Notes under the pieces: generated by a model | Database searches by the model: none | What the model was told of the DNA's origin: nothing | What the model saw: only the letters and a program-made list of their open reading frames with translations | Part shown: piece by piece, positions 1 to 64,000 of the stretch | How positions within the stretch are numbered: the first letter of the stretch is position 1 | Layout of the letters: each line of letters starts with the position of its first letter | Source of the DNA: Medicago truncatula | Taxonomy: Eukaryota; Streptophyta; Magnoliopsida; Fabales; Fabaceae | Direction: 5' to 3' | Assembly (NCBI RefSeq): GCF_003473485.1 | Contig: NC_053044.1 | Location: 25,107,591 to 25,171,590 of the forward strand | DNA length: 64,000 bases | Program-made: the position numbers and the translations under genes

Positions 1-2329
1 TATGATATATACTTATGAGACCATACCTTCAAAACTCTACTTTTGAAATAACCAATATGTTGAAATATTGATTCGCATCAAGCCAACAAGTTACCATATG
101 TAAGTCCTCCCCTTATTTTATAATTTATATATTGGTTAAGAACTTAATATTTCTTGTCTAAGTAAATTTTTGGATGTGTTGTGTCTATTACAATTGCTCC
201 AATATAACGCACTTAGATAGATCTTGAAAGAATATTGGGAAAATCTATTTGATATAAATCTTCATCTATTATAAATTGTATTGAGCCAACTTGTTTACAG
301 CCTAGTAGGCTGATTAGTTTTCCCAATATTAGGGGGAGAGAATAAGCAGCTGAAAATGTGAATCTGAAGTTCAAATGAATTATTTGAAAGAAAATATTAT
401 TGTCTCATCTTGATCCTCAAAATATAACTCGTTTGCAAAGTTAAACAAATAAAATAAGCAGCTGCTAATGCTCCAATCGAAATAGATGTCTCTGTCGATT
501 ATTGCAAATGAGTCTCAACTGCGCATGAAGCGTGGTAGACCAATCAGTTCCACATATAAAATCCTCAAACAATAAAAGGAGCTAAAAATAAAGATAACCC
601 AAATAAGGATGTGTAAACTCTAAAAGAGTCATCTGACATATTTGATTTTAAGTTCCAGAAGAACCGACCAGGTACCTGAGATGTATGAAAAATAAAGAGA
701 TCTCGATAAATTATGTCATGAATGGAATGAGGTGGAACAAAATTTAAAGTCAACGTTGACGATGTTTTTGCTTATAACATAACGCTATATGTGATGAGTG
801 TTAACGAGGATCATGGATTAAAACATGAAATCAAACTCGCTTTGTAAAGTCAAACTTTTTGAACTTGTGGTCCGCACACTTGAAGATGTGAAGTTAATTA
901 GATATATAAGATTTTTCGCGCGAAAGAGAATTACATTGATAAAATACACATATAAAGAGTTTGATATGTTCACCGGAAGTGAGCTGATATATGTCTAACA
1001 TTTATGTTTAAGAGACATACTTACCTGAAGTGAATTCAAGAACTTTTTCTTGCTTGATTAAGTTTAGTATTACATGAAAGGCTCAATTTATATGAAAGAT
1101 GTGTTGCAATATAGTTGTATGACTCACGTGATAGTAATGAGTATATGAAACTCTCCGATAAAATTAATTTTCGTGAGATATTGAAGAAATGACATCATAT
1201 GTCCATTCTAAATCTTTGAAAATGAATTTGTTATAATCATTTTAATGATGATGGTATAAATATTATTGAACTCCTGAAGAGATTCTAACATCTATTGATT
1301 ATAGAAATATTTGAAATTAAATATGTTTCATGCCCAAAGTTTGTTTGGATTTGCAGATTTATTATTTAATTGAGATTTCGTGCATCAAGAAACTTATATA
1401 ACAAATGTATTTGATATGGACACATCTAATTGACTGTGTACTATAATGATTGTGATGTCACTTGATATTAGTATAGATCATGTCCTCAAGAAAATGATAA
1501 ACAACTTGAATTGGTTCTGAAGTACCATATCTTAGTTCAAACGAGGACATCAATGTATTTTGTTAATGATATTTAGTGTGGTATTTTGGTTTGCCAATGT
1601 TAGTAAATACAGATATCAGAATAAAGTCAAACATATATTTTGTATCTTAAAGAAGCAACATAATTAAGGAAGTGAAGAACGCTCTTTTATCAAGGATGGT
1701 GATTTTACAAGTACAAGAAACTTGTTGATTTCTTAATGGGGGTCTTACAACAACTCAATATGAAGAAACTTCTCAAGCACTACTAATTTGAAGAAGACTA
1801 TGAAGATAAACCAGATATTTCAACAAAGTCGCTGCAAGTAAACTTTTGAGTAACTAGAACAAATATTATTTGACTTTCTTCGTCTCATAGATGATTGTCT
1901 TTATGAGGGGGAGACATAAATGTGTTCTGCACTCTTTTTCCCTTAACCATGGTTTTGTCCCATTGGGTTTTCTTGGTAAGGTTTTTAACGAGGCAGATTA
2001 TCATACACAAAAGGGATATTGTACTCTTTTTCCTTCACTAGAATTTTTCTCCTATTAGGTTTTTCTCTAATAAGGTTTTAATGAGGCATATCCTCAATGG
2101 ACATCCAAGGGGGAGTGTTATAAATATTAATAGCGGATGTCCAAATAGCAAATGTGTTATTGAGCCATACTACTAGGTTATTGGGCTTAGTTCATAAGCT
2201 ACTCTATTTTCTTATAAATAGAGCTCATTTGTAACATTGGGATACACACATCAGTGAATAGGAATATTTCTCCTATTCTCTCTTCTTCTCTCTCTCTATT
2301 ACTCTCTCTATTTACTTATTTTCATAACA
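1..2329 (+). mobile_element. Ty1/copia LTR retrotransposon fossil, right part
   Basis: This is a decayed copia element whose left part lies outside the window. The purine-rich stretch just before the LTR (around 2107-2115) and a second purine-rich block near 1909-1920 are typical of copia 3' ends, and the orientation is plus because the polypurine tract precedes the LTR. The internal region is heavily degraded and gives no usable open frame. Only one LTR is in view, so age cannot be estimated from LTR divergence; the decay of the internal part suggests an old copy. Confidence 0.7.
2116..2329 (+). repeat. 3' LTR of the copia fossil (about 214 bp)
   Basis: It begins TGTTA directly after a polypurine tract and ends AACA, so it has the TG...CA ends of an LTR. 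Inside are a TATA-like stretch (TTATAAATA near 2212) and a CT-rich block before the end, as in short copia LTRs. Confidence 0.7.
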
Positions 2330-3450
2330 CATTTTAGTTTCTTTAAAAAATTAAAAATAAAAAAAATACTCCTTAAAAAATGAGAAAAAAATTCTCCGTT
2401 TTCTTTAAAATTTTCTACATCCAAAATCCTCACATACCCTCCTCTCAAAACACCCAAACAAAACTTTAGATTAAGATGGGTATCTGATTATCAATTAATG
2501 GAAGAGAGGTTGCACGATAAAAATTATGTGATGTCATTTTCCACATTTTTATCACTCAACTATTAATTATACACCCCCACACCGGTTTATTTTTCTCCCA
2601 ACAAACGATACCATTTACATTCCCAGGCCCCATCATAACCCCTGCAGCTGTGAAATTCCAACATACCCAAAAATTGATTAAGAATATAATCATATAAACA
2701 TATGATTTAAAAATTGAACTTATATTGCAGAGCCCTCGGTGAAAAGGACTCTTTCAAAAATTAACGTATGCCGCTTTAAGTGACGCGCACACGGTATTCT
2801 TTAGTAAAAGGCGAAAGAATAGTTCGCTATGTGCTCATCACACGGCTCCGTGATTTTAAAACATGAGGGGCGCTTTCATTTTATAGGTCAGCAGCATACT
2901 CTCACTTATGAAATAACCGATGTGGGATATATTCATAATCATAACAAGAAAAGCATCATCTTGCTAGTTTTACATTTCTACCATATAGTACTCTTTCTTA
3001 AATATATAAACTAAATATTTTTGTATTCAATTTCATCTGATAGCATGTGTTCATTGTAAAATGCAATAAAACTTTGATTAATAAATTTATAGTATGTATA
3101 GTAATTGATACTAAAACAAGTGTAACTGTAAAAGACTTTGAGTATGTTAGTAGTTGAGATTTGTTTCTAGACCAAATGTGCTGTAATTGATGTAAAATTT
3201 GATAGAAGGAATGAAATTTTATCTCCACAATCCAAAAAGAATTTTATTGACAATGAAATGAAGCTATTTGGATAATCACATCTTACAATAAAACAATCAT
3301 AATAAGATAAAAAAAACTTCTCATAAAAGAAATCCTTGAATTCCATTTCAAACAATGGAGCACTCAAGTTAAAAATGGCATGTATGAACACTACACTTCC
3401 TTTCCTCTTTGCTTTCTTTATACTGTGATGGTGGCTGGAGCTGCTACTAT
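2330..3450. other. intergenic, no gene seen
   Basis: This holds the downstream flank of the copia LTR and the 3' flank of the minus-strand GDPDL gene. Short open frames on both strands have no recognisable similarity and no splice-consistent extension. Confidence 0.6.
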
Positions 3451-6400
3451 TCAACGAGCAGCGCCGGAAATTGAAAACTTTCCAGAAACACTAGGCAAAG
3501 GTGGTTCTGTCACATTACTATCGTTCAAGACTGGAAGTGGAGGGGTAGGTGGTGGAAGGTCTAATTTAGGTATATGTTTTAAAAGTTTTCCAGGTGGAAT
3601 AGGGCTTATATAAGGTGCTTTTTTCGCATGCTTTAAACATCTGTTCTCTGCAATAAGTAGATCAACAAGCCAACAATGATTAATTCAACATTTGTGTAAT
3701 TGATACTGATGTTACGGACCAAAAAAGGTTGCGGGAACAAAATCCAAAAGAAAACTTATGGAGACTAAAAGTATAAGTAAACCAAAAAATTTCATATACT
3801 ATAACAGATTTCCATTTAAACAAGAAACTATTATTTAAAAAACTCGATCAATGCTAGACCGTTTAAATTTTTGTTTTCTTATAACTAACTAGTTGAAAAG
3901 TTTATCCAATGTCAATTTTCCAAATACCTTATTCAAGTAGAAAAGTTTTATGAAGAATTTTATACTTACTCGTGTATCGAACAGCCGTCTTAGGGAAGTC
4001 AGTAATAATGCCATTAACCTTAGCTCCAACGACAAATGAATTAATCTCAACAGATGGATCTGAGTAGTAATCCCATGCTTGAGATACAAATTCATTGCTG
4101 AAAGTTTCTACGTAAACTGGTAGCTTAAATGATTGCAGCCTTGCTACAGTATTTGTAGAGTTAACAAGAAAAGCTAAATTTTGAGTAAAAACAGAAGCCT
4201 TTTGTAGCACAACAGAATCAGCAAATGTTTTGATGTCCTTGATAGCTTTATCATCGGCATCATGAATATTCTCATCAACTTTGTAAACCCTTTCATATTT
4301 GGATTTGTCCTTGAATATCTTAAGTACTGAGCTGTGTGTTGACTGAATCATAATTTTACGAGATTTTTGTTTATCGTAACCTGCCTTTTGTAGAGCATTA
4401 AGGACTGATTTGGTAACACTTAATCCCCTCTTCGATGCGAGATAGGCAGCATTCTGATAGTGAAATAAAAATGACATTAATATAGCATAAAGGGAATTAA
4501 TCAAGGTGTTAATCGCTCGTTATATCACTATGAAGTATTTAATCCATATCTAATAGGAACTCACCTCGATGCTGATCAAGACACGAGAGCCTTTAGCCAA
4601 GGACAAAAAATCTGACAAGGTTACAAATTTCCCTTGATTTTTAAATTTCGGATTCCGGAACAATGTATATTTCGCATAAGGTTTCAATATTGAGGCTGCA
4701 ATGAAATAACAAGAAATAATGTATAAATCAAAGGGATAAATGCTAAACAATATGATACATAGAAAATAAGTATTCAAGAAAATCATTCAACTTACGAGTC
4801 AATGTTTTGATTTCGTTCCATGTCAAGCTAAATGTATATATGCCACTGCCATTTTGAATCTCTGGAATAATCGCTGTGCGGTTTCGGAATTTTGTATCAG
4901 CAACTGTTGTACTCGTTGAAAGATCTATAGAACTTAAGCAAAAGGGTACTCCATCCTTGGACAATTGAACAGGACAATCAATTACATCTGCTCCATCCGA
5001 TTTAGCTTTCTTATATGCAAGATCGGTGCAAGCTGGATAGTCGCCACTCGCTCCGTATTTTGTGATAATTAAAGTCTCCACTTTAGCATGAAAAAAATAA
5101 TTGAAGAGATAGGTAGGAACATGTCAATAAAGATTATCCAAATATTATGCTACCTCAAAACAAAATATAACTTGTTTAAAATGAAGAAATGAAATGTGTC
5201 CATCGAGAGTTCAAATAAATTATACCTTGTTTTTTGGCATTTCTTCCTATGCCAGCAAAGCAATCTGTAGAAGGAATTACCACAATATGATTGGATGCAT
5301 GTGTAAGAATTTTTTACACTGACGATGTATATCTTTAAAATTTTTAAACTAATCTATAGAGAAGAAACAAAACTTACTTATGGCTGCAGACGGAGTTACT
5401 GGGAAATCAGACAGAACACCATCAACAGAGAAGTTACCGTTGTCGATGAAAGACAAAACCTCGGCCATAGGATCATAACTGAAATTGTAGCTGAATGGAA
5501 CATCATTAACAATATCTGAGACAAAAACTTTCAGCCCATGTTTATGAGCATCTGAGACAAGAGAAGTATGTTGATGTAGATAAAGTTCCGAGTCTACAGA
5601 CCATATATAGCTTTTTGGAACAAGAATTCCGGAAGCAAATGTTCTGATGAATTTGAGGTGTTTCAAGAGTGCTCCATAAGTCTTGTTGCTGGTAGGTTCA
5701 ATTTTATATTGATCTAGAAACCTGAAAACCGTAACGGTTTTTTTAAGACTTGATTTTTTTCTTACTCTTTGCAAGAAATTCGCGTTAGGCGATGAGATGT
5801 AACTGATAGTTACTTTTTCAGCTGAAAGAGAGTGAAGATATTTCTCTACACTCAAATTGTGATGCTTGTAGAATGTATCATGCTGCATATTATTTTGAAA
5901 GTTAAAAGTTAATGTCGGAATCACAAACTCAGGACCTGATTGAAACAAAATATATTCCATTAAATTTCAGCATTACCTGAACGTTTAACCATAAGCCTGC
6001 TGATGATGATTTTACCAATTTAGCGACATTTTCAACACTGAGAATGTAATAGTTACTTCCATCAAACTTTGGAGTCCGAGAATACACTCCTTGAACAACT
6101 GTCCAAGTAACAAGAAAATTATCAGTGCAGAAATTTTCACAGGAAAGAATCTGCTTCTATGATGAATGAATACATTCTCGAGTTGGAACCTTGTTAACTG
6201 AGTCAAGACACAATTTTATAATTCGAACGAGAAAAATAGGACTTACGCGAGACAATTTGTAGTTCTTTGAAGTTGAAATCAAAAGAAAACCATCCGCGAG
6301 TTGGAACCATGTTAACTGAATAATCCTTCGCTTTGCCAGGGTAAACAACGGAAATGTCAGTGGCATTGTCAAGTTTGACGTCTGGAAAACAAATCCCAAC

Positions 6401-7929
6401 TCCATCCTTTGTAAGTTGCAAGTCACACCATAGAGTGATATTTGGGGAACTAGCTTTTAGTGCCAAGTTATAGGAAGCTAAACTTGAATCTGGAAATATT
6501 CCTGAAAATCCACCGCGCGCTATTACCACGGGTGGTGATCCTGCACAGCATACCGAATAAGCATCACAATTTGTATAATATTTTAAACAGCGCAACCGTA
6601 ATTTTAGCCATGGCATAGGCAAAGTTTCTATTGCGGCTGCTTAAGCCGTATTTGACTGCAATGTTTCGGAATATCAGGAATCACAATATGACCGCGACAC
6701 GTGACTTAAGGACTTTGCATTTTTGTATACATCTTCATAGACAAGTTCCAACTTCTGACATTTGTTTATGAAGAACACATCTTGAAACAAAATTTTACTA
6801 CTTTTTAAGAGATGAAAAACCATTGCAGTTAACATTATAAACATATCATCTTGTCTCTATGAAATCATAATTTAATATCTTAAAATCTCCCCATTCGAAG
6901 CCCATATATCAACAACAGTTAGGCCAGCCCCAGCATTGTGTAAGTCACGATATGACCGCGACAAGGTTGTGAATCAAGACTTTGCATTTATGCATACATC
7001 TTCATTGACAAGGTCCACTTTCTGACTTTTATTTAGGAACTTGCAACAAAATTTTACAACTTTTTAAGAGATGAAAAACCATGGCAGTTAACATTATCAT
7101 CATTGTTAAAGAATTGCCTAAACAAGGGTTTATAGGTGGAGCCAATTCTCACCTCATAAGCCAGTTTTGTGAAGGTGTGTTACGCCCAACCGTAAATTCT
7201 AAGATCATGTGCATCTCCTGCTATCAGGTTTCCGCTATCGGACCACCCACCATTTATATCCACACATCAACCCCAATAGTGTTGGACGTGAAAGTGTGTG
7301 TTAAAGAGTCTCACGGTGGTTGAGAGATGACCTGAACGAATGTTTATAACTATGGGCAATCTACACCTCATAAGTCGGTTTTGTGGGGCTGTGTTGGGCC
7401 GAACCAAAAATCTAAGAAACATATAATCTTGTCTCTATATGCAATCAAAACATAAATGTCTTAAAATCTTCCAATTTAAAACCCATATATCAACAACAAT
7501 TAAGCCAGCATTGTATAGGACTTGTTTAATCTTGGATATGCTTAACAAAAATGTTGAATTTCCATACATTCATTTCTATCTCTTCTAATTCAATATAATA
7601 CAATGGCTTACTTACTCTATAAAGAAAGATTCTACATTGCCAAGATAATTGCAATAAAAGTACACACATATAATATATTCATCATATATGTATGAATAAT
7701 CATGTATATATATATATATATATGAATGTTTTGGAATTTCAGACATGATATGTGGTTAATTAAATCATGTTACAAACTAAAAAATAAATAAGGAGCATAT
7801 AGGAAACATTAGAAGAATGAATAGAAGCAAAATTGGAAACACACCTTGCAATGTTTTCCATCCAGATACCAATGCTACAAACAATGAGCAATGAAGAACA
7901 AGCAGAAGAAGTAGATGAGGGAGAGCCAT
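3451..7929 (-). CDS. glycerophosphodiester phosphodiesterase-like protein (GDPDL/SHV3-like)
   Basis: Nine exons join in phase on the minus strand: 7929-7845, 6540-6247, 6098-5977, 5882-5378, 5264-5226, 5080-4796, 4695-4565, 4453-3970, 3647-3451, giving 2142 nt and 713 aa. The start is chosen because the first exon is a signal peptide (leucine-rich, ends near VSG) followed by the WKTL that opens this family. Two tandem GDPD-fold regions follow: the first near aa 30-335 (VIARGGFSGIFPDSS), the second near aa 350-640 (YGASGDYPACTDLAY, NAAYLASKRGLSV). The family-typical NRC..APYISPIPPG and PPLP tail are present. Known members (Arabidopsis SHV3/SVL) are cell-surface proteins needed for cellulose and pectin organisation. 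The last exon stops at SISGAAR without the hydrophobic GPI-signal tail seen in many relatives. The 39-bp exon 5 and the 1.3 kb first intron are notable. Confidence 0.93.
6690..7430. repeat. direct duplication and dispersed repeat in GDPDL intron 1
   Basis: A block at about 6693-6860 (ATGACCGCGACA, then CATCTTCATAGACAAG and GAGATGAAAAACCAT) recurs at about 6951-7085. It is followed by repeated phrases such as CTCACCTCATAAGCCAGTTT and CTACACCTCATAAGTCGGTTT (7149 and 7361), a dispersed motif also present near 35137. The class of this repeat could not be settled. Confidence 0.6.
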
Positions 7930-8009
7930 GAACTTCCACATATAATTCTAATCAACAAAGAAAATCCTTATCTAGGATTTTAATTACTGATATTAAGGAA
8001 CTAAGGAAG

Positions 8010-8020
8010 CATATATAAAC
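8010..8020 (-). promoter_or_regulatory. TATA-like box of the GDPDL gene
   Basis: Read on the minus strand this is GTTTATATATG, about 85 bp upstream of the chosen ATG at 7929, a normal spacing for a plant TATA box and short 5' UTR. No other core element was identified. Confidence 0.4.
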
Positions 8021-8679
8021 TTATAAAAAAATTAAATAACTTATAACTTATAAGTATAATAGAACTTATAACTATAATGAAGTTGAGTTGTTTGTTTCCA
8101 CAAACACCCTTATCACAAACTTTGCCATTTTTTTTTTGTCTTCTCTTGAAGTCAACTATGAAGAAATGTCAACAATACAGGTATTTTGGCAGTGTATAAA
8201 AAAATATGTGATGCCACGTTATTCTTGTTATGATAACGCGGTTTTTATACATGCCTTCAACTATACGTTAGTATTACAGCTTGTAAAGTTTATCATTTAG
8301 TATATGATAAAAAATGAGGATAATAAAATTTGATTAATTTGAAGGTAGAAAATGTGATGTTGGATATGATAGAAGAAAGATATTAATTAAATGGTGAAGA
8401 GTGAAGATAGAAAACTGGGTGTAGTAGTACTGTTGCAGCTAATAATTGCTGCATTTATTTCTGCATTTAATAGTTACTGTTGAGGGTACCCTTTGCTACC
8501 AAAATTAAGTAGATCCCACAAATTTATTCTAAATCTATATGGCTATCTATGTTGGGCATCGGGATTTAACCAGGTACACAGCATGCTTAAGGGTCACATA
8601 ACATTAATAGATGTACCTTAGAGCATGAGAAATTCAATTTTTTATAATATTTAAATGGATCGTATGTAAGTATATTATT
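8021..8679. other. intergenic, upstream of GDPDL
   Basis: AT-rich sequence presumably carrying the promoter of the minus-strand GDPDL gene. The open frame at 8088-8300 has no recognisable features and is taken as chance. Confidence 0.5.
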
Positions 8680-9096
8680 GGTCAAATGCATCTAAAGGTC
8701 CATTAAGTTTTTTTGTTTTTTTTAAAGTGGTCTTTTAAGTTTCAAAAGTCCCAAACAGTCCTTTAAGTTTCAAAAGTCTCAAACAAGTCCTTTTAGTTTT
8801 TGAATTGTTTCAAACAAGTCTTTTTAGAGGATGATGGTGATGATTCAAATGATAGCAACAAAGAATATTATCCACCATTTGTCATGCCTAAAAAGATGAC
8901 TAATTTTAAGTGGGTGTTAGGAGCTAGATTTGGTACCAAAGATGAGTTCAAGGAAGCAATTACCAAATATGTTATCTATAATAGGACTTGTTTGAAACGA
9001 TTCAAAAACTAAAAGGACTTGTTTGGAACTTTTGAAACTTAAAGGACCATTTTGAAAAAAACGAAAAACTTAAAGGACTTTTAGATGCATTTGACC
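8680..9096 (+). mobile_element. MULE-like non-autonomous element with a mudrA N-terminal fragment
   Basis: The 417-bp element has inverted ends: GGTCAAATGCATCTAAA at the left and TTTAGATGCATTTGACC at the right, continuing as mirrored CTTTAAGTTT/AAACTTAAAG repeats. It is flanked by 9-bp direct repeats with one mismatch (TATATTATT at 8671-8679, TTTATTATT at 9097-9105), the size made by Mutator-family transposases. Between the arms, roughly 8825-9000, an open stretch reads KEYYPPFVMPKKM..FKWVLGARF....EFKEAITKY. This resembles the N-terminal region of plant MuDR transposases (F..G..F....EF..AI..Y). It cannot make a transposase itself. Confidence 0.7.
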
Positions 9097-9740
9097 TTTA
9101 TTATTCTTTGTTTAATATAAAATCAACAAGTTTTAAAAAAATGTTATTATTTTAAACTTCTTAACATATACAATTTGTACATGATGTAGAAAAAATCCAT
9201 TTCAAATAGTTGTATTCAATCCCTTCAATCGAGCATTTCACAACAATTTTATTGGCAAAACTTATTAATCATCTCTCATTAAATATCAATTTATTTTAAT
9301 TTTTTTTTAATATTAAAGGCGTGTGGGAGTCCCAAAGCATTTGTAGTAACGTTAAATAGCAAAGCATAGTAGTAACATTGATGAAGTATTGTGGTAACAT
9401 AATTAAGATTAGGGTGTTTTTATCTTGTGCCCTTAGGATACAAGTTAAGGAATTTAAAATTAGAATTTTTTTTTATAGAAAACAACAAAATTTTGATTTT
9501 TAAAAGTTGAATAAAGTTAAATGCACAATTTTTGAGACAATTTTTTCTTTTTTATATTTCTTAGCATGTGCCCTAAGGACACATGTTATCATTTTCTTTA
9601 AGATTATATTGAAAAAGTAATAATAAATAGACAAGGGCCCGTTTGTTTTATTTTTTTTAAATAGATTTTTTTTTTACTGTATTAAATTACAATTATTTTA
9701 ACAATGAAACTTTTAAGGAAACTTTTTGAATAAAAAATTT
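9097..9740. other. intergenic with a small palindrome-ended repeat
   Basis: Two imperfect palindromes, CTTGTGCCCTTAGGATACAAG near 9424-9445 and CATGTGCCCTAAGGACACATG near 9564-9584, lie about 140 bp apart and mirror each other, as in a short MITE. The rest is AT-rich without a gene. Confidence 0.35.
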
Positions 9741-9746
9741 GTTTGA

Positions 9747-9843
9747 ACGGCGAGACGAGCCGTTTTTCATTAACGATAGGTGTCAAGTGGAAGTGTAGTA
9801 ATGTATGCAGCTGAGGCATCCTAACAGATCGGTAGACTTGAAC
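9747..9843 (+). rRNA. rrn4.5: plastid 4.5S rRNA copy inside the NUPT (not expected to be functional)
   Basis: The stretch ACGGCGAGACGAGCCG, then GATAGGTGTCAAGTGGAAGT, GCAGCTGAGGCATCCTAACA and GGTAGACTTGAAC is the plastid 4.5S rRNA. The first few bases of the gene are missing or diverged, which marks the left edge of the insertion. Confidence 0.88.
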
Positions 9844-10068
9844 CTTGTTCTTACATGACCTGATCAATTCGATCAGGCAATTGCCATCTATTTTGATTGT
9901 TCAACTCTTTGACAACATAAAAAAACCAAAACCTTTGTCCCCCATCCCTTGAATAGTTAGAGATGGAAGGGCAGAGGCCTTTGGTGTCCTCTCCAATAAA
10001 AAATTAGGACCTGACATTGACTAGTCAATATGCTTTTATCTCATGCTTTTACTTCGTTCATGGTTCGA

Positions 10069-10190
10069 TATTCTGGTATCCTAGGCGTAGAGGAACCACA
10101 CCAATCCATCCCGAACTTGGTGGTTAAACTCTACTGCGGTGACGATACTGTAGGGGAGGTCCTACGGAAAAATAGCTCGGCACCAGGATG
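10069..10190 (+). rRNA. rrn5: plastid 5S rRNA copy inside the NUPT (not expected to be functional)
   Basis: The 122-bp stretch starts TATTCTGGTATCCTAGGCG, contains GAACCACACCAATCCATCCC and AACTTGGTGGTTAAACTCTA, and ends CACCAGGATG. This is the plastid, not the nuclear, 5S rRNA. Its place after 4.5S agrees with the plastid operon. Confidence 0.92.
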
Positions 10191-10457
10191 ATAAAAAGCT
10201 TAACATTTTTCATTCTTATTCCCTATTGCTATTGAAAAAAGGGAATAAGAATGAAAAGGTCATCTTATTCAAAACTCCAATTCTCAAATTAAATCTCTCC
10301 CACATTCACACCTCGGAACGCACAATTATTATAGAGAGAGGCGCTTTCACATCTTATTAAGCTAAAATCTTCGGGGAGAGGAAAGGTTTCTTGTAAGTTC
10401 CTCCGAGGAACAGATCTAAGGGAGACAGAGTGGGGACTGTAGCTCAGAATTCTAAGT

Positions 10458-11179
10458 ATTTTATCATTTTGTTATAATTTTTTTGGATACTCTAAAAAAA
10501 GATTTCAAATAGCTTTTCATAAAAAAATCATTTTTAAAAGATGTCACTTTGAAAAATAAGTGATTTTTACTATGTAAAATCTCTAACAATGAATATTTAA
10601 GTTAGTAAATACGAAAAATCTTATTTTTAATTCATGTCAAATGAGTTTGAAATAACTTTTATTATGTTTTAATAAATATTTAAAAGATCTATTCTTAGAA
10701 ATACAAAGAAAAATTATTTTTTTAAATCTATAACAAATAGGCTATAACTTGTAAAGAGATTTATATTTAGGTACAGTTGTTTTTGAATGACGGGGAAGTA
10801 TTATTGAGAAAACTGCTTTCCTTTTCTCTTTATTAATTTTTTTAACAATTTTTTTAAAGAAAGGAAGAAGAAGAACATACGTGAATGATTACTGTAATTT
10901 GGCTTACTAGGTCGAACATACTAGGTCAATCAATCTCATATCATTTTTTTATGAGGGAATCAATCTCATATCATGTTATGTGAGTAATAATGTTTACACA
11001 TATGGGAAAACTTACGAGGTCAAACTACAATACAATGTTTGTTTTGGAAGATTTAATCAACATTAATTATTGCAATATTTAACCAACAAGTAACAATCAA
11101 AATAGAAGCCTTGAAAGTGACCATATGACAAAGATCTCATTGGATTAGGATGCAACAAAGTCTTTGAAGTGAGGTTTGT
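10458..11179. other. intergenic, no gene seen
   Basis: AT-rich sequence between the NUPT and a SINE. There are short repeated phrases (AATCAATCTCATATCAT twice near 10925-10975) but no open frame or RNA signal. Confidence 0.5.
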
Positions 11180-11321
11180 TATTTTTTTTGTCTTTTTTTT
11201 TTATCAAGTAGTTTAGCAGCTAGATTCACACATAATAAGTGTGGAGAAGTGGGGAATTTGGGTTCGAACCCCGATCCCTCCATAAATTATCTCTGGTAGT
11301 TATCAACTGAGCTACACTTAC
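11180..11321 (-). mobile_element. tRNA-derived SINE
   Basis: On the minus strand the head reads TGTAGCTCAGTTGATA (box A-like) and then GGGGTTCGAACCC (box B). The element ends in an A-rich tail seen as T runs at 11188-11212 on the plus strand. I could not define the target-site duplication, so the ends are approximate. Confidence 0.5.
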
Positions 11322-11935
11322 GGAACTTTAATCTTTCTATTGTCACTATTTTACAGATTTAGTCATTATATTATAAGATCTGACACTTTTGATTTATCCT
11401 TCGTATTTTGAATTATAAATTTGTGATGTTAAACGTATTAAATGACATGGTATATGATATGTCGATGAGAAAAAAATCGACAACAATAAAATTGTAAGAA
11501 AAAAAAATCTTAAGCTCGAATAAAGAACCTTAAAATTCAAGGTCTTTAGCACTAGATCAAACTTTTGAAGGTAAGTTTTGTTATTTTATTTGGTACAGAC
11601 ATATTTGATTTTGAAATAGGATTATCGAAATCAGCATTAATTCACCTTAATTTATAACTACTTTCACTTAATCTTAGAGTTCGTACCTACGAAAGAAAGA
11701 TAATTTATGAAATTGAAAATATTGGTGGATTCAATGGATTAGAAACATTCTTTGTCGTGCAATGCATAAAAAAAAATTCCATTTATGGTCAACGGTGTCG
11801 TGCAAGGCAGATCTAAATAGATCATGTACCTGTAATTAATGATTAATTTTTTAGGGGATTAGTTAATGACTTATTATTTTTTGAAAGAAATAGTAATAAT
11901 TTGCACTATGACCAATATGTACAAAATATAGTAAT
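11322..11935. other. intergenic, no gene seen
   Basis: AT-rich sequence between two SINEs; no open frame with recognisable similarity. Confidence 0.5.
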
Positions 11936-12071
11936 TTTTTTTTTGGTAAATAGACAAAATGATAAAGTCATTATAAATTCACACACGTGGAGGTACCGGA
12001 GTTCGAACCTCAATCATGACATCTGACCTAACAATTTCGACACTTTGCCAGTTAAGCTAGGACTTCTAGAT
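11936..12071 (-). mobile_element. tRNA-derived SINE with 14-bp target-site duplication
   Basis: CAAAATATAGTAAT occurs at 11922-11935 and again at 12072-12085, exactly flanking the element. On the minus strand the head carries CTAGCTTAACTGGCAAAG (box A-like) and GAGGTTCGAACTCC (box B), and the tail is poly(A), seen as a T run from 11936. The perfect duplication indicates a fairly recent insertion. Confidence 0.78.
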
Positions 12072-12085
12072 CAAAATATAGTAAT

Positions 12086-12889
12086 AATACTATCCTTGAA
12101 GTAGGAATTATACCTGTAATTATGCTAAAACTCTCTCTCGCTGAATGAGAGGAGAGGATCCAAGTTCTCTCACTAAGAAAAAACAATTGTTGACAGTGCT
12201 ACAGCGCAAGGTTAGTTGTCCAAAGTATAAGTCAAAGTAAAAGATTTCATTTTATAATATTATAAATTGATAATAGGTTTGAATCAAAACATAAAATGCC
12301 TTGGATTGTGAAATCTATATTTTGAAATTTTCATATGCCTATATATTTGCAACATATTGTATCAGAATCATTTTTTGAAGGGTTGTATAGGATATTTAGC
12401 ATTGTAATTTCAAATTTTAATTGATAAAATATTCTATAATAGGAAAAAAAAATGAAATACATTAATTTTTTTATTGAATAAATATAAATATATATTACCA
12501 TTTATAATTTTACTACGTTTGGCTTTGAATATATTAACTTGTATTTTGTCTCTAAATAGGCAAACAACTATTTTGGTTCCTCAATTGGTGCGACATTGTC
12601 AATAAAGTGCATAAATGCACCAAAATTGCAGACACATTTTATCAAGTGTGGCTATTTTGTTAGTAATCTTATGGATTAAATTGAGAAAAAAAAACATATC
12701 TAGTATTAAATTGACAATCTAAAAATAAATTCAAGAACCAAAACTAATAAAAGAGACACACGTGAATGCATTTGCAATTTCGATACATTCAAATATCAAT
12801 ATGACACTTACGTACTCATTCAGGTATCAAATGTTTGAACGTTCAAAAGGTTGGACCCCGTGACCCAGGGTTCTGGTTACGCCACTGCT
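12086..12889. other. intergenic, no gene seen
   Basis: AT-rich sequence. The phrase GGTTACGCCACTG near 12877 resembles the end of a dispersed plant repeat, but no partner end was found. Confidence 0.4.
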
Positions 12890-13139
12890 CTCTCCTTCTC
12901 ATATTATTCGATACAGTTGACTCTGCCACACATATCAATGTACAATTTTGATCTTAAATATCTTTAATAATCTATTATAAAAATTTGGTATTTTGAAAAT
13001 ATTCTTTGAGACAAATCCAACAACAACTTATATGCCACCATTTGTCTTTGTATATTAATAGAAAAATATGATCAAAGTATATAATATCAATAATGTACAT
13101 TTTTAAAATAGGCCATTTAAAATGGGACAGAGGAAGTAT
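12890..13139. mobile_element. degraded Stowaway-like MITE
   Basis: The internal sequence (GTTGACTCTGCCACACATAT, CAAATCCAACAACAACTTAT, GATCAAAGTATATAATATCA) matches, with many changes, the intact Stowaway-like MITE at 25688-25945. The right end reads GGGACAGAGGAAG; the left end has lost the clean CTCCCTCCGTCCC. Confidence 0.6.
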
Positions 13140-14348
13140 TCAATATTCATCACATATTATTTTTGAATGATCACAAGATCAAATATAAACCTCTTAAGCA
13201 TACTCACAAACTATTAAGTATACATTTTATTCTTTTAATTATTTCAAAAATAATCAAAAAAATTAATTCTACATTTTTGTTTTCTCGTGAATGTGCATAA
13301 AATTTGTGATCATGAAAGGCTTTCTCTCACTCCAAATATATGTATAATATTAGTATCGTTGCAAGTTCATATCAAAACTCACACTAATACTTTGATGCGT
13401 GGAACAAAATTAGTTGAAACCAAAATCAAAGTGATCCACTAACAATAAAATAAATAAAAGAGAAGAAGAAGAAGAACATAATGATATTTGCTCATTGAGT
13501 TCGGCCCAAATTGACTTACATCTGAAGGAGAGATATCTCTCTAATTCACTATATCAAAAAAATTCTTATAAACAGATACACGGGTTACAATAAGTTAGCC
13601 TTCAACAAGTTCTCTAAGAATAAATAGTAATTTCTACCCCTTCTCTGGATCTCTTCCCATGACCAATAAATTCAATAATTTACACCCGTTTCCCTCCCAA
13701 AAGGAACAAACCCTCAACCTTTGATTTCGTAAGGATTCTCTCTTTTGGTAAACCACTAGATTGCCTCTTGCTTAAAAATTTAAAAAAAGCATTATATCTA
13801 TCTATCTATCTATCTATCTATAATTGATATCCTCATTTCTTTTCAATTCTAAGCGATATGGGACTTCCTAAATATGAATACTTTCAACCAACGCTAACAA
13901 TCTCAACCTTGATTGAAAATGATGCATCTACTTCCATTGTCAAACTCAACCTTACTTGTAAATCGATGGTGATGCTCCTTTAACCATCAACCACTTTGTT
14001 GCTTGCTCTTGCATCTAACTACATATTATGTAGTCCCACAAGATTCCCCTTTTATCCCTATAAACTTCATAACGTCTTCGACTTTCTTGAAGATTTTGTG
14101 CCCAAATATTTTAGGCCTTTTACGTAGCTTTACAAGTTTCATCATAACCTCTTTAGGCCCTTGAGTGATCAATTTTCATAATCATGAAGGCCTATTGCCT
14201 CCAATTACCCTTGATCTTTTAGGTAATCCCATAAGTAATACTAGAGTACTACGCTGTTATTATTATTGTTGACATTTCCACTTCTCTAAATGTTATTTTA
14301 GCATTATTATTATTGTCGCCGACGTTTCCACTTCTTTGGATTCTTTTA
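13140..14348. other. intergenic with an (ATCT)n microsatellite
   Basis: There is no gene. A tetranucleotide run of about seven ATCT units lies at 13793-13821. Near the right end a phrase TTTCCACTTCT..TGTTATTTTAG is repeated around 14276-14350, with another copy beyond the next element near 15328. Confidence 0.5.
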
Positions 14349-15256
14349 GGCTTAATTGCACTTTTTCCCCACTATGTTTTGCCAATTGTGTGATTTTGCA
14401 CCCCATCTTTTTTCCCCTTTCTGATTTTATGGTCCCCCATGACATTTAGTGATGATGTGTCGGTTTTTGATCATTTAATGTATGTCACGTGTGTAATTCT
14501 ATTTTTTAAAAAACAAAAAAAAAAATGGTATTTTTAAAATCAGGTTTCCATGCCAAGGGATAGTACAAACAATGGACCTCCACAAAATTATCCACCCCAA
14601 CAGAACTACGGCCAATCATCGCATATTCCTCCACAGCAGAACATTGGCCAACAACAGCCAAATATCAGGTTTGATTCAGCATCGCAGCATTATCCACCCC
14701 AACAGAGCTATGATCAAGCATCACAAGATAAGGATTGATGCGCTTTATAGGAAAAACAGGATAAGGATTTCATTTTATCTAGATCATGATCTTCAGTGCT
14801 TCATATTTAATCCAAACTCTTGAGCATTGTGAAACGAAATGATTAATAAACAAGAGCATACTTAAATCACTCAAGCATGACATAGTTTCTCTCACTCCAT
14901 GAAGTCTAAAATGTCACGTAACATAAAATATGGAGGATGGATTGGTAATGCATCAAGAGTTGGCCATAATTTTGTTCCATTGTTAGGCAGTGGTAGGATT
15001 TTGTGAGGGGTATGAGAAGGGTCACGTGACTCCCTTTCTCAAAATCTGAAAATACCATTTTTTTTTGTTTTAAAAAAAATAGAATTGCACACGTGGCACA
15101 CATTAAATGATCAAAAACCGACACATCATCACTAAATATCAGGGACCATAAAATCAAAAATGGGAAAAATGATGGGGTGCAAAATCGCTCGTATAAAACC
15201 ATGGGGTGCAAAATCGCACAATTGACAAAATATAGGGGAAAAAATGCAATTAAGCC
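14349..15256 (+). mobile_element. TIR element (probable Pack-MULE) with captured Pro/Gln-rich coding fragment
   Basis: Two arms of about 200 bp mirror each other: GGCTTAATTGCACTTTTTCC at the left and, inverted, AAAAATGCAATTAAGCC at the right, with the shared GTGATGATGTGTCGGTTTTT segment on both arms. The flanks ATTCTTTTA and ATTTTTTTT could be a worn 9-bp duplication. Between the arms, 14550-14738 reads NNGPPQNYPPQQNYGQ followed by further PPQQ(N/S)Y repeats, like the tail of organellar RNA-editing factors (MORF/DAG family). The latter name is a guess from composition. The fragment has no catalytic domain. Confidence 0.6.
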
Positions 15257-15701
15257 ATTTTTTTTATTTTACCATTGTTATTATTGTTGTTTTAAGTGGC
15301 CCAACTCTGCTCCATCGCCAATGTTTACACTTCTCTGAATTGTTATTTTACGATGTGATAATAACAATGGTAAAATCACATATGGGCTTGCATGGAGGAA
15401 CTAGATGATGAATTTAGGTTGATTGATTTGTGATCTATCATGTTGTATATTATGCTGAAAAATAGGATGATAACACAATGACAATGAAGTGTCGTATGAG
15501 AACGACACTTAAGCGCCGTTGTAAAGTGAATGATAGTTAACAGTCGTTGGGATATGTTGGTCATTTTGGGGTGTTTGAGAGCAATTTGTGAAGTATAAGG
15601 AGCAATTTCCAAAACATATTTAACCATACCCAAAACCCCCACATTTATACCTTGACCCCAACATTTGACTCAAACTATAAAATTTACTCTTTTATATAAA
15701 A
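15257..15701. other. intergenic, Helitron 3' flank
   Basis: No gene is seen. A short inverted repeat, TACCATTGTTATTATT near 15270 and AATAACAATGGTA near 15362, brackets about 80 bp. Confidence 0.5.
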
Positions 15702-15782
15702 CTAGTCGAGATACCCGTGCTACAGCACGGGTAGCGCGGCTTTGCCGCGCTGTACGGCGCGGCTTCGCCGCGCTTATCGACA
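15702..15782 (-). other. Helitron 3' terminus with three tandem hairpins
   Basis: Next to CTAG (15702-15705) lies a 9-bp stem with a 2-nt loop (15713-15732). Two further perfect hairpins follow inward, GCGCGGC-TTT-GCCGCGC and GCGCGGC-TTC-GCCGCGC. They are the most GC-rich bases for kilobases around. The first matches the usual Helitron termination hairpin; the other two are near copies of each other. Confidence 0.8.
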
Positions 15783-16029
15783 GGGTACGTTCCAAAATAA
15801 TTACGTTTATTGCGGATAGTGAAAAAATGAGTTGCTTTCATATATTAGAAGTAGATACTTGCGGAAAGTTGCTTTATTAGGCACCAATTTGATCATTTCA
15901 AAAGACCCTGCTACAACAGTAGTAATAATTATAAAGAAAAGGAAATATAAATTTATTGTAAGAAGTACATAGGAAAACATTTGATAGTCAAAGTTACACA
16001 ATAAATTTAGCAATAAGAATAGTAGACTT

Positions 16030-16976
16030 TTAATATTGTCTAGTTAATCTAAATACAATAATGATGTTTTTTGCCATGACAGAGTCACACTTAAATTCTA
16101 GAAGAGTCCCAGGAGCAATGCGATTGCTTAAGCAAAATCTTCTCCATCCACTTCCAATTATAACAATTGTGGTATTTGTTTGTGGATCATTTATAAATAG
16201 CAATTTACATATTGTGACGTTGTTAGCTGTTCCACATAATCTAAGATATTCATGGTTTTTAGCTTGTAAAAAGTTGCCAAGATCAGTTGGTAAAATCTGT
16301 AACACCAAAGAAATGATATAACATAGTGAAATATTTATAGAGTTGTATAAAATGGAATCTGTAATAAGTAATATTAGAAAATAAAATATAAATATATAAA
16401 GGCTTACCAATTTTGAACTAACAATTGAATTTTCTGGAACTGTGAGTTGATATGTTAGATCTCGAGTAATGCAAGTAGTCAATCTATGGTAACGTGGATA
16501 TTCATTTTTTGGTGTAGAACCATCGAATATTTTGATTTGGAATACACTATGACCTAAATATGTGAAAGACATAAGTGGATTCAATGTGATATGATAAAAA
16601 TCTCTAAATTGATGCCAACCGGTAGTAAGTATTGGTATGGTGAGGATTTTGTTAAATTCAACTTGATGACAATTGCCAATACCATCTTGTAGCATCCATT
16701 GTTCTTGTAGTTCATCGAAATATTCTGCAACAAAAAGTGGATCTAATTCGCAAATAATCTAGAAAATAAAAAAAAGTATGTTAGTGGTGTAGCATGTAAA
16801 TAAAACTGAAGAAAGAGATATTGAGAAAATTTATTAAGTTATGTTAGTAATACCTCTGTGCAAACAGCTAAGAAAGAAGGTCTATTGGATTCAATTGTCA
16901 TCAATGGAGCTCTGCTGGATTGCCCTTTTCTTTGATTTGATGGTAGTTCACTGATAGAGGAAGCACTGGACTCCAT
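16030..16976 (-). CDS. B3-domain DNA-binding protein carried by the Helitron (two B3 domains)
   Basis: Three exons close in phase: 16976-16854, 16758-16408, 16296-16030, giving 246 aa. After a short Ser-rich N-terminus, the first B3-like domain holds TTGWHQFRDFYHI and FTYLGHSVFQIKIFD. The second holds ILPTDLGNFLQAKN, GSGWRRFCLSNRIAPGTLLEF and a closing IIVFRL. The GW..F...N.....G....F pattern is diagnostic of B3 domains of the REM-like plant class, which bind DNA. The gene lies 0.3 kb inside the Helitron 3' end, on the same strand as the helicase. Splice sites are standard (GTATTA, GTAAGC; TAG and CAG acceptors). The intact frame suggests a recent capture or maintained use; targets are unknown. 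Confidence 0.75.
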
Positions 16977-17471
16977 TGTTAGTGGACTGAAAGTTAAATG
17001 TTTACAACAATTTGAATGAAAAATATGATACTGAGATAAGTGAGTTGGTTTTTGATGGAAGGTCTATTTATATGTATGAAGTAGAGATAATGAAAAGTAG
17101 TAGAATAAGATATGTGAAAAGCAACTGTTACACTTATTGGAAGATGCAAAGGCTGAAATAAGGCTGAACACGTCTCTGTTGGTGGCTGAATAGTCAATCA
17201 CGGTTGGTTGGCATATTGTAACAGTGTATGAGCTGCATTAAAGCTTACGTGTAATAAGCAATAAACATTATTTATAAAAGTTGTTAATAATATAAGGTAA
17301 TATACAAACATTATAATGTTTAAGTTACACAAATAAAATGCTAATTAAAAGAGTTGTACTAAAATATTAGACAATAATTAGGTTCAAATAAAAAAAAATA
17401 GTCTAGTTAACACAACAACATTACATAATTGTTAATTTATTTAATAAAAGCACATAATAAATACATAAGTT

Positions 17472-18446
17472 TCACTGAATAGTATTTGAAGTAGACCCTG
17501 ATCCATGGATGGAGAGTTGATAAACATGGCACATACAATGAGGACTATTTGTAGTAAATTTGAATCGGATGATTCCTGGCTGGAAATTATTTGCTCGGCA
17601 TAATTTGTCCCAGCCCACTCCCAATTCAACAGTCGATTTTTCATTGTTACAAATAAAGACTTGAAACGCTTCAAATGTTCCTTGATCATGGCAGCAAGCA
17701 AGCATCTCATACTTTTTTTTTTTAGAAACTCACCAAAATGGTTTGAAATTCTCTGTAGAATAAAAAAATTAAAGTTAGACAGAACATGTAATTATATTTA
17801 AAATATAGAAAACAAAAAATTAAAGGAAATAAGGAATATTAATACACTAATATTAAAATATAGAAAACAAAATAAAAAATATTAAAAATGTATAGTAATA
17901 ATTATATAATTGATGAACTTAACGATTGTAGGCCTTTTCAAGAGCATATCATTAACCCCTTGATCAAAGAAAAATGTTTCTTTTGGAAGGAGACTACGAC
18001 TATGAAATTTCGGTAATGTCTTTGGATCATCAATTTCTCTTAACATGCAAATGGCAAAGAGATCTATGTCATAGAAAGAGAACACAACTTCAGCATTATC
18101 AGGAATTTCGTGGTATTCCTTAATCTCCGCCCAGCCATCTGTTATTGTTGGAATATATGAGTTTTTGTTGAACTTGAGTTCATGAAATCCTCCTTCTTCG
18201 TTTAAAAGTTTCCATGTACCCCTGAGGCAGTGATGATTTTTGTTGACAAACCTTTGATCAACCTCAGCATAGTTCTAATTTGAAATAAAAAAAAATTATA
18301 TAGATGTTATTATTGATTAAGAAGTATGAATGAGGCAAAAATAATTTATAAGAAGAATGAATTAAAACCTGAAATGCTAATCGAACCACCGAAAAAACCT
18401 CAATTGGATCAGTTTGAAGTTTCGTTATAATTTGTTGTGCATTCAT
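17472..18446 (-). pseudogene. second B3-domain gene in the Helitron, frame broken at a poly(A) run
   Basis: Exons 18446-18369 and 18274-17924 join in phase: MNAQQIITKLQ.., then a B3-like domain with GTWKLLN, TDGWAEIKEYHEI and VVFSFYDIDLFAICML. A third exon from 17752 begins RISNHFGEFLKKK in phase. The rest of its B3 domain (GTFEAFQVFICNN, GVGWDKLCRANNFQPG, stop TGA at 17472) lies in another frame. The change falls in a run of 11 A's on the coding strand (T's at 17713-17723); 9 or 12 would keep frame. This could be real slippage or a base-calling error. An upstream in-frame ATG at 18494 is possible. The layout parallels the neighbouring B3 gene, so the two look like an old tandem pair. Confidence 0.65.
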
Positions 18447-19511
18447 TTTTCTCTGGCAATTTTGAGTTGATGAATGGTATGATATTGCATTCACTACTAT
18501 ATATAGAGGAAATATAAATATTATTAAATTATATAATTGAATATGTTATAAATTTTTGTAGTTGATTTGGTAAGGATGAAACCAAAATCGTCTCTCACCT
18601 TGTGATAAGATCGTACAATACATTTCACTAAAAATAAGAACATAAATGTAGGTGATTTGCCAATTCAAATAGCTAGACTGTGCTCTCTTAAACTTTTGAC
18701 GGATAGCACATGGTATAAGCACGTGATATTGTGAAATGTAGTAGTGAATGTGTGCACAATAGGACAAATTCAAGAAATGTAGTAGTGAATGGTGTACAAT
18801 AAGACAAATTCAAAGCTGCAGGTGTTATATTTGTGTACTTTGTTTGGTGCCACTACAACCATTCACATGTCCTATATTTCTCCAACATCTTACTGGTACT
18901 TTGACTAAAAATAAGAAAACATACATGTTGGTTTTATTGATGATTTGACAATTCAAGTTGTAATACTATTCAAGTATAGAAGATGTGTTATGCATGCAAG
19001 TTGGGTACTTACAAAGTGCAGGTGTGTAGCATGCGTTTATCAGTAACTTGTCATATAGTGGAATTTGGATGCAATTATACTACTTCATGTGTAATATAAA
19101 TAATTATGAATTGATTTAGCTGCAACCACTTTTCAAGACTTAAATATAAACTTTATAGTTGCACTTATAAGATAATAATATATGTCATTAGTTACACATA
19201 GTAAACTGAATTAATGTTTCCTCAATCAAAATAGCAACAATGTCCAAGTTAAATGATAACTGTGGAAAAGTTCAATTGAACTTGGATGTTGTTACTATGT
19301 GAATCCATTAATCCATTATGCACCTATATCAGGTCCAACCAAAAAAAGAAATGAAGTCAACTTCTACGTTGTTGCTATGTGAGTCCATTAATCTCTTGTG
19401 CACCTAAATTTAAAAAGGAAGAAGATAAGTAAGTGTAGTTTATGATCATAGGTAGATAAAATCAGTGCATCATAAATTTAAAACGAAATTGTAGGAATGA
19501 GTTAACTTACA
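18447..19511. other. Helitron spacer between B3 genes and helicase, with short tandem duplications
   Basis: No gene is seen. A unit of about 41 bp (AAATGTAGTAGTGAATG.. to ..GACAAATTCAA) is repeated at 18734-18774 and 18775-18814. A looser pair, TGTTACTATGTGAATCCATT and TGTTGCTATGTGAGTCCATT, each followed by TGTGCACC or ATGCACC, lies at 19286-19326 and 19369-19406. Confidence 0.55.
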
Positions 19512-22500
19512 TCATAGATTTTCAAAAACTTCCTTGTAGACTACATTCATGGTAGTTGACAGTGGGATTTTGTCCTTGTCATGAATTAATATCTTTAATC
19601 CAGCCTTACTCTTTACCCTCGACATAGCAACATACAATTGACCGTGACTAAATACGGATGTTGGAAGATATAAACCTACACTGTCTAGTGATTGACCTTG
19701 AGATTTATTGATAGTCATGGCATAAGAAACTATAATAGGAAATTGTCTTCTGGTAAGCTTAAATGGCCATGGGGATTGGGAAGGAGACATATCCATTCTT
19801 GGAATGTAAGTCATGCTTCCTATATTTGTACCTGACATGATTTTCGCTTCAAGAACATGGTTGGCCATTCTAGTAATAATAAGTCTAGTACCATTGCATA
19901 ATCCCATTGATTGGTCAATATTTCTCATAAGCATGATAGGAGTTCCTACTTTCAACTTAAGTTTATGACCAGGCAGACCTGAGCATCTCAGGGAATTTAA
20001 AAATTCTGGTGTTAAGATATCAAATGATTGACATTCATCATTGATCTCTGACCTGTCAATCTCATCAGAACTTAAGTATTCTTGTTCTTCTCCTATACAA
20101 TATAATAAATATGGATTGGAGTCATGTTTCTCTTTCAGGTGTAAATACATAAATAATGTAATATATTCGTTTGAAAAGTTACCTGGAATCAATGAGAGTA
20201 TGTAGTCATTTATTTCTTCAACACATTCTATTGTTGAAGCCAGAATTGCTCTTGATTGTAAGTATTGAGGATCATTGTAGTAATTCAAGAAATCTGGATA
20301 TGTACTCTGGAATATAGCCTGTATTGGATTATCAAAATCATGTATTAAAAACTCGGCTGGTATATCAATTTCCACAATTCCATCATTTGGCTCGGATAGC
20401 TTTCCTTCGCCAACTTTCAAGAGCCAATCAGAGAAGTTTTTCAATTCCTGATTATCTGATGACATTGCATTCTGTTGAAGACGCATATTTTTGGTCAGAG
20501 TAAGAACTTCACATGAATCCCATATGTAGGAGGAATTTATTGTAGCATTAATTATGTCTGAGCGATTGGCTCTGGGTATAACCGGTAATATTTGTCGGCA
20601 GTCACCTCCAAATACCACAACTTTTCCACCAAAAATTTTATCTGAGGACATAATGTCTCTGAGAGTTCTATCTAGAGCTTCAAAGCAAAACCTATGAGCC
20701 ATGGGAGCCTCGTCCCATATGATCAATTTGGTCATCTTTAAAAGTTGTGCAAGTTCACTTGTACCATCTATATTACAGCTGGAGTTCTCAAAGGCAGGTA
20801 CAGGTATTTTGAACTTAGAATGTGCTGTCCTTCCTCCTGGTAGCAAAAGAGATGCTATACCACTTGTAGCAACTGTCAAAACAATCTTACCACGGCTCCT
20901 TATCCTTGCCGCCAAAGTTCGCCACATAAATGTTTTACCAGTACCACCATAACCGTGTAAAAAATACACACCTCCTTTCTCTTTACTAACAGATGACATT
21001 ATTTTATGGTAGATGTTGCGTTGTTCATCTGTTTCAAAAATAAGTAAAATTTGTGTCAATATAATAAACTATTTTGAAAATGTTCCAGAAAATGCTAAAT
21101 TAGTGTATACCTGTTAATGTAGCAAAGAGTTGTTGAAATTCTGCATCCAACTCGTTGACATTGTAATTTAATTCATCATAAATCAGTCGGTTTCCAAGTT
21201 GTTCGACAATGTATCCTTCAGGATATGGAAATCCTTTGTAATCCTTCAAACTCCTTCTATTTCTTTCCATGTGCCTTTCAATCTCGGTCAATGTTAAGTT
21301 TTTAATTTGTTCTTCAGTAAGCATTAAACCTTGCACATGATAAAAGTAATTAGATGCCAAATCTAGAAATTGATTTTTACATTTGAAGATCATATAATTA
21401 TTAAGAGATGATAAGCAAAAAAGGCATGTTTACCTGGATTGTTTGCCAATCTTCTTTGTTCATAAAGAATACCATCACTTAGCCATTGCCATGTTTTTTC
21501 CCAAACTTGTTTTGGCCTGTGCATTGAACTTGCGATCAACAAAGTAACAAAAAACAATCTAAGAAAAAGTCCAGAACCCCAAACACTTGCTTCTTTAATA
21601 GCAGCAATGTATTCCTTGTCATCCATCAAAAATCCACTTGCAAAACATGCCTCTCTATAGGTGTCGTAACAAACATTGTTAACAGTTCTGATGTCCTCAT
21701 AAGAGGTTGGTCCTTGGACTTTGGTTAACATCAGTCTCAAGTAGAACAATTCTCCTGTGGTTGGTGGCACCCACATCAACCTTCCTATTGCAAAACCCCT
21801 TTTCCTTGGTGTCCAAGTACGTTTAGCTTTGACATATACAAATTTAGACACAAATTTGGCATATGTAAGTGTCTTAGCTTCAGCGTACTTAGCATTGCAC
21901 TGCAGCCACGATGTAAACATCGACTCTGTAACCGAAGGTCTCAGCATCACATCATCTATATGTTCATAATCATTGAAATATACTGAGTGTTCGCCTTGCA
22001 AATGAAAAAATAACCTTTCAACAGATGGTTTTCTTCCATGAATAGGATATTTAAATATGCGCCAGCAAGCTTCGCTTGGTGAAACATATCTACAATCAAG
22101 GTACTTCTTGATTTCATCCTGACTGTTATCTGGACTTCTACTTGTTGAACCATCAGACACAACAGCTGCAGTTATTCGATCATACCCTTTGTTAATGTAT
22201 TTAAAGAGATACTTGATTGAGCTGGATTGGTTGCACCACTCCATGTTTATATGAGCTTCATACTTCATTAACAAATGCGGATTATATGGAACAACTGACC
22301 GATTGTCCAATGCAATTCCATTCTTTAAAATATGACTGCCATTATCCCTTCTTCTATAGACAGGATAACCCTCATGATCAACAATACTTGATTCCTGAAA
22401 TTTCTTTGGATAGAATTTAGTACAACGGTCTTTGTTATTCATGCAAGGGGATTTTTTATTTGCTAATCCACACGGACCATGCATCATGTGATTGCCCACC

Positions 22501-25076
22501 AATGTGTACAATTGTGGATTGTTATCTGGACTTGGTATTTCAGCTGAAATAATCTTGTCTATGTCTTCTGGGGTAGGATATTTGCTTGACGGGTGCAAGA
22601 AAATAAGAAGGTGTGCATGTGGGAGACCTCTCTTCTGAAATTCAATAGTGTACATGTCTGAAATTTAGAAAATGAAATTATTTGTTAGCAAACATATGGC
22701 AATTATAAATAGGAGTTAATAGTATATTAGAGAGTTGATAGCTACTCACATGCAATGACCTTTCCAAGGAGGTGTTTTTTCGTCAAATCTTTAAGTAGTT
22801 GATCAAACTTGATTTTGAACACTCTTGCTATAATATCAGGTCTATCATGTGGTTTAAGACCTTTTGATGTTACATATCTTTGAATTTCTGGCCAGTTTGG
22901 ATTGCAAGTAAAAGTTATGAACAGATCTGGAAATCCAACCGCACTCGATATCGCCATAGCATCAAAGTAAAGTTGATCCATGTACCTTCGACCACCGGTA
23001 TAGCTCGAAGGTAACACAACTCTTTTACCTTGTTTTGATGACTCTGGTTGATCTTTGTTTTGGTTCTCACTCAAAGACTTGTATTTACCAACTCTTAGCT
23101 TGGATTGATTTTTCCTTAACCATGACAACCTATCAGCTTCCATCATGGTAAAGCAATCAACCAAAAACTGTAGAAATAGCTTTCTTGCACACAAGATTGT
23201 CATCGGTTCAAAAAGTCTGCTTTGTAACCTAAATGCCAACCACTCTCTAATTGTGAGATGAACCCTCTTTGGTTTTTTGCCTGTCTTTTTATCTCTGTGC
23301 ATAACATCATCTCTATACCCATCCTCACCATACGGAAACAAAAGTGGATACTGGTAGGCGAGGTATGCAGGATGAAATTCATCTATCCTTTGTAGCTCAC
23401 CACATTGTGTTTCCATAATGATATCCCTTCTAGGAGCATAATCAACATCACCAAGTATAAGTGCTGCAACTTCTGAAACTGTAGGTTGATTATAGATACG
23501 TCCGTCTGTTGTCCTCTCAGAGATGAGCTTTAACTTCAAATTTTGGACATCACCTTCGGACAACCTATCGCGAGCCATTCTAAATGACTTAGCATGAACA
23601 TTATTTTCATCAAGCATTTTTTGCAATGCTGCAATCATTTGTATATCCAGCAGGTTTGCATTGCTACATTAAGAACAAAAAACATATCAACATTCTATAT
23701 CAATTCTAATATCATAGTTAATATTTAATAAACTATAAACTTGTTATGTACCTGAGACCTTGTAGCCGATGTTGCAATTCATTTTCTGTATCATATATAT
23801 ATAACTGGGCAAACTTTGGGGGACGTCCAGGCATTGGAATCATACTGCCAATTCGGTGACATGCTTGTCCTTGAATCCTAATTGTAGGTGGTCCTCTACC
23901 TCTCCTGATATGGCTGAGCAATGCAGGAGGTTTCCTTAAATATGGTAATTGAATAGTTCCATCACCACAACACAGTCCAAACTTAGGATTTGCACTTTCT
24001 CTAGATTTATTTTTCCTCTCTTGATACCACATACATGCTCCACATCGTTGACACTCTATGACAGGATCACCAATATCATAATATCCTACATGTATTTATA
24101 TAAATTAGGATACTTGAATATAAGAACTAAAATAATGTTCTCAATAAATAGACATGTATTAGGAATGTGGTAAAAAATAATCAATTTGACTGCCTTCAGT
24201 TTTATCTAAATTTAAATAGTGCAAAAAACTACCTTGAGTATGGTATTGAGCACTATCTCTGAATTGACTGCCTGTTAAATCATCTTCATCAGAAGATTCA
24301 CTCTCACTCTGGTGAACTGCATTGTATGCTTCGAAATCTTCACTATTAGCAGAACCATCACTCTCATCATTGATGTCAACATTTTCAGCAGCAGTTGAAG
24401 ATGATGCAATATTTGTATCAATCATCTCAAATCTATTTAATAAATTTATTCCAGTCATATGAGAAGTAGAGGCTTTTCTTGGATTTCGAATCTGGAAGTT
24501 GGATGATGTTGGTTGCGTGAAATTTGGAGTTGTGGTTTTAGGCGGACTCTTTGACATTAGATCATGACTTCTAAGAATAGATGGAGAATCCATTGAAAAT
24601 GGCCTTTGCTGTAATGTTGAATTTGTTCGATGATAATTTGGAGAATTGATTGGAAAAGGATGCTTTGGTCTGTAGAATGGATTACCTCTGGATGCATTTT
24701 TTGAATTTGGAACAGGACTATGCAATTGTGGCAAGCTAGTTTGTGTTCCATGTTTGTATAATGCAGAAATATTTGACACAGAAGGATTTGGATTGAAGGA
24801 TGAAAACGGTCTTGCAGAGGTTATATCACTTGAACTTGGTTTCTGATTGTCTCTTATTAACCTAAATGGAGGAATAAGTTTGTGGTTCCTGTTGGTAGAT
24901 GATTGTGTGTTCTGTGATGTAAAATTAGTGTTGGTGATATCAGCTAATGGAGTTGTAGAAGCTGAAAGAGATGATTTTCGTCTCTTGGGAAACCTAGACA
25001 GAAGAATTTCCTTTCTTCTAAGTCGTCTTGCTTTAGCATCTTTGACATGAGCATCATCTTTTCCTTCATCCACCAT
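19512..25076 (-). CDS. Helitron Rep/helicase (RepHel, HUH endonuclease fused to PIF1-type helicase)
   Basis: Six exons close in phase: 25076-24233, 24085-23752, 23663-22750, 22657-21434, 21329-21111, 21028-19512, giving 1683 aa with no break. It starts at the first true ATG (MVDEGKDD). Order: Ser/Pro-rich N-terminus; Cys-rich GYYDIGDPVIECQRCGACMW near aa 282; Helitron-like N domain (HPAYLAYQYPLLFPYGEDGY); Rep with the HUH motif in KRGLPHAHLLIFL near aa 712 and the paired catalytic tyrosines in YLFKY near aa 847. Then a PIF1/SF1B helicase: Walker A GYGGTGKT near aa 1204, Walker B IIWDEAPM, GGDCRQILPV, and the C-terminal TINKSQGQSL and YVAMSRVKS. It nicks and unwinds DNA for rolling-circle transposition. 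All key residues I could check are present. Confidence 0.93.
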
Positions 25077-25593
25077 GTTTGAAGTTTGAGTTGAAATGCA
25101 AAAGAACAAACCATTAGTATGTGAAATGATATTTGAGTGAATTAGCACTTTTAAACATTTTTGTTTCCCTCCATATCTAAGTAAAATGATATATTTGTAA
25201 TAGTTAACATTTGAAATCTAAATTTAAAATTGATTTCAAAAATTTCACTTTCCCTCCTACTTGTCAAATGTGATTGAACACGGTCTAGAAATAAGAGATT
25301 ACACCAAAATAGGCTATAGATAATTAACAAAAAAAATAAATCTAATTATTATTATAAATTGTTTATATTATTTCTTACTTGAAATCAGCCTTGGAAAGAC
25401 AACATATAGATTACATGATTACATCTAGAAGTCAGATCAGCCATAGGCTTTTTGTGTGATCACGTCTTCCAAAGCTAGAGTTTAGCTGGAAACTATTATA
25501 AAAATGATATAGAGGGAACAATTTTTGGTAGAGTCTACAACAATTGCAGCAAAGTATGGTGTACAATACCAAATCTATAATCTACTTTTTCAA

Positions 25594-25687
25594 TCACATT
25601 TAACTTCATATGAATACATAAAAGATAGCATAAATTATTATCACATTTAACTTCATATGAATACATAAAAGATAGCATAAATTATTA
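25594..25687. repeat. 47-bp unit in two perfect tandem copies
   Basis: The unit begins TCACATTTAACTTCATATGA and ends AAATTATTA; copy one is 25594-25640 and copy two 25641-25687. The second copy abuts the TA duplication of the adjacent MITE. Confidence 0.85.
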
Positions 25688-25945
25688 CTCCCTCCGTCCC
25701 TCAATAAATGATCTAGTTGACTCTGACACACATACCAATGCATATGTTTTATCTTTGATATCTTCAATTATCTAGTAAAAAAAATTATAAAAATTTAATA
25801 TTTTAAAAATACTCATCGAGACGAATCCAACAACATCTTACATGATATTATTTATCTTTGTGAATTAGTATAAAAGTATGGTCAAAGTATGTCAAGTCAA
25901 TAATGTATATTGTCAACTGAGTCATTTATTAAGGGACGGAGGGAG
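25688..25945. mobile_element. Stowaway-like MITE nested in the Helitron
   Basis: The ends are CTCCCTCCGTCCCTCAATAA and TTATTAAGGGACGGAGGGAG, inverted, flanked on both sides by TA (25686-25687 and 25946-25947). This is the Tc1/mariner-type Stowaway signature. It is non-coding. Its insertion postdates the Helitron body. Confidence 0.9.
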
Positions 25946-26435
25946 TATCGTTTTATCAATTTAAGATATTTGTAATATTGTGGCTAAGTGTAATATAATT
26001 ATCATTATGTTTAGAAAACCGAGAATTTATGGTTTAATGATGTTCATTATTGAAATATGGTTAATATAATTTCATCTATATATGGTAACTAATGTTCTAT
26101 AATATCTGATACTATAATGATGTAATTTTAGTAAAAAGATTATTAGGTGTCACATATATATATAAACAGTTTGTCAGTCAATATTGTATTATAAATGTAG
26201 TAGTTAATATTGCATTTGAATTCAAGCACATAAGTAGTAGTAGTCATTCAAAATAGCTTGTGAGTGAAGTCATTTAACAAAAGTCACCGATGTTTGGATA
26301 GGTTAGATAATATATTACATCAGCCAAGATAAGTGCAAAAGACCAACATATGGTACTTAGATAATTGTTCAGAACCAAAGGTCAAAGTTAACCAAAAAAA
26401 GGTAGATAAAAGGTGTTCTTGTTAAGGTGATTTGA

Positions 26436-29062
26436 TTAGTTCTTTGGCTCTAACTTGGGTTGTTTGGCAAGCTTAGTTGAAGAAAGTTGGGTTGCCTCAA
26501 CATCCTGTGTAGAACCAACCCAATCAACATCTTCCTGCGAGTTTCTTTTGGGAGGAGGGGTCGCAGAACTGCAGGAAGGATCGGTTTCATCACAGAGGGA
26601 TTGCTGCACAATCATTCAATGGAATATATGAGGATTCTCTATAATTTGAGTATTTTATGTAGGTTGCTAGTTGTTAAACATTTGGAAAAACTATTTTGAA
26701 AATGACATGTATACAAATAAATAACTTACAGTGTTCAAAGTATCAACAACTAACTCTTGAGACTCCTTCACTTCATCAACCTTCACCTCATCAAGAAGGG
26801 CAAGCTTTGAACTGGCCTACAATCATTGATGGAAAAAATTTAAAATATATTTGTATAGAAACTTCAAAATATTGACTACAATCACGAGGTTATATACCTC
26901 TCCCAATCCAAATTGTTTTTCAAGATTTTTCAAAAGCCCTTCATTGTCACTAATTTGAATAACAGAGTACGGACTTGATTCAGGACAAGCTTTGATTTTG
27001 AAAACCTTCTGTGGGCACACAACTTGATCCAGAATTGGGGGATAAGCCGTTGGATGAAACTGACCAATCTATGAACTCATAAACATTAGACACATATCTA
27101 AAAAGGAACAACACTATATTTAGAAGTAATGGAAAATGTTAACCTCAACCAACTGTTCTTTCAGCTCCTGAGCAGACATTCCTATTATGGATGCAACATC
27201 ATTGTCCCATAACAAAAACTTTGCCTTATCATTCTTGTAAACAGCTTCAACCTCAACCCTAAACCTGAAAATAATAATGCTCATATTTTAGGCTTTAATA
27301 TGAATGTGTAACTCATCTAATTAGTTAATGTTAAAGTTAGATAATTGCATAACTTATATGACCGATCGAATAATATTGAATCTGAGGTAAATGAAACTTA
27401 TGTGCAACTATAACCATACTAACAAATTCTTATAAATATCAACTCTACCTACCTGGGTTTTGCTTCATCATTAATATGGTTTCCTCTACATTTGAGTTGG
27501 CCATTATCCATCCTCACACCTTTAGTACAAAAATTGCATCCATCATAGATCCATCCATATTTGTTGGCATTGATCTTTTTGATTTCAGCAATAGTTACAC
27601 AAATGGTTTCCTTAAACATACAACAATAACCAAAACAGTTATACAATAGTTCAAAACAATATTGATATTGTTGATAATAGGAATAATATCTTACATGCAT
27701 CACATGATTGACCTCAGAAAGAGTGAGAAAATGAGCCTTATTCATGATATCCCCTTGTTGAGTTATCTGAGATCCTTGGGTAAGTTGTGACAATTGTTGG
27801 CTTGCATTGACATCATCAATTGGAAGTTCTGCAAATCTGTGTTGAAGTATTTAAAAACATAGTAACAAATGTTCTCGAAAATTTATTGTGTAAGCAAAAT
27901 TGTGTAAAACATACCTAGTCTTAAACTCAGCAATTTCAGGAATCTCAGCATTGATTATGACCTTAGTTCCAGACCAGGTATTGGTGACACACAAAGGATA
28001 AATACCTAACAGCCAAAATAGACATCAAGACACAGTATTACGATTATAACTATGGTGTAAACACTTGCATAACAATAAATAGATTAAGGATTATTATGCG
28101 AACCTTGTGCTTCTCTAGCCCTCACATGCTTGAGAACAATGAAGATTGTTTCAGGTCCATTTGCCTGGTTAAAAGCATCAAAGAATTGCTTTGCAAACTC
28201 ATCCCAAAGTGTGGCATGAATCATTAGGCCACTGTATTTATACGCATGATATCAAATAAAGTTAGTATATACTTAGAATATGGATAAATTAATAAGTTTA
28301 ACTAAAAACCACCTAGCATCCTTAAGAAGAAAAGTGACTGATCTTATGATTGTTCCCTTTTTATTTGTATTAGTAATATCTTGGAAAGCTCCAATGACAT
28401 CTGGCAAGCACACACACACAAAAAATATAAGTGTTGGTACATCTATATGCACAATAACAGAGAAAGCACTAAAATATTAACCTATGAGCAGATCATTCCT
28501 GTAGTTTCCAGCCAGAATCTCTCCAAAGTCTTTAAATCTGAAAGAGGCTAAAGGGATGGTAGGAAAATCAACTGGTTTGATAATGGTTGCTCCTGAAACT
28601 GCAAGTCTGAAAGGATGAGTCGAAGCTTTGACCGCAACATCGTTTTTCAATACCTTAAAATTTAGCATTGTATAAGTATTGTTCTCCTTCAAGATTTCTT
28701 TCCATTTAGCAAGTTCCTCATATGGAACAGTCAGCTGGATCATGTCATTCTGCATAAATATATCTTGTCTTAATCTTGAATCATTCTTACTAAAAATGCA
28801 GTATTTAAAATAATGTATTTAAGGAATAGAATATCACCTCCTTATCAGCAATTACCATCTCCAAGTACTGCTCCTGTCTGTACTTACCAGTAACACACCA
28901 AAGATCCATGACCCTGACAGCAAGACTCCAAACATCTTTGGAGTCATTCACATCCTTCACATTGTCATAAGGACGAGTAATAGCAATCTTCTTTCCCTTG
29001 TTCATCCTAACAGTGGGCTTACATAGATTAGTGTAGTTCACAATATGAAAAACAACTTTCAT
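26436..29062 (-). CDS. Helitron RPA70-like single-strand DNA-binding protein
   Basis: Eleven exons close in phase: 29062-28838, 28749-28482, 28400-28313, 28231-28104, 28005-27915, 27836-27695, 27610-27453, 27264-27144, 27068-26898, 26816-26730, 26603-26436, giving 548 aa. A later ATG at 29005 (MNKGKKIAITRPYDN) is a possible alternative start. The first OB fold holds DVWSLAVRVMDLWCVTGK; the second includes DVIGAFQDITNTNKKG and ATLWDEFAKQFFDAFN. A C-terminal OB fold carries a zinc-binding set in GCNFCTKGV and LKCRGNH near aa 330-350. The C-terminus is acidic then lysine-rich (STKLAKQPKLEPKN). Plant Helitrons commonly carry such RPA70-like genes, thought to protect single-stranded transposition intermediates. 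It lies upstream of, and on the same strand as, the Rep/helicase. Confidence 0.88.
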
Positions 29063-29960
29063 CGATGATTATATAAAGAAACGTATAGACATTCAGATTG
29101 TTCATAAATCCAGCAAAATCATCAAACAACTATCATCTGCTCATCATGAAACATACAACCGGCCACAGACCAAAAAAACACAAAGATTGATGAAAGATCA
29201 TAACTTTTACAAAGGATTAAGTTTTAAAAATGATAGCTTGAACCAAAAACACACACAGCTCCTGAAGGAGTTTGAAGGATTACAACAAAAACCATTAATA
29301 AACACACCAAAAAATCCAAATAAAGGCTTTTACAAACTTTTTAACTCATAAATGAAAACTTTGAAACACTTAAACTTACATGCAACCATTAATAAACGAA
29401 AATGACAAAAAGAAGAAGAAAAATAACCATTATACTTTTACAGATCTAAATGTTCTTCATGAAATAGATTGAAAATCACCAAATAAATGTGTAACAATCA
29501 ACATGCATCACGAAAGGAAAGCGGAATACGGAGGAAACAAAACGAAATTGATTTTTCATACCTTGGAGGGAGGCAGTTGGATCGATTTTAGAAGAGGAAA
29601 GCAGATTTTAGAAGATGCTTGCGGTGACCGGTTTGATTCTGAGAAGAATATTGAAAGTTAAGAGAGAGTGAAAATATACAATAATGGAGTAGTTTTATCT
29701 CACTGCAACTGATATGATGGTGAACAGTTTGGTTTCCTTCTCAATGAAGAAAAAAGGGTATAATAGGAGGGAGAATTGTATAGCCGTTGGACAATAGGGA
29801 GTAGCTGCAGTAATTTGCACTAATTAGTCCAAAAGTGGTTTTGACAGCCATAATAGACATATATAACCTTGTAAATGGTAAGTGAAAAATTTACTGCAAA
29901 ATCAGGCATGGGTAAATAAGTAAAAATGGTAGTTACTTCCTTTCATATATTGTAAGTTGA
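29063..29960. other. Helitron 5' leader
   Basis: AT-rich and gene-free, it runs from the first RPA exon to the proposed TC start at 29960. It should carry the RPA promoter. On the minus strand the terminus continues GGAAGTAACTACCATTTTTA. Confidence 0.5.
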
Positions 29961-30415
29961 TAAAACTCCGCAGTAACTTTCAATTGTTTCACACTTTCTC
30001 CAAAAAAACGTTCTCGGAGAAAACAAAGAGTGAGAGCATTATTTGAATCTTTTCTTGTTAAGGAAATCCTTTCTTGCCGGAAAATATTCTTTTTTTTTTT
30101 TTCTTTTATCAGAATCGACTCTTACAACACTAATCATTATAGTTACCGAAACCGTTGTGAGTTGCAGGTTTCCGGTGGTTTATATGTTCCCTGAATCATG
30201 GTTGAGTTTTCAACATTGATTTATGGATAAAAAAATACAATCCGGATATGCTTAAAGTGGAATTGAATGTTGTGAATAATTGGGAAATTAACAAGGGTAA
30301 AATCAGAATTTTTTAAGATTTGTAGATGTGAAAGTATATGGGCAAGGGTATAGGGTAAAATATCCCAGAAAACAATAGAGGTGAAAGGGTTAGGCCCAGT
30401 AACTAGGGGTGTAGG
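29961..30415. other. intergenic between Helitron and F-box fragment
   Basis: No gene is seen. It includes a T run at 30090-30104 and the upstream flank of the F-box fragment. Confidence 0.5.
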
Positions 30416-30980
30416 ATGACAGCTGATATATTGGAAGAAAAAAGAGGAAAACCTAAAACTAGAGAAAAGGAAAGTATATGTGGTGCAATCCATTTAAACG
30501 AGAAAGAGGATACAACTACTAATGACTATGAACTTTCATTAGATGTTGTCGAGGTGATTGCAAAGTGTCTTAATGTATTTGATTATTTACATTTTCGAGC
30601 TACCGATAAACTCACTCTTTCGAATAGGAGCACCACCAGTTCAATGGAGATCGTACAGTGACATACATGCGTTACAGTTTGATGATCATTCACTATGTCC
30701 TTTACTTGTGTTCTTAGATAAGGACAATGTCTTAACTTTTGTGCATCCAAAGCATGGGCTGAAGTATAAATATACCATTAAATTGCCAAAAGTCAATTTT
30801 CTTGAAGGCAAAGCATATGATGATGTACCCTTGAATTCAGATTGTGAAATTTGTTACTCAAAAGACGGTTTTATTCATTAGAAACAAAAAAAATACCACA
30901 CATTTAAAGATGAAGTGGTGAATTTTGAGAATGTAAGAGAACCACTGAATAGCAGTTGGATTGAGCCAAAGTGGAAATAA
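30416..30980 (+). pseudogene. F-box/DUF295-type gene fragment
   Basis: The first frame (ATG 30416) has an F-box-like stretch, LSLDVVEVIAKCLNVFDYL, then FRATDK. The matching continuation, LFRIGAPPVQWRSYSD then DKDNVLTFVHPKHGLKYKY and CYSKDGF, is in another frame entered near 30610. An in-frame TAG at 30879 follows, and the same frame then closes with ENVREPLNSSW and IEPKW, the usual end of DUF295 F-box proteins. Much of the middle of the usual 350-400 aa protein is absent. Intact relatives are substrate receptors of SCF ubiquitin ligases. Here at least a frameshift, a stop and an internal deletion make it a relic. Confidence 0.75.
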
Positions 30981-31139
30981 GTTCTTGTTATTTTTTTGAC
31001 TAGTAAAGTTGTTTTGGAATAAAGAAATGTTTAATTTTGAATTTTATGATTTTGTTGTTTTGAGAAACTTTTTGTATGCTAGCAATGCAACTTATGAAAG
31101 TGCATTTGATGTGAAGGATTCAAGTTACCAGTACTCTTA

Positions 31140-32180
31140 GGGTCCATTTGGTTCGAGAATTAGGAGGGGAGGGGAGGGATTTTTACGGAGGGGAGTGGAG
31201 GGGAGATATTTTTAATTAAAAGTGTGTTTGGTTCACAAGGGGAGGGGAGGGATTTTAACAGTATTTTACCGTTTTACCCTTAAACTTAATTAAATAAAAG
31301 AAACTGTTTGTTTTTACGATTTCAGAAACTGACAAAGACAAGCACACATCTAAGCCGCTATTTTATCTTAAACTGGCTCATGTATTTTGCTCCAAACATC
31401 ATATTGTTTTTTTTTTTTTTTTGACTTTTTTTATCGGAGCAATTCTTTGTAATATTTTTTTTATAAGAGCAATTCTTTGCAATCCTTGCATTTTTTCCAA
31501 TTACTTTCGTAAAAAATAGCATAGCTCTTAAATATATGACATAAGAATTTTCAAAATCATGGATAATGCTTATTAATTAACAATTGTAAGATAAATGAAA
31601 TTTGTTGCATATGAAACAAACAAGCCACCGTAAGGATAAAGCAACAATTTAAACAATAAAGTTCCAACAACGATAACGATTAAACAAGGATAATAAAGTA
31701 GCGAATCAATAACGATGTAATTAATAATACTACGATATAGACAATGAGATGATGAAATTACTCACAATTCACTTTGGAGGAAGCCTCAAGCAGTCGTTGA
31801 CAACAACAAAGTAGTAGTAAGAGCGGTTTGTACATCTAACAAATAAGAGTGGTAGATTATATAATAATAAAAATTGTTACAAGGAAAATATAACAAAATA
31901 ATAATAATAATTGTTACAAGAATAAGATAACCTAATAATAATAATAAGATTGTTACAAAAATAATATAATCTAATAATAATAAAAGTTGTTACAAGGTTA
32001 ATATTGAGATTTGAAATTAATTTAAGGATAATTATGGCAATGCAATAAAATTTTAAAGAGATTTGCTCCCCTCCCCTCCCCTTCCCTTCCCTTCTAAAAA
32101 TTGAACCAAACACTTCAAATTAAAAATCTCCCCTCCCCTTCCCTCCCCTCCCCTCCAAAACTTTCGAACCAAACGGACCC
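31140..32180. mobile_element. Tourist/PIF-Harbinger-like TIR element with G-rich ends (about 1.04 kb)
   Basis: The left end reads GGGTCCATTTGGTTCGAGAA and the right end, inverted, TTTCGAACCAAACGGACCC. Both arms continue for about 100 bp into runs of GGGGAGGGGAGGGA and TCCCCTCCCC. TTA stands on both sides (31137-31139 and 32181-32183), the 3-bp duplication of PIF/Harbinger elements. No transposase frame is present. Confidence 0.82.
31857..31999. repeat. minisatellite inside the TIR element
   Basis: About four copies of a unit of roughly 40 bp built from (TAA)n followed by ATTGTTACAAG and an A-rich link. Copies differ in the number of TAA triplets. Confidence 0.65.
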
Positions 32181-32183
32181 TTA

Positions 32184-32723
32184 CTGAATTTTGTAATATT
32201 TGATTTATCAAATATTTTATGGAAATATATCAGAATCCAGATAAACACTTAATTAAAAATTGAAGCAAAACATTTCTTTGTTTCTCAAGCTTTGTTTTGA
32301 GAAACATTTCTTTGTATTTATGATTGTATATTCCCTAAGACTGCTGCTAGTTACTCAAGCAAATAAAATTCTATTCAAAACTTTGTTCTTGAATAAGGTT
32401 GACATCACTCACAACAAAACCTTTCAACAAGTACACTTACAAGAAATTTTTTTTGAAATGTGCTGATAAAGGCTATTCCATTTAGGAACCAAATATTTCA
32501 GCTGAGAATAAACTAGTTTGTTCCAAACTACATGAGTCCTTAATTTGTATTGATCCTGAGCCTTAAGTTTGACACGAAGACAATGCTACTTTGTGATATA
32601 GAAACAGAAATCTGCATGGAGCAAATTAGTGGTTACAAATAATTTATATGGAGTTTGGAATGCTTAATTCATGATTACTTCCAGTGTTATGGTTGACTAA
32701 TTAACCTATTAATGTAGAACAAT
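32184..32723. other. intergenic, no gene seen
   Basis: Open frame 32260-32466 has no recognisable feature. AT-rich sequence only. Confidence 0.5.
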
Positions 32724-32736
32724 TCAGCAAAACAAT

Positions 32737-32828
32737 CTTTTTTTTTTTTTTTTGTGTTAGGGGTTCGAACCCCATACCTTGCATATATTATGCATTGTCC
32801 TTACCAACTGAGTTAAGCTCATGGGGAC
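32737..32828 (-). mobile_element. short tRNA-derived SINE with 13-bp duplication
   Basis: TCAGCAAAACAAT stands at 32724-32736 and again at 32829-32841. On the minus strand the head reads GAGCTTAACTCAGTTGGTAA (box A) and GGGGTTCGAACCCC (box B), and a poly(A) tail is seen as Ts from 32738. At about 90 bp it is little more than a tRNA head and tail. Confidence 0.82.
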
Positions 32829-32841
32829 TCAGCAAAACAAT

Positions 32842-33495
32842 TTAGTGATAAGTGCGAGACTTCGGTTATTTTACCTATTTATTCAAAATATTTATTAACT
32901 TGTTTTGCAAGTTAACTAATGAAAAACCCCAATTTCATTTAAATACCTAGTTTTTATACCAGTTAAGCCACTTTTACCTATTTCTCTTCAATTATGTAGG
33001 TTTTTTAGCCCATTGACAAAGAAACAATAAAGAGCAAGGATTTTGATCCAGAGTTCCTTTGTTAGGCGAATTGAGCGAACTCAAAGCGAAGGAATCCATA
33101 GAGTTTAAGGAGAAATATTAGAGCAGATTCGTTCGGAGAGCCACACTTGGCCTAGTGAATTAAGACTATTTTAGCGACTTGTTGGATGATTTGTCATCTC
33201 CCTTCATCTGAACAAAGCTCAGATTCGCTAGACGAGCCAAATTCGCCTAGCGAAAACCCACATACCATAATTTTATAAATAGAGGTCTCACTTCTTTTCA
33301 AAGGTATCACCACATAACATTGACCAAAGTCTGTTGCAGAGAAGAAGAGCCTAAACACACACACACACATATATATATATAGAGAGAGAGAGGGGAGCTA
33401 ATCTCTTATGTGAGAGAGAGGGGGGGGGGGCTATGACGAAGCAGATCGAGGAATCAACTTTGATAGAGAATCTCTTACGTTCTTACTATTTACTG
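32842..33495. other. intergenic with simple repeats
   Basis: No gene. Around 33354-33430 runs of (CA)n, (TA)n, (GA)n and a ten-base G run follow one another. Confidence 0.6.
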
Positions 33496-33510
33496 TAAAA
33501 GTCATGTTTT

Positions 33511-33595
33511 TTTTTTGTGGTTCGGGGCTCGAACCCGGACCTTGCATACATTATGTATTGTCATTACCAACTGAGCTAAGCTCACGAGGGCTTGT
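33511..33595 (-). mobile_element. short tRNA-derived SINE, same family as 32737-32828
   Basis: AAAGTCATGTTT flanks it at 33499-33510 and 33596-33607. The minus-strand head GAGCTTAGCTCAGTTGGTAA and box B GGGTTCGAGCCCC match the copy 0.7 kb upstream, and the tail is poly(A). Both insertions keep exact target duplications. Confidence 0.82.
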
Positions 33596-33607
33596 AAAGT
33601 CATGTTT

Positions 33608-34284
33608 AACTAATTATCTCTATATTGTTGGGATTAGGTGTAGTTGCTATGAATCTTTTGTAAGGATATAATTCTAATATTTTAACATAAATATATTTTG
33701 TGGTTATCATCTTATCTCATGTATTTTTCATTGATGTATCTCATTCTTTGAAATATATGCATGTACTAGTAAAAACCAATGGGAGCAGCTGCAAAACAAA
33801 GATATATAAGGGTTAAGCAGGTTGGCTCAGCCCATTTTTCATAGCCTTTTTCTGTGAACCATTGATGAATAAAGTTCATCTCTTTATAACTGATACAATC
33901 AGACCCTTCTAACTTCGCTGTTTGAACTGATGCAATTATACCATTTTTCGACTTTGTGGTCTTATAACAATACATATTGATTATGAAATCATGTATTGGA
34001 TATATTACCAAATTCAGCCATTAATTATGCTAATTGAATATATCTTGAACTATGCAGTCTAACATTCAAGCCATATGCATGATTAACATAGTTGCATAAA
34101 AAGTTAAAATGAAGCATATATCCTCTTAAGCGAAAAAAAAATACTTCACCAGTAAATTAACTTCAAAATAACTTCAGGACATACACCCACATATCAGCCA
34201 AACAAACCCTTTCAAAGTTGCAAAATCCAACACACACTATACTTATCGTAAGTAAATCACAACCCCAAGACTCGCCACAAATAA
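33608..34284. other. intergenic; one unassigned open frame
   Basis: A minus-strand frame at 33766-34011 ends in a hydrophobic stretch, CLTLIYLCFAAAPIGFY. It could be a terminal exon or fragment, but I recognise no family and see no neighbouring exon. Confidence 0.35.
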
Positions 34285-34881
34285 TGATTTTACGAAGAGT
34301 TAAAATTCTATAGATAAGATAAATAATTGCTAAAAATTTCAAGTGCAAAGTAAAAGAACAAATTTGAGAGAAAAAACAAATAAAAACTCCATGAATGTTC
34401 AAAAGGAATAACGAGTGGAAGACTTGTTGGAACTGTTGATGGAAGGTGAAAAGGAAGTCATAGTTGAAGCCTTAATTTTGATTAAAGGAGTTGGAGGAAA
34501 GTTAATTTTTTCTTAGCTTTTGATTAATGTGAAGTTGGAATAATTTTTATAATGACTTAAATTAATTAAAGAGATGTGCACAATATTTAAAAAAATTGAT
34601 AATTGTTTGTTATAATAGAGAGTGTACAAAAAAAAATAAGAATTTTTTGGAGAAAAATATATTAACTAACAGATGTATGTTACAATCTTAAAAAAAAAAA
34701 ATATGTTTGTTACAAGAAAAATATAAAATATTAAATTTATTGGAAAGATAAAGTGTGTGTCAAAAAATAGGAATATATTGGTGGGTTAAATTGAAGGTAT
34801 AGGAAGAAAATGTGCAAAAATATACTTTACTATTTTAGCATTAATTTTTCTAAAACGACACTTAATGGCAGAGAGAGTAGT
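34285..34881 (-). mobile_element. Stowaway-type TIR element, truncated copy
   Basis: Read in reverse it matches, over most of its length, the element at 52581-53371: shared phrases include AAAACGACACTTAA, AGAGATGTGCACAATATTTA, GATAATTGTTTGTTA and GGAACTGTTGATGGAAGGTG. One end (near 34881) keeps the TIR side; the other end is not complete. Confidence 0.65.
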
Positions 34882-36591
34882 ATATATATTAATATTAGTT
34901 GTGTAAGTTGAGTTACTTGTCAAGTAAGTAACGTAAGTTGAAGCTTAATTGGTACTTTTCTTCTAGTGCATGCTGTTCTCTTTTATTTCAAAGAAGAACT
35001 CAACGTTATATAAACATCATGCTAGTTTTCAAGTCTCTTCATCAATTTCGCATGGCAATCGTATGCATTTGAATTTGATAAATGTTACGAGTCATATATT
35101 GGAAGATATATCGTCTGGAATAAAGTTTATATGTGGGAATAATCGTTACCTTATAAATCAGTTTTGTAAGGTTGAGTTAAGTCCAACCTAAATTCTAAGA
35201 TGCTATGAATCTGTTTCAAGATTTGTTGCACCAATTGCTATCAATTATTCAATCAAAATTTGAGCGTCAACGTTGCAGATCCGGAAACCATGGATATTTC
35301 GGTCACTTTAATTTTATCATATATTTTTGTAGATATTATGCCCCTGTATGCTATTAACTTGGATGATGTGAGTTTGTTCTCAGATTCATCCTTTACATTT
35401 TTAGCGGTGTTGAATGATGTAATATCTCGATTTGGATAAATGAATACTTCCCTTGCACCTCGTCCCCCTCCACCCAAACCAGTGCCCTCCCTAGTTCCTA
35501 TTCTTGACCAAAGAGTTTTTCTCTCTATTTGTTTTTCTCGGATACACACTCATAATCATGCAGGGATCAATTAACATAATAAATTGTTAATGGATGTGAT
35601 TTCCGCAAAGCTGGAGTTGTGATCCTTGTTCTCATCCTCTAACTCGTTTCTTAAAGATTTTTTTCTCTCATCTCAATTCTCACAGGGAAAATTCGTCATT
35701 CATAGTAAATTGATATCTTTAGATTAAAATCATATTGTTCTCTTACCAAAAGCGTTATTTAAGATTGATCGTCGTGTTTTATGTTTTTGTTAACCTTTGA
35801 TTTTCGAGAGAAAGTGACATTAGTAAATTCGGCGGCTAGGTAAGTTAACCTAAACTAAAAAAGAATAAGTCAGTAAATGCACAAGTTAAAAAGTAAAATT
35901 TAAAGCTTTCAAAATTATGAATACACAATTTCCAAAATGTTATTTATACTTTTGGTTATTTAACAATTTGGCATATCCCTTTATTTAATTCTCTTTAGCA
36001 TTTCCCTTTATTAGGGAACAAGTTACCATTTTGCTTTAATTAAGTCAATTTTCTTCCCCTAACAAAAATTAGGAAAATGCTGACAATTGTCCAAGAGGCA
36101 CCAACTAAGGAATCAAATTTATGCTTTGGAAGTTATGCACTTAATGCATCAAAAGTTTTAAAAGTGTCTTTTTTAGCTTAAAATTCTGTCTTTCAATTTC
36201 CTTAACCAGTGCCATTAACGAGTGCCCCAGGGGCACTAATTAGCATGACTCAAAAAGTTAAGTCAATGTTCTTTTTAACTTTCTAAAAAATTCTCATAAT
36301 AACAATTCAGTTTTTAGGGTTTGTCTAACATGTACAATATTGTACTTCCTTCTGTCCTATTTTCAAGAAAAAATTAGGTCAACAAAAATTAATATATCTA
36401 GTTCAAAATTCAGTCCACATGCATCCTCTTTTGTTGACTCAATATATCTATCTATTTATATCTAAATCTATCAAAATCTATATTTTATATATTATTATTA
36501 TCCTTTATTATAGAAGTTAGACTTGCCAAGCTAACATTTAGCCATAATTTTGCCCTAAACACTCCAAATTTTCCCTCCCTTGCTAACATTT
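34882..36591. other. intergenic, dispersed repeat fragments
   Basis: No gene is seen. Around 35130-35200 the phrase ACCTTATAAATCAGTTTTGT then AGGTTGAGTTAAGTCCAACC is the same dispersed repeat found in GDPDL intron 1. Open frames here have no recognisable product. Confidence 0.5.
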
Positions 36592-36705
36592 AATGCGATC
36601 ATGAATGAGAATAAATATAAATAATGAAAAACATGAATGATAATAAATAATGCGATCATGAATGAGAATAAATATAAATAATGACAAACATGAATGATAA
36701 TAAAT
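36592..36705. repeat. 57-bp tandem duplication
   Basis: The unit AATGCGATCATGAATGAGAA ... ATGAATGATAATAAAT occurs twice (36592-36648 and 36649-36705) with one or two differences. Confidence 0.85.
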
Positions 36706-37179
36706 ACAAATAACTACAACAATAATTACAAGAATGTTGACTTCTATCGCTCCCAAGTAACCATTAAACACTCAAGCATTTATCATGACCTTTGATATAC
36801 ATTTATGCAATGGATATGAGATTCAAACTACCCAATCATCATCCTCTATGTACACACATAACTATGATTCAAACTCTTCATTCCACTTTATATATACACG
36901 TGTGTTGACACCATCATTTGTTTGCAGTTTACATACAGTTATAACGAATTCTATCAACGTATCATAAAACCTCCAATGGCTGAACATGATGTTGAAACCA
37001 TGTTGGTGTTGCTTTCCTTGAAAGGTTAGTAATATGTTTATGTTCTTAATAGTCAACAAAATTAATCATTTTCTTAATAATCGTGCACACACACCTTTAA
37101 ACGACTATAATTTAGAGACAGAGGGAGTATATAGAAGGTCGGGGATCAAACCCAACTTAGAGATCACTAAAACACAAAA
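36706..37179. other. intergenic, no gene seen
   Basis: AT-rich sequence between a tandem duplication and a TIR element; no recognisable feature. Confidence 0.4.
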
Positions 37180-37530
37180 AATAAAGGTTAAATTGCATTT
37201 TTGGTCCCTTAACTATTTAATTAGTATCACTTTGGTCCCTAAATTAAAATTTGATTTTTTTTTGTATCTTAACTTTATCTCCTTACACATTTTGATCCTT
37301 TCGTTAGTTTTAATTCAAAAACGTTAAGTTTTTTTTCATTTGTTTCTCCCCTTCTTCATCTTCATATCATCTCTATCAACCTTCAACAACAAAAATCCGA
37401 AAAAAATTCCAGAAAAAAATTTAACGGTTTTGAATTAAAACTAACAAAAATGTATAATAAAAGAAAAATTAAGATATCAAAATAAATCAAATTTTAATTA
37501 AGGGATTAATAAATACCAAAAATATTATTC
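37180..37530. mobile_element. small TIR element upstream of XYLT
   Basis: The left arm (TTTGGTCCCTTAACTATTTA, then TTAAAATTTGATTTT, then GTTTTAATTCAAAAACGTTAA) is mirrored by the right arm (TTAACGGTTTTGAATTAAAAC, AAATCAAATTTTAATTAAGG). The ends are worn and no target duplication could be fixed. It ends about 135 bp before the XYLT start codon, so it may contribute promoter sequence. Confidence 0.55.
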
Positions 37531-37665
37531 AGTCAAAAATAAACTTACAAATGTACTAGCATGGCTTCTTTTTCCACATGTCTTCACTTCACAGTTCACA
37601 AATTACGACTCTGTCACCAAACAGTGTCTAGTCTAGAGAGAGAGTAGGAGAGAGAGAGAGAAGCT

Positions 37666-40600
37666 ATGAACAAGAAGGTTCAGATCCTACTGTTCCTTTT
37701 CATCTTCAACTCCTTCTCTCTCTGTCTTTACTTCATCCACCACCCTTCTTTTCTCAACCCTACACCATCACCAAATTCTCACATCAAAATTTTCACTAAA
37801 GATTCACCTTTTCGACGACCCTTTATAGAGAAACACAAAACCCATATCTTAAAACCATGGCCAATTCTACCTTCTTACTCACCATGGTCACAACCTTCAA
37901 ATTCAACTCCACTTAGGTCATGTGAGGGTTATTTTGGAAATGGGTTCACGCGATTGGTTGAGGTGTTTTCGGGCCGCGCCGGAGGAGGAGGGTGGTTTAG
38001 GTGTTGGTATAGTGAAACATTGAGGAGTTCAATTTGTGAAGGTGGGAGAGTGAGGATGGTGGTGGAGAGGATTGGAATGGCAAAGGGTGGTGAGAGTTTG
38101 GGTGATGTTATTGGAAGAAGTGAAGATGAGGAGTTGCCTTTGTTTGATGATGGTGCTTTTGAGGTTGATGGTGGTTTAGGGTTTAAAGGAGGGAAGATGG
38201 TTGTTGATGAGGGTTTTTTGGATAGATATGTTCCTAGAGGGGAGATTATGAGACATACTATGCGTGATTTGATTGGTAAGATGAGGGTTGTTGGAAAGAA
38301 AGAATTTAGCTGTGATAAGGTAAGGATTTAGGATGATTAATTCTTAATTTTTTGTTTAAAGTTTTTGACTTTGATCAGTTGGGTATTTATTGATTATTAT
38401 GAGTTAAATTCATTGGTTAGTTGTTATGGAATTGTTGTCAAGTTTAGAATTTTGGGTTTTGCTTTTGATGAAACCAAATTTAGGTATTTTCCATTTATCG
38501 TTTTTGTCTTATTTTGGATTTCGGAATTTGCTTGTGATCAGGCGAGGTTTAGGATGATGATTAATTCATAATTGTTTGTTTATTTGTTTAAAGTTTTTGA
38601 ATTTGATCATTTGAGTGTTTATGGTTATTGGTTAGGAGATTAATTTTCATTTACGGTCGGTAGAAAGAGTTGTTTTACACTGTCAATGAATCACAATCAT
38701 CCATATTTGTGACTTTGAAAAGCAGTTATGCTAAGTTAAAGATCTTTACACATGTATGAATTCAATTCACTGGTTAGATATTAGGGCGAATTAAATTGCT
38801 GTCAATTTTAGAATTTTGATTTTGCTTGTGATGAAATTGAATTAGTATATTTGTTATTTATGGTTTTTGTTTTATGATTGAGTTTCGAATCAGTGCTTGG
38901 ATTTGGTTGAAATTTCTTTGAAGTTTAAGAGATGTTGATGGATTTGTCTAATTTTGATAATTCTGAAATGGTTTGCTGTACTAGTTACTTTTATAAATTA
39001 GTTTCTCTTTTAAGAGGTGGGTGGCATGCTTATCTTTCGGTTCGACCTTATATGGCGGCATGGGACATTTTTTGTGAATGAAATTATGAAAGGCAAAGGA
39101 TTTAATGTAACAGTTAGGTATATAATCAGCTAATTAAAAGAAAAACAAAAACAATTTAGAGATTGGAGGGAATGTGAAATTTTCTTAAACAGGTAAATCT
39201 GTGTATAAAGGAATCAAACAAATTAAGAATGCAGCTAGCCAGCTAGGTATGGCCAATATCTGGTTAGAGGCCATAAATGTAGTTACATTCTGTACAAAAT
39301 TACTTCTGGATTCCACTAACTTAATTTCAAGGTTTGGATTAGTCCCCGTAACTTTTTCGAGTTTCTGTTACACTGTCAAATAACACTTATGTGGCCGTTT
39401 GTTGCTTATACGACATCATCATTGATGAAAGAGGACTAAAACTTTAATCAAAGTATAATATGGGGACAAAAAATGCATTTAGCCCTTTATCTTTCTTAAA
39501 AAAAAACTCAAATCTTCATCAATTTAAAGTGTTCTTCCTAGAAATTTAGTTCTAGACAAGAATTGGGATCTCAATCCCTTACGATAAGATTTGTTCCTCT
39601 TCCTAGAAATCCGTATCTAGAAAGAAATTGGCATCTCAATCCCTAGGAATAAGATTAGTTCCTTTTCAAGACCCAAAAATATCCTCTTCAAAACTCAGAA
39701 AACCGGGAAAAAAATATTACACTACCATGTGTTGAATTTTTTTTCTCCCATCGTCTTCCCACATTGATTCCTGTTCTCCTCAAACCCCAAACCTCATCAA
39801 TTGACATCCCCTGAAAAACAAAAGCAGCAAACCATCACTCTCATTTTGAAAAAGCTAGTGAAGAGCGAGAGGAATGAGTTTGCAGAGGAACGAACAAGAG
39901 ATCTACGAAGACTCAATGGGTTAAGAATATTTTGTCTTAAGTTGATTTTTGTGGGATATTTATAAAAATTTGGGGGCCATGGGAAGAAGGTTTTGCTAGC
40001 GGTAAACAGTGTTCTGATATTTGGCTAAGGATTGCAAGTGCTGCCAATGCCATTGTACGATTGAAAATTCTAGTTAGTGTTTCTGTACTTGTATGACTAA
40101 ATTTTTTCATCTTCTAGAGTTAGATTTCTCCTAAACCCAGAAAAGGGAGAATAAAAAACAATTAGGGTTTAATTGCAAGATGGAGAAGCTATGTCATGAC
40201 TCATGTCAGTAACCACATAATCAATCGCATGTGTTATTAGCAAGCACAGTAACAGCCACATAGGATTTTTTTTTTAACTGAAACACAAAAAATGGGTCAA
40301 TGGTGCTATCCTTTTGTAACATAAAGGATTAACTTGGGAAAAAAAATAAAGGAAAAGCCAAGTCTTCAAAAATAAATAAACGAAATAGTAAGAATCCATG
40401 TAACTGGCCATGCACTCCGTGTATTCTGCCAAAAAGGAGAGTTATTGTGTCTTCATTCTTTAAAATATTGACAAGTTTTATTTGTGTGTTGACACGAGGT
40501 TTTCTATTTGCAGTGGATTGAGGAACCAACACTTCTGGTGACACGCTTTGAATATGCTAATCTATTTCACACTGTTACAGACTGGTACAGTGCATATGTT

Positions 40601-43255
40601 TCTTCTAGAGTTACTGGCTTGCCTAATCGACCTCATTTGATCTTTGTAGATGGACACTGTAAGGTATGCATGATATCAGTTTTGTAAATCTGTTTCATTT
40701 TATTTCAACTATCTGATGATGTTAGTTTGCTTACATTCTCATTATGAAATATGAAAATAGAAAGTATGCAGCATCTTTAATGCTGTTGGTTTGCATGTTT
40801 ATTTCCTTTTTAAATGATTTTTTGTTATTAGCTGTCTACTTGGCAACCAAATATATTGAAATCAAAACTCTAAAGTAAGGTTTTGAGATTCTGATTAGGA
40901 AACGATCATAAGATTTGGAGAGTTGGAAAGGTTGTTGACTATGTCTATGTGTGTAATTTTTGACCTCATTATGAAAATTAGTTATTCACGTTGGCAATGT
41001 TGTCAAGATTGAGATGCTACCTAAGATAGGAGAGGGGGTAGCAAGATCATTAAATGTAGAATCATAACAAGGATCATAAGATTGTACCAAAAAGAAAATC
41101 TATGCATGCAAAACATGAAGAAAAAAAAATGGCATCATTGAAGCAAACTTAAAACTGAAATTTCATAACCATAAGTTGCATAACATCCAAATAAGTCATA
41201 ATAATAATTAGTCACATTAGTCAAATGACTTAGATAATAACATAAAGTTAAAGTTCAAACATAACACAACCACTAGCCCCTGTCTCACTACATCTACTAC
41301 TACTTCCCTCAGCTTTGGCCCACCACCAGAAGCCATGGCCACGTGCACGAAAAGAGAACAAGAAAGAGACAGGGTCGCAGGCAACAAAGCAGAGAGAAGC
41401 GAGAGTGAGAGATTGGAGAACAGGGTGGTTCGTAAATCGCTAGATATAGAGAGACACGGCTGAGAGCTTCACGTAAGAAATAGGGTTTTTTAGGGTTAAA
41501 ATTGTGGGTAGAGTGATTTAAATGAACCGGGTCATGAACTCGACCTGAATACTCGCAGCAGCAGAATCGTGTGAGATCGCACTATATTGAATACTCATTA
41601 TATCTGCGATTTTTGGCTAGGGAATGAAGACCCTCAAAATTATGCTACATTTTGGCTAGTGAGGTGAAGACCCTCGAAATTATGTTTCCATTTGTAAGAG
41701 ACTGAGGCCTTTTGGCTTGGGAGGTGAAGACCCTCAAAATTATGCTACATTTTAGTAATTAAAGTTTATCCTTATTTTTTTCTCTAATAATGATACCACT
41801 GGTCAAATTCTGCCATCAAATGTGGCAGATAAGAATAAGAATGATGATATATATTCATTGTGCGTATAGGTGATCAAAATAATTTTAATCAACACATCTT
41901 CTTTCTTGGTTGGTTTCCAAGGGTCAACTGCAAATTTGATAGGCACTTGTAGTTAAAATTGTGGAAAATGTCAAACACGTGTTATTCTTCTGTGATCAAT
42001 GTCATGTGTCTGTAGTTTAATAAGTTTTCATAATTTTCTTCCATTGGAGCATGTTGAGTTAGAACATGGTTCTCATTATGTGGCTTCTTTCTTCTTCACT
42101 GCTAAATGGAAGTTTGTTTTGTTAGGGTATTATTTTTCATTTAGGGTCTCCCTAATATGGACCTCAAAAAACGGGATCTGCAGTAGGACCCCCATCATTT
42201 TTAGTAAACTACCGCACCTTTTTCCATTTATTTTTTTGACAATTCCCACCATTTTACTAAAAATGGTGAGGGTCCACCTTTGGACCCCTTTTCTTATGTC
42301 CACATTAGGGGTAATAATTTACTGACATTCTTCACTTGTAAGATTCATTTGTGATTAATCTGTAGTTGTGGTTTTGGTTAAATCTGTAAGTTAACAATCA
42401 TGTTGCTTAAGTATTACTGGTTTCTTCCTTCAAACATTATATAAACATAAATGTACTATCCCTTTCTTAGTTTGATTTTCCTTGGCAGACTTCTTTGATA
42501 ATTTATTAGTTTCTTCCAATATTTTTCAGGCTCCACTTGAAGAGACATGGAAAGCGCTATTCTCAAGCGTCAGATATGCTAAAAACTTCACCGGAACAGT
42601 ATGTTTTCGTCATGCTATTCTCTCACCTTTGGGATATGAGACTGCTCTCTTTAAAGGGCTAACGGAAGATATATTTTGCGACGGAGCTTCTGCACAAGAA
42701 TTGTGGCGAAAACCAGATAACGAAAAAACTGCACGTATTTCTGAGTTTGGAGAAATGATTAGAGCATCATTTGGACTACCTTTAAACTTAAACCATGTCG
42801 GAAAACCCATCTCTGGAGGACATAATGTCCTGTTTGTTCGTCGTGAAGATTATTTAGCTCATCCACGTCACGGTGGTAAAGTTGAATCAAGGCTAACTAA
42901 CGAGGCTGAAGTGTTTGAATCCTTGAAAAGTTGGGCAGCTAATTATAAAGGGTGTAAAATCAACCTCGTCAACGGATTGTTCGCACACATGTCTATGAAG
43001 GAACAGGTACGAGCAATTCAAGATGCATCAGTGATCATTGGTGCACATGGTGCTGGTCTTACTCACATAGTATCTGCATTGCCTAAAACTGTGATTCTAG
43101 AGATTATTAGCAGCCAGTTCAGGCGTCCACATTTTGCGTACATTGCGCGATGGAAAGGGTTGGAGTATCATGCAATCAACCTTGATGGGTCGTATGCCAA
43201 TCCTGAAACTGTGATCAATGCGCTGGTCAGCATAATGAAAAGCCTGCGATGTTGA
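37666..43255 (+). CDS. XYLT: N-glycan core beta-1,2-xylosyltransferase (GT61)
   Basis: Three exons close in phase: 37666-38319, 40514-40663, 42530-43255, giving 509 aa. A short cytosolic tail and one membrane segment (LLFLFIFNSFSLCLYFI, about aa 9-25) make a type II Golgi protein. The stem has KPWPILPSYSPW and SCEGYFGNGFT, almost as in Arabidopsis XYLT. The GT61 domain includes LLVTRFEYANLFHTVTDWYS, VSSRVTGLPNRPHLIFVDGH, FRHAILSPLGYETALFKGL, VLFVRREDYLAHPRHGGKV and VIIGAHGAGLTHIVSALP, ending IMKSLRC. The enzyme moves xylose from UDP-xylose to the core mannose of N-glycans in the Golgi. Length fits the family (about 530 aa). A GA-rich 5' leader (37635-37664) precedes the ATG. Introns are 2.2 and 1.9 kb, both filled with repeats. 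Confidence 0.97.
38290..38840 (+). repeat. XYLT: partial tandem duplications across the XYLT exon 1/intron 1 junction
   Basis: The end of exon 1 and start of intron 1 (TGTGATAAGGTAAGGATTTA, then GATGATTAATTC, TTTAAAGTTTTTGACTTTGA) recur at about 38530-38640 (TGTGATCAGGCGAGGTTTAG, then GATGATTAATTC, TTTAAAGTTTTTGAATTTGA). A second internal block (AAATTCATTGGTTAG.. to ..TTTAGAATTTTG) recurs near 38760-38820. The copied junction has GC in place of the donor GT. Confidence 0.6.
41612..41757 (+). repeat. XYLT: three-copy repeat in XYLT intron 2
   Basis: Three copies of TTTTGGCT(A/T)G.GA..TGAAGACCCTC.AAATTATG follow one another with small differences. Near 42130-42310 the intron also holds a GGGTCT/GGACC-ended short inverted structure, possibly a MITE. 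Confidence 0.55.
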
Positions 43256-44152
43256 GAGTTTTGAATTTGTGCTTGAAATTGATGATTTTAGAGCTTGAGT
43301 AGTTGAATGGCGTGCGGTGTTTAACCTTTTTATAACTACAGCCAAATTGGTTTGGTTACTGAGCTAATGGAATTGCTAATAACTTGTTGGCGAAGAAATA
43401 GCACTAAATTTAACTTAACAGTTATATCATGTCCATGTTCAACTGAAGAATGTTGCAGATTTCAGTGAAAAGAGGAAAGAGTTTGAATTGTCTTGTGATT
43501 TATGTAGCATATTGATGAGGAAACTGAGGTGTTGATTGTGTTGATGAGGTAACTGAGGTGCAGATATTTTGTTACCTTCATTTGATCCTTGACCCTATGT
43601 TGTATGCAGATGAGGGGTCCCAACATTTTTGTTTTGTAAATTGATTGATCAACACATAGGACTATGTTGTACAATAGGTGATTCCTTACCTCTATTATTC
43701 TATTGGAATGATTTTGATACAGATATTATGTTATTGAGAATTGAGGTAATACAATAGGTCATTCCTTGAAGACGATGAGATTGGATGAAGATGAAAGAAG
43801 ATGGATAATGATGAAGATGATGATGATGCAATGAAGATGGGTGAGTCGTTTCATGACATGACATGACATATTTTTCAATCTGTTAGTGTGAATCCTTTTG
43901 TGCGAAAAAACTACGAACGTGTTTAATTGTAGTCAAAATTATTTTTTAATAAAAACTAATAATATAGTTGTCCTAGAATGCATGGTTGGTTGGAATTAAA
44001 ATAGTCAATTCACCTGTTCGTCGAATTTCGTTTAAGTTTGGTTCGCACTAATAATCATTATCGGTGATTAGGAGGTCTAATTTGAAACTTTTCAAACATA
44101 ATAGACCTATTTAAAATCTAAAATAAACATAAGAGATCAAACATGAAGTTAA
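43256..44152. other. XYLT 3' flank, no further gene
   Basis: It includes the presumed 3' UTR and a GAT/GAA-rich stretch near 43770-43850. Confidence 0.5.
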
Positions 44153-44558
44153 GGGTGCGTTTGTTTAAGTTATATTCGTAGATTCCTATAAATAAAATGA
44201 TAGAAAAGAAATATATTTGCTTATGTTTGTTACAAGTTTATTGAATTTGATTTTCGGGAATATAAAATTTTCACAAATAAAAGGCTGAGAATAAAGTTCT
44301 TGTGAATATGAGAATAAATTCATATGCAATTACATATTATAATCCCTATTTTTATGGTTTTTGAGAATATTATAATGTTAAGCAATTTTGAACTTAACTA
44401 TGGACAATGCATAATATAGGCAAGGTTTGGGGTTCGAATCCCGACCACCACAAAAAAAAAACTTTTTTCTAAATACCTTATAATAAAATTTCGATCTTTA
44501 TGTTCTGAGGAATCTTACTTCTAAAAATAAATTTGGTAAACTTGAAACAAACATATCC
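44153..44558. mobile_element. PIF/Harbinger-like MITE with nested SINE
   Basis: Ends GGGTGCGTTTGTTTAAGTT and, inverted, AACTTGAAACAAACATATCC; TAA on both sides (44150-44152, 44559-44561). A SINE copy sits inside at about 44390-44461. Confidence 0.7.
44390..44461 (+). mobile_element. tRNA-derived SINE copy, box A region partly deleted
   Basis: GGACAATGCATAATATAGGC, then GGGGTTCGAATCCC (box B) and a poly(A) tail match the SINEs at 32737-32828 and 33511-33595, here on the plus strand. The 5' part (GAACTTAACT) is shortened. No clear target duplication. Confidence 0.65.
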
Positions 44559-44561
44559 TAA

Positions 44562-46394
44562 TTTTAAAAAGAAAAAAATAGTTTATCTTATTTTTGAAAA
44601 ATGGAGACTTCATTAACAAATGAGTCAAACTATATGTAACTCAAGTTCATATCATTTATTTAATGAACTTTTTTCTGATCATTTGGATCATAAACCAAAC
44701 TCAACATGTTAATGGTCGAGTCGAATTTCAAACTATATTAAATTTGACTCGGTTTATTGTAAGTTCTATTTAGATGAATTAAACTTCAGATCATCCACCA
44801 AAGATGTCCTCATAACATCGAGAGTTGAACCAACCTTGCGGTGATCAACCAAAGCTAACTTTATTGGCTTAATCCTTCATTTTTAATTTAGAAATTTCAG
44901 TTTTTTTAAATTTCTGAAATTGTGTCCATAGACGCCATGTCAAGAAAAATTCCAACAATTATTTGGCCTCACTCATTTTTCAGAAGGAACCCATTTTCAT
45001 GTTCTCCCTTTTTTATGAAAGGCGAAGAAGAAAAAAATATATAATGACCAGAAAACAATCCAGTAGTTAAAAAAGTTCATACTCTTCTTTTATTATTAAT
45101 TAATTTATTATATTTTTGTTATTTTTATAGCAGGTGTTCTGTTTTCTGTCTTCTGCCTTTTCATTTTTGTCACACAAAATAGTGAGTGTGATTGTTGTTT
45201 TAGTATTGGAAAGTAAAGTATTGTTTTTGTTCATTATGTAATTTATGATTAAATATGTACTGAAAATATGATTTTCATCTATGAATCTAAGTTTAAAAAA
45301 AGTAGTTTATCTTATTTGTGGAAAATAGAGTTCCTACCATTTGTATTAGTTTCAGCGGAGAAAATAATACTACTTTCTCCTACAAATTTCAAGTTTATTA
45401 AGATTTAGACCACAGCCACAAACCACCATCACCCACCACCAAACCCCACCCACAAACTCTCCTATAACATTCTAAACATCTCTGAAGTACTTGAGTTCAG
45501 TTAAAAAAAGGACATTCTCGAATGACACATTACAATTTTATGTATTTATGAATTCACTTTGCCAAATATTTACAATTTTAAAAACTAGTAATTTTCATTT
45601 TCATTCTATATTTAAACAAAATAAATGTAATATTTTTCATTCAAAATTTTGTTTAATTAATGATTGAATTAAATAATTTAATCCAATAAAACCAAGGAAA
45701 AAAAAATCCACAATCATAAAACTAACTTCGATTACGACATCTCGTCCAACAAATTCAATTTATTTTGTAAAACGATCTACAACTTGAGACAATTTTTTTT
45801 TACAAAGCCACAAACAATTTGGGACGGAAGAAATAAGTTCGATGCAATTCAATAAACAAATGTATAATAGCGGAAAAATAATAATAAATAATATATTGTA
45901 TTATAAAGTAATAATTATTTTAAAAAATATAATTATATTTTAAGTTTATATTAAATCTGATATGAGATATATTAGTCAGAATATCACCAGAAATCAACTC
46001 TATTGAACAAAAAAAGGTACTTATGATATTCCATCATCATCATCATAGGCTAAAACACATTTCTGCAATTCAACGGCTACACGCACCTTAATCAGTTCCC
46101 AATTCTTGTTCGTATCTTCTCAATACTCAAAGGTATCTTCCAATTCACAAACCCTTACTTCTTATTATTATCATATTATAATTCAAATTATTGTTTGGGT
46201 TTTATTTTCACCGCACCCTCTTTCATTTCCAAACACATCCCACATGTTTGATAAAATGCCTGTTAGATGACTTGACTTAAGAACATTTTTTATTCTTTTT
46301 ACATTTATAATTACAACATGAGTTTAATGGATATGTAAATTTGTTTTATCATATACTTAAATTCGTTATTCTAGATAAACGATCTAACCGTTCA
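44562..46394. other. intergenic, no gene seen
   Basis: AT-rich, with an A+T-dense stretch at 45840-45990. No recognisable coding or RNA feature. Confidence 0.5.
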
Positions 46395-46502
46395 GTAGCG
46401 GGTCCCAATTGAAGTCAGAGCAGTGCTCTAGATTTGAATTTGAGACCTAGAGAGAATCACACTTCTAGGTCTAAAACCTTCACCACCAGGCCAACGGGTT
46501 AC
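46395..46502 (-). mobile_element. possible tRNA-derived SINE of another family
   Basis: On the minus strand GTTGGCCTGGTGGTGAAGG resembles a box A and GGTCTCAAATTCAAATCT a worn box B, followed by GAGCACTGCTCTGAC. No tail or duplication was found, so this is weak. Confidence 0.4.
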
Positions 46503-46935
46503 CTATAAAGAGAAAACAAAGTTATTTGGTCAACAATTTTGTTTGTGAGACACCATATATTTACCTTGTAGATCGCCTGGTTTAGTTTTTTTATTAGCTC
46601 TTTGGTTGAGTTGAGTCAAATCAATAACTATTAAAGTATGTATTTTTATACGGTGTCAAATACATTGTCAACTTTTAGATATTCAAATATATTTATCTTC
46701 GAACAAATAGTTTTTTGTTCAACTACACGCACTATTTAGGACAAGGTGTTGCAAATAGCCGCTATACGAAACCAATATTTTTTTGCAATCCGTGGTGTTG
46801 ACAACTCTGTTTTTGAGTTTATGAGCATGAACATTCAATTGATACACACACGGTGGACAATGTCAATTACAATCTTGATGAAACTGATGAGGGTTTTCTT
46901 GTACTATTTTATATAACAGACAGGTGGTTGTGGAA

Positions 46936-47178
46936 ATGGTGGGGTGTTTTGCTGCAACACCCAAGAATCTGGCAATGGCCATTGCATGTTCCCTCTCTGG
47001 TGCTGTTCTTTTAGCTGTTGGAGCACACATTTCTTATGTCAATGTTGAACCCCAACGAGCGCGGACCTTGGCTCGCGATAAGTTGGTCTTAGATACGTTA
47101 AGGAAGAAGTATGGTTACATCCCTCCATCAGAGGTCCGGCGTATGGCTCGCAACGACTCCAATAAGGAGCACAATTAA
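46936..47178 (+). CDS. small conserved membrane protein, unknown function (array unit 1)
   Basis: The frame from ATG 46936 gives 80 aa. A single membrane segment (AMAIACSLSGAVLLAVGAHI, about aa 13-32) is followed by a basic soluble part: VNVEPQRARTLARDKLVLD, LRKKYGYIPPSEV and a polar tail NKEHN. The sequence just before (TTTATATAACAGACAG at 46909-46924) looks like a splice acceptor, so a 5' UTR intron is likely. A near-identical gene lies at 58893-59135 with similar flanks. I do not recognise a named family. The conservation against the diverged flanks argues that it is a real gene. Confidence 0.72.
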   Translation: MVGCFAATPKNLAMAIACSLSGAVLLAVGAHISYVNVEPQRARTLARDKLVLDTLRKKYGYIPPSEVRRMARNDSNKEHN

Positions 47179-49020
47179 ATGGGACCTCGGGATTGATAAT
47201 TACATATGGGTGTGCTGCTACTTGCTGAAAGATTTGGTTTTTCATTCTGGCTCCTCTGTATTCCTTTCACTTATTGATTCCTAAAATAGTGAATGATGAA
47301 TAAATGGTTATTGCTAATGTTCGCAGCCATAATTTAAATGTTCCTAGTTGTTGTGCCTTCATCCGAGTTTTTGCAATGTGTATAGTTGCTATAGTTGCAC
47401 TCATTGTTATCAAAATGTGTGTTATAGGGTTGGTCTGTTTTACAGATTTTTCTTTGGTAATGAAGTAGTTGCATTGATATTGAAACCATCAAATTGTTGA
47501 TTGAACTTTTCTTATGAAATATCTCATCAATTGACTAACTCCTCCATTTCATTGTTGTTGAACTCAATTATGGACATTATATGTTTGTTTTGGTATTTGA
47601 ATGGAGAAAACATGTGTTCTTCTCAATGGAACTAGAGACATACTTTCAGTTTGAGTATATGTCAAATGTAAAACCAAACATAATATAACTGTAACAGGAT
47701 AAAGTGGATATTAGAATCAACCCTTTAAACTATGGATAAATATTTAACCTGATACTGCACAGTAAATGATTCATGAGATATTGAACGGTTTAAATTTAAC
47801 ATCATGGAGTCATCATAGCTTTATATATAGATATTAACATGTTATCTACCACTGACTAGATTTAGTGATAGTAGGCTGAGGCAAAAATTTAGTGATTCAT
47901 TAAGTGGTATTGGTTGGTTACATTGGCCACTGTTTACTTCAGTGATGCATTTGTGCAGCTTAGTTCATTATGATGTGGCTAGTGTATAGACCAAATTTGA
48001 TTAACCTTCTTAAAGCTTATCCAAAATTTATAGAATTCAACTAAAGCAAACATTCATTCTTCTAGTTTTTTATGTGATTATTTGAAGTTAAAGTTTTCAA
48101 CTCTGCAATTTTATATGTCTAAACATTTCAGATGCTTTGTGGTTTCTCTATAATGTTGAGTTGCTAAATTAATTTGAAGATGACAACTTCTGATGTAAAA
48201 TTATTAATGTTTAGGCGAGTTTAAGTTGATGAATCTTTTACATATGTTTATCATGTAATCAATTTTATTTGTTTTGCCCTGCCTTCATGTTAACTTATTT
48301 TTTGTATCATGGGCCACCATTGTGGCCACATCAGATGCCTTGAAATATCTTTCATGGTGTGACCAAGTTCTTGCCGGAAGAAATCTTTTCAACAAAAGTT
48401 CAATTTCATAGTTACATAAAAATCTTGTGGAGGAACACTCTCTTTTCAACAAACACTCTAATCCACATAATGGCAAAGTCCACGCGGAGATCACAACTTT
48501 CTGCGGAACTCATTTTTAAAGTATAAGTTATACATTGATTTCATCTATAATAAGATTATTAAAAGGGGTGTTGAAAAGAGTATTCCTAGACCTCATTGTT
48601 TATCTTTTCATCTCCCATAATCTGTCATCATTCATAGGGATTAAAGAATGACCAAGGGGAACTCAAAGTCTTTCTCTCAATGTAGAATCAAAACCAAAAA
48701 TAATTCACACAACATAATCAATATGAAAAGCAACCATTTATCTTTTCAGAAGTGCAGGGTCATTTATCTTTACAGAAATGCAGGGTCATTTATCTTTCTT
48801 TTTGGTACATCTTCGGCCTTTAATAATGTTTGATCAGCTTTACAGATATGCGGGGTCGTATTTTAAGAGGCATGTTATTTGAACAACCATTTTTTGACAG
48901 CTTATGGGACAACTAAAGATATAATGGCTATTGATATGGAAATCAAGGTGAGCAAAAATTTATTAAAGAAACTAAAATGAGTTTGCATAAAAGGATGTCC
49001 ATTAAGTTGTCTCAAAATGA
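47179..49020. other. array spacer, unit 1
   Basis: No gene is seen. It is homologous in pieces to 59136-60360 and to 62645-62850 of unit 3 (for example TAGTGTATAGACCAAATTTG at both 47979 and 62645). A 28-bp unit ending GCAGGGTCATTTATCTTT is duplicated at about 48749-48802. No CC-domain coding sequence for the NLR that follows could be found. Confidence 0.6.
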
Positions 49021-51291
49021 TTGTCAAAATATCGCAAATGGCACGACCCTCGAGTGGCTGCTCTGTACGTCGAGGAAGCTGAGGTTGTGGGATTTGAAGC
49101 ACCAAGAAAAATATTGATTGATTGGATGGTACAGGGAAGGGAAGAGCGCACTGTGGTGTCTGTGGTAGGAATGGGAGGGCAAGGAAAAACAACTCTAGCC
49201 AAGAAAGTTTTTGACAGCAAGGATATCATTGGACATTTTCATTTCCGAGTATGGATCACAGTGTCTCAATCATATGATGTTGAAGGGTTGTTGAGGGACA
49301 TGTTGCTAAAAATTTACAAACAAATAGGAGACAATCCTACTCAGAACTTTTATCAAATGGATCGAGGATCATTGACTGCTGAAGTGAGAAAATGCTTGCA
49401 GAAAAAGAGGTATGTTGTCGTGTTTGATGATGTTTGGAATGTACATTTTTGGGATGATATTGAATTTGCTGCAATTGATAGTAAAAATGGAAGTAAGATA
49501 TTTATAACAACAAGGAACATGGATGTTGTGGTGTCTTGTAAAAAATCTTCTTTCATTGAAATGCTTGAGTTGCAACCTTTAACTCATGAACAATCTTTGG
49601 AGTTGTTCAATAAGAAGGCATTCAAATTTGACTATGATGGGTGTTGTCCAACAGAGCTCATTGGTACAACTAATGAAATTGTTAAAAAATGCAATGGTTT
49701 ACCGCTAGCAATTGTTGCCATCGGTGGACTTTTATCTACAAGAGAGAAAAATGTGTTTGAGTGGCAGCGATTTAGAGAAAATCTAAATTTAGAGCTAAAG
49801 ACAGATTCACATCTAATTGGGATAAAAGAAATTTTAAGTTTAAGTTATGATGATTTGCCTTACTATCTCAAGCCATGCTTCTTGTATTTTGGAGTATATC
49901 CAGAAGATTATGAAGTTAAATCAAAGAGAGTGACTCGACAATGGATAGCTGAAGGGTTTGTCAAGGAGGAAAAGGGGATGACTTTGGAAGAAGTGGCAGA
50001 AGGATATTTAACAGAGTTGATCCATAGAAGCCTCGTTCAAGTATCTTCACTTAGAATTGATGGCAAAGCTAAAGGTTGTCGTGTTCATGATCTAATACAC
50101 GATATGATCCTTCAAAAACATGAGGATTTTAATTTTTGCAAGCATATTAGTGATGATGGACAAAGATCCATAAGTGAAATAGTTTGGCGCCTATCAATAA
50201 CAACCATTGACGATGCTTTATGGGAGTGTGTTGATGGATCTCATGTTCGGTCACTATTTTGTTTTGGAAATAAAGAAAAATCCTCGTCCTACTTTAAAGG
50301 AATCTCTAAGATTAGGTTATTGAAGGTTCTTGATTTTGAAGGTTTTGATTTCAATAATATTCCTAAGAATTTGGGAAATTTCATCCACTTGAAGTATTTA
50401 AGCATAATGATGTCAATTAGTGAAGTTAAAGTCCCTAAATCGATTGGCATGCTTCATAATCTAGACACCTTGGTTCTAAGGGGTCCATATTATTTTGAGT
50501 TGCCAAAGGAGATTAGGAAGCTTAGAAAGCTAAGACATCTTATCGGCACTGAACTGTCATTGATTCATTTAATGTATGGTATTGGAGAGATGAAGTCTCT
50601 ACAAACTCTGCGTTATGTTTCTTTAAACATAGATGGAGCAGCAGAGGTAATTAAAGCGTTAGGAAAGCTGAAGCTGATAAGGGATTTGGGGTTGCTTAAT
50701 GTTCCTATGGAATATGGAAGCATTTTCTCTTCCTCAATCAATGAAATGCTGCACTTGGAGAAACCTAGAGTGAATAATATAACAGATTATAACTACATTT
50801 GTTTGAATTTGATTTCACCGCCAACTAAGCTTCAAAAACTTATACTAAGAGGTAGGATAAAGGAGTTTCCATAATGGATGTTAGATCTTCAAAATCTTAC
50901 TGTGTTGAGGTTGGTGTGGTCGTATTCAATCAAAGATCCATTGCAATCACTAAAAAGTTTGAAACACTTGCTGAGCTTGTCCTTGAAGCTTATAAAGTAT
51001 GAAGGTTTACAATTGCATTTTCAAGATGGAGGGTTTCAGAAACTAAAGGAACTGGAAGTTAGTGATTGCATTGAATTGAGAGAAATTATTATTGACAAAG
51101 GATCAATGCCTTCTTTAAAAACTCTTAGTTTAATAGGACTCTTCAATCTGAAGAATATACCCACTGGCATCCAACACTTGGAGAAGCTTGGATCTCTTTA
51201 TATTTCCGATGTGGATGATGAAATTGAGAAGCGCAGTTCTGCTGAGGATTGGAATTGGATCATGGAGCATGTGCCCTTGTACGAATTTTGA
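49021..51291 (+). pseudogene. CC-NB-LRR (RPM1-like) gene, 5'-truncated and with an in-frame stop
   Basis: Compared with the intact NLR at 55297, the first 160 or so codons (the CC domain) are missing: similarity starts at KWHDPRVAALYVEEAEVVGF (49036), with no in-frame ATG at a sensible place. The NB-ARC region is complete: P-loop GMGGQGKTTLAKK, VVFDDVWN, GSKIFITTR, GLPLAIVAIGG, and VHD in GCRVHDLIHDMI. LRRs follow. At 50872-50874 a TAA stands where the intact copy has CAG (PQWM), and the LRR frame continues in the same phase from 50878 to the stop at 51289. The rest is about 90% alike by eye, so decay is recent. It may still be transcribed. Confidence 0.85.
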
Positions 51292-51586
51292 AATAACCCT
51301 TTTGTTGTGATTTGGTAGGTGATGGACTTCAAGTTGAAGTGCGATGGCAATTCAGATTCTCTACATGGACTTTGGGATTTGTGTTTCTCAATAAATAAAT
51401 AAAATGTGTGATCATTCTTTAACATTGGTGTATTAAATATCTAAATTGTTTGTTATTGTAATTGTAATTGTTGCTTTCAAGAATTGTGAGACCTTATTTT
51501 TCTGTTGATTTCCATTATATGTTGGTGTAATAAAAATGAAGTTTTAATATGCTTTTATATTTTGGTGCAATAAATATGATGTTTTA
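51292..51586. other. 3' flank of the truncated NLR
   Basis: No gene. It likely holds the old 3' UTR. Confidence 0.4.
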
Positions 51587-51859
51587 CTCCCCCGTCCTAT
51601 ATATATCCCTCTTTTACTTTTTTTACATTTCTTAAGAAAAGTTATTAATGTGTCTATTTTGTGTGTTAATATTACCAAATTATCCTTTGTTTGTATGTGT
51701 GTTAAATTTGACTTTTCATATTTCAAGATAAGTTAACCGTATTAATTAGGGGTATGTTTAGGAAAAAAATAATAAATGCATCTAGTAATTTGAAAATGGG
51801 TTTATATTCAGGGACAATTTTTTAGTCAAATGGATGGTTATATATAGGGACAGAGGTAG
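51587..51859. mobile_element. Stowaway-like MITE
   Basis: Starts CTCCCCCGTCCTATATATA and ends, inverted, TATATATAGGGACAGAGGTAG, flanked by TA at 51585-51586 and 51860-51861. Non-coding. The ends are less perfect than those of the MITE at 25688. Confidence 0.7.
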
Positions 51860-51861
51860 TA

Positions 51862-52298
51862 TATCTTATTGGTGTAATAAAAAAAATGGAAAATGTTGAA
51901 AAGCACGACAATGCTTGTTGTCAAATTTGCAGAACGGCTTTATAAATGTCATTTAATTATTTTTCCTAATTTTGATATGACACAAAATGACAAATCTTAT
52001 CTCCGTTGGATCTTTCTTATGAGAAATCACAAAAAAAACACCTCACTCGATGGTGGTTCTCCAAATCAACTTTTGTATGTCTTACCTCACCACTATGGAA
52101 CGTGGATCATGCATGCTATTATTGCTTAGTAGCATTGTTTTTTGTTTTTTACTATATATATGCAAAAGCATCCATAAACTAAAAAATAAATCCATTAACA
52201 AAATAAATTGGATGTTGTTGAACAAGTCGTTCAGCTTTCGTGTGTTGAGTCCTCGTGCCGTACAACAGCGCTCTAAAAAAGTACACACTGCACACCAC
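51862..52298. other. intergenic, no gene seen
   Basis: Short open frames only, none recognised. Confidence 0.45.
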
Positions 52299-53833
52299 TA
52301 GTGGCGGAGCCACCTATATCTCTTTGTGGGCTTGTGCCCCCACTAAGTTTTCCAAAACATCATGGCTTCATGCATTAATACACTCATATTACATTACACA
52401 TATATACACTAATACAATTATTTACTTATGTATTTATTTATTATATTTACTAAATTTTTTTTTTATCAACCTTCTATTATTCTATAATGATGTTATCGAA
52501 CCTATTAAACAAAAACGTTGGTTCTTCATCTCTGAACATATCTTCTTTTATGTTGGTTTCATTTTCCTTAATAATTAATACTCCCTCCGTTCTTTTTTAA
52601 GTGTCGTTTTAGAAAATTTTCATGAAAATAGCAAAGTGTATTTTTGCACATTTTCTTACGATTATACCCTCAATTTAATCCACTAATATATCTCTATTTT
52701 TTGGCACACTTTATCTTTCCAATAAATTTAATATGTTATATTTTTCTCGTAACATTTTTTTTAAGATCGTAACAAATATTTGTTACTTATTATCTTTTTC
52801 TCCAACAAATTCCTTTTTTTTTGCACACTCTCTCTCATAACAAACAATTGTTAATTTTCTAAATATTGTGCACATCTCTTTAATTAATTTAAGTCAATAT
52901 AAAAATTATATGGATGAAACTTCTTATTCTTCATTGTCATCTTGTTTTTTTTCTTGTATATTGTCAAACGAGTCTTCAACTACTTCTCCCTCTTCACCTT
53001 CCATCAACAGTTCCAATGAGTCTTCCACTATTTATTCTTTTTGAACATTCATAGAGTTTTTATTTATTTTTCTCTCAAATTGTTCATTTACTTTGCACTT
53101 GAAATTTTTAACAATTATTCATCTTATTTATAGAATTTTAACTCTTCATAAAATTAACAAATTTTTGTTTAAAAAAACAAACTTTAGTTTTCCAAATATA
53201 TAGCATTAATTAGTTTTATTAAAAAAGATAAGAGTAACCAAACAAAGAAAAAGATACGAGTAATTGACAATGGGTATAGTTGGCAAAACGCACCCTTAAA
53301 ATACTAAAACGACAGTTAAATAGGAACAAAAAATTCACCCTAAAACGACACTTAAAAAGAAACGGAGAGAGTATATGATAATAATGTAATTATTTATTAT
53401 AGAAAAACTTATAAGAGGTTTCAAATCAAAATGGGTTATCAATCTTTCTATTAAAATTACTAAAACAAACTTTATTTTTTTTAGTCATTTTGATTTTTAA
53501 ATGTGTCTTTAGTTAGTTAATTTAATCTTTACATATATTTTTCACTAATCTATTTGGTCTATATAATGAATAACAAAACAACCATTTGAAGATGTGTTCA
53601 TAGCTTTGATAAATTTCAAATATTTTAGTGAAAACCCATCACATATTTAGAGATCAAAATGACTAATTCAAATTGGTATCGACCTCTAAATTAGTATTGT
53701 ACATCGGCGTCTAAATTGTTTAAGATGACTCTGCTACAAATTAGAATAGGGTTTTCAAATTATTTAAGATGACCCTGATACAAATTTATATATACATTAT
53801 CCCTATTATTCAAAATTTCTGACTCCGGCACTG
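52299..53833. mobile_element. possible outer TIR element with a nested Stowaway-type element
   Basis: TAGTGGCGGAGCCA at the left is mirrored by TGACTCCGGCACTG at the right, ends common to a dispersed plant repeat. Near the right end a phrase TTTAAGATGACTCTGCTACAA is repeated with changes. No clear target duplication is visible, so the pairing of ends is uncertain. Confidence 0.4.
52581..53371 (+). mobile_element. Stowaway-type TIR element (791 bp), same family as 34285-34881
   Basis: Left end CTCCCTCCGTTCTTTTTTAA then GTGTCGTTTTAG; right end, inverted, CTAAAACGACACTTAAAAAG then AACGGAGAGAG. TA flanks both sides (52579-52580, 53372-53373). A minus-strand stretch near 52930-53010 reads VEDSLELLMEGEEGEVVEDS, and the same start occurs in the other copy, hinting at a worn coding region. 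Confidence 0.75.
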
Positions 53834-54728
53834 CACATGGCTCATCCATAGTATCACCTCTAACAAAAACTAGAAAAAAGATCTTCTGCCTCGACTCGTG
53901 GCTTTTTTTGAGAACTGATGCAATAGATATTCGCTTTTATATTTATTTTGGTGCAATAAATATGATGTTATATGTTAAATTTTATAACATGTATCTAATG
54001 TGGATACATATTAGGTTATACACTATACAAAAGGATTTAGAGTGGGAGAAAATGTTGAAGAGTAACAGTACATTAGTAAGAAGAATAACAAAAGAAACTT
54101 AACTTCCAATAAAGGGTGAGAAAATTCTAATGAAGTTTCTCAATTTAGCGCCATCAAACAGACAAGCCATATTTATTAACTTGAACATAACTACAAAATA
54201 AAAGAATTGCATAGTTATGGTGAAAGAACCAAAACAAAAAAAAACACATATTTAATACTCTTTTGTTGTACCGTGCTTGATTGTAATACTCTTCTACCTT
54301 ATTAAATGTTAAAATTTCATAAACTATATCAGGTGTTTCTCTCGAACTTAAGTATGGGAATAAATTATGGAAGAATGCACTTCAAACTCTTGGTATGCCA
54401 TCCTTTATTGGGAAGCTCATTTCAAAAGATTCTCTACATGTGTCATTCTATATGAAACACTAACACAAACATATACACCAAACACGACAATGACATGTAG
54501 ACACTAATAATAATTTGAAAAAATGGATGTAATTTAATGCACCCACATGATTCGGTGTTCTGTAGACACCGGACGTACCTCCAATTTGAAGTATCGATGC
54601 TACATTGGTATAAAAATTCACCTAACTTATGTTACTTATTTTATATAAAATATACAATTTTGGCAATCTTTTGGGAGAAGGATAATACTTATAGTGAACA
54701 ATCATCAGGCATAGTTAAAATTTAGATA
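53834..54728. other. intergenic, no gene seen
   Basis: Several short open frames, none with recognisable similarity. Confidence 0.45.
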
Positions 54729-54806
54729 CAGAGGTGCTGCTGCTGATTCCTAAAAGCCTTAGCTTTTCATTCTAGCTCCATTGTATTCCCTTCACTTATT
54801 AAGGTA
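54729..54806 (+). pseudogene. leftover 3' UTR of the small membrane-protein gene (array unit 2)
   Basis: GGTGCTGCTGCTGATTCCTA and TTTTCATTCTAGCTCCATTG, TATTCCCTTCACTTATT match the sequence just after the stop codons of the two intact copies (47210-47275 and 59175-59240). No coding part precedes it, so the gene body of this unit has been lost. Confidence 0.6.
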
Positions 54807-55296
54807 ACACTGCCAGCTAACACAGAACGAATTAATATCTTTTAATTACTTTTAGAGATAAATCACATGAAAAGCAACTTGCTTAGCTTGTCTCAAGAAG
54901 TATTAAAGAATGACTAGGGATACTTGAAGTCTTTCTCTCACTATATGGGGGAAAACGAAAAAGCAATTCATTTATTCGCACGAGATAATCAATAAGACAA
55001 GCAGGGTCATTTTTTAATCTCTTTTTGGTACACCTAACCTTAAAACAATTACTACTAATATGTTTAATAACCTTTACAGAGATGCAGGTTTATTTTTTAT
55101 GTTTTTTCCGTACAAAAAATTTGTTATTAAATAAAGATAATCTCAACTTGCTCAAACAAATATTAAACAATGACCAAGGGAAACTTGGTCTTCCACTCAC
55201 TGTATATGCTGCATTACATAAGTTTCAATCAGGAGTAAATAGTAGTCTTTATCTCAAAGCACAGTTTTCAATCTCACAAATAACGAAGAAATCAGA
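54807..55296 (+). promoter_or_regulatory. upstream region of the intact NLR
   Basis: The stretch resembles parts of 48640-48820 in unit 1: TTAAAGAATGACTAGGG.. versus TTAAAGAATGACCAAGGG, and AGCAGGGTCATTTTTTAATC versus TGCAGGGTCATTTATC. It thus looks like shared promoter or 5' UTR sequence of the array. No TATA box was fixed. Confidence 0.4.
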
Positions 55297-58053
55297 ATGG
55301 CAGAAATGGCTGTGTCTTTTGCTATTGACCAACTTCTTCCGTTGTTGACAGAAGAAGTCAATCTTCTCAAAGGTGTTCACAAGGAATTTGGAGACATTAA
55401 AGATGAACTTGAAAGCATCCAAGCCTTCCTTAAGGATGCTGATAGAAGAGCTGCAGCTGATGGAGAGAACAATAGTGAAGGAGTTAAAACTTGGGTGAAG
55501 CAGCTTAGGGAAGCAGCTTTTTGCATAGAAGATATCATTGATGAATATATGATCCATGTAGGACAGAAGCCTCATGGTCATGGATGTGTAGCTTTACTTC
55601 ATAATATTTCTCACTTACTCAGAACCATGACCTCTCGCCATCGAATAGCAGCTGAGATTCAAGACATTAAGTCATCTGTTCGTGGGATCAAGGAAAGAAG
55701 TGATAGATATAGTTTCCAACGTTCTTTTGAACAAGGATCAAGCAGATCCAGGGGAAGCTGGAATGACAAATGGCACGACCCTCGACTGGCTTCTCTTTAC
55801 ATTGAAGAAGCTGACGTTGTGGGCTTTGACAAACAAAGGGACATTTTGATTGATTGGATGATAAAGGGAAGGGCAGAGCGCACTGTTGTTTCTGTGGTAG
55901 GAATGGGAGGGCAAGGAAAAACCACTCTAGCTAAGAAAGCTTTTGACAGCAAGGATGTCGTTGGACACTTTGATTGTCGTGTATGGATCACAGTGTCTCA
56001 AGCATATGATGTTGAAGGGTTGTTGAAGGACATGTTGCTCAAGTTTTACAAACAAAAAGGAGAGGATCCTCCTATGGGTATTTTTCAAATGGATCGAGGG
56101 TCATTGATGGATGAAATTAGAAACTACTTGCGAAGAAAGAGGTACGTTATCGTGTTTGATGATGTTTGGAGTCTACATTTTTGGGATGATATCGAATTTG
56201 CTGGAATTGATAGTAAAAATGGAAGTAGGATATTTATAACAACAAGGATAATTGATGTTGTGGTGTCTTGTAAAAAATCTTCTTTCATTGAAGTTCTTGA
56301 GTTGCAATGTTTAACTCATGAACAATCTTTGGAGTTGTTCAATAAGAAGGCATTCAAATTTGACTATGATGGGTGTTGTCCAAAAGAGCTAAATGGTATA
56401 TCTAATGAAATTGTAAAAAAATGCAATGGTTTACCGCTAGCAATTGTTGCCATCGGTGGCCTTTTATCTACAAGAGAGAAAAATGTGTTTGAGTGGAAGA
56501 GATTTAGAGAAAATCTAAATTTAGAGTTAAAGAGAAATACACATCTAATTGGGATAAATGAAATTTTAAGTTTAAGTTATGATGATTTGCCTTACTATCT
56601 CAAGTCATGCTTGTTGTATTTTGGAGTATATCCAGAAGATTTTGAAATTAGACCAAAGAGAGTCATTCGACAATGGATAGCTGAAGGATTTGTGAAGGAG
56701 GAAAAGGGAAAGACTATGGAAGAAGTGGCAGAGGGATATCTAACAGAGTTGATACATAGAAGCCTGGTTCAAGTATCCTCACTTAGAATTGATGGCAAAG
56801 CTAAAGGTTGTCGTGTTCATGATCTAATACGTGATATGATCCTTGAAAAAGATGAGGATTTTAATTTTTGCAAGCATATCAGTGATGATGGACAAAGATC
56901 CTTAAGTGGAATAGTTCGGCGCCTATCATTAACAGCCATTGACAATGTTTTCATGGAGTGTATTGATGGATCTCATGTTCGGTCACTATTTTGTTTTGGA
57001 AATAAAATATCCTTTCCCTTTTATAGAGGAATCCCTACGAAGTACAGGTTATTGAAGGTTCTTGATTTTGAAGGTTTTGTTATGATTCCTAAGAATTTGG
57101 GAAATTTCATCCACTTGAAGTATTTAAGCTTCAGCCTGTCAGATTTGTTAGTCAAATTCCCAAAATCCATTGTTATGCTCCAGAACCTAGAGTCATTGGT
57201 TCTAAAAGATGCATATAATCTTGTGTTGCCAAAAGAGATTAGCAAGCTCAGAAAGCTAAGACATCTTATCGGCCAAACATTGTCCTTGATTGAATTAAAG
57301 GATGGAATTGGAGAGATGAATTCCCTACAAACTCTGCGTAATGTTTATTTGGATTTGGATGATGGAGCAGCAGAGGTAATTAAAGCATTAGGAAAACTGA
57401 AGCAGATAAGGGAATTGGGGTTGCTTAATGTTCCTAAGGAATATGGAAGCATTTTATCTTTCTCAATAAATGAAATGCAACACTTGGAAACATTAAACGT
57501 TGGATCAAGTGTTGATTTCATTGATTTGAGTTTGATTTCAAAGCCATCTATGCTTCGAAAACTTACACTTCATGTGTGGTTAGAGAAATTTCCACAGTGG
57601 ATGTCAGATCTTCAAAATCTTAGTGTGTTGAAGTTGTTTTACCCTGATTCTACTAAAGATCCATTGCAATCACTAAAAAATTTGCAACACTTATTGATGT
57701 TGTCCTTAGACCTTAGTAAGTATGAAGGTTTAGGTTTGCATTTTCATGATGGAGAGTTTCAGAAACTAAAGGAACTGGAAGTTAGAGGTTGCATTGAATT
57801 GAAGGAAATTATTATCGACAAAGGATCAATGCCTTCCCTAAAAAAGCTTAAGTTAGTGCAACCCCTCAATCTGAAGAATATACCTACTGGCATTGAACAC
57901 TTAGAGAAGCTTGAAGATCTCTATATTTGGGGTGTGGAAGTTGAATTTGTGCAGCGCATTCCTACCGAGGATTGGAATTGGATCATGGAGCATGTGGCGC
58001 TTGTAAAAATTTATTCCAGAGTCTGGGAAGAAATTCAAAACTCAAGGAGTTAG
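55297..58053 (+). CDS. CC-NB-LRR disease resistance protein, RPM1-like, intact
   Basis: A single uninterrupted exon of 918 codons starts at ATG 55297. The Rx-type CC domain (aa 1-135) starts MAEMAVSFAIDQLLPLL and has the EDVID-type motif as EDIIDEY near aa 78. NB-ARC: P-loop GMGGQGKTTLAKK near aa 203, VFDDVW, GSRIFITTR, GLPLAIVAIGG, and the MHD position as VHD in CRVHDLIRDMI. LRRs fill about aa 560-905 (LLKVLDFEGF, LRKLRHLIG, LQNLSVLKL). Such proteins are intracellular sensors of pathogen effectors; RPM1-class members act at the plasma membrane through their CC domain. Flanked by homologous units on both sides. The ligand is unknown. Confidence 0.95.
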   Translation: MAEMAVSFAIDQLLPLLTEEVNLLKGVHKEFGDIKDELESIQAFLKDADRRAAADGENNSEGVKTWVKQLREAAFCIEDIIDEYMIHVGQKPHGHGCVALLHNISHLLRTMTSRHRIAAEIQDIKSSVRGIKERSDRYSFQRSFEQGSSRSRGSWNDKWHDPRLASLYIEEADVVGFDKQRDILIDWMIKGRAERTVVSVVGMGGQGKTTLAKKAFDSKDVVGHFDCRVWITVSQAYDVEGLLKDMLLKFYKQKGEDPPMGIFQMDRGSLMDEIRNYLRRKRYVIVFDDVWSLHFWDDIEFAGIDSKNGSRIFITTRIIDVVVSCKKSSFIEVLELQCLTHEQSLELFNKKAFKFDYDGCCPKELNGISNEIVKKCNGLPLAIVAIGGLLSTREKNVFEWKRFRENLNLELKRNTHLIGINEILSLSYDDLPYYLKSCLLYFGVYPEDFEIRPKRVIRQWIAEGFVKEEKGKTMEEVAEGYLTELIHRSLVQVSSLRIDGKAKGCRVHDLIRDMILEKDEDFNFCKHISDDGQRSLSGIVRRLSLTAIDNVFMECIDGSHVRSLFCFGNKISFPFYRGIPTKYRLLKVLDFEGFVMIPKNLGNFIHLKYLSFSLSDLLVKFPKSIVMLQNLESLVLKDAYNLVLPKEISKLRKLRHLIGQTLSLIELKDGIGEMNSLQTLRNVYLDLDDGAAEVIKALGKLKQIRELGLLNVPKEYGSILSFSINEMQHLETLNVGSSVDFIDLSLISKPSMLRKLTLHVWLEKFPQWMSDLQNLSVLKLFYPDSTKDPLQSLKNLQHLLMLSLDLSKYEGLGLHFHDGEFQKLKELEVRGCIELKEIIIDKGSMPSLKKLKLVQPLNLKNIPTGIEHLEKLEDLYIWGVEVEFVQRIPTEDWNWIMEHVALVKIYSRVWEEIQNSRS

Positions 58054-58892
58054 AAATAACGCTTTATCATACTCTAGGTGTGCTTTTTCTTCCTATAACT
58101 TATTTTTTCGTACTAATATCTACTGTTTCCCATATATGCATGAGAATTTTTAATGTTCAATCACTTGTAGAAATTGAGGATTTTCTGTTGATTCCATTGT
58201 TGGAGGAAAGGAAGGTCTTATATCCAGAAGCAATCACGTTATACACGAGGATTTAATTTTAAAGAAACTTAACCTCCAAGCACCATTATAAGTTACATGT
58301 TAAGGGAAAGATCATTGTCAAAAAATACTTTTATCTTTTCAGTTTTGAATTGGTTTTACAAGTTCAGAAACTTCTGTCCTGATTCTGAACTAGCCCAAAA
58401 ATAGTTTAAAATTAGTTGAAGAATAGTTTAATGCATCCATAAGTCTTGGTTCCAAATATGTTTACATACTATGAACAATTTTGTTGTGAGACACCATATA
58501 TATATATATATGTACCTTGTAGATATGGTGGTGTGGTTTAGTTTTTTATTAGTTCTCTCTGAGTCAAATCAATAATTATAAAAGTATGTATTTTTATACG
58601 GTGTCAAATACATTGTCAACTTTTATATATTCAAATTAAATTTCTCTTTGAATAAATAGTTTTTTTGTTCAACAATATGTGCTATTTAGGACAAAGTGTT
58701 GCATATAGCCGCTATAACGGCGTTATAACACCAAACCAATATTTTTTGTGATCCACGGTTAACAACTCTGGTTTTGAGTTTATGAGCATGAACATTCAAT
58801 TGATACACACACAGTGGACAATGTCAATTACAATCTTGGTGAAACTGATGAGGGTTTTCTTTTACTCTTTTATATGACAGGTGATTCTGGAA
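58054..58892. other. NLR 3' flank and upstream region of the second small gene
   Basis: No gene to about 58475; from there the sequence is homologous to 46541-46930 (ATACGGTGTCAAATACATTG at both), so it is the promoter and 5' UTR of the small gene. A TTTTATATGACAG acceptor-like site lies at 58868-58880. A TA run is at 58497-58511. Confidence 0.55.
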
Positions 58893-59135
58893 ATGGTGTG
58901 GTGTTTCACCACAACATCCAAGGATCTGGCAATGGCCATTGCATGTTCCCTCTCTGGTGCTGTTATGTTAGCTGTTGGGGTGCACCTTTCTTATGTCAAC
59001 GTTGAACCCCAACGAGCCCGAACCTTGGCTCGCGATAAGTTGGTCTTAGATACGTTGAGAAAGAAGTATGGTTACATCCCTCCATCAGAGGTCTGGAGGA
59101 TGGCTCGCAGCAATTCCAATAAAGAGCATAATTAA
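58893..59135 (+). CDS. small conserved membrane protein, unknown function (array unit 3)
   Basis: ATG 58893 gives 80 aa, differing from the copy at 46936 mainly in the first dozen residues (MVWCFTTTSKDL versus MVGCFAATPKNL) and a few others. The membrane segment AMAIACSLSGAVMLAVGVHL and the block EPQRARTLARDKLVLDTLRK are unchanged or nearly so. As with its twin, a spliced 5' UTR is likely. Most differences between the genes lie in the flanks, which suggests selection on the protein. No named family was recognised. Confidence 0.72.
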   Translation: MVWCFTTTSKDLAMAIACSLSGAVMLAVGVHLSYVNVEPQRARTLARDKLVLDTLRKKYGYIPPSEVWRMARSNSNKEHN

Positions 59136-60377
59136 TGAGACCTCGGGAATCGGGATTAATAATTACATATGGGGGTGCTGCTAATTTCTGAAAGATTTGG
59201 TTTTTCATTCTCGCTCCTTTGTATTCCTTTCACTTATTGATTCCTGAAAGAGTGAATGATGAATAGATGGTTATTGCTAATGTTTTCAACCATAATTTAA
59301 ATGCTCCTAGTTGTTGTACCTTGATCTGAGTTTTTGCAATGTGTATAGTTGCACTCATTGTTATGCAAATTGTGTGTTATAGGGTTGGTCTGTTTTACAG
59401 ATTTTATCTTTGGCAATTAAATAGTTGCATTGATATTGGAGGCATCAAATTGGTATGTGTTGATTGAACTTTTCTTATGAAATATCTCATTAATTGACTA
59501 ACTCCTCCATTTCATTGTTGTTAAACTCAATTAAGGACAATATATGTTTGTTTTGGTATTTGAATGGAAAAAACATGTGTTATTCTCAATGGAACTAGAG
59601 ACATACTTCCAGGTTAAGAATATTGGAATATTTGTCAAATGTAAAACCAAATATAATATAACTGTGTGGGTGAGTATTGCTTCTACCATCATGATTCATG
59701 CAGCAGGATTAAGTTGATATTAGAATCAACCCTTTCACCTATGGATAAATATTTAACTTTATACTGCACAGTAAAAAATACAACAAATGTAAAAGGAGGA
59801 AGAAAAACGATGCTTTAATTGTTTTCTGCTTCTTCTGTTTTCTTTCTAGTAAAACTTAGGATATGGCAATTTGCAAAATAATGCAATTGATAGCCAAATA
59901 TCTTTCTCTAACACAACTTTCTAACTTAAAAGGGATTCACACTACTCATCCATAGTATAACCTCTACCAGATGTGAAGAGATAATGTGAGAGATCTACCT
60001 GTCATCCATTCTGTAGTCCTTCTGTTGGTCAACTTGTCGCTTTGCTTGCTTATGGATTTCATGGTAATTTAGATGCTTTGCTGAATAGCATGTGTCTCCA
60101 ATGTTTCTGATGCATGAGATATAGAACAGTTCAAATTTAACATCATGGAGTGTTCATAGATTTATCTATAGATGTGTTGGACAGTATTACTATTAACATG
60201 TTATCTACAAATGACTAGATTTAGTGATAGTAGGCTGAGGCAAAAATTTAGTGATTCATATCTTTATCTATAGATGTGTTGAACGGTTCAAATTTTACAT
60301 TAGTCCCTGTTACTTCAGTGATACATTTGTGCAGCTTAGTTCATTTTACTACTATTTCATGACAATCAATATTTTTT
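59136..60377. other. array spacer, unit 3, first part
   Basis: No gene. It is homologous to 47180-47970 of unit 1 with an insertion of about 400 bp near 59770-60160. The homology breaks at GCAGCTTAGTTCATT, where a LINE follows. Confidence 0.6.
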
Positions 60378-62464
60378 AGAAACGGCTAAATTTATTCACT
60401 ACGAGTTTGTGCAAGAAACACACTAAAACTCGCGGGCATAAACAAACAGAATTACAGAGGGCTCAGACATAACAGTAACTCCAAACCAAACACTCAGGAA
60501 CACAGCGCAAAATGCGCAGGAACCACGGCAGTGAGAGGGAAAAACAAGAACATCAACAGACCAAAACAGCAGGAAAAAAAACCCTGCTCTGCACCAGTAC
60601 AAATAAATGAGGCTGCCATATACCATCCTGCACAAACCAGCACATGTCACCGCAATTTAACACGGCATACCCCAGCCTCAATCTTGTAGCTGCGAAAACT
60701 GCAGAGAAACCCGTCCGTTACTGTAAGAGACATGCTTTTGGATTCCAACACCACTCGTAGAACAAACACGTCGGCATCTTTAAACGGCTCAAGAACCATC
60801 TCCACGACATTACCTTCACTGCCTCCACCGTATCCTTCACCCCACAAACTGCATTTTTGAAAATAAGATCATTTCTCACCCTCCAAAGATTTCACACGAC
60901 GGCATGCCAAACCAACCGGAAGCCCTTGCGAATCCCATTATTACCCGCTGCCACATTCCAGACCTCCCACAGCACAAACAAATTTAACAGAAGCTCCATA
61001 TCAACCTCTATCCACCTTGACACCCCATTTCACACCTTCTTAGCAAAGGCACAATTAATGAACAAATGGATAGCCAACTCCAGATCCTCCTCGCACAAAA
61101 CACAATTAACCGAAACATCCAGAGGGAGGACATGTCTATTCCGTAAGTTTACTTTTGTTGGGATCCTATCATGCAACAACTTCCAAGAGAAAGCGACCAC
61201 TTTAGACGGAGCCGGGCTTTTCCAAATTTACGAAAACACCCTCCTTTGCTCTACCACAACCGAGCTTTCCTCTAACATCAACACCTCCAACTTCTTATAC
61301 ATTGATTTAACCGTAAAAACCCCTTTTTCCTCCAATCTCCACCGCCAAAAATCATCTTCTATAGAGGATCTAAAACTATCCAACTCCTCTAATAATTCAA
61401 CCAATAGCTCGTTCTCCCAAACAAAAAGTGGACGCCTCCAAACAAAGTTCCAATTGTTACCCGTTGTGTTAAAAAGCCCCACCTCTCTAACAGTCGCCTC
61501 CTTTTGATTTGAAAGCGAGAAAAGTCTAGGATATTTCACCTGGAAAAAAAACTCCCCCCTCCAAGCCACTTCCCAAAAACTCATGCTCTCACCATTTCCC
61601 ACTTTTCTAGAAATTTCGGAATTGAACCAATTTGAAACATCCAACCTCACCAAATTGCTCAACCACTTTGAGGCATTTGGCAGCAAATCATTAACGTCAC
61701 TCCCCAACAAACCGACACTAGAGTTTCCATACTTCTCCACCAATACATCCTTCCAAAGCACATTGCCCTCTTGAATTAATCTCCATCTCCACTTCGCAAG
61801 CAAACTCCAATTAACCACCCTCACATCCCTCACCCCCAAACCACCCTCCTCCTTTGGTTTGCAAACCACACTCCACTTCACTCAATTTATCTTTCTACCT
61901 CCATCTACTCCACCCCAAAGGAATTCTCTTTGGATTCTCACAATCTTTCGCCACACCTTTGAAGGCATCTTAAAAAAAGACAAATAAAAGATGGGGATAG
62001 CATTCAAAACCGAGTTTAGGAGGATAATTCTACCACCAAGACTAATGAACTTATTACCCCAATTATTCAATCTATGAATTAACAAGTCCACTAGCGGTTG
62101 CCAAGTAGTAGCTCTTCCGGGATTTCCATCCACCGGTAAGCCTAGGTATTTGAAAGGGAGGCAACCTTCACTACAATTCAAGAAATCACACACCATTTCC
62201 ATAAACTCCCTCTCCACATTCACCCATATCAAGCAACTTTTAAGGAAGTTTACCTTCAACCCGGATGCCACTTCAATACTCCTTAACAATGCTTTCAAAG
62301 TCCAAAGATTCTTGACCGAAGGCTTACCAAAACCAAGAGTATCATCGGGCATATTGAAGGTGAGATAGTCCCATCCCGTCCTCCCTAAACCGGAAACCAT
62401 CAAAAAGATTTTCACGCACCACATTCCGCATCAAACTACTAAAACCTTCCGCCACTATAAGGAA
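60378..62464 (-). mobile_element. 5'-truncated L1-type LINE (reverse transcriptase C-terminus and zf-RVT)
   Basis: On the minus strand the sequence runs from the RT catalytic box (LQYA.DDT, with one extra base near 62352) through GLKVNFLKSCLIWVN, FKYLGLPV, WQPLVDLLIHRLNNW and LLNSVLNAIPIFYLS. Then come KPKEEGGLGVRDVRVVNWSL and the zf-RVT region (LLHDRIPTKVNLRNRHVL, CVLCEEDLELAIHLFINC). A stop near 61880 (KIN*VKW) and a frameshift near 61230 add to the disruption. The element lacks its ORF1, endonuclease and most of the RT, as usual for 5'-truncated LINEs. It splits the spacer of array unit 3. I found no clear target duplication. Confidence 0.85.
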
Positions 62465-62595
62465 TATAACCAAAATTAAACACCTCTTGGTACAAAAAAT
62501 AAGTTAACTTGCAGGTCATAAAAATCAAAATAACGAATAAAAGATTCTTCTACATAATCTGACCTAAACATTAATATTTTAAAATCATAAGAGGT

Positions 62596-62852
62596 TGTCT
62601 TCAAATTAATTTAGCAACTCAACTATACTTTAGAGGGACATGGCTAGTGTATAGACCAAATTTGATTAACGATGTATTCTTAAAGCTTATCCAAAATTTA
62701 TAAAATTCCACTAAAGCAAATGTTCATTCTTCTAGTTTTTTGTGTGATTATTTGAAGTTAAGTTTTCAGCTCTGCAATTTTATATTTCTAAATATTTCAG
62801 ATGCTTTCTGATTTCCCTCTAAAGTATAGTTGAGTTGCTAAATTAATTGCCA
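62596..62852. repeat. inverted repeat beside the LINE
   Basis: GTTGTCTTCAAATTAATTTA ... CTCAACTATACTTTAGAGGG (62596-62640) is mirrored by CCCTCTAAAGTATAGTTGAG ... AATTAATTGCC (62815-62852). The second arm is the normal array spacer (as at 48155-48185), so the first arm is an inverted copy of about 40 bp. Confidence 0.7.
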
Positions 62853-63776
62853 AGAAATATCTTTCATGGTGTAATCAAGCTCTTGCATATGCTTTAAATT
62901 GAATCTTTGGTCAATTGAATCTTACTTTTAGATAGTACTTAAAAAGATGCTTTAAATTGTTTCTGTTCTAACTACTCCATCCATCCGGTCCTTATTATAA
63001 GAAAAAATTGACTTTTTAGGTTCATAGAATAATTAATGTATCTTAGTGTAGATATAGACTAGATACACCACTTACACAAGGAACCAAAAAAATCAATTGT
63101 TTCTTATCAATAAATTATGCATCAATAAATTTAAGAATGTGAAATCAGAAAAGATAAATTCAGAGCTTTTATACGCAATTGAATGTCAATTTATTAATTA
63201 GTTCGATTGGTAGGGCTCTAGCCAACTCTACTTCTTGAGTTGGATAATGTTGTGCTGACAATTGTTTTTCTTTTTGGTGTTAGTAACAGATTCTTCACTT
63301 GATGGAATAAAATTCCTATTATTTTTCCTTTATAGGTTTTGGTATTTGCCCTCCATAATTCTGTTTTATTTTTTTTCTTTAAAGTATTTCAGATTTATAT
63401 ATAAAAAAGTGTAAAGTGCAGATGACCACTTCTTATATTTAATTATTATTGTTTAGGTAAGTTTAAGTGGATGGATCTTTTACTTGTTTATCAAGTAATC
63501 AAAAGTTTGTTCATTATTTTGATTGTCTGGCACCAGTTATCCATTTGTTCGTAATGGAAGTTAACACATTTTACCGATGTCCATTTTTTGGATACAAGGC
63601 AATTGCCTTATTCCTTTCTTCATGATAGAAGTTGCCTTATTCCCCTGTTACTTCAAGCTTTACGGATTCCCATTTAGTATACAGAAGGAAATTGCGCAAA
63701 ATAATTCTCAAGAAAGAAAAAAAAAACTGTATTCTTGAATTCATATAGAGAAACACCAATAATCAGAGCTTGACTA
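62853..63776 (+). other. spacer and upstream region of the third NLR
   Basis: No gene is seen. It presumably holds the promoter of the NLR beginning at 63777. Confidence 0.45.
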
Positions 63777-64000
63777 ATGGCGGAAATGGCGGTGTCTTTA
63801 GTTGTTGACCAACTAGTTCCACTGTTAAGGGAAGAAGCTAAGCTGTTGAGAGGCGTTCATAACGAGTTCGCAGAGATTAAAGATGAACTTGAAAGCATTC
63901 AAGCATTCCTCAAGGATGCTGATAAAAGAGCAGCAGGAACTGAAGGAGACACCACCAGTGAAAGAGTCAAAATATGGGTGAAGCAACTTAGGGTGGCAGC
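63777..64000 (+). CDS. CC-NB-LRR gene, start only (array unit 3)
   Basis: ATG 63777 opens 74 codons to the window edge: MAEMAVSLVVDQLVPLLREE, then ELESIQAFLKDADKRAA and VKIWVKQLRVAA. This matches the first 74 residues of the intact NLR at 55297 with modest change, including the Rx-like CC opening. Whether the rest is intact cannot be told. The preceding small gene and spacer match unit 1, so this is the third unit of the array. Confidence 0.9.
   Translation, partial: MAEMAVSLVVDQLVPLLREEAKLLRGVHNEFAEIKDELESIQAFLKDADKRAAGTEGDTTSERVKIWVKQLRVA

Follow-up and report, generated by a model that had tools for sequence, protein, structure and literature searches.

Among the closest known systems to the element described here are the rice Mothra sister family of PHRPA Helitrons and the bat element Helraiser. 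Members of the Mothra sister family, as presented in the abstract and Results of its description, carry a RepHel gene together with an RPA70-like gene, have TC, hairpin and CTAG ends with insertion between A and T, measure 8,064-15,513 bp, and show recent movement and related short elements (PMC4683698); the Medicago truncatula element shares these features and is of comparable length. Helraiser (PDB 7lcc) likewise combines a two-tyrosine HUH Rep with an SF1 helicase, but it is an animal element, whereas ours comes from a plant.

Ends and insertion site

The sequence analyzed, referred to as the window, is a stretch of 64,000 nt from Medicago truncatula (GCF_003473485.1, NC_053044.1:25,107,591-25,171,590, forward strand). 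The element and its terminal features are as follows.

15702..29960, minus strand: complete Helitron of 14,259 bp, 5' end at 29960 and 3' end at 15702; three copies with different flanks and paralogous empty sites
29941..29960, minus strand: 5' terminus TCAACTTACAATATATGAAA, preceded by host A; similar 5' ends found at other loci
15757-15773: third GC-hairpin unit
15734..15750, minus strand: second GC-rich hairpin, GCGCGGC-AAA-GCCGCGC, adjoining the terminal hairpin
15713..15732, minus strand: terminal hairpin ACCCGTGCT-GT-AGCACGGGT
15702..15705, minus strand: 3' terminal CTAG, followed by host T; shared limit of the copies

An earlier note on this DNA had placed the ends at 15702 and 29960, and this assignment was borne out: homology among the three copies stops exactly at these positions, and two paralogous empty sites span the junction of the window copy with no bases gained or lost. 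The termini are likewise as first read, with TC at 29960/29959 preceded by A, and with a hairpin and CTAG at the other end, where 15702 is the C of CTAG and T comes next on the gene strand. All 19 of the 3' ends read, those of the three copies among them, have T after CTAG. The window copy thus has the 5' TC and the 3' hairpin with CTRR end of a plant RPA-bearing Helitron, and it was inserted between A and T without target duplication.

Both sister copies, here called C4 and C6, have other flanks and the same termini. C4 is 99.81% identical to the window copy (27 mismatches in 14,258 aligned bases) and C6 is 98.78% identical, with one GC-hairpin unit fewer. For all three insertions a paralogous site without the element was identified. 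At the C6 insertion nothing was gained or lost at the junction, but the flanks are T^T on the gene strand; C4 has A^T flanks and, relative to one paralogous site, four extra bases at its 5' junction.

Genes of the element

Four genes were predicted, in the order RPA, Rep/helicase, B3B, B3A.

26436..29062, minus strand: RPA70-like gene, 548 aa, open in the window copy and C4; 11 exons (29062-28838, 28749-28482, 28400-28313, 28231-28104, 28005-27915, 27836-27695, 27610-27453, 27264-27144, 27068-26898, 26816-26730, 26603-26436)
19512..25076, minus strand: Rep/helicase, 1697 aa; 6 exons (25076-24191, 24085-23752, 23663-22750, 22657-21434, 21329-21111, 21028-19512)
23911..23912, minus strand: point in Rep exon 2 where C4 and C6 have 108 bp more, an in-frame deletion with AT microhomology at its junction
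17472..18446, minus strand: B3B, 236 aa in C4; 3 exons (18446-18369, 18274-17924, 17752-17472)
16030..16976, minus strand: B3A, 246 aa, open in the window copy and C4; 3 exons (16976-16854, 16758-16408, 16296-16030)

For the RPA70-like gene we obtained the same model of 11 exons and 548 aa that had been proposed before. Its profile matches consist of DUF223 stretches only, below the Pfam cut-off; exons homologous to it were found upstream of Rep in related Helitrons, and we class it as the RPA70-like gene of a plant RPA-bearing Helitron. The open frame and six exons reported for Rep also stand, but the length of 1683 aa given for it becomes 1697 aa under alternative splice choices. The motifs named with it are present, PHAH at 22622-22611 and YLFKY at 22211-22197 along with Walker A and motif II. 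The protein is a two-tyrosine HUH Rep, in which PHAH and YLFKY align with Helraiser, joined to a PIF1-type SF1 helicase (Helitron_like_N, 162 bits; PIF1 PF05970, 309.6 bits; PF21530, 85.3 bits). Alignment with Helraiser reached E 3.4e-85 for exon 4 and E 1.3e-34 for an N-terminal stretch.

The deletion in exon 2 removes 36 codons that C4 and C6 both retain, and the B3B gene of the window copy is out of frame relative to C4, with 11 instead of 12 residues in the A-run at 17713-17723; both differences are known from one assembly. The 36-aa stretch taken from C4 and C6 aligns with Helraiser, the common pattern being F..NIR..NS.FAF.S.G. The earlier description of the transposition genes as intact was therefore not borne out, since the window Rep lacks 108 bp of a conserved N-terminal stretch held by C4 and C6, and with it the complete Rep coding sequence of an autonomous Helitron. 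In C4 all four frames are open (C4:4517869-4532236).

Because the 36 Rep codons have been lost, the window copy is probably no longer self-sufficient. It could instead be a fully functional autonomous Helitron, the 36-aa difference reflecting either a mistake in the assembly or variation that Rep tolerates; the Rep frame stays open through its six exons, neither RPA nor B3A is interrupted, and the copy is of recent origin. We judge this to be quite improbable, however, as the missing residues are held by C4 and C6 and aligned with Helraiser, the junction has the AT microhomology that is frequent in real deletions, and B3B is also out of frame. The proposal that the element is autonomous or recently active thus holds for its second part, recent activity of the family being supported by the 27 mismatches, the different flanks and the paralogous empty sites; an intact autonomous window copy is not supported, given the Rep deletion together with the B3B frameshift relative to C4. 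An open reading frame is not equivalent to an intact transposase, and an in-frame deletion stays hidden within it.

B3 genes downstream of the helicase

B3B and B3A, which lie between the helicase and the 3' end, were overlooked in the first reading of this DNA. B3A matches the Pfam B3 family (PF02362) at 31.8 bits, above the cut-off of 30.1; B3B scores 21.2 bits, under that cut-off, so that its membership in the B3 family is not established. A PF02362 match at E 0.01 was obtained for 8 of 11 aligned members. The predicted structure, a weak model with a mean pLDDT of 53, has a B3 fold; Foldseek alone returned no match with E <0.001 (rank 1 was the TEM1 B3, E 0.24), and a phmmer comparison of B3A with PDB sequences gave only one match, at E 1.2.

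The positions of B3 genes were compared with those of helicases across the genome. Among the matches listed, B3 genes were located, by position, downstream of the helicase at 17 of 23 close relatives and upstream at none, counts that are lower bounds for relatives that are non-independent (copies of one family are included, and there are about five groups); the remaining 6 loci are without B3. The other 60 listed helicases, some of which carry a short C-terminal piece above 60%, have B3 downstream in 2 cases and upstream in 2; close and other helicases were separated by the identity of the best match at each locus. At 41 of 62 B3 clusters there was no listed helicase within 15 kb, and none of the 150 Pfam-B3 matches listed elsewhere came that close to one. 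The candidates scored per search were 84 of 1412, 150 of 259, 147 of 147 and, for Pfam B3, 150 of 583. One search entered the census with 83 of 146 matches, since each locus was counted once and its additional pieces were dropped; the other inputs were 99 of 99, 51 of 112 (pieces at loci that were in the census already being skipped) and, for Pfam B3, 150 of 151.

Host genes of the REM family might come to lie beside Helitrons by chance, and B3A does score above the Pfam cut-off in a genome where B3 genes are numerous. This explanation is ruled out for the window copy by the mobilised copies and is exceedingly improbable overall: three copies, each at a different site, all have the B3 genes inside the fixed ends, and the 150 listed Pfam-B3 matches include none near a listed helicase.

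Selection on B3A and possible exchange between lineages

For B3A, dN/dS was 0.21-0.30 in 10 of 12 relatives, representing about five groups (bootstrap upper bounds 0.31-0.43), a ratio that counts aligned codons alone, leaves out frameshifts between pieces, and does not distinguish constraint within the element from constraint that acted on a host gene prior to its capture. A second analysis, between lineages, gave 0.20-0.34. For C1_19.86 and C7_46.16 the ratios were 0.53 and 0.61, and 1 falls within their bounds. In 11 of 12 relatives the alignment covers at least 242 of the 246 codons; the aligned codons are free of stops, again in 11 of 12. At the level of these comparisons, B3A shows the signature of purifying selection. 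For B3B, dS was infinite in 8 of 11 relatives and synonymous sites were mostly saturated, so its dN/dS was set aside.

C4 and C1_19.86 have a synonymous difference of 0.589 for Rep and of 0.089 for B3A. For C7_14.3 the Rep and B3A trees conflict, in a comparison whose groups were named after the trees had been seen. The B3A tree groups C6_21.2, C5_0.155 and C4_16.35 (support 60/37), and for Rep a pairing of C5_0.155 with C4_16.35 is not rejected (p 0.17); the C6_21.2 tree test is therefore weak evidence of exchange. B3A seems to have been swapped as a 3' module between Helitron lineages.

The B3 genes could also be captured fragments of host genes, passengers that have no role for the element. 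Host gene capture is common in Helitrons, according to the accessible part of a 2026 review (PMC13317346), change between recent copies is that of neutral DNA (over the four genes, the window copy and C4 differ by 2 synonymous and 11 non-synonymous coding changes), and the two relatives with bounds including 1 are as passengers would be. Weighing against passengers are the placement of B3 genes on the same side and strand at 17 of 23 close helicase loci, compared with 2 of 60 others among the matches listed, the absence of listed Pfam-B3 matches near helicases, the near full length and stop-free frame of B3A in most relatives, and its low dN/dS across diverged families. The spread over several diverged families argues against a single capture. 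On balance we regard the passenger explanation as unlikely.

A probable Helitron lineage with B3 genes

We conclude, with a probability of about 0.78, that the window element transposed recently and belongs to a plant Helitron lineage encoding RPA, Rep/helicase, B3B and B3A. The B3 genes resemble a lasting component of the lineage more than something captured by chance, because B3A is conserved across divergent families, appears to be under purifying selection and has apparently been exchanged as a 3' module. From Helitron biology, the HUH nuclease of Rep would make the nick at the 5' TC terminus, unwinding would fall to the PIF1-type helicase, and RPA would bind the peeled strand; copying would be halted by the hairpin plus CTAG, and the strand would join an A^T target without duplication. 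The 36 Rep codons would have been lost from the window copy during or after its arrival.

Most likely, the B3 proteins would act in the nucleus by sequence-specific binding to DNA of the element itself; such binding would recruit expression or allow escape from silencing, or else help to recognize the ends. We tentatively suggest, as something that may well prove incorrect, that the lineage acquired REM-like B3 genes at a distant date and expanded them into a tandem set. It would exchange them between families as a 3' module and employ them as sequence readers of its own, either for expression against RNA-directed methylation, which REM factors themselves position in Arabidopsis, or for marking its own ends for Rep. 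A search of the non-coding DNA of three families for a shared short motif found none, the smallest ratio over the three never being >1.4.

Comparison with known systems

To our knowledge, the extra genes of Helitrons mostly lack a known role, and Helraiser has neither RPA nor B3 genes. REM proteins are B3 proteins, and the VANC protein is not known to be related to B3 proteins. In a search of sources other than Repbase and subscription journals, no title or abstract among the matches listed described a Helitron-borne B3 gene; the phrase 'B3 domain' has no occurrences in the accessible part of the 2026 gene-capture review (PMC13317346), and the abstract and Results of the Mothra account make no mention of a B3 gene (PMC4683698). 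Unlike the Mothra sister family as presented there, the window Helitron has B3 genes after the helicase and a GC hairpin beside the terminal hairpin.

VANC of the Arabidopsis VANDAL elements, in the part of the review that treats it (PMC13317346), is a transposon-encoded reader of short motifs in related copies; the analogy is a functional one only, as VANDAL is Mutator-like and of another transposon order than Helitron. REM factors, in the accessible part of a report on them, act with GDE1 to recognize sequence and bring in Pol IV complexes, which leads to siRNA and methylation in female reproductive tissue (PMC12270911); these are host genes leading to methylation, whereas a transposon would gain from the opposite. 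The B3 proteins of the element are concrete candidates for studying Helitron anti-silencing or end recognition, and a lineage that keeps B3 genes under selection ties transposon-encoded regulators to the REM factors with which the host positions siRNA production.

Copies, ends and age of the Helitron

The genome (430 Mb, 42 contigs) was searched using 200 bases from each end of the Helitron, and two more near-complete copies were identified, at C4:4517869-4532236 (14,368 bp) and C6:31568399-31584625 (16,227 bp). In the window, C4 and C6 copies alike, homology ends with CTAG at one terminus and with TC at the opposite one, and the sequences flanking the three copies are unlike each other; the two ends reported in the earlier note are thus confirmed. 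The window copy has 27 mismatches to C4 in 14,258 aligned bases and 169 to C6 in 13,876. Plant sequences change at about 7e-9 substitutions per site per year, and at this rate the mismatches would place the split of the window and C4 copies about 0.1-0.2 million years ago. C6 polarises 25 of their differences, placing the derived state in the window for 14 and in C4 for 11. The C6 copy has a 2,219-bp insertion within the second intron of B3B and is missing a 307-bp stretch relative to the other two. Between its RPA and Rep genes, the window copy shows a perfect 47-bp tandem duplication (25593-25687).

All 19 of the 3' ends read, the three copies among them, have CTAG followed by T. The last 48 bases form two clean adjacent stems in 12 of the 19, one GC-rich and the other ACCCGTGCT-nn-AGCACGGGT or a close variant, followed by ATCTCGACTAG or similar; in the remaining ends the stem is imperfect or lost. 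The terminal stem of the related locus C1_27.08 shows a compensating change. Judged by position, related 3' and 5' ends are also paired in six short elements (1.2-3.1 kb); for C1:27.08 and C1:2.32 both ends were read in sequence.

Elsewhere in the window, inspection by eye revealed glycerophosphodiester phosphodiesterase-like gene pieces (3929-5960), pieces resembling a glycosyltransferase gene (37666-38331 and 42482-43255), two NBS-LRR-like frames (617 aa at 49021-50874 and 918 aa at 55297-58053), and frames resembling LINE reverse transcriptase remnants (61228-62424).

Empty sites and junctions

The joined flanks of each copy were compared with the whole genome; the empty sites found are paralogous rather than allelic. 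The window copy has two such sites, C5:11979967 (86%) and C3:45527146 (80%), which read through from ATATAAAA directly into TAAAACTC with zero bases gained or lost, matching exactly the 15701/29961 breakpoints proposed earlier. About 30 shorter repeat matches extend from a few to about 40 bases beyond this junction. The C6 copy, whose gene-strand target is T^T and not A^T, has an empty site unchanged across the junction (C6:13430562, 96%) and a second with small changes beside it (C7:43089415). For the C4 copy, C1:2844938 (93%) spans the insertion point; compared with it, the filled site is longer by four bases, a repeat of the terminal TCAA. Four of the 11 5' ends read show the first 4-5 element bases repeated in tandem immediately beyond the terminus (TCAA twice, TCTA several times, TCTAC three times):

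5' junctions with an outside repeat
C4:4532236
C7:14326.2k
C1:31520.2k
C2:21170.0k (L007)

The repeated bases could be slippage at strand joining.

RPA and Rep genes

Models requiring GT-AG splicing with the frame kept bear out the 11-exon RPA gene (548 aa) and the six-exon Rep gene. Two catalytic motifs lie in Rep:

22622-22611, minus strand, HUH motif PHAH
22211-22197, minus strand, tyrosine pair YLFKY

Both are aligned when Rep exon 4 is compared with the bat Helitron transposase Helraiser (E 3.4e-85), and Rep scores 162 bits with the Helitron_like_N profile and 309.6 bits with PIF1. Rep has 1733 codons in C4 versus 1697 in the window, a difference due to a single deletion of 108 bp, whose junction at 23911/23912 shows AT microhomology; the stretch is present in both C4 and C6. 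A C4 fragment with the missing residues matches Helraiser (E 1.3e-34), and the missing part includes F..NIR..NS.FAF.S.G, common to C4 and Helraiser. The earlier description of the transposition genes as intact is therefore not upheld. An A-run in B3B is 12 A long in C4, which keeps the frame, and 11 A long in the window and C6, which does not. In C6, Rep is interrupted by a stop at codon 362 and by frameshifts.

Among the genome matches listed, the whole 515-aa helicase query was matched without a stop only in the window and C4 copies, and the seven other near-full single matches, six of them 67-75% and one 47% identical, all have stops. Long open helicase frames are present in more distant Helitrons among these matches, so this result is uninformative on other lineages. 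C4, with all four frames open, is the sole such copy found within the lineage among the matches listed. The window and C4 copies differ by 2 synonymous and 11 non-synonymous coding changes, as expected of copies drifting after landing. Of the suggestion that the window copy is an autonomous or recently active source, recency stands but self-sufficiency does not, as its Rep lacks 36 codons and its B3B is frameshifted relative to C4, the copy with all four frames open; judged from its sequence, the window copy is probably recent but dependent.

B3 genes in the lineage

B3 genes beside helicases were counted by position alone, among matches listed, with a distance of 15 kb and with close helicases defined by at least 60% identity. 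Of the 23 close helicases, which include copies of one family counted several times, 17 had a same-strand B3 gene downstream within this distance and none (0/23) had one upstream. The corresponding counts for other helicases were 2/60 downstream and 2/60 upstream; none of 150 listed Pfam-B3 matches was near a helicase, and random points gave 0.6%. A listed helicase was found within 15 kb of 21 of 62 B3 clusters, and in 19 of these 21 the order is as expected. The 41 clusters without one agree with decayed copies, and also with an incomplete set of listed helicases.

Twelve related loci (named by contig and Mb position) were picked for helicase or B3 matches, and hence provide no control. All 12 have B3A-like pieces and eight have separate B3B-like pieces, with three or four B3 pieces in some elements. 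In 10, Rep and the B3 pieces share a strand, with Rep upstream; in C6_21.2 it is upstream but broken, and in C7_46.16 it was not found within the 6 kb of sequence examined. Several RPA exons precede Rep on the same strand in five (C4_41.5, C5_23.7, C1_31.5, C7_14.3 and C5_0.155) and a single RPA piece does so in C2_30.0, the examined stretch ending early in some loci without RPA. C5_23.7, C1_31.5 and C7_14.3, about 17 kb each, are about 99% identical; their flanks differ and they have the same kind of ends, which indicates that another family of the lineage also moved with B3 genes. The second B3A intron (window 16297-16407, 111 bases) is open in frame, as are its counterparts at L026 and L037, but not those at others.

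Selection and probable exchange of the B3 module

The 12 B3A relatives represent about five groups; measured against C4, ten of them give a dN/dS of 0.21-0.30, and the two closest (C1_19.86 and C7_46.16) give 0.53 and 0.61, values whose bounds take in 1. For Rep, dS is finite in eight of 11 relatives, and in these eight dN/dS is 0.08-0.11, synonymous sites being nearly saturated. Among 36 pairs, once three within-family and two outlier pairs are set aside, the synonymous difference ranges over 0.44-0.62 for B3A and 0.61-0.84 for Rep. A lower synonymous rate in B3A could account for this general difference, but it leaves unexplained the outlier pairs C4/C1_19.86 (Rep 0.589, B3A 0.089) and C5_0.155/C4_16.35 (Rep 0.674, B3A 0.282). 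In C1_19.86, a stretch of 92% identity covers the B3A gene; Rep is at 77%. C7_14.3 groups with the C4_34 group in the Rep tree (96/95) and with C4 in the B3A tree (100/100). In tests whose groups were named after the trees were known, the grouping seen with Rep is rejected by B3A (p 6e-6), and the one seen with B3A is weakly rejected by Rep (p 0.028). From the two outlier pairs and this tree conflict, we read the 3' B3 module as having been exchanged between Helitrons; a tree test on C6_21.2 gives weak evidence for this.

Comparison with known systems

As a member of its family, the element would transpose by a rolling-circle or peel-and-paste route. Its B3 proteins are predicted, by analogy, to bind the element's own DNA in the nucleus. 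VANC of the VANDAL transposons (PMC13317346) is the closest case that works in a like manner, and Arabidopsis Pol IV is positioned by REM factors (PMC12270911); these parallels offer a lead to the B3 role. Literature searches, covering the titles and abstracts listed, found no Helitron-borne B3 gene. Compared with the plant RPA-Helitrons, as far as these are covered in the consulted part of PMC4683698, what is new here is the B3 set.
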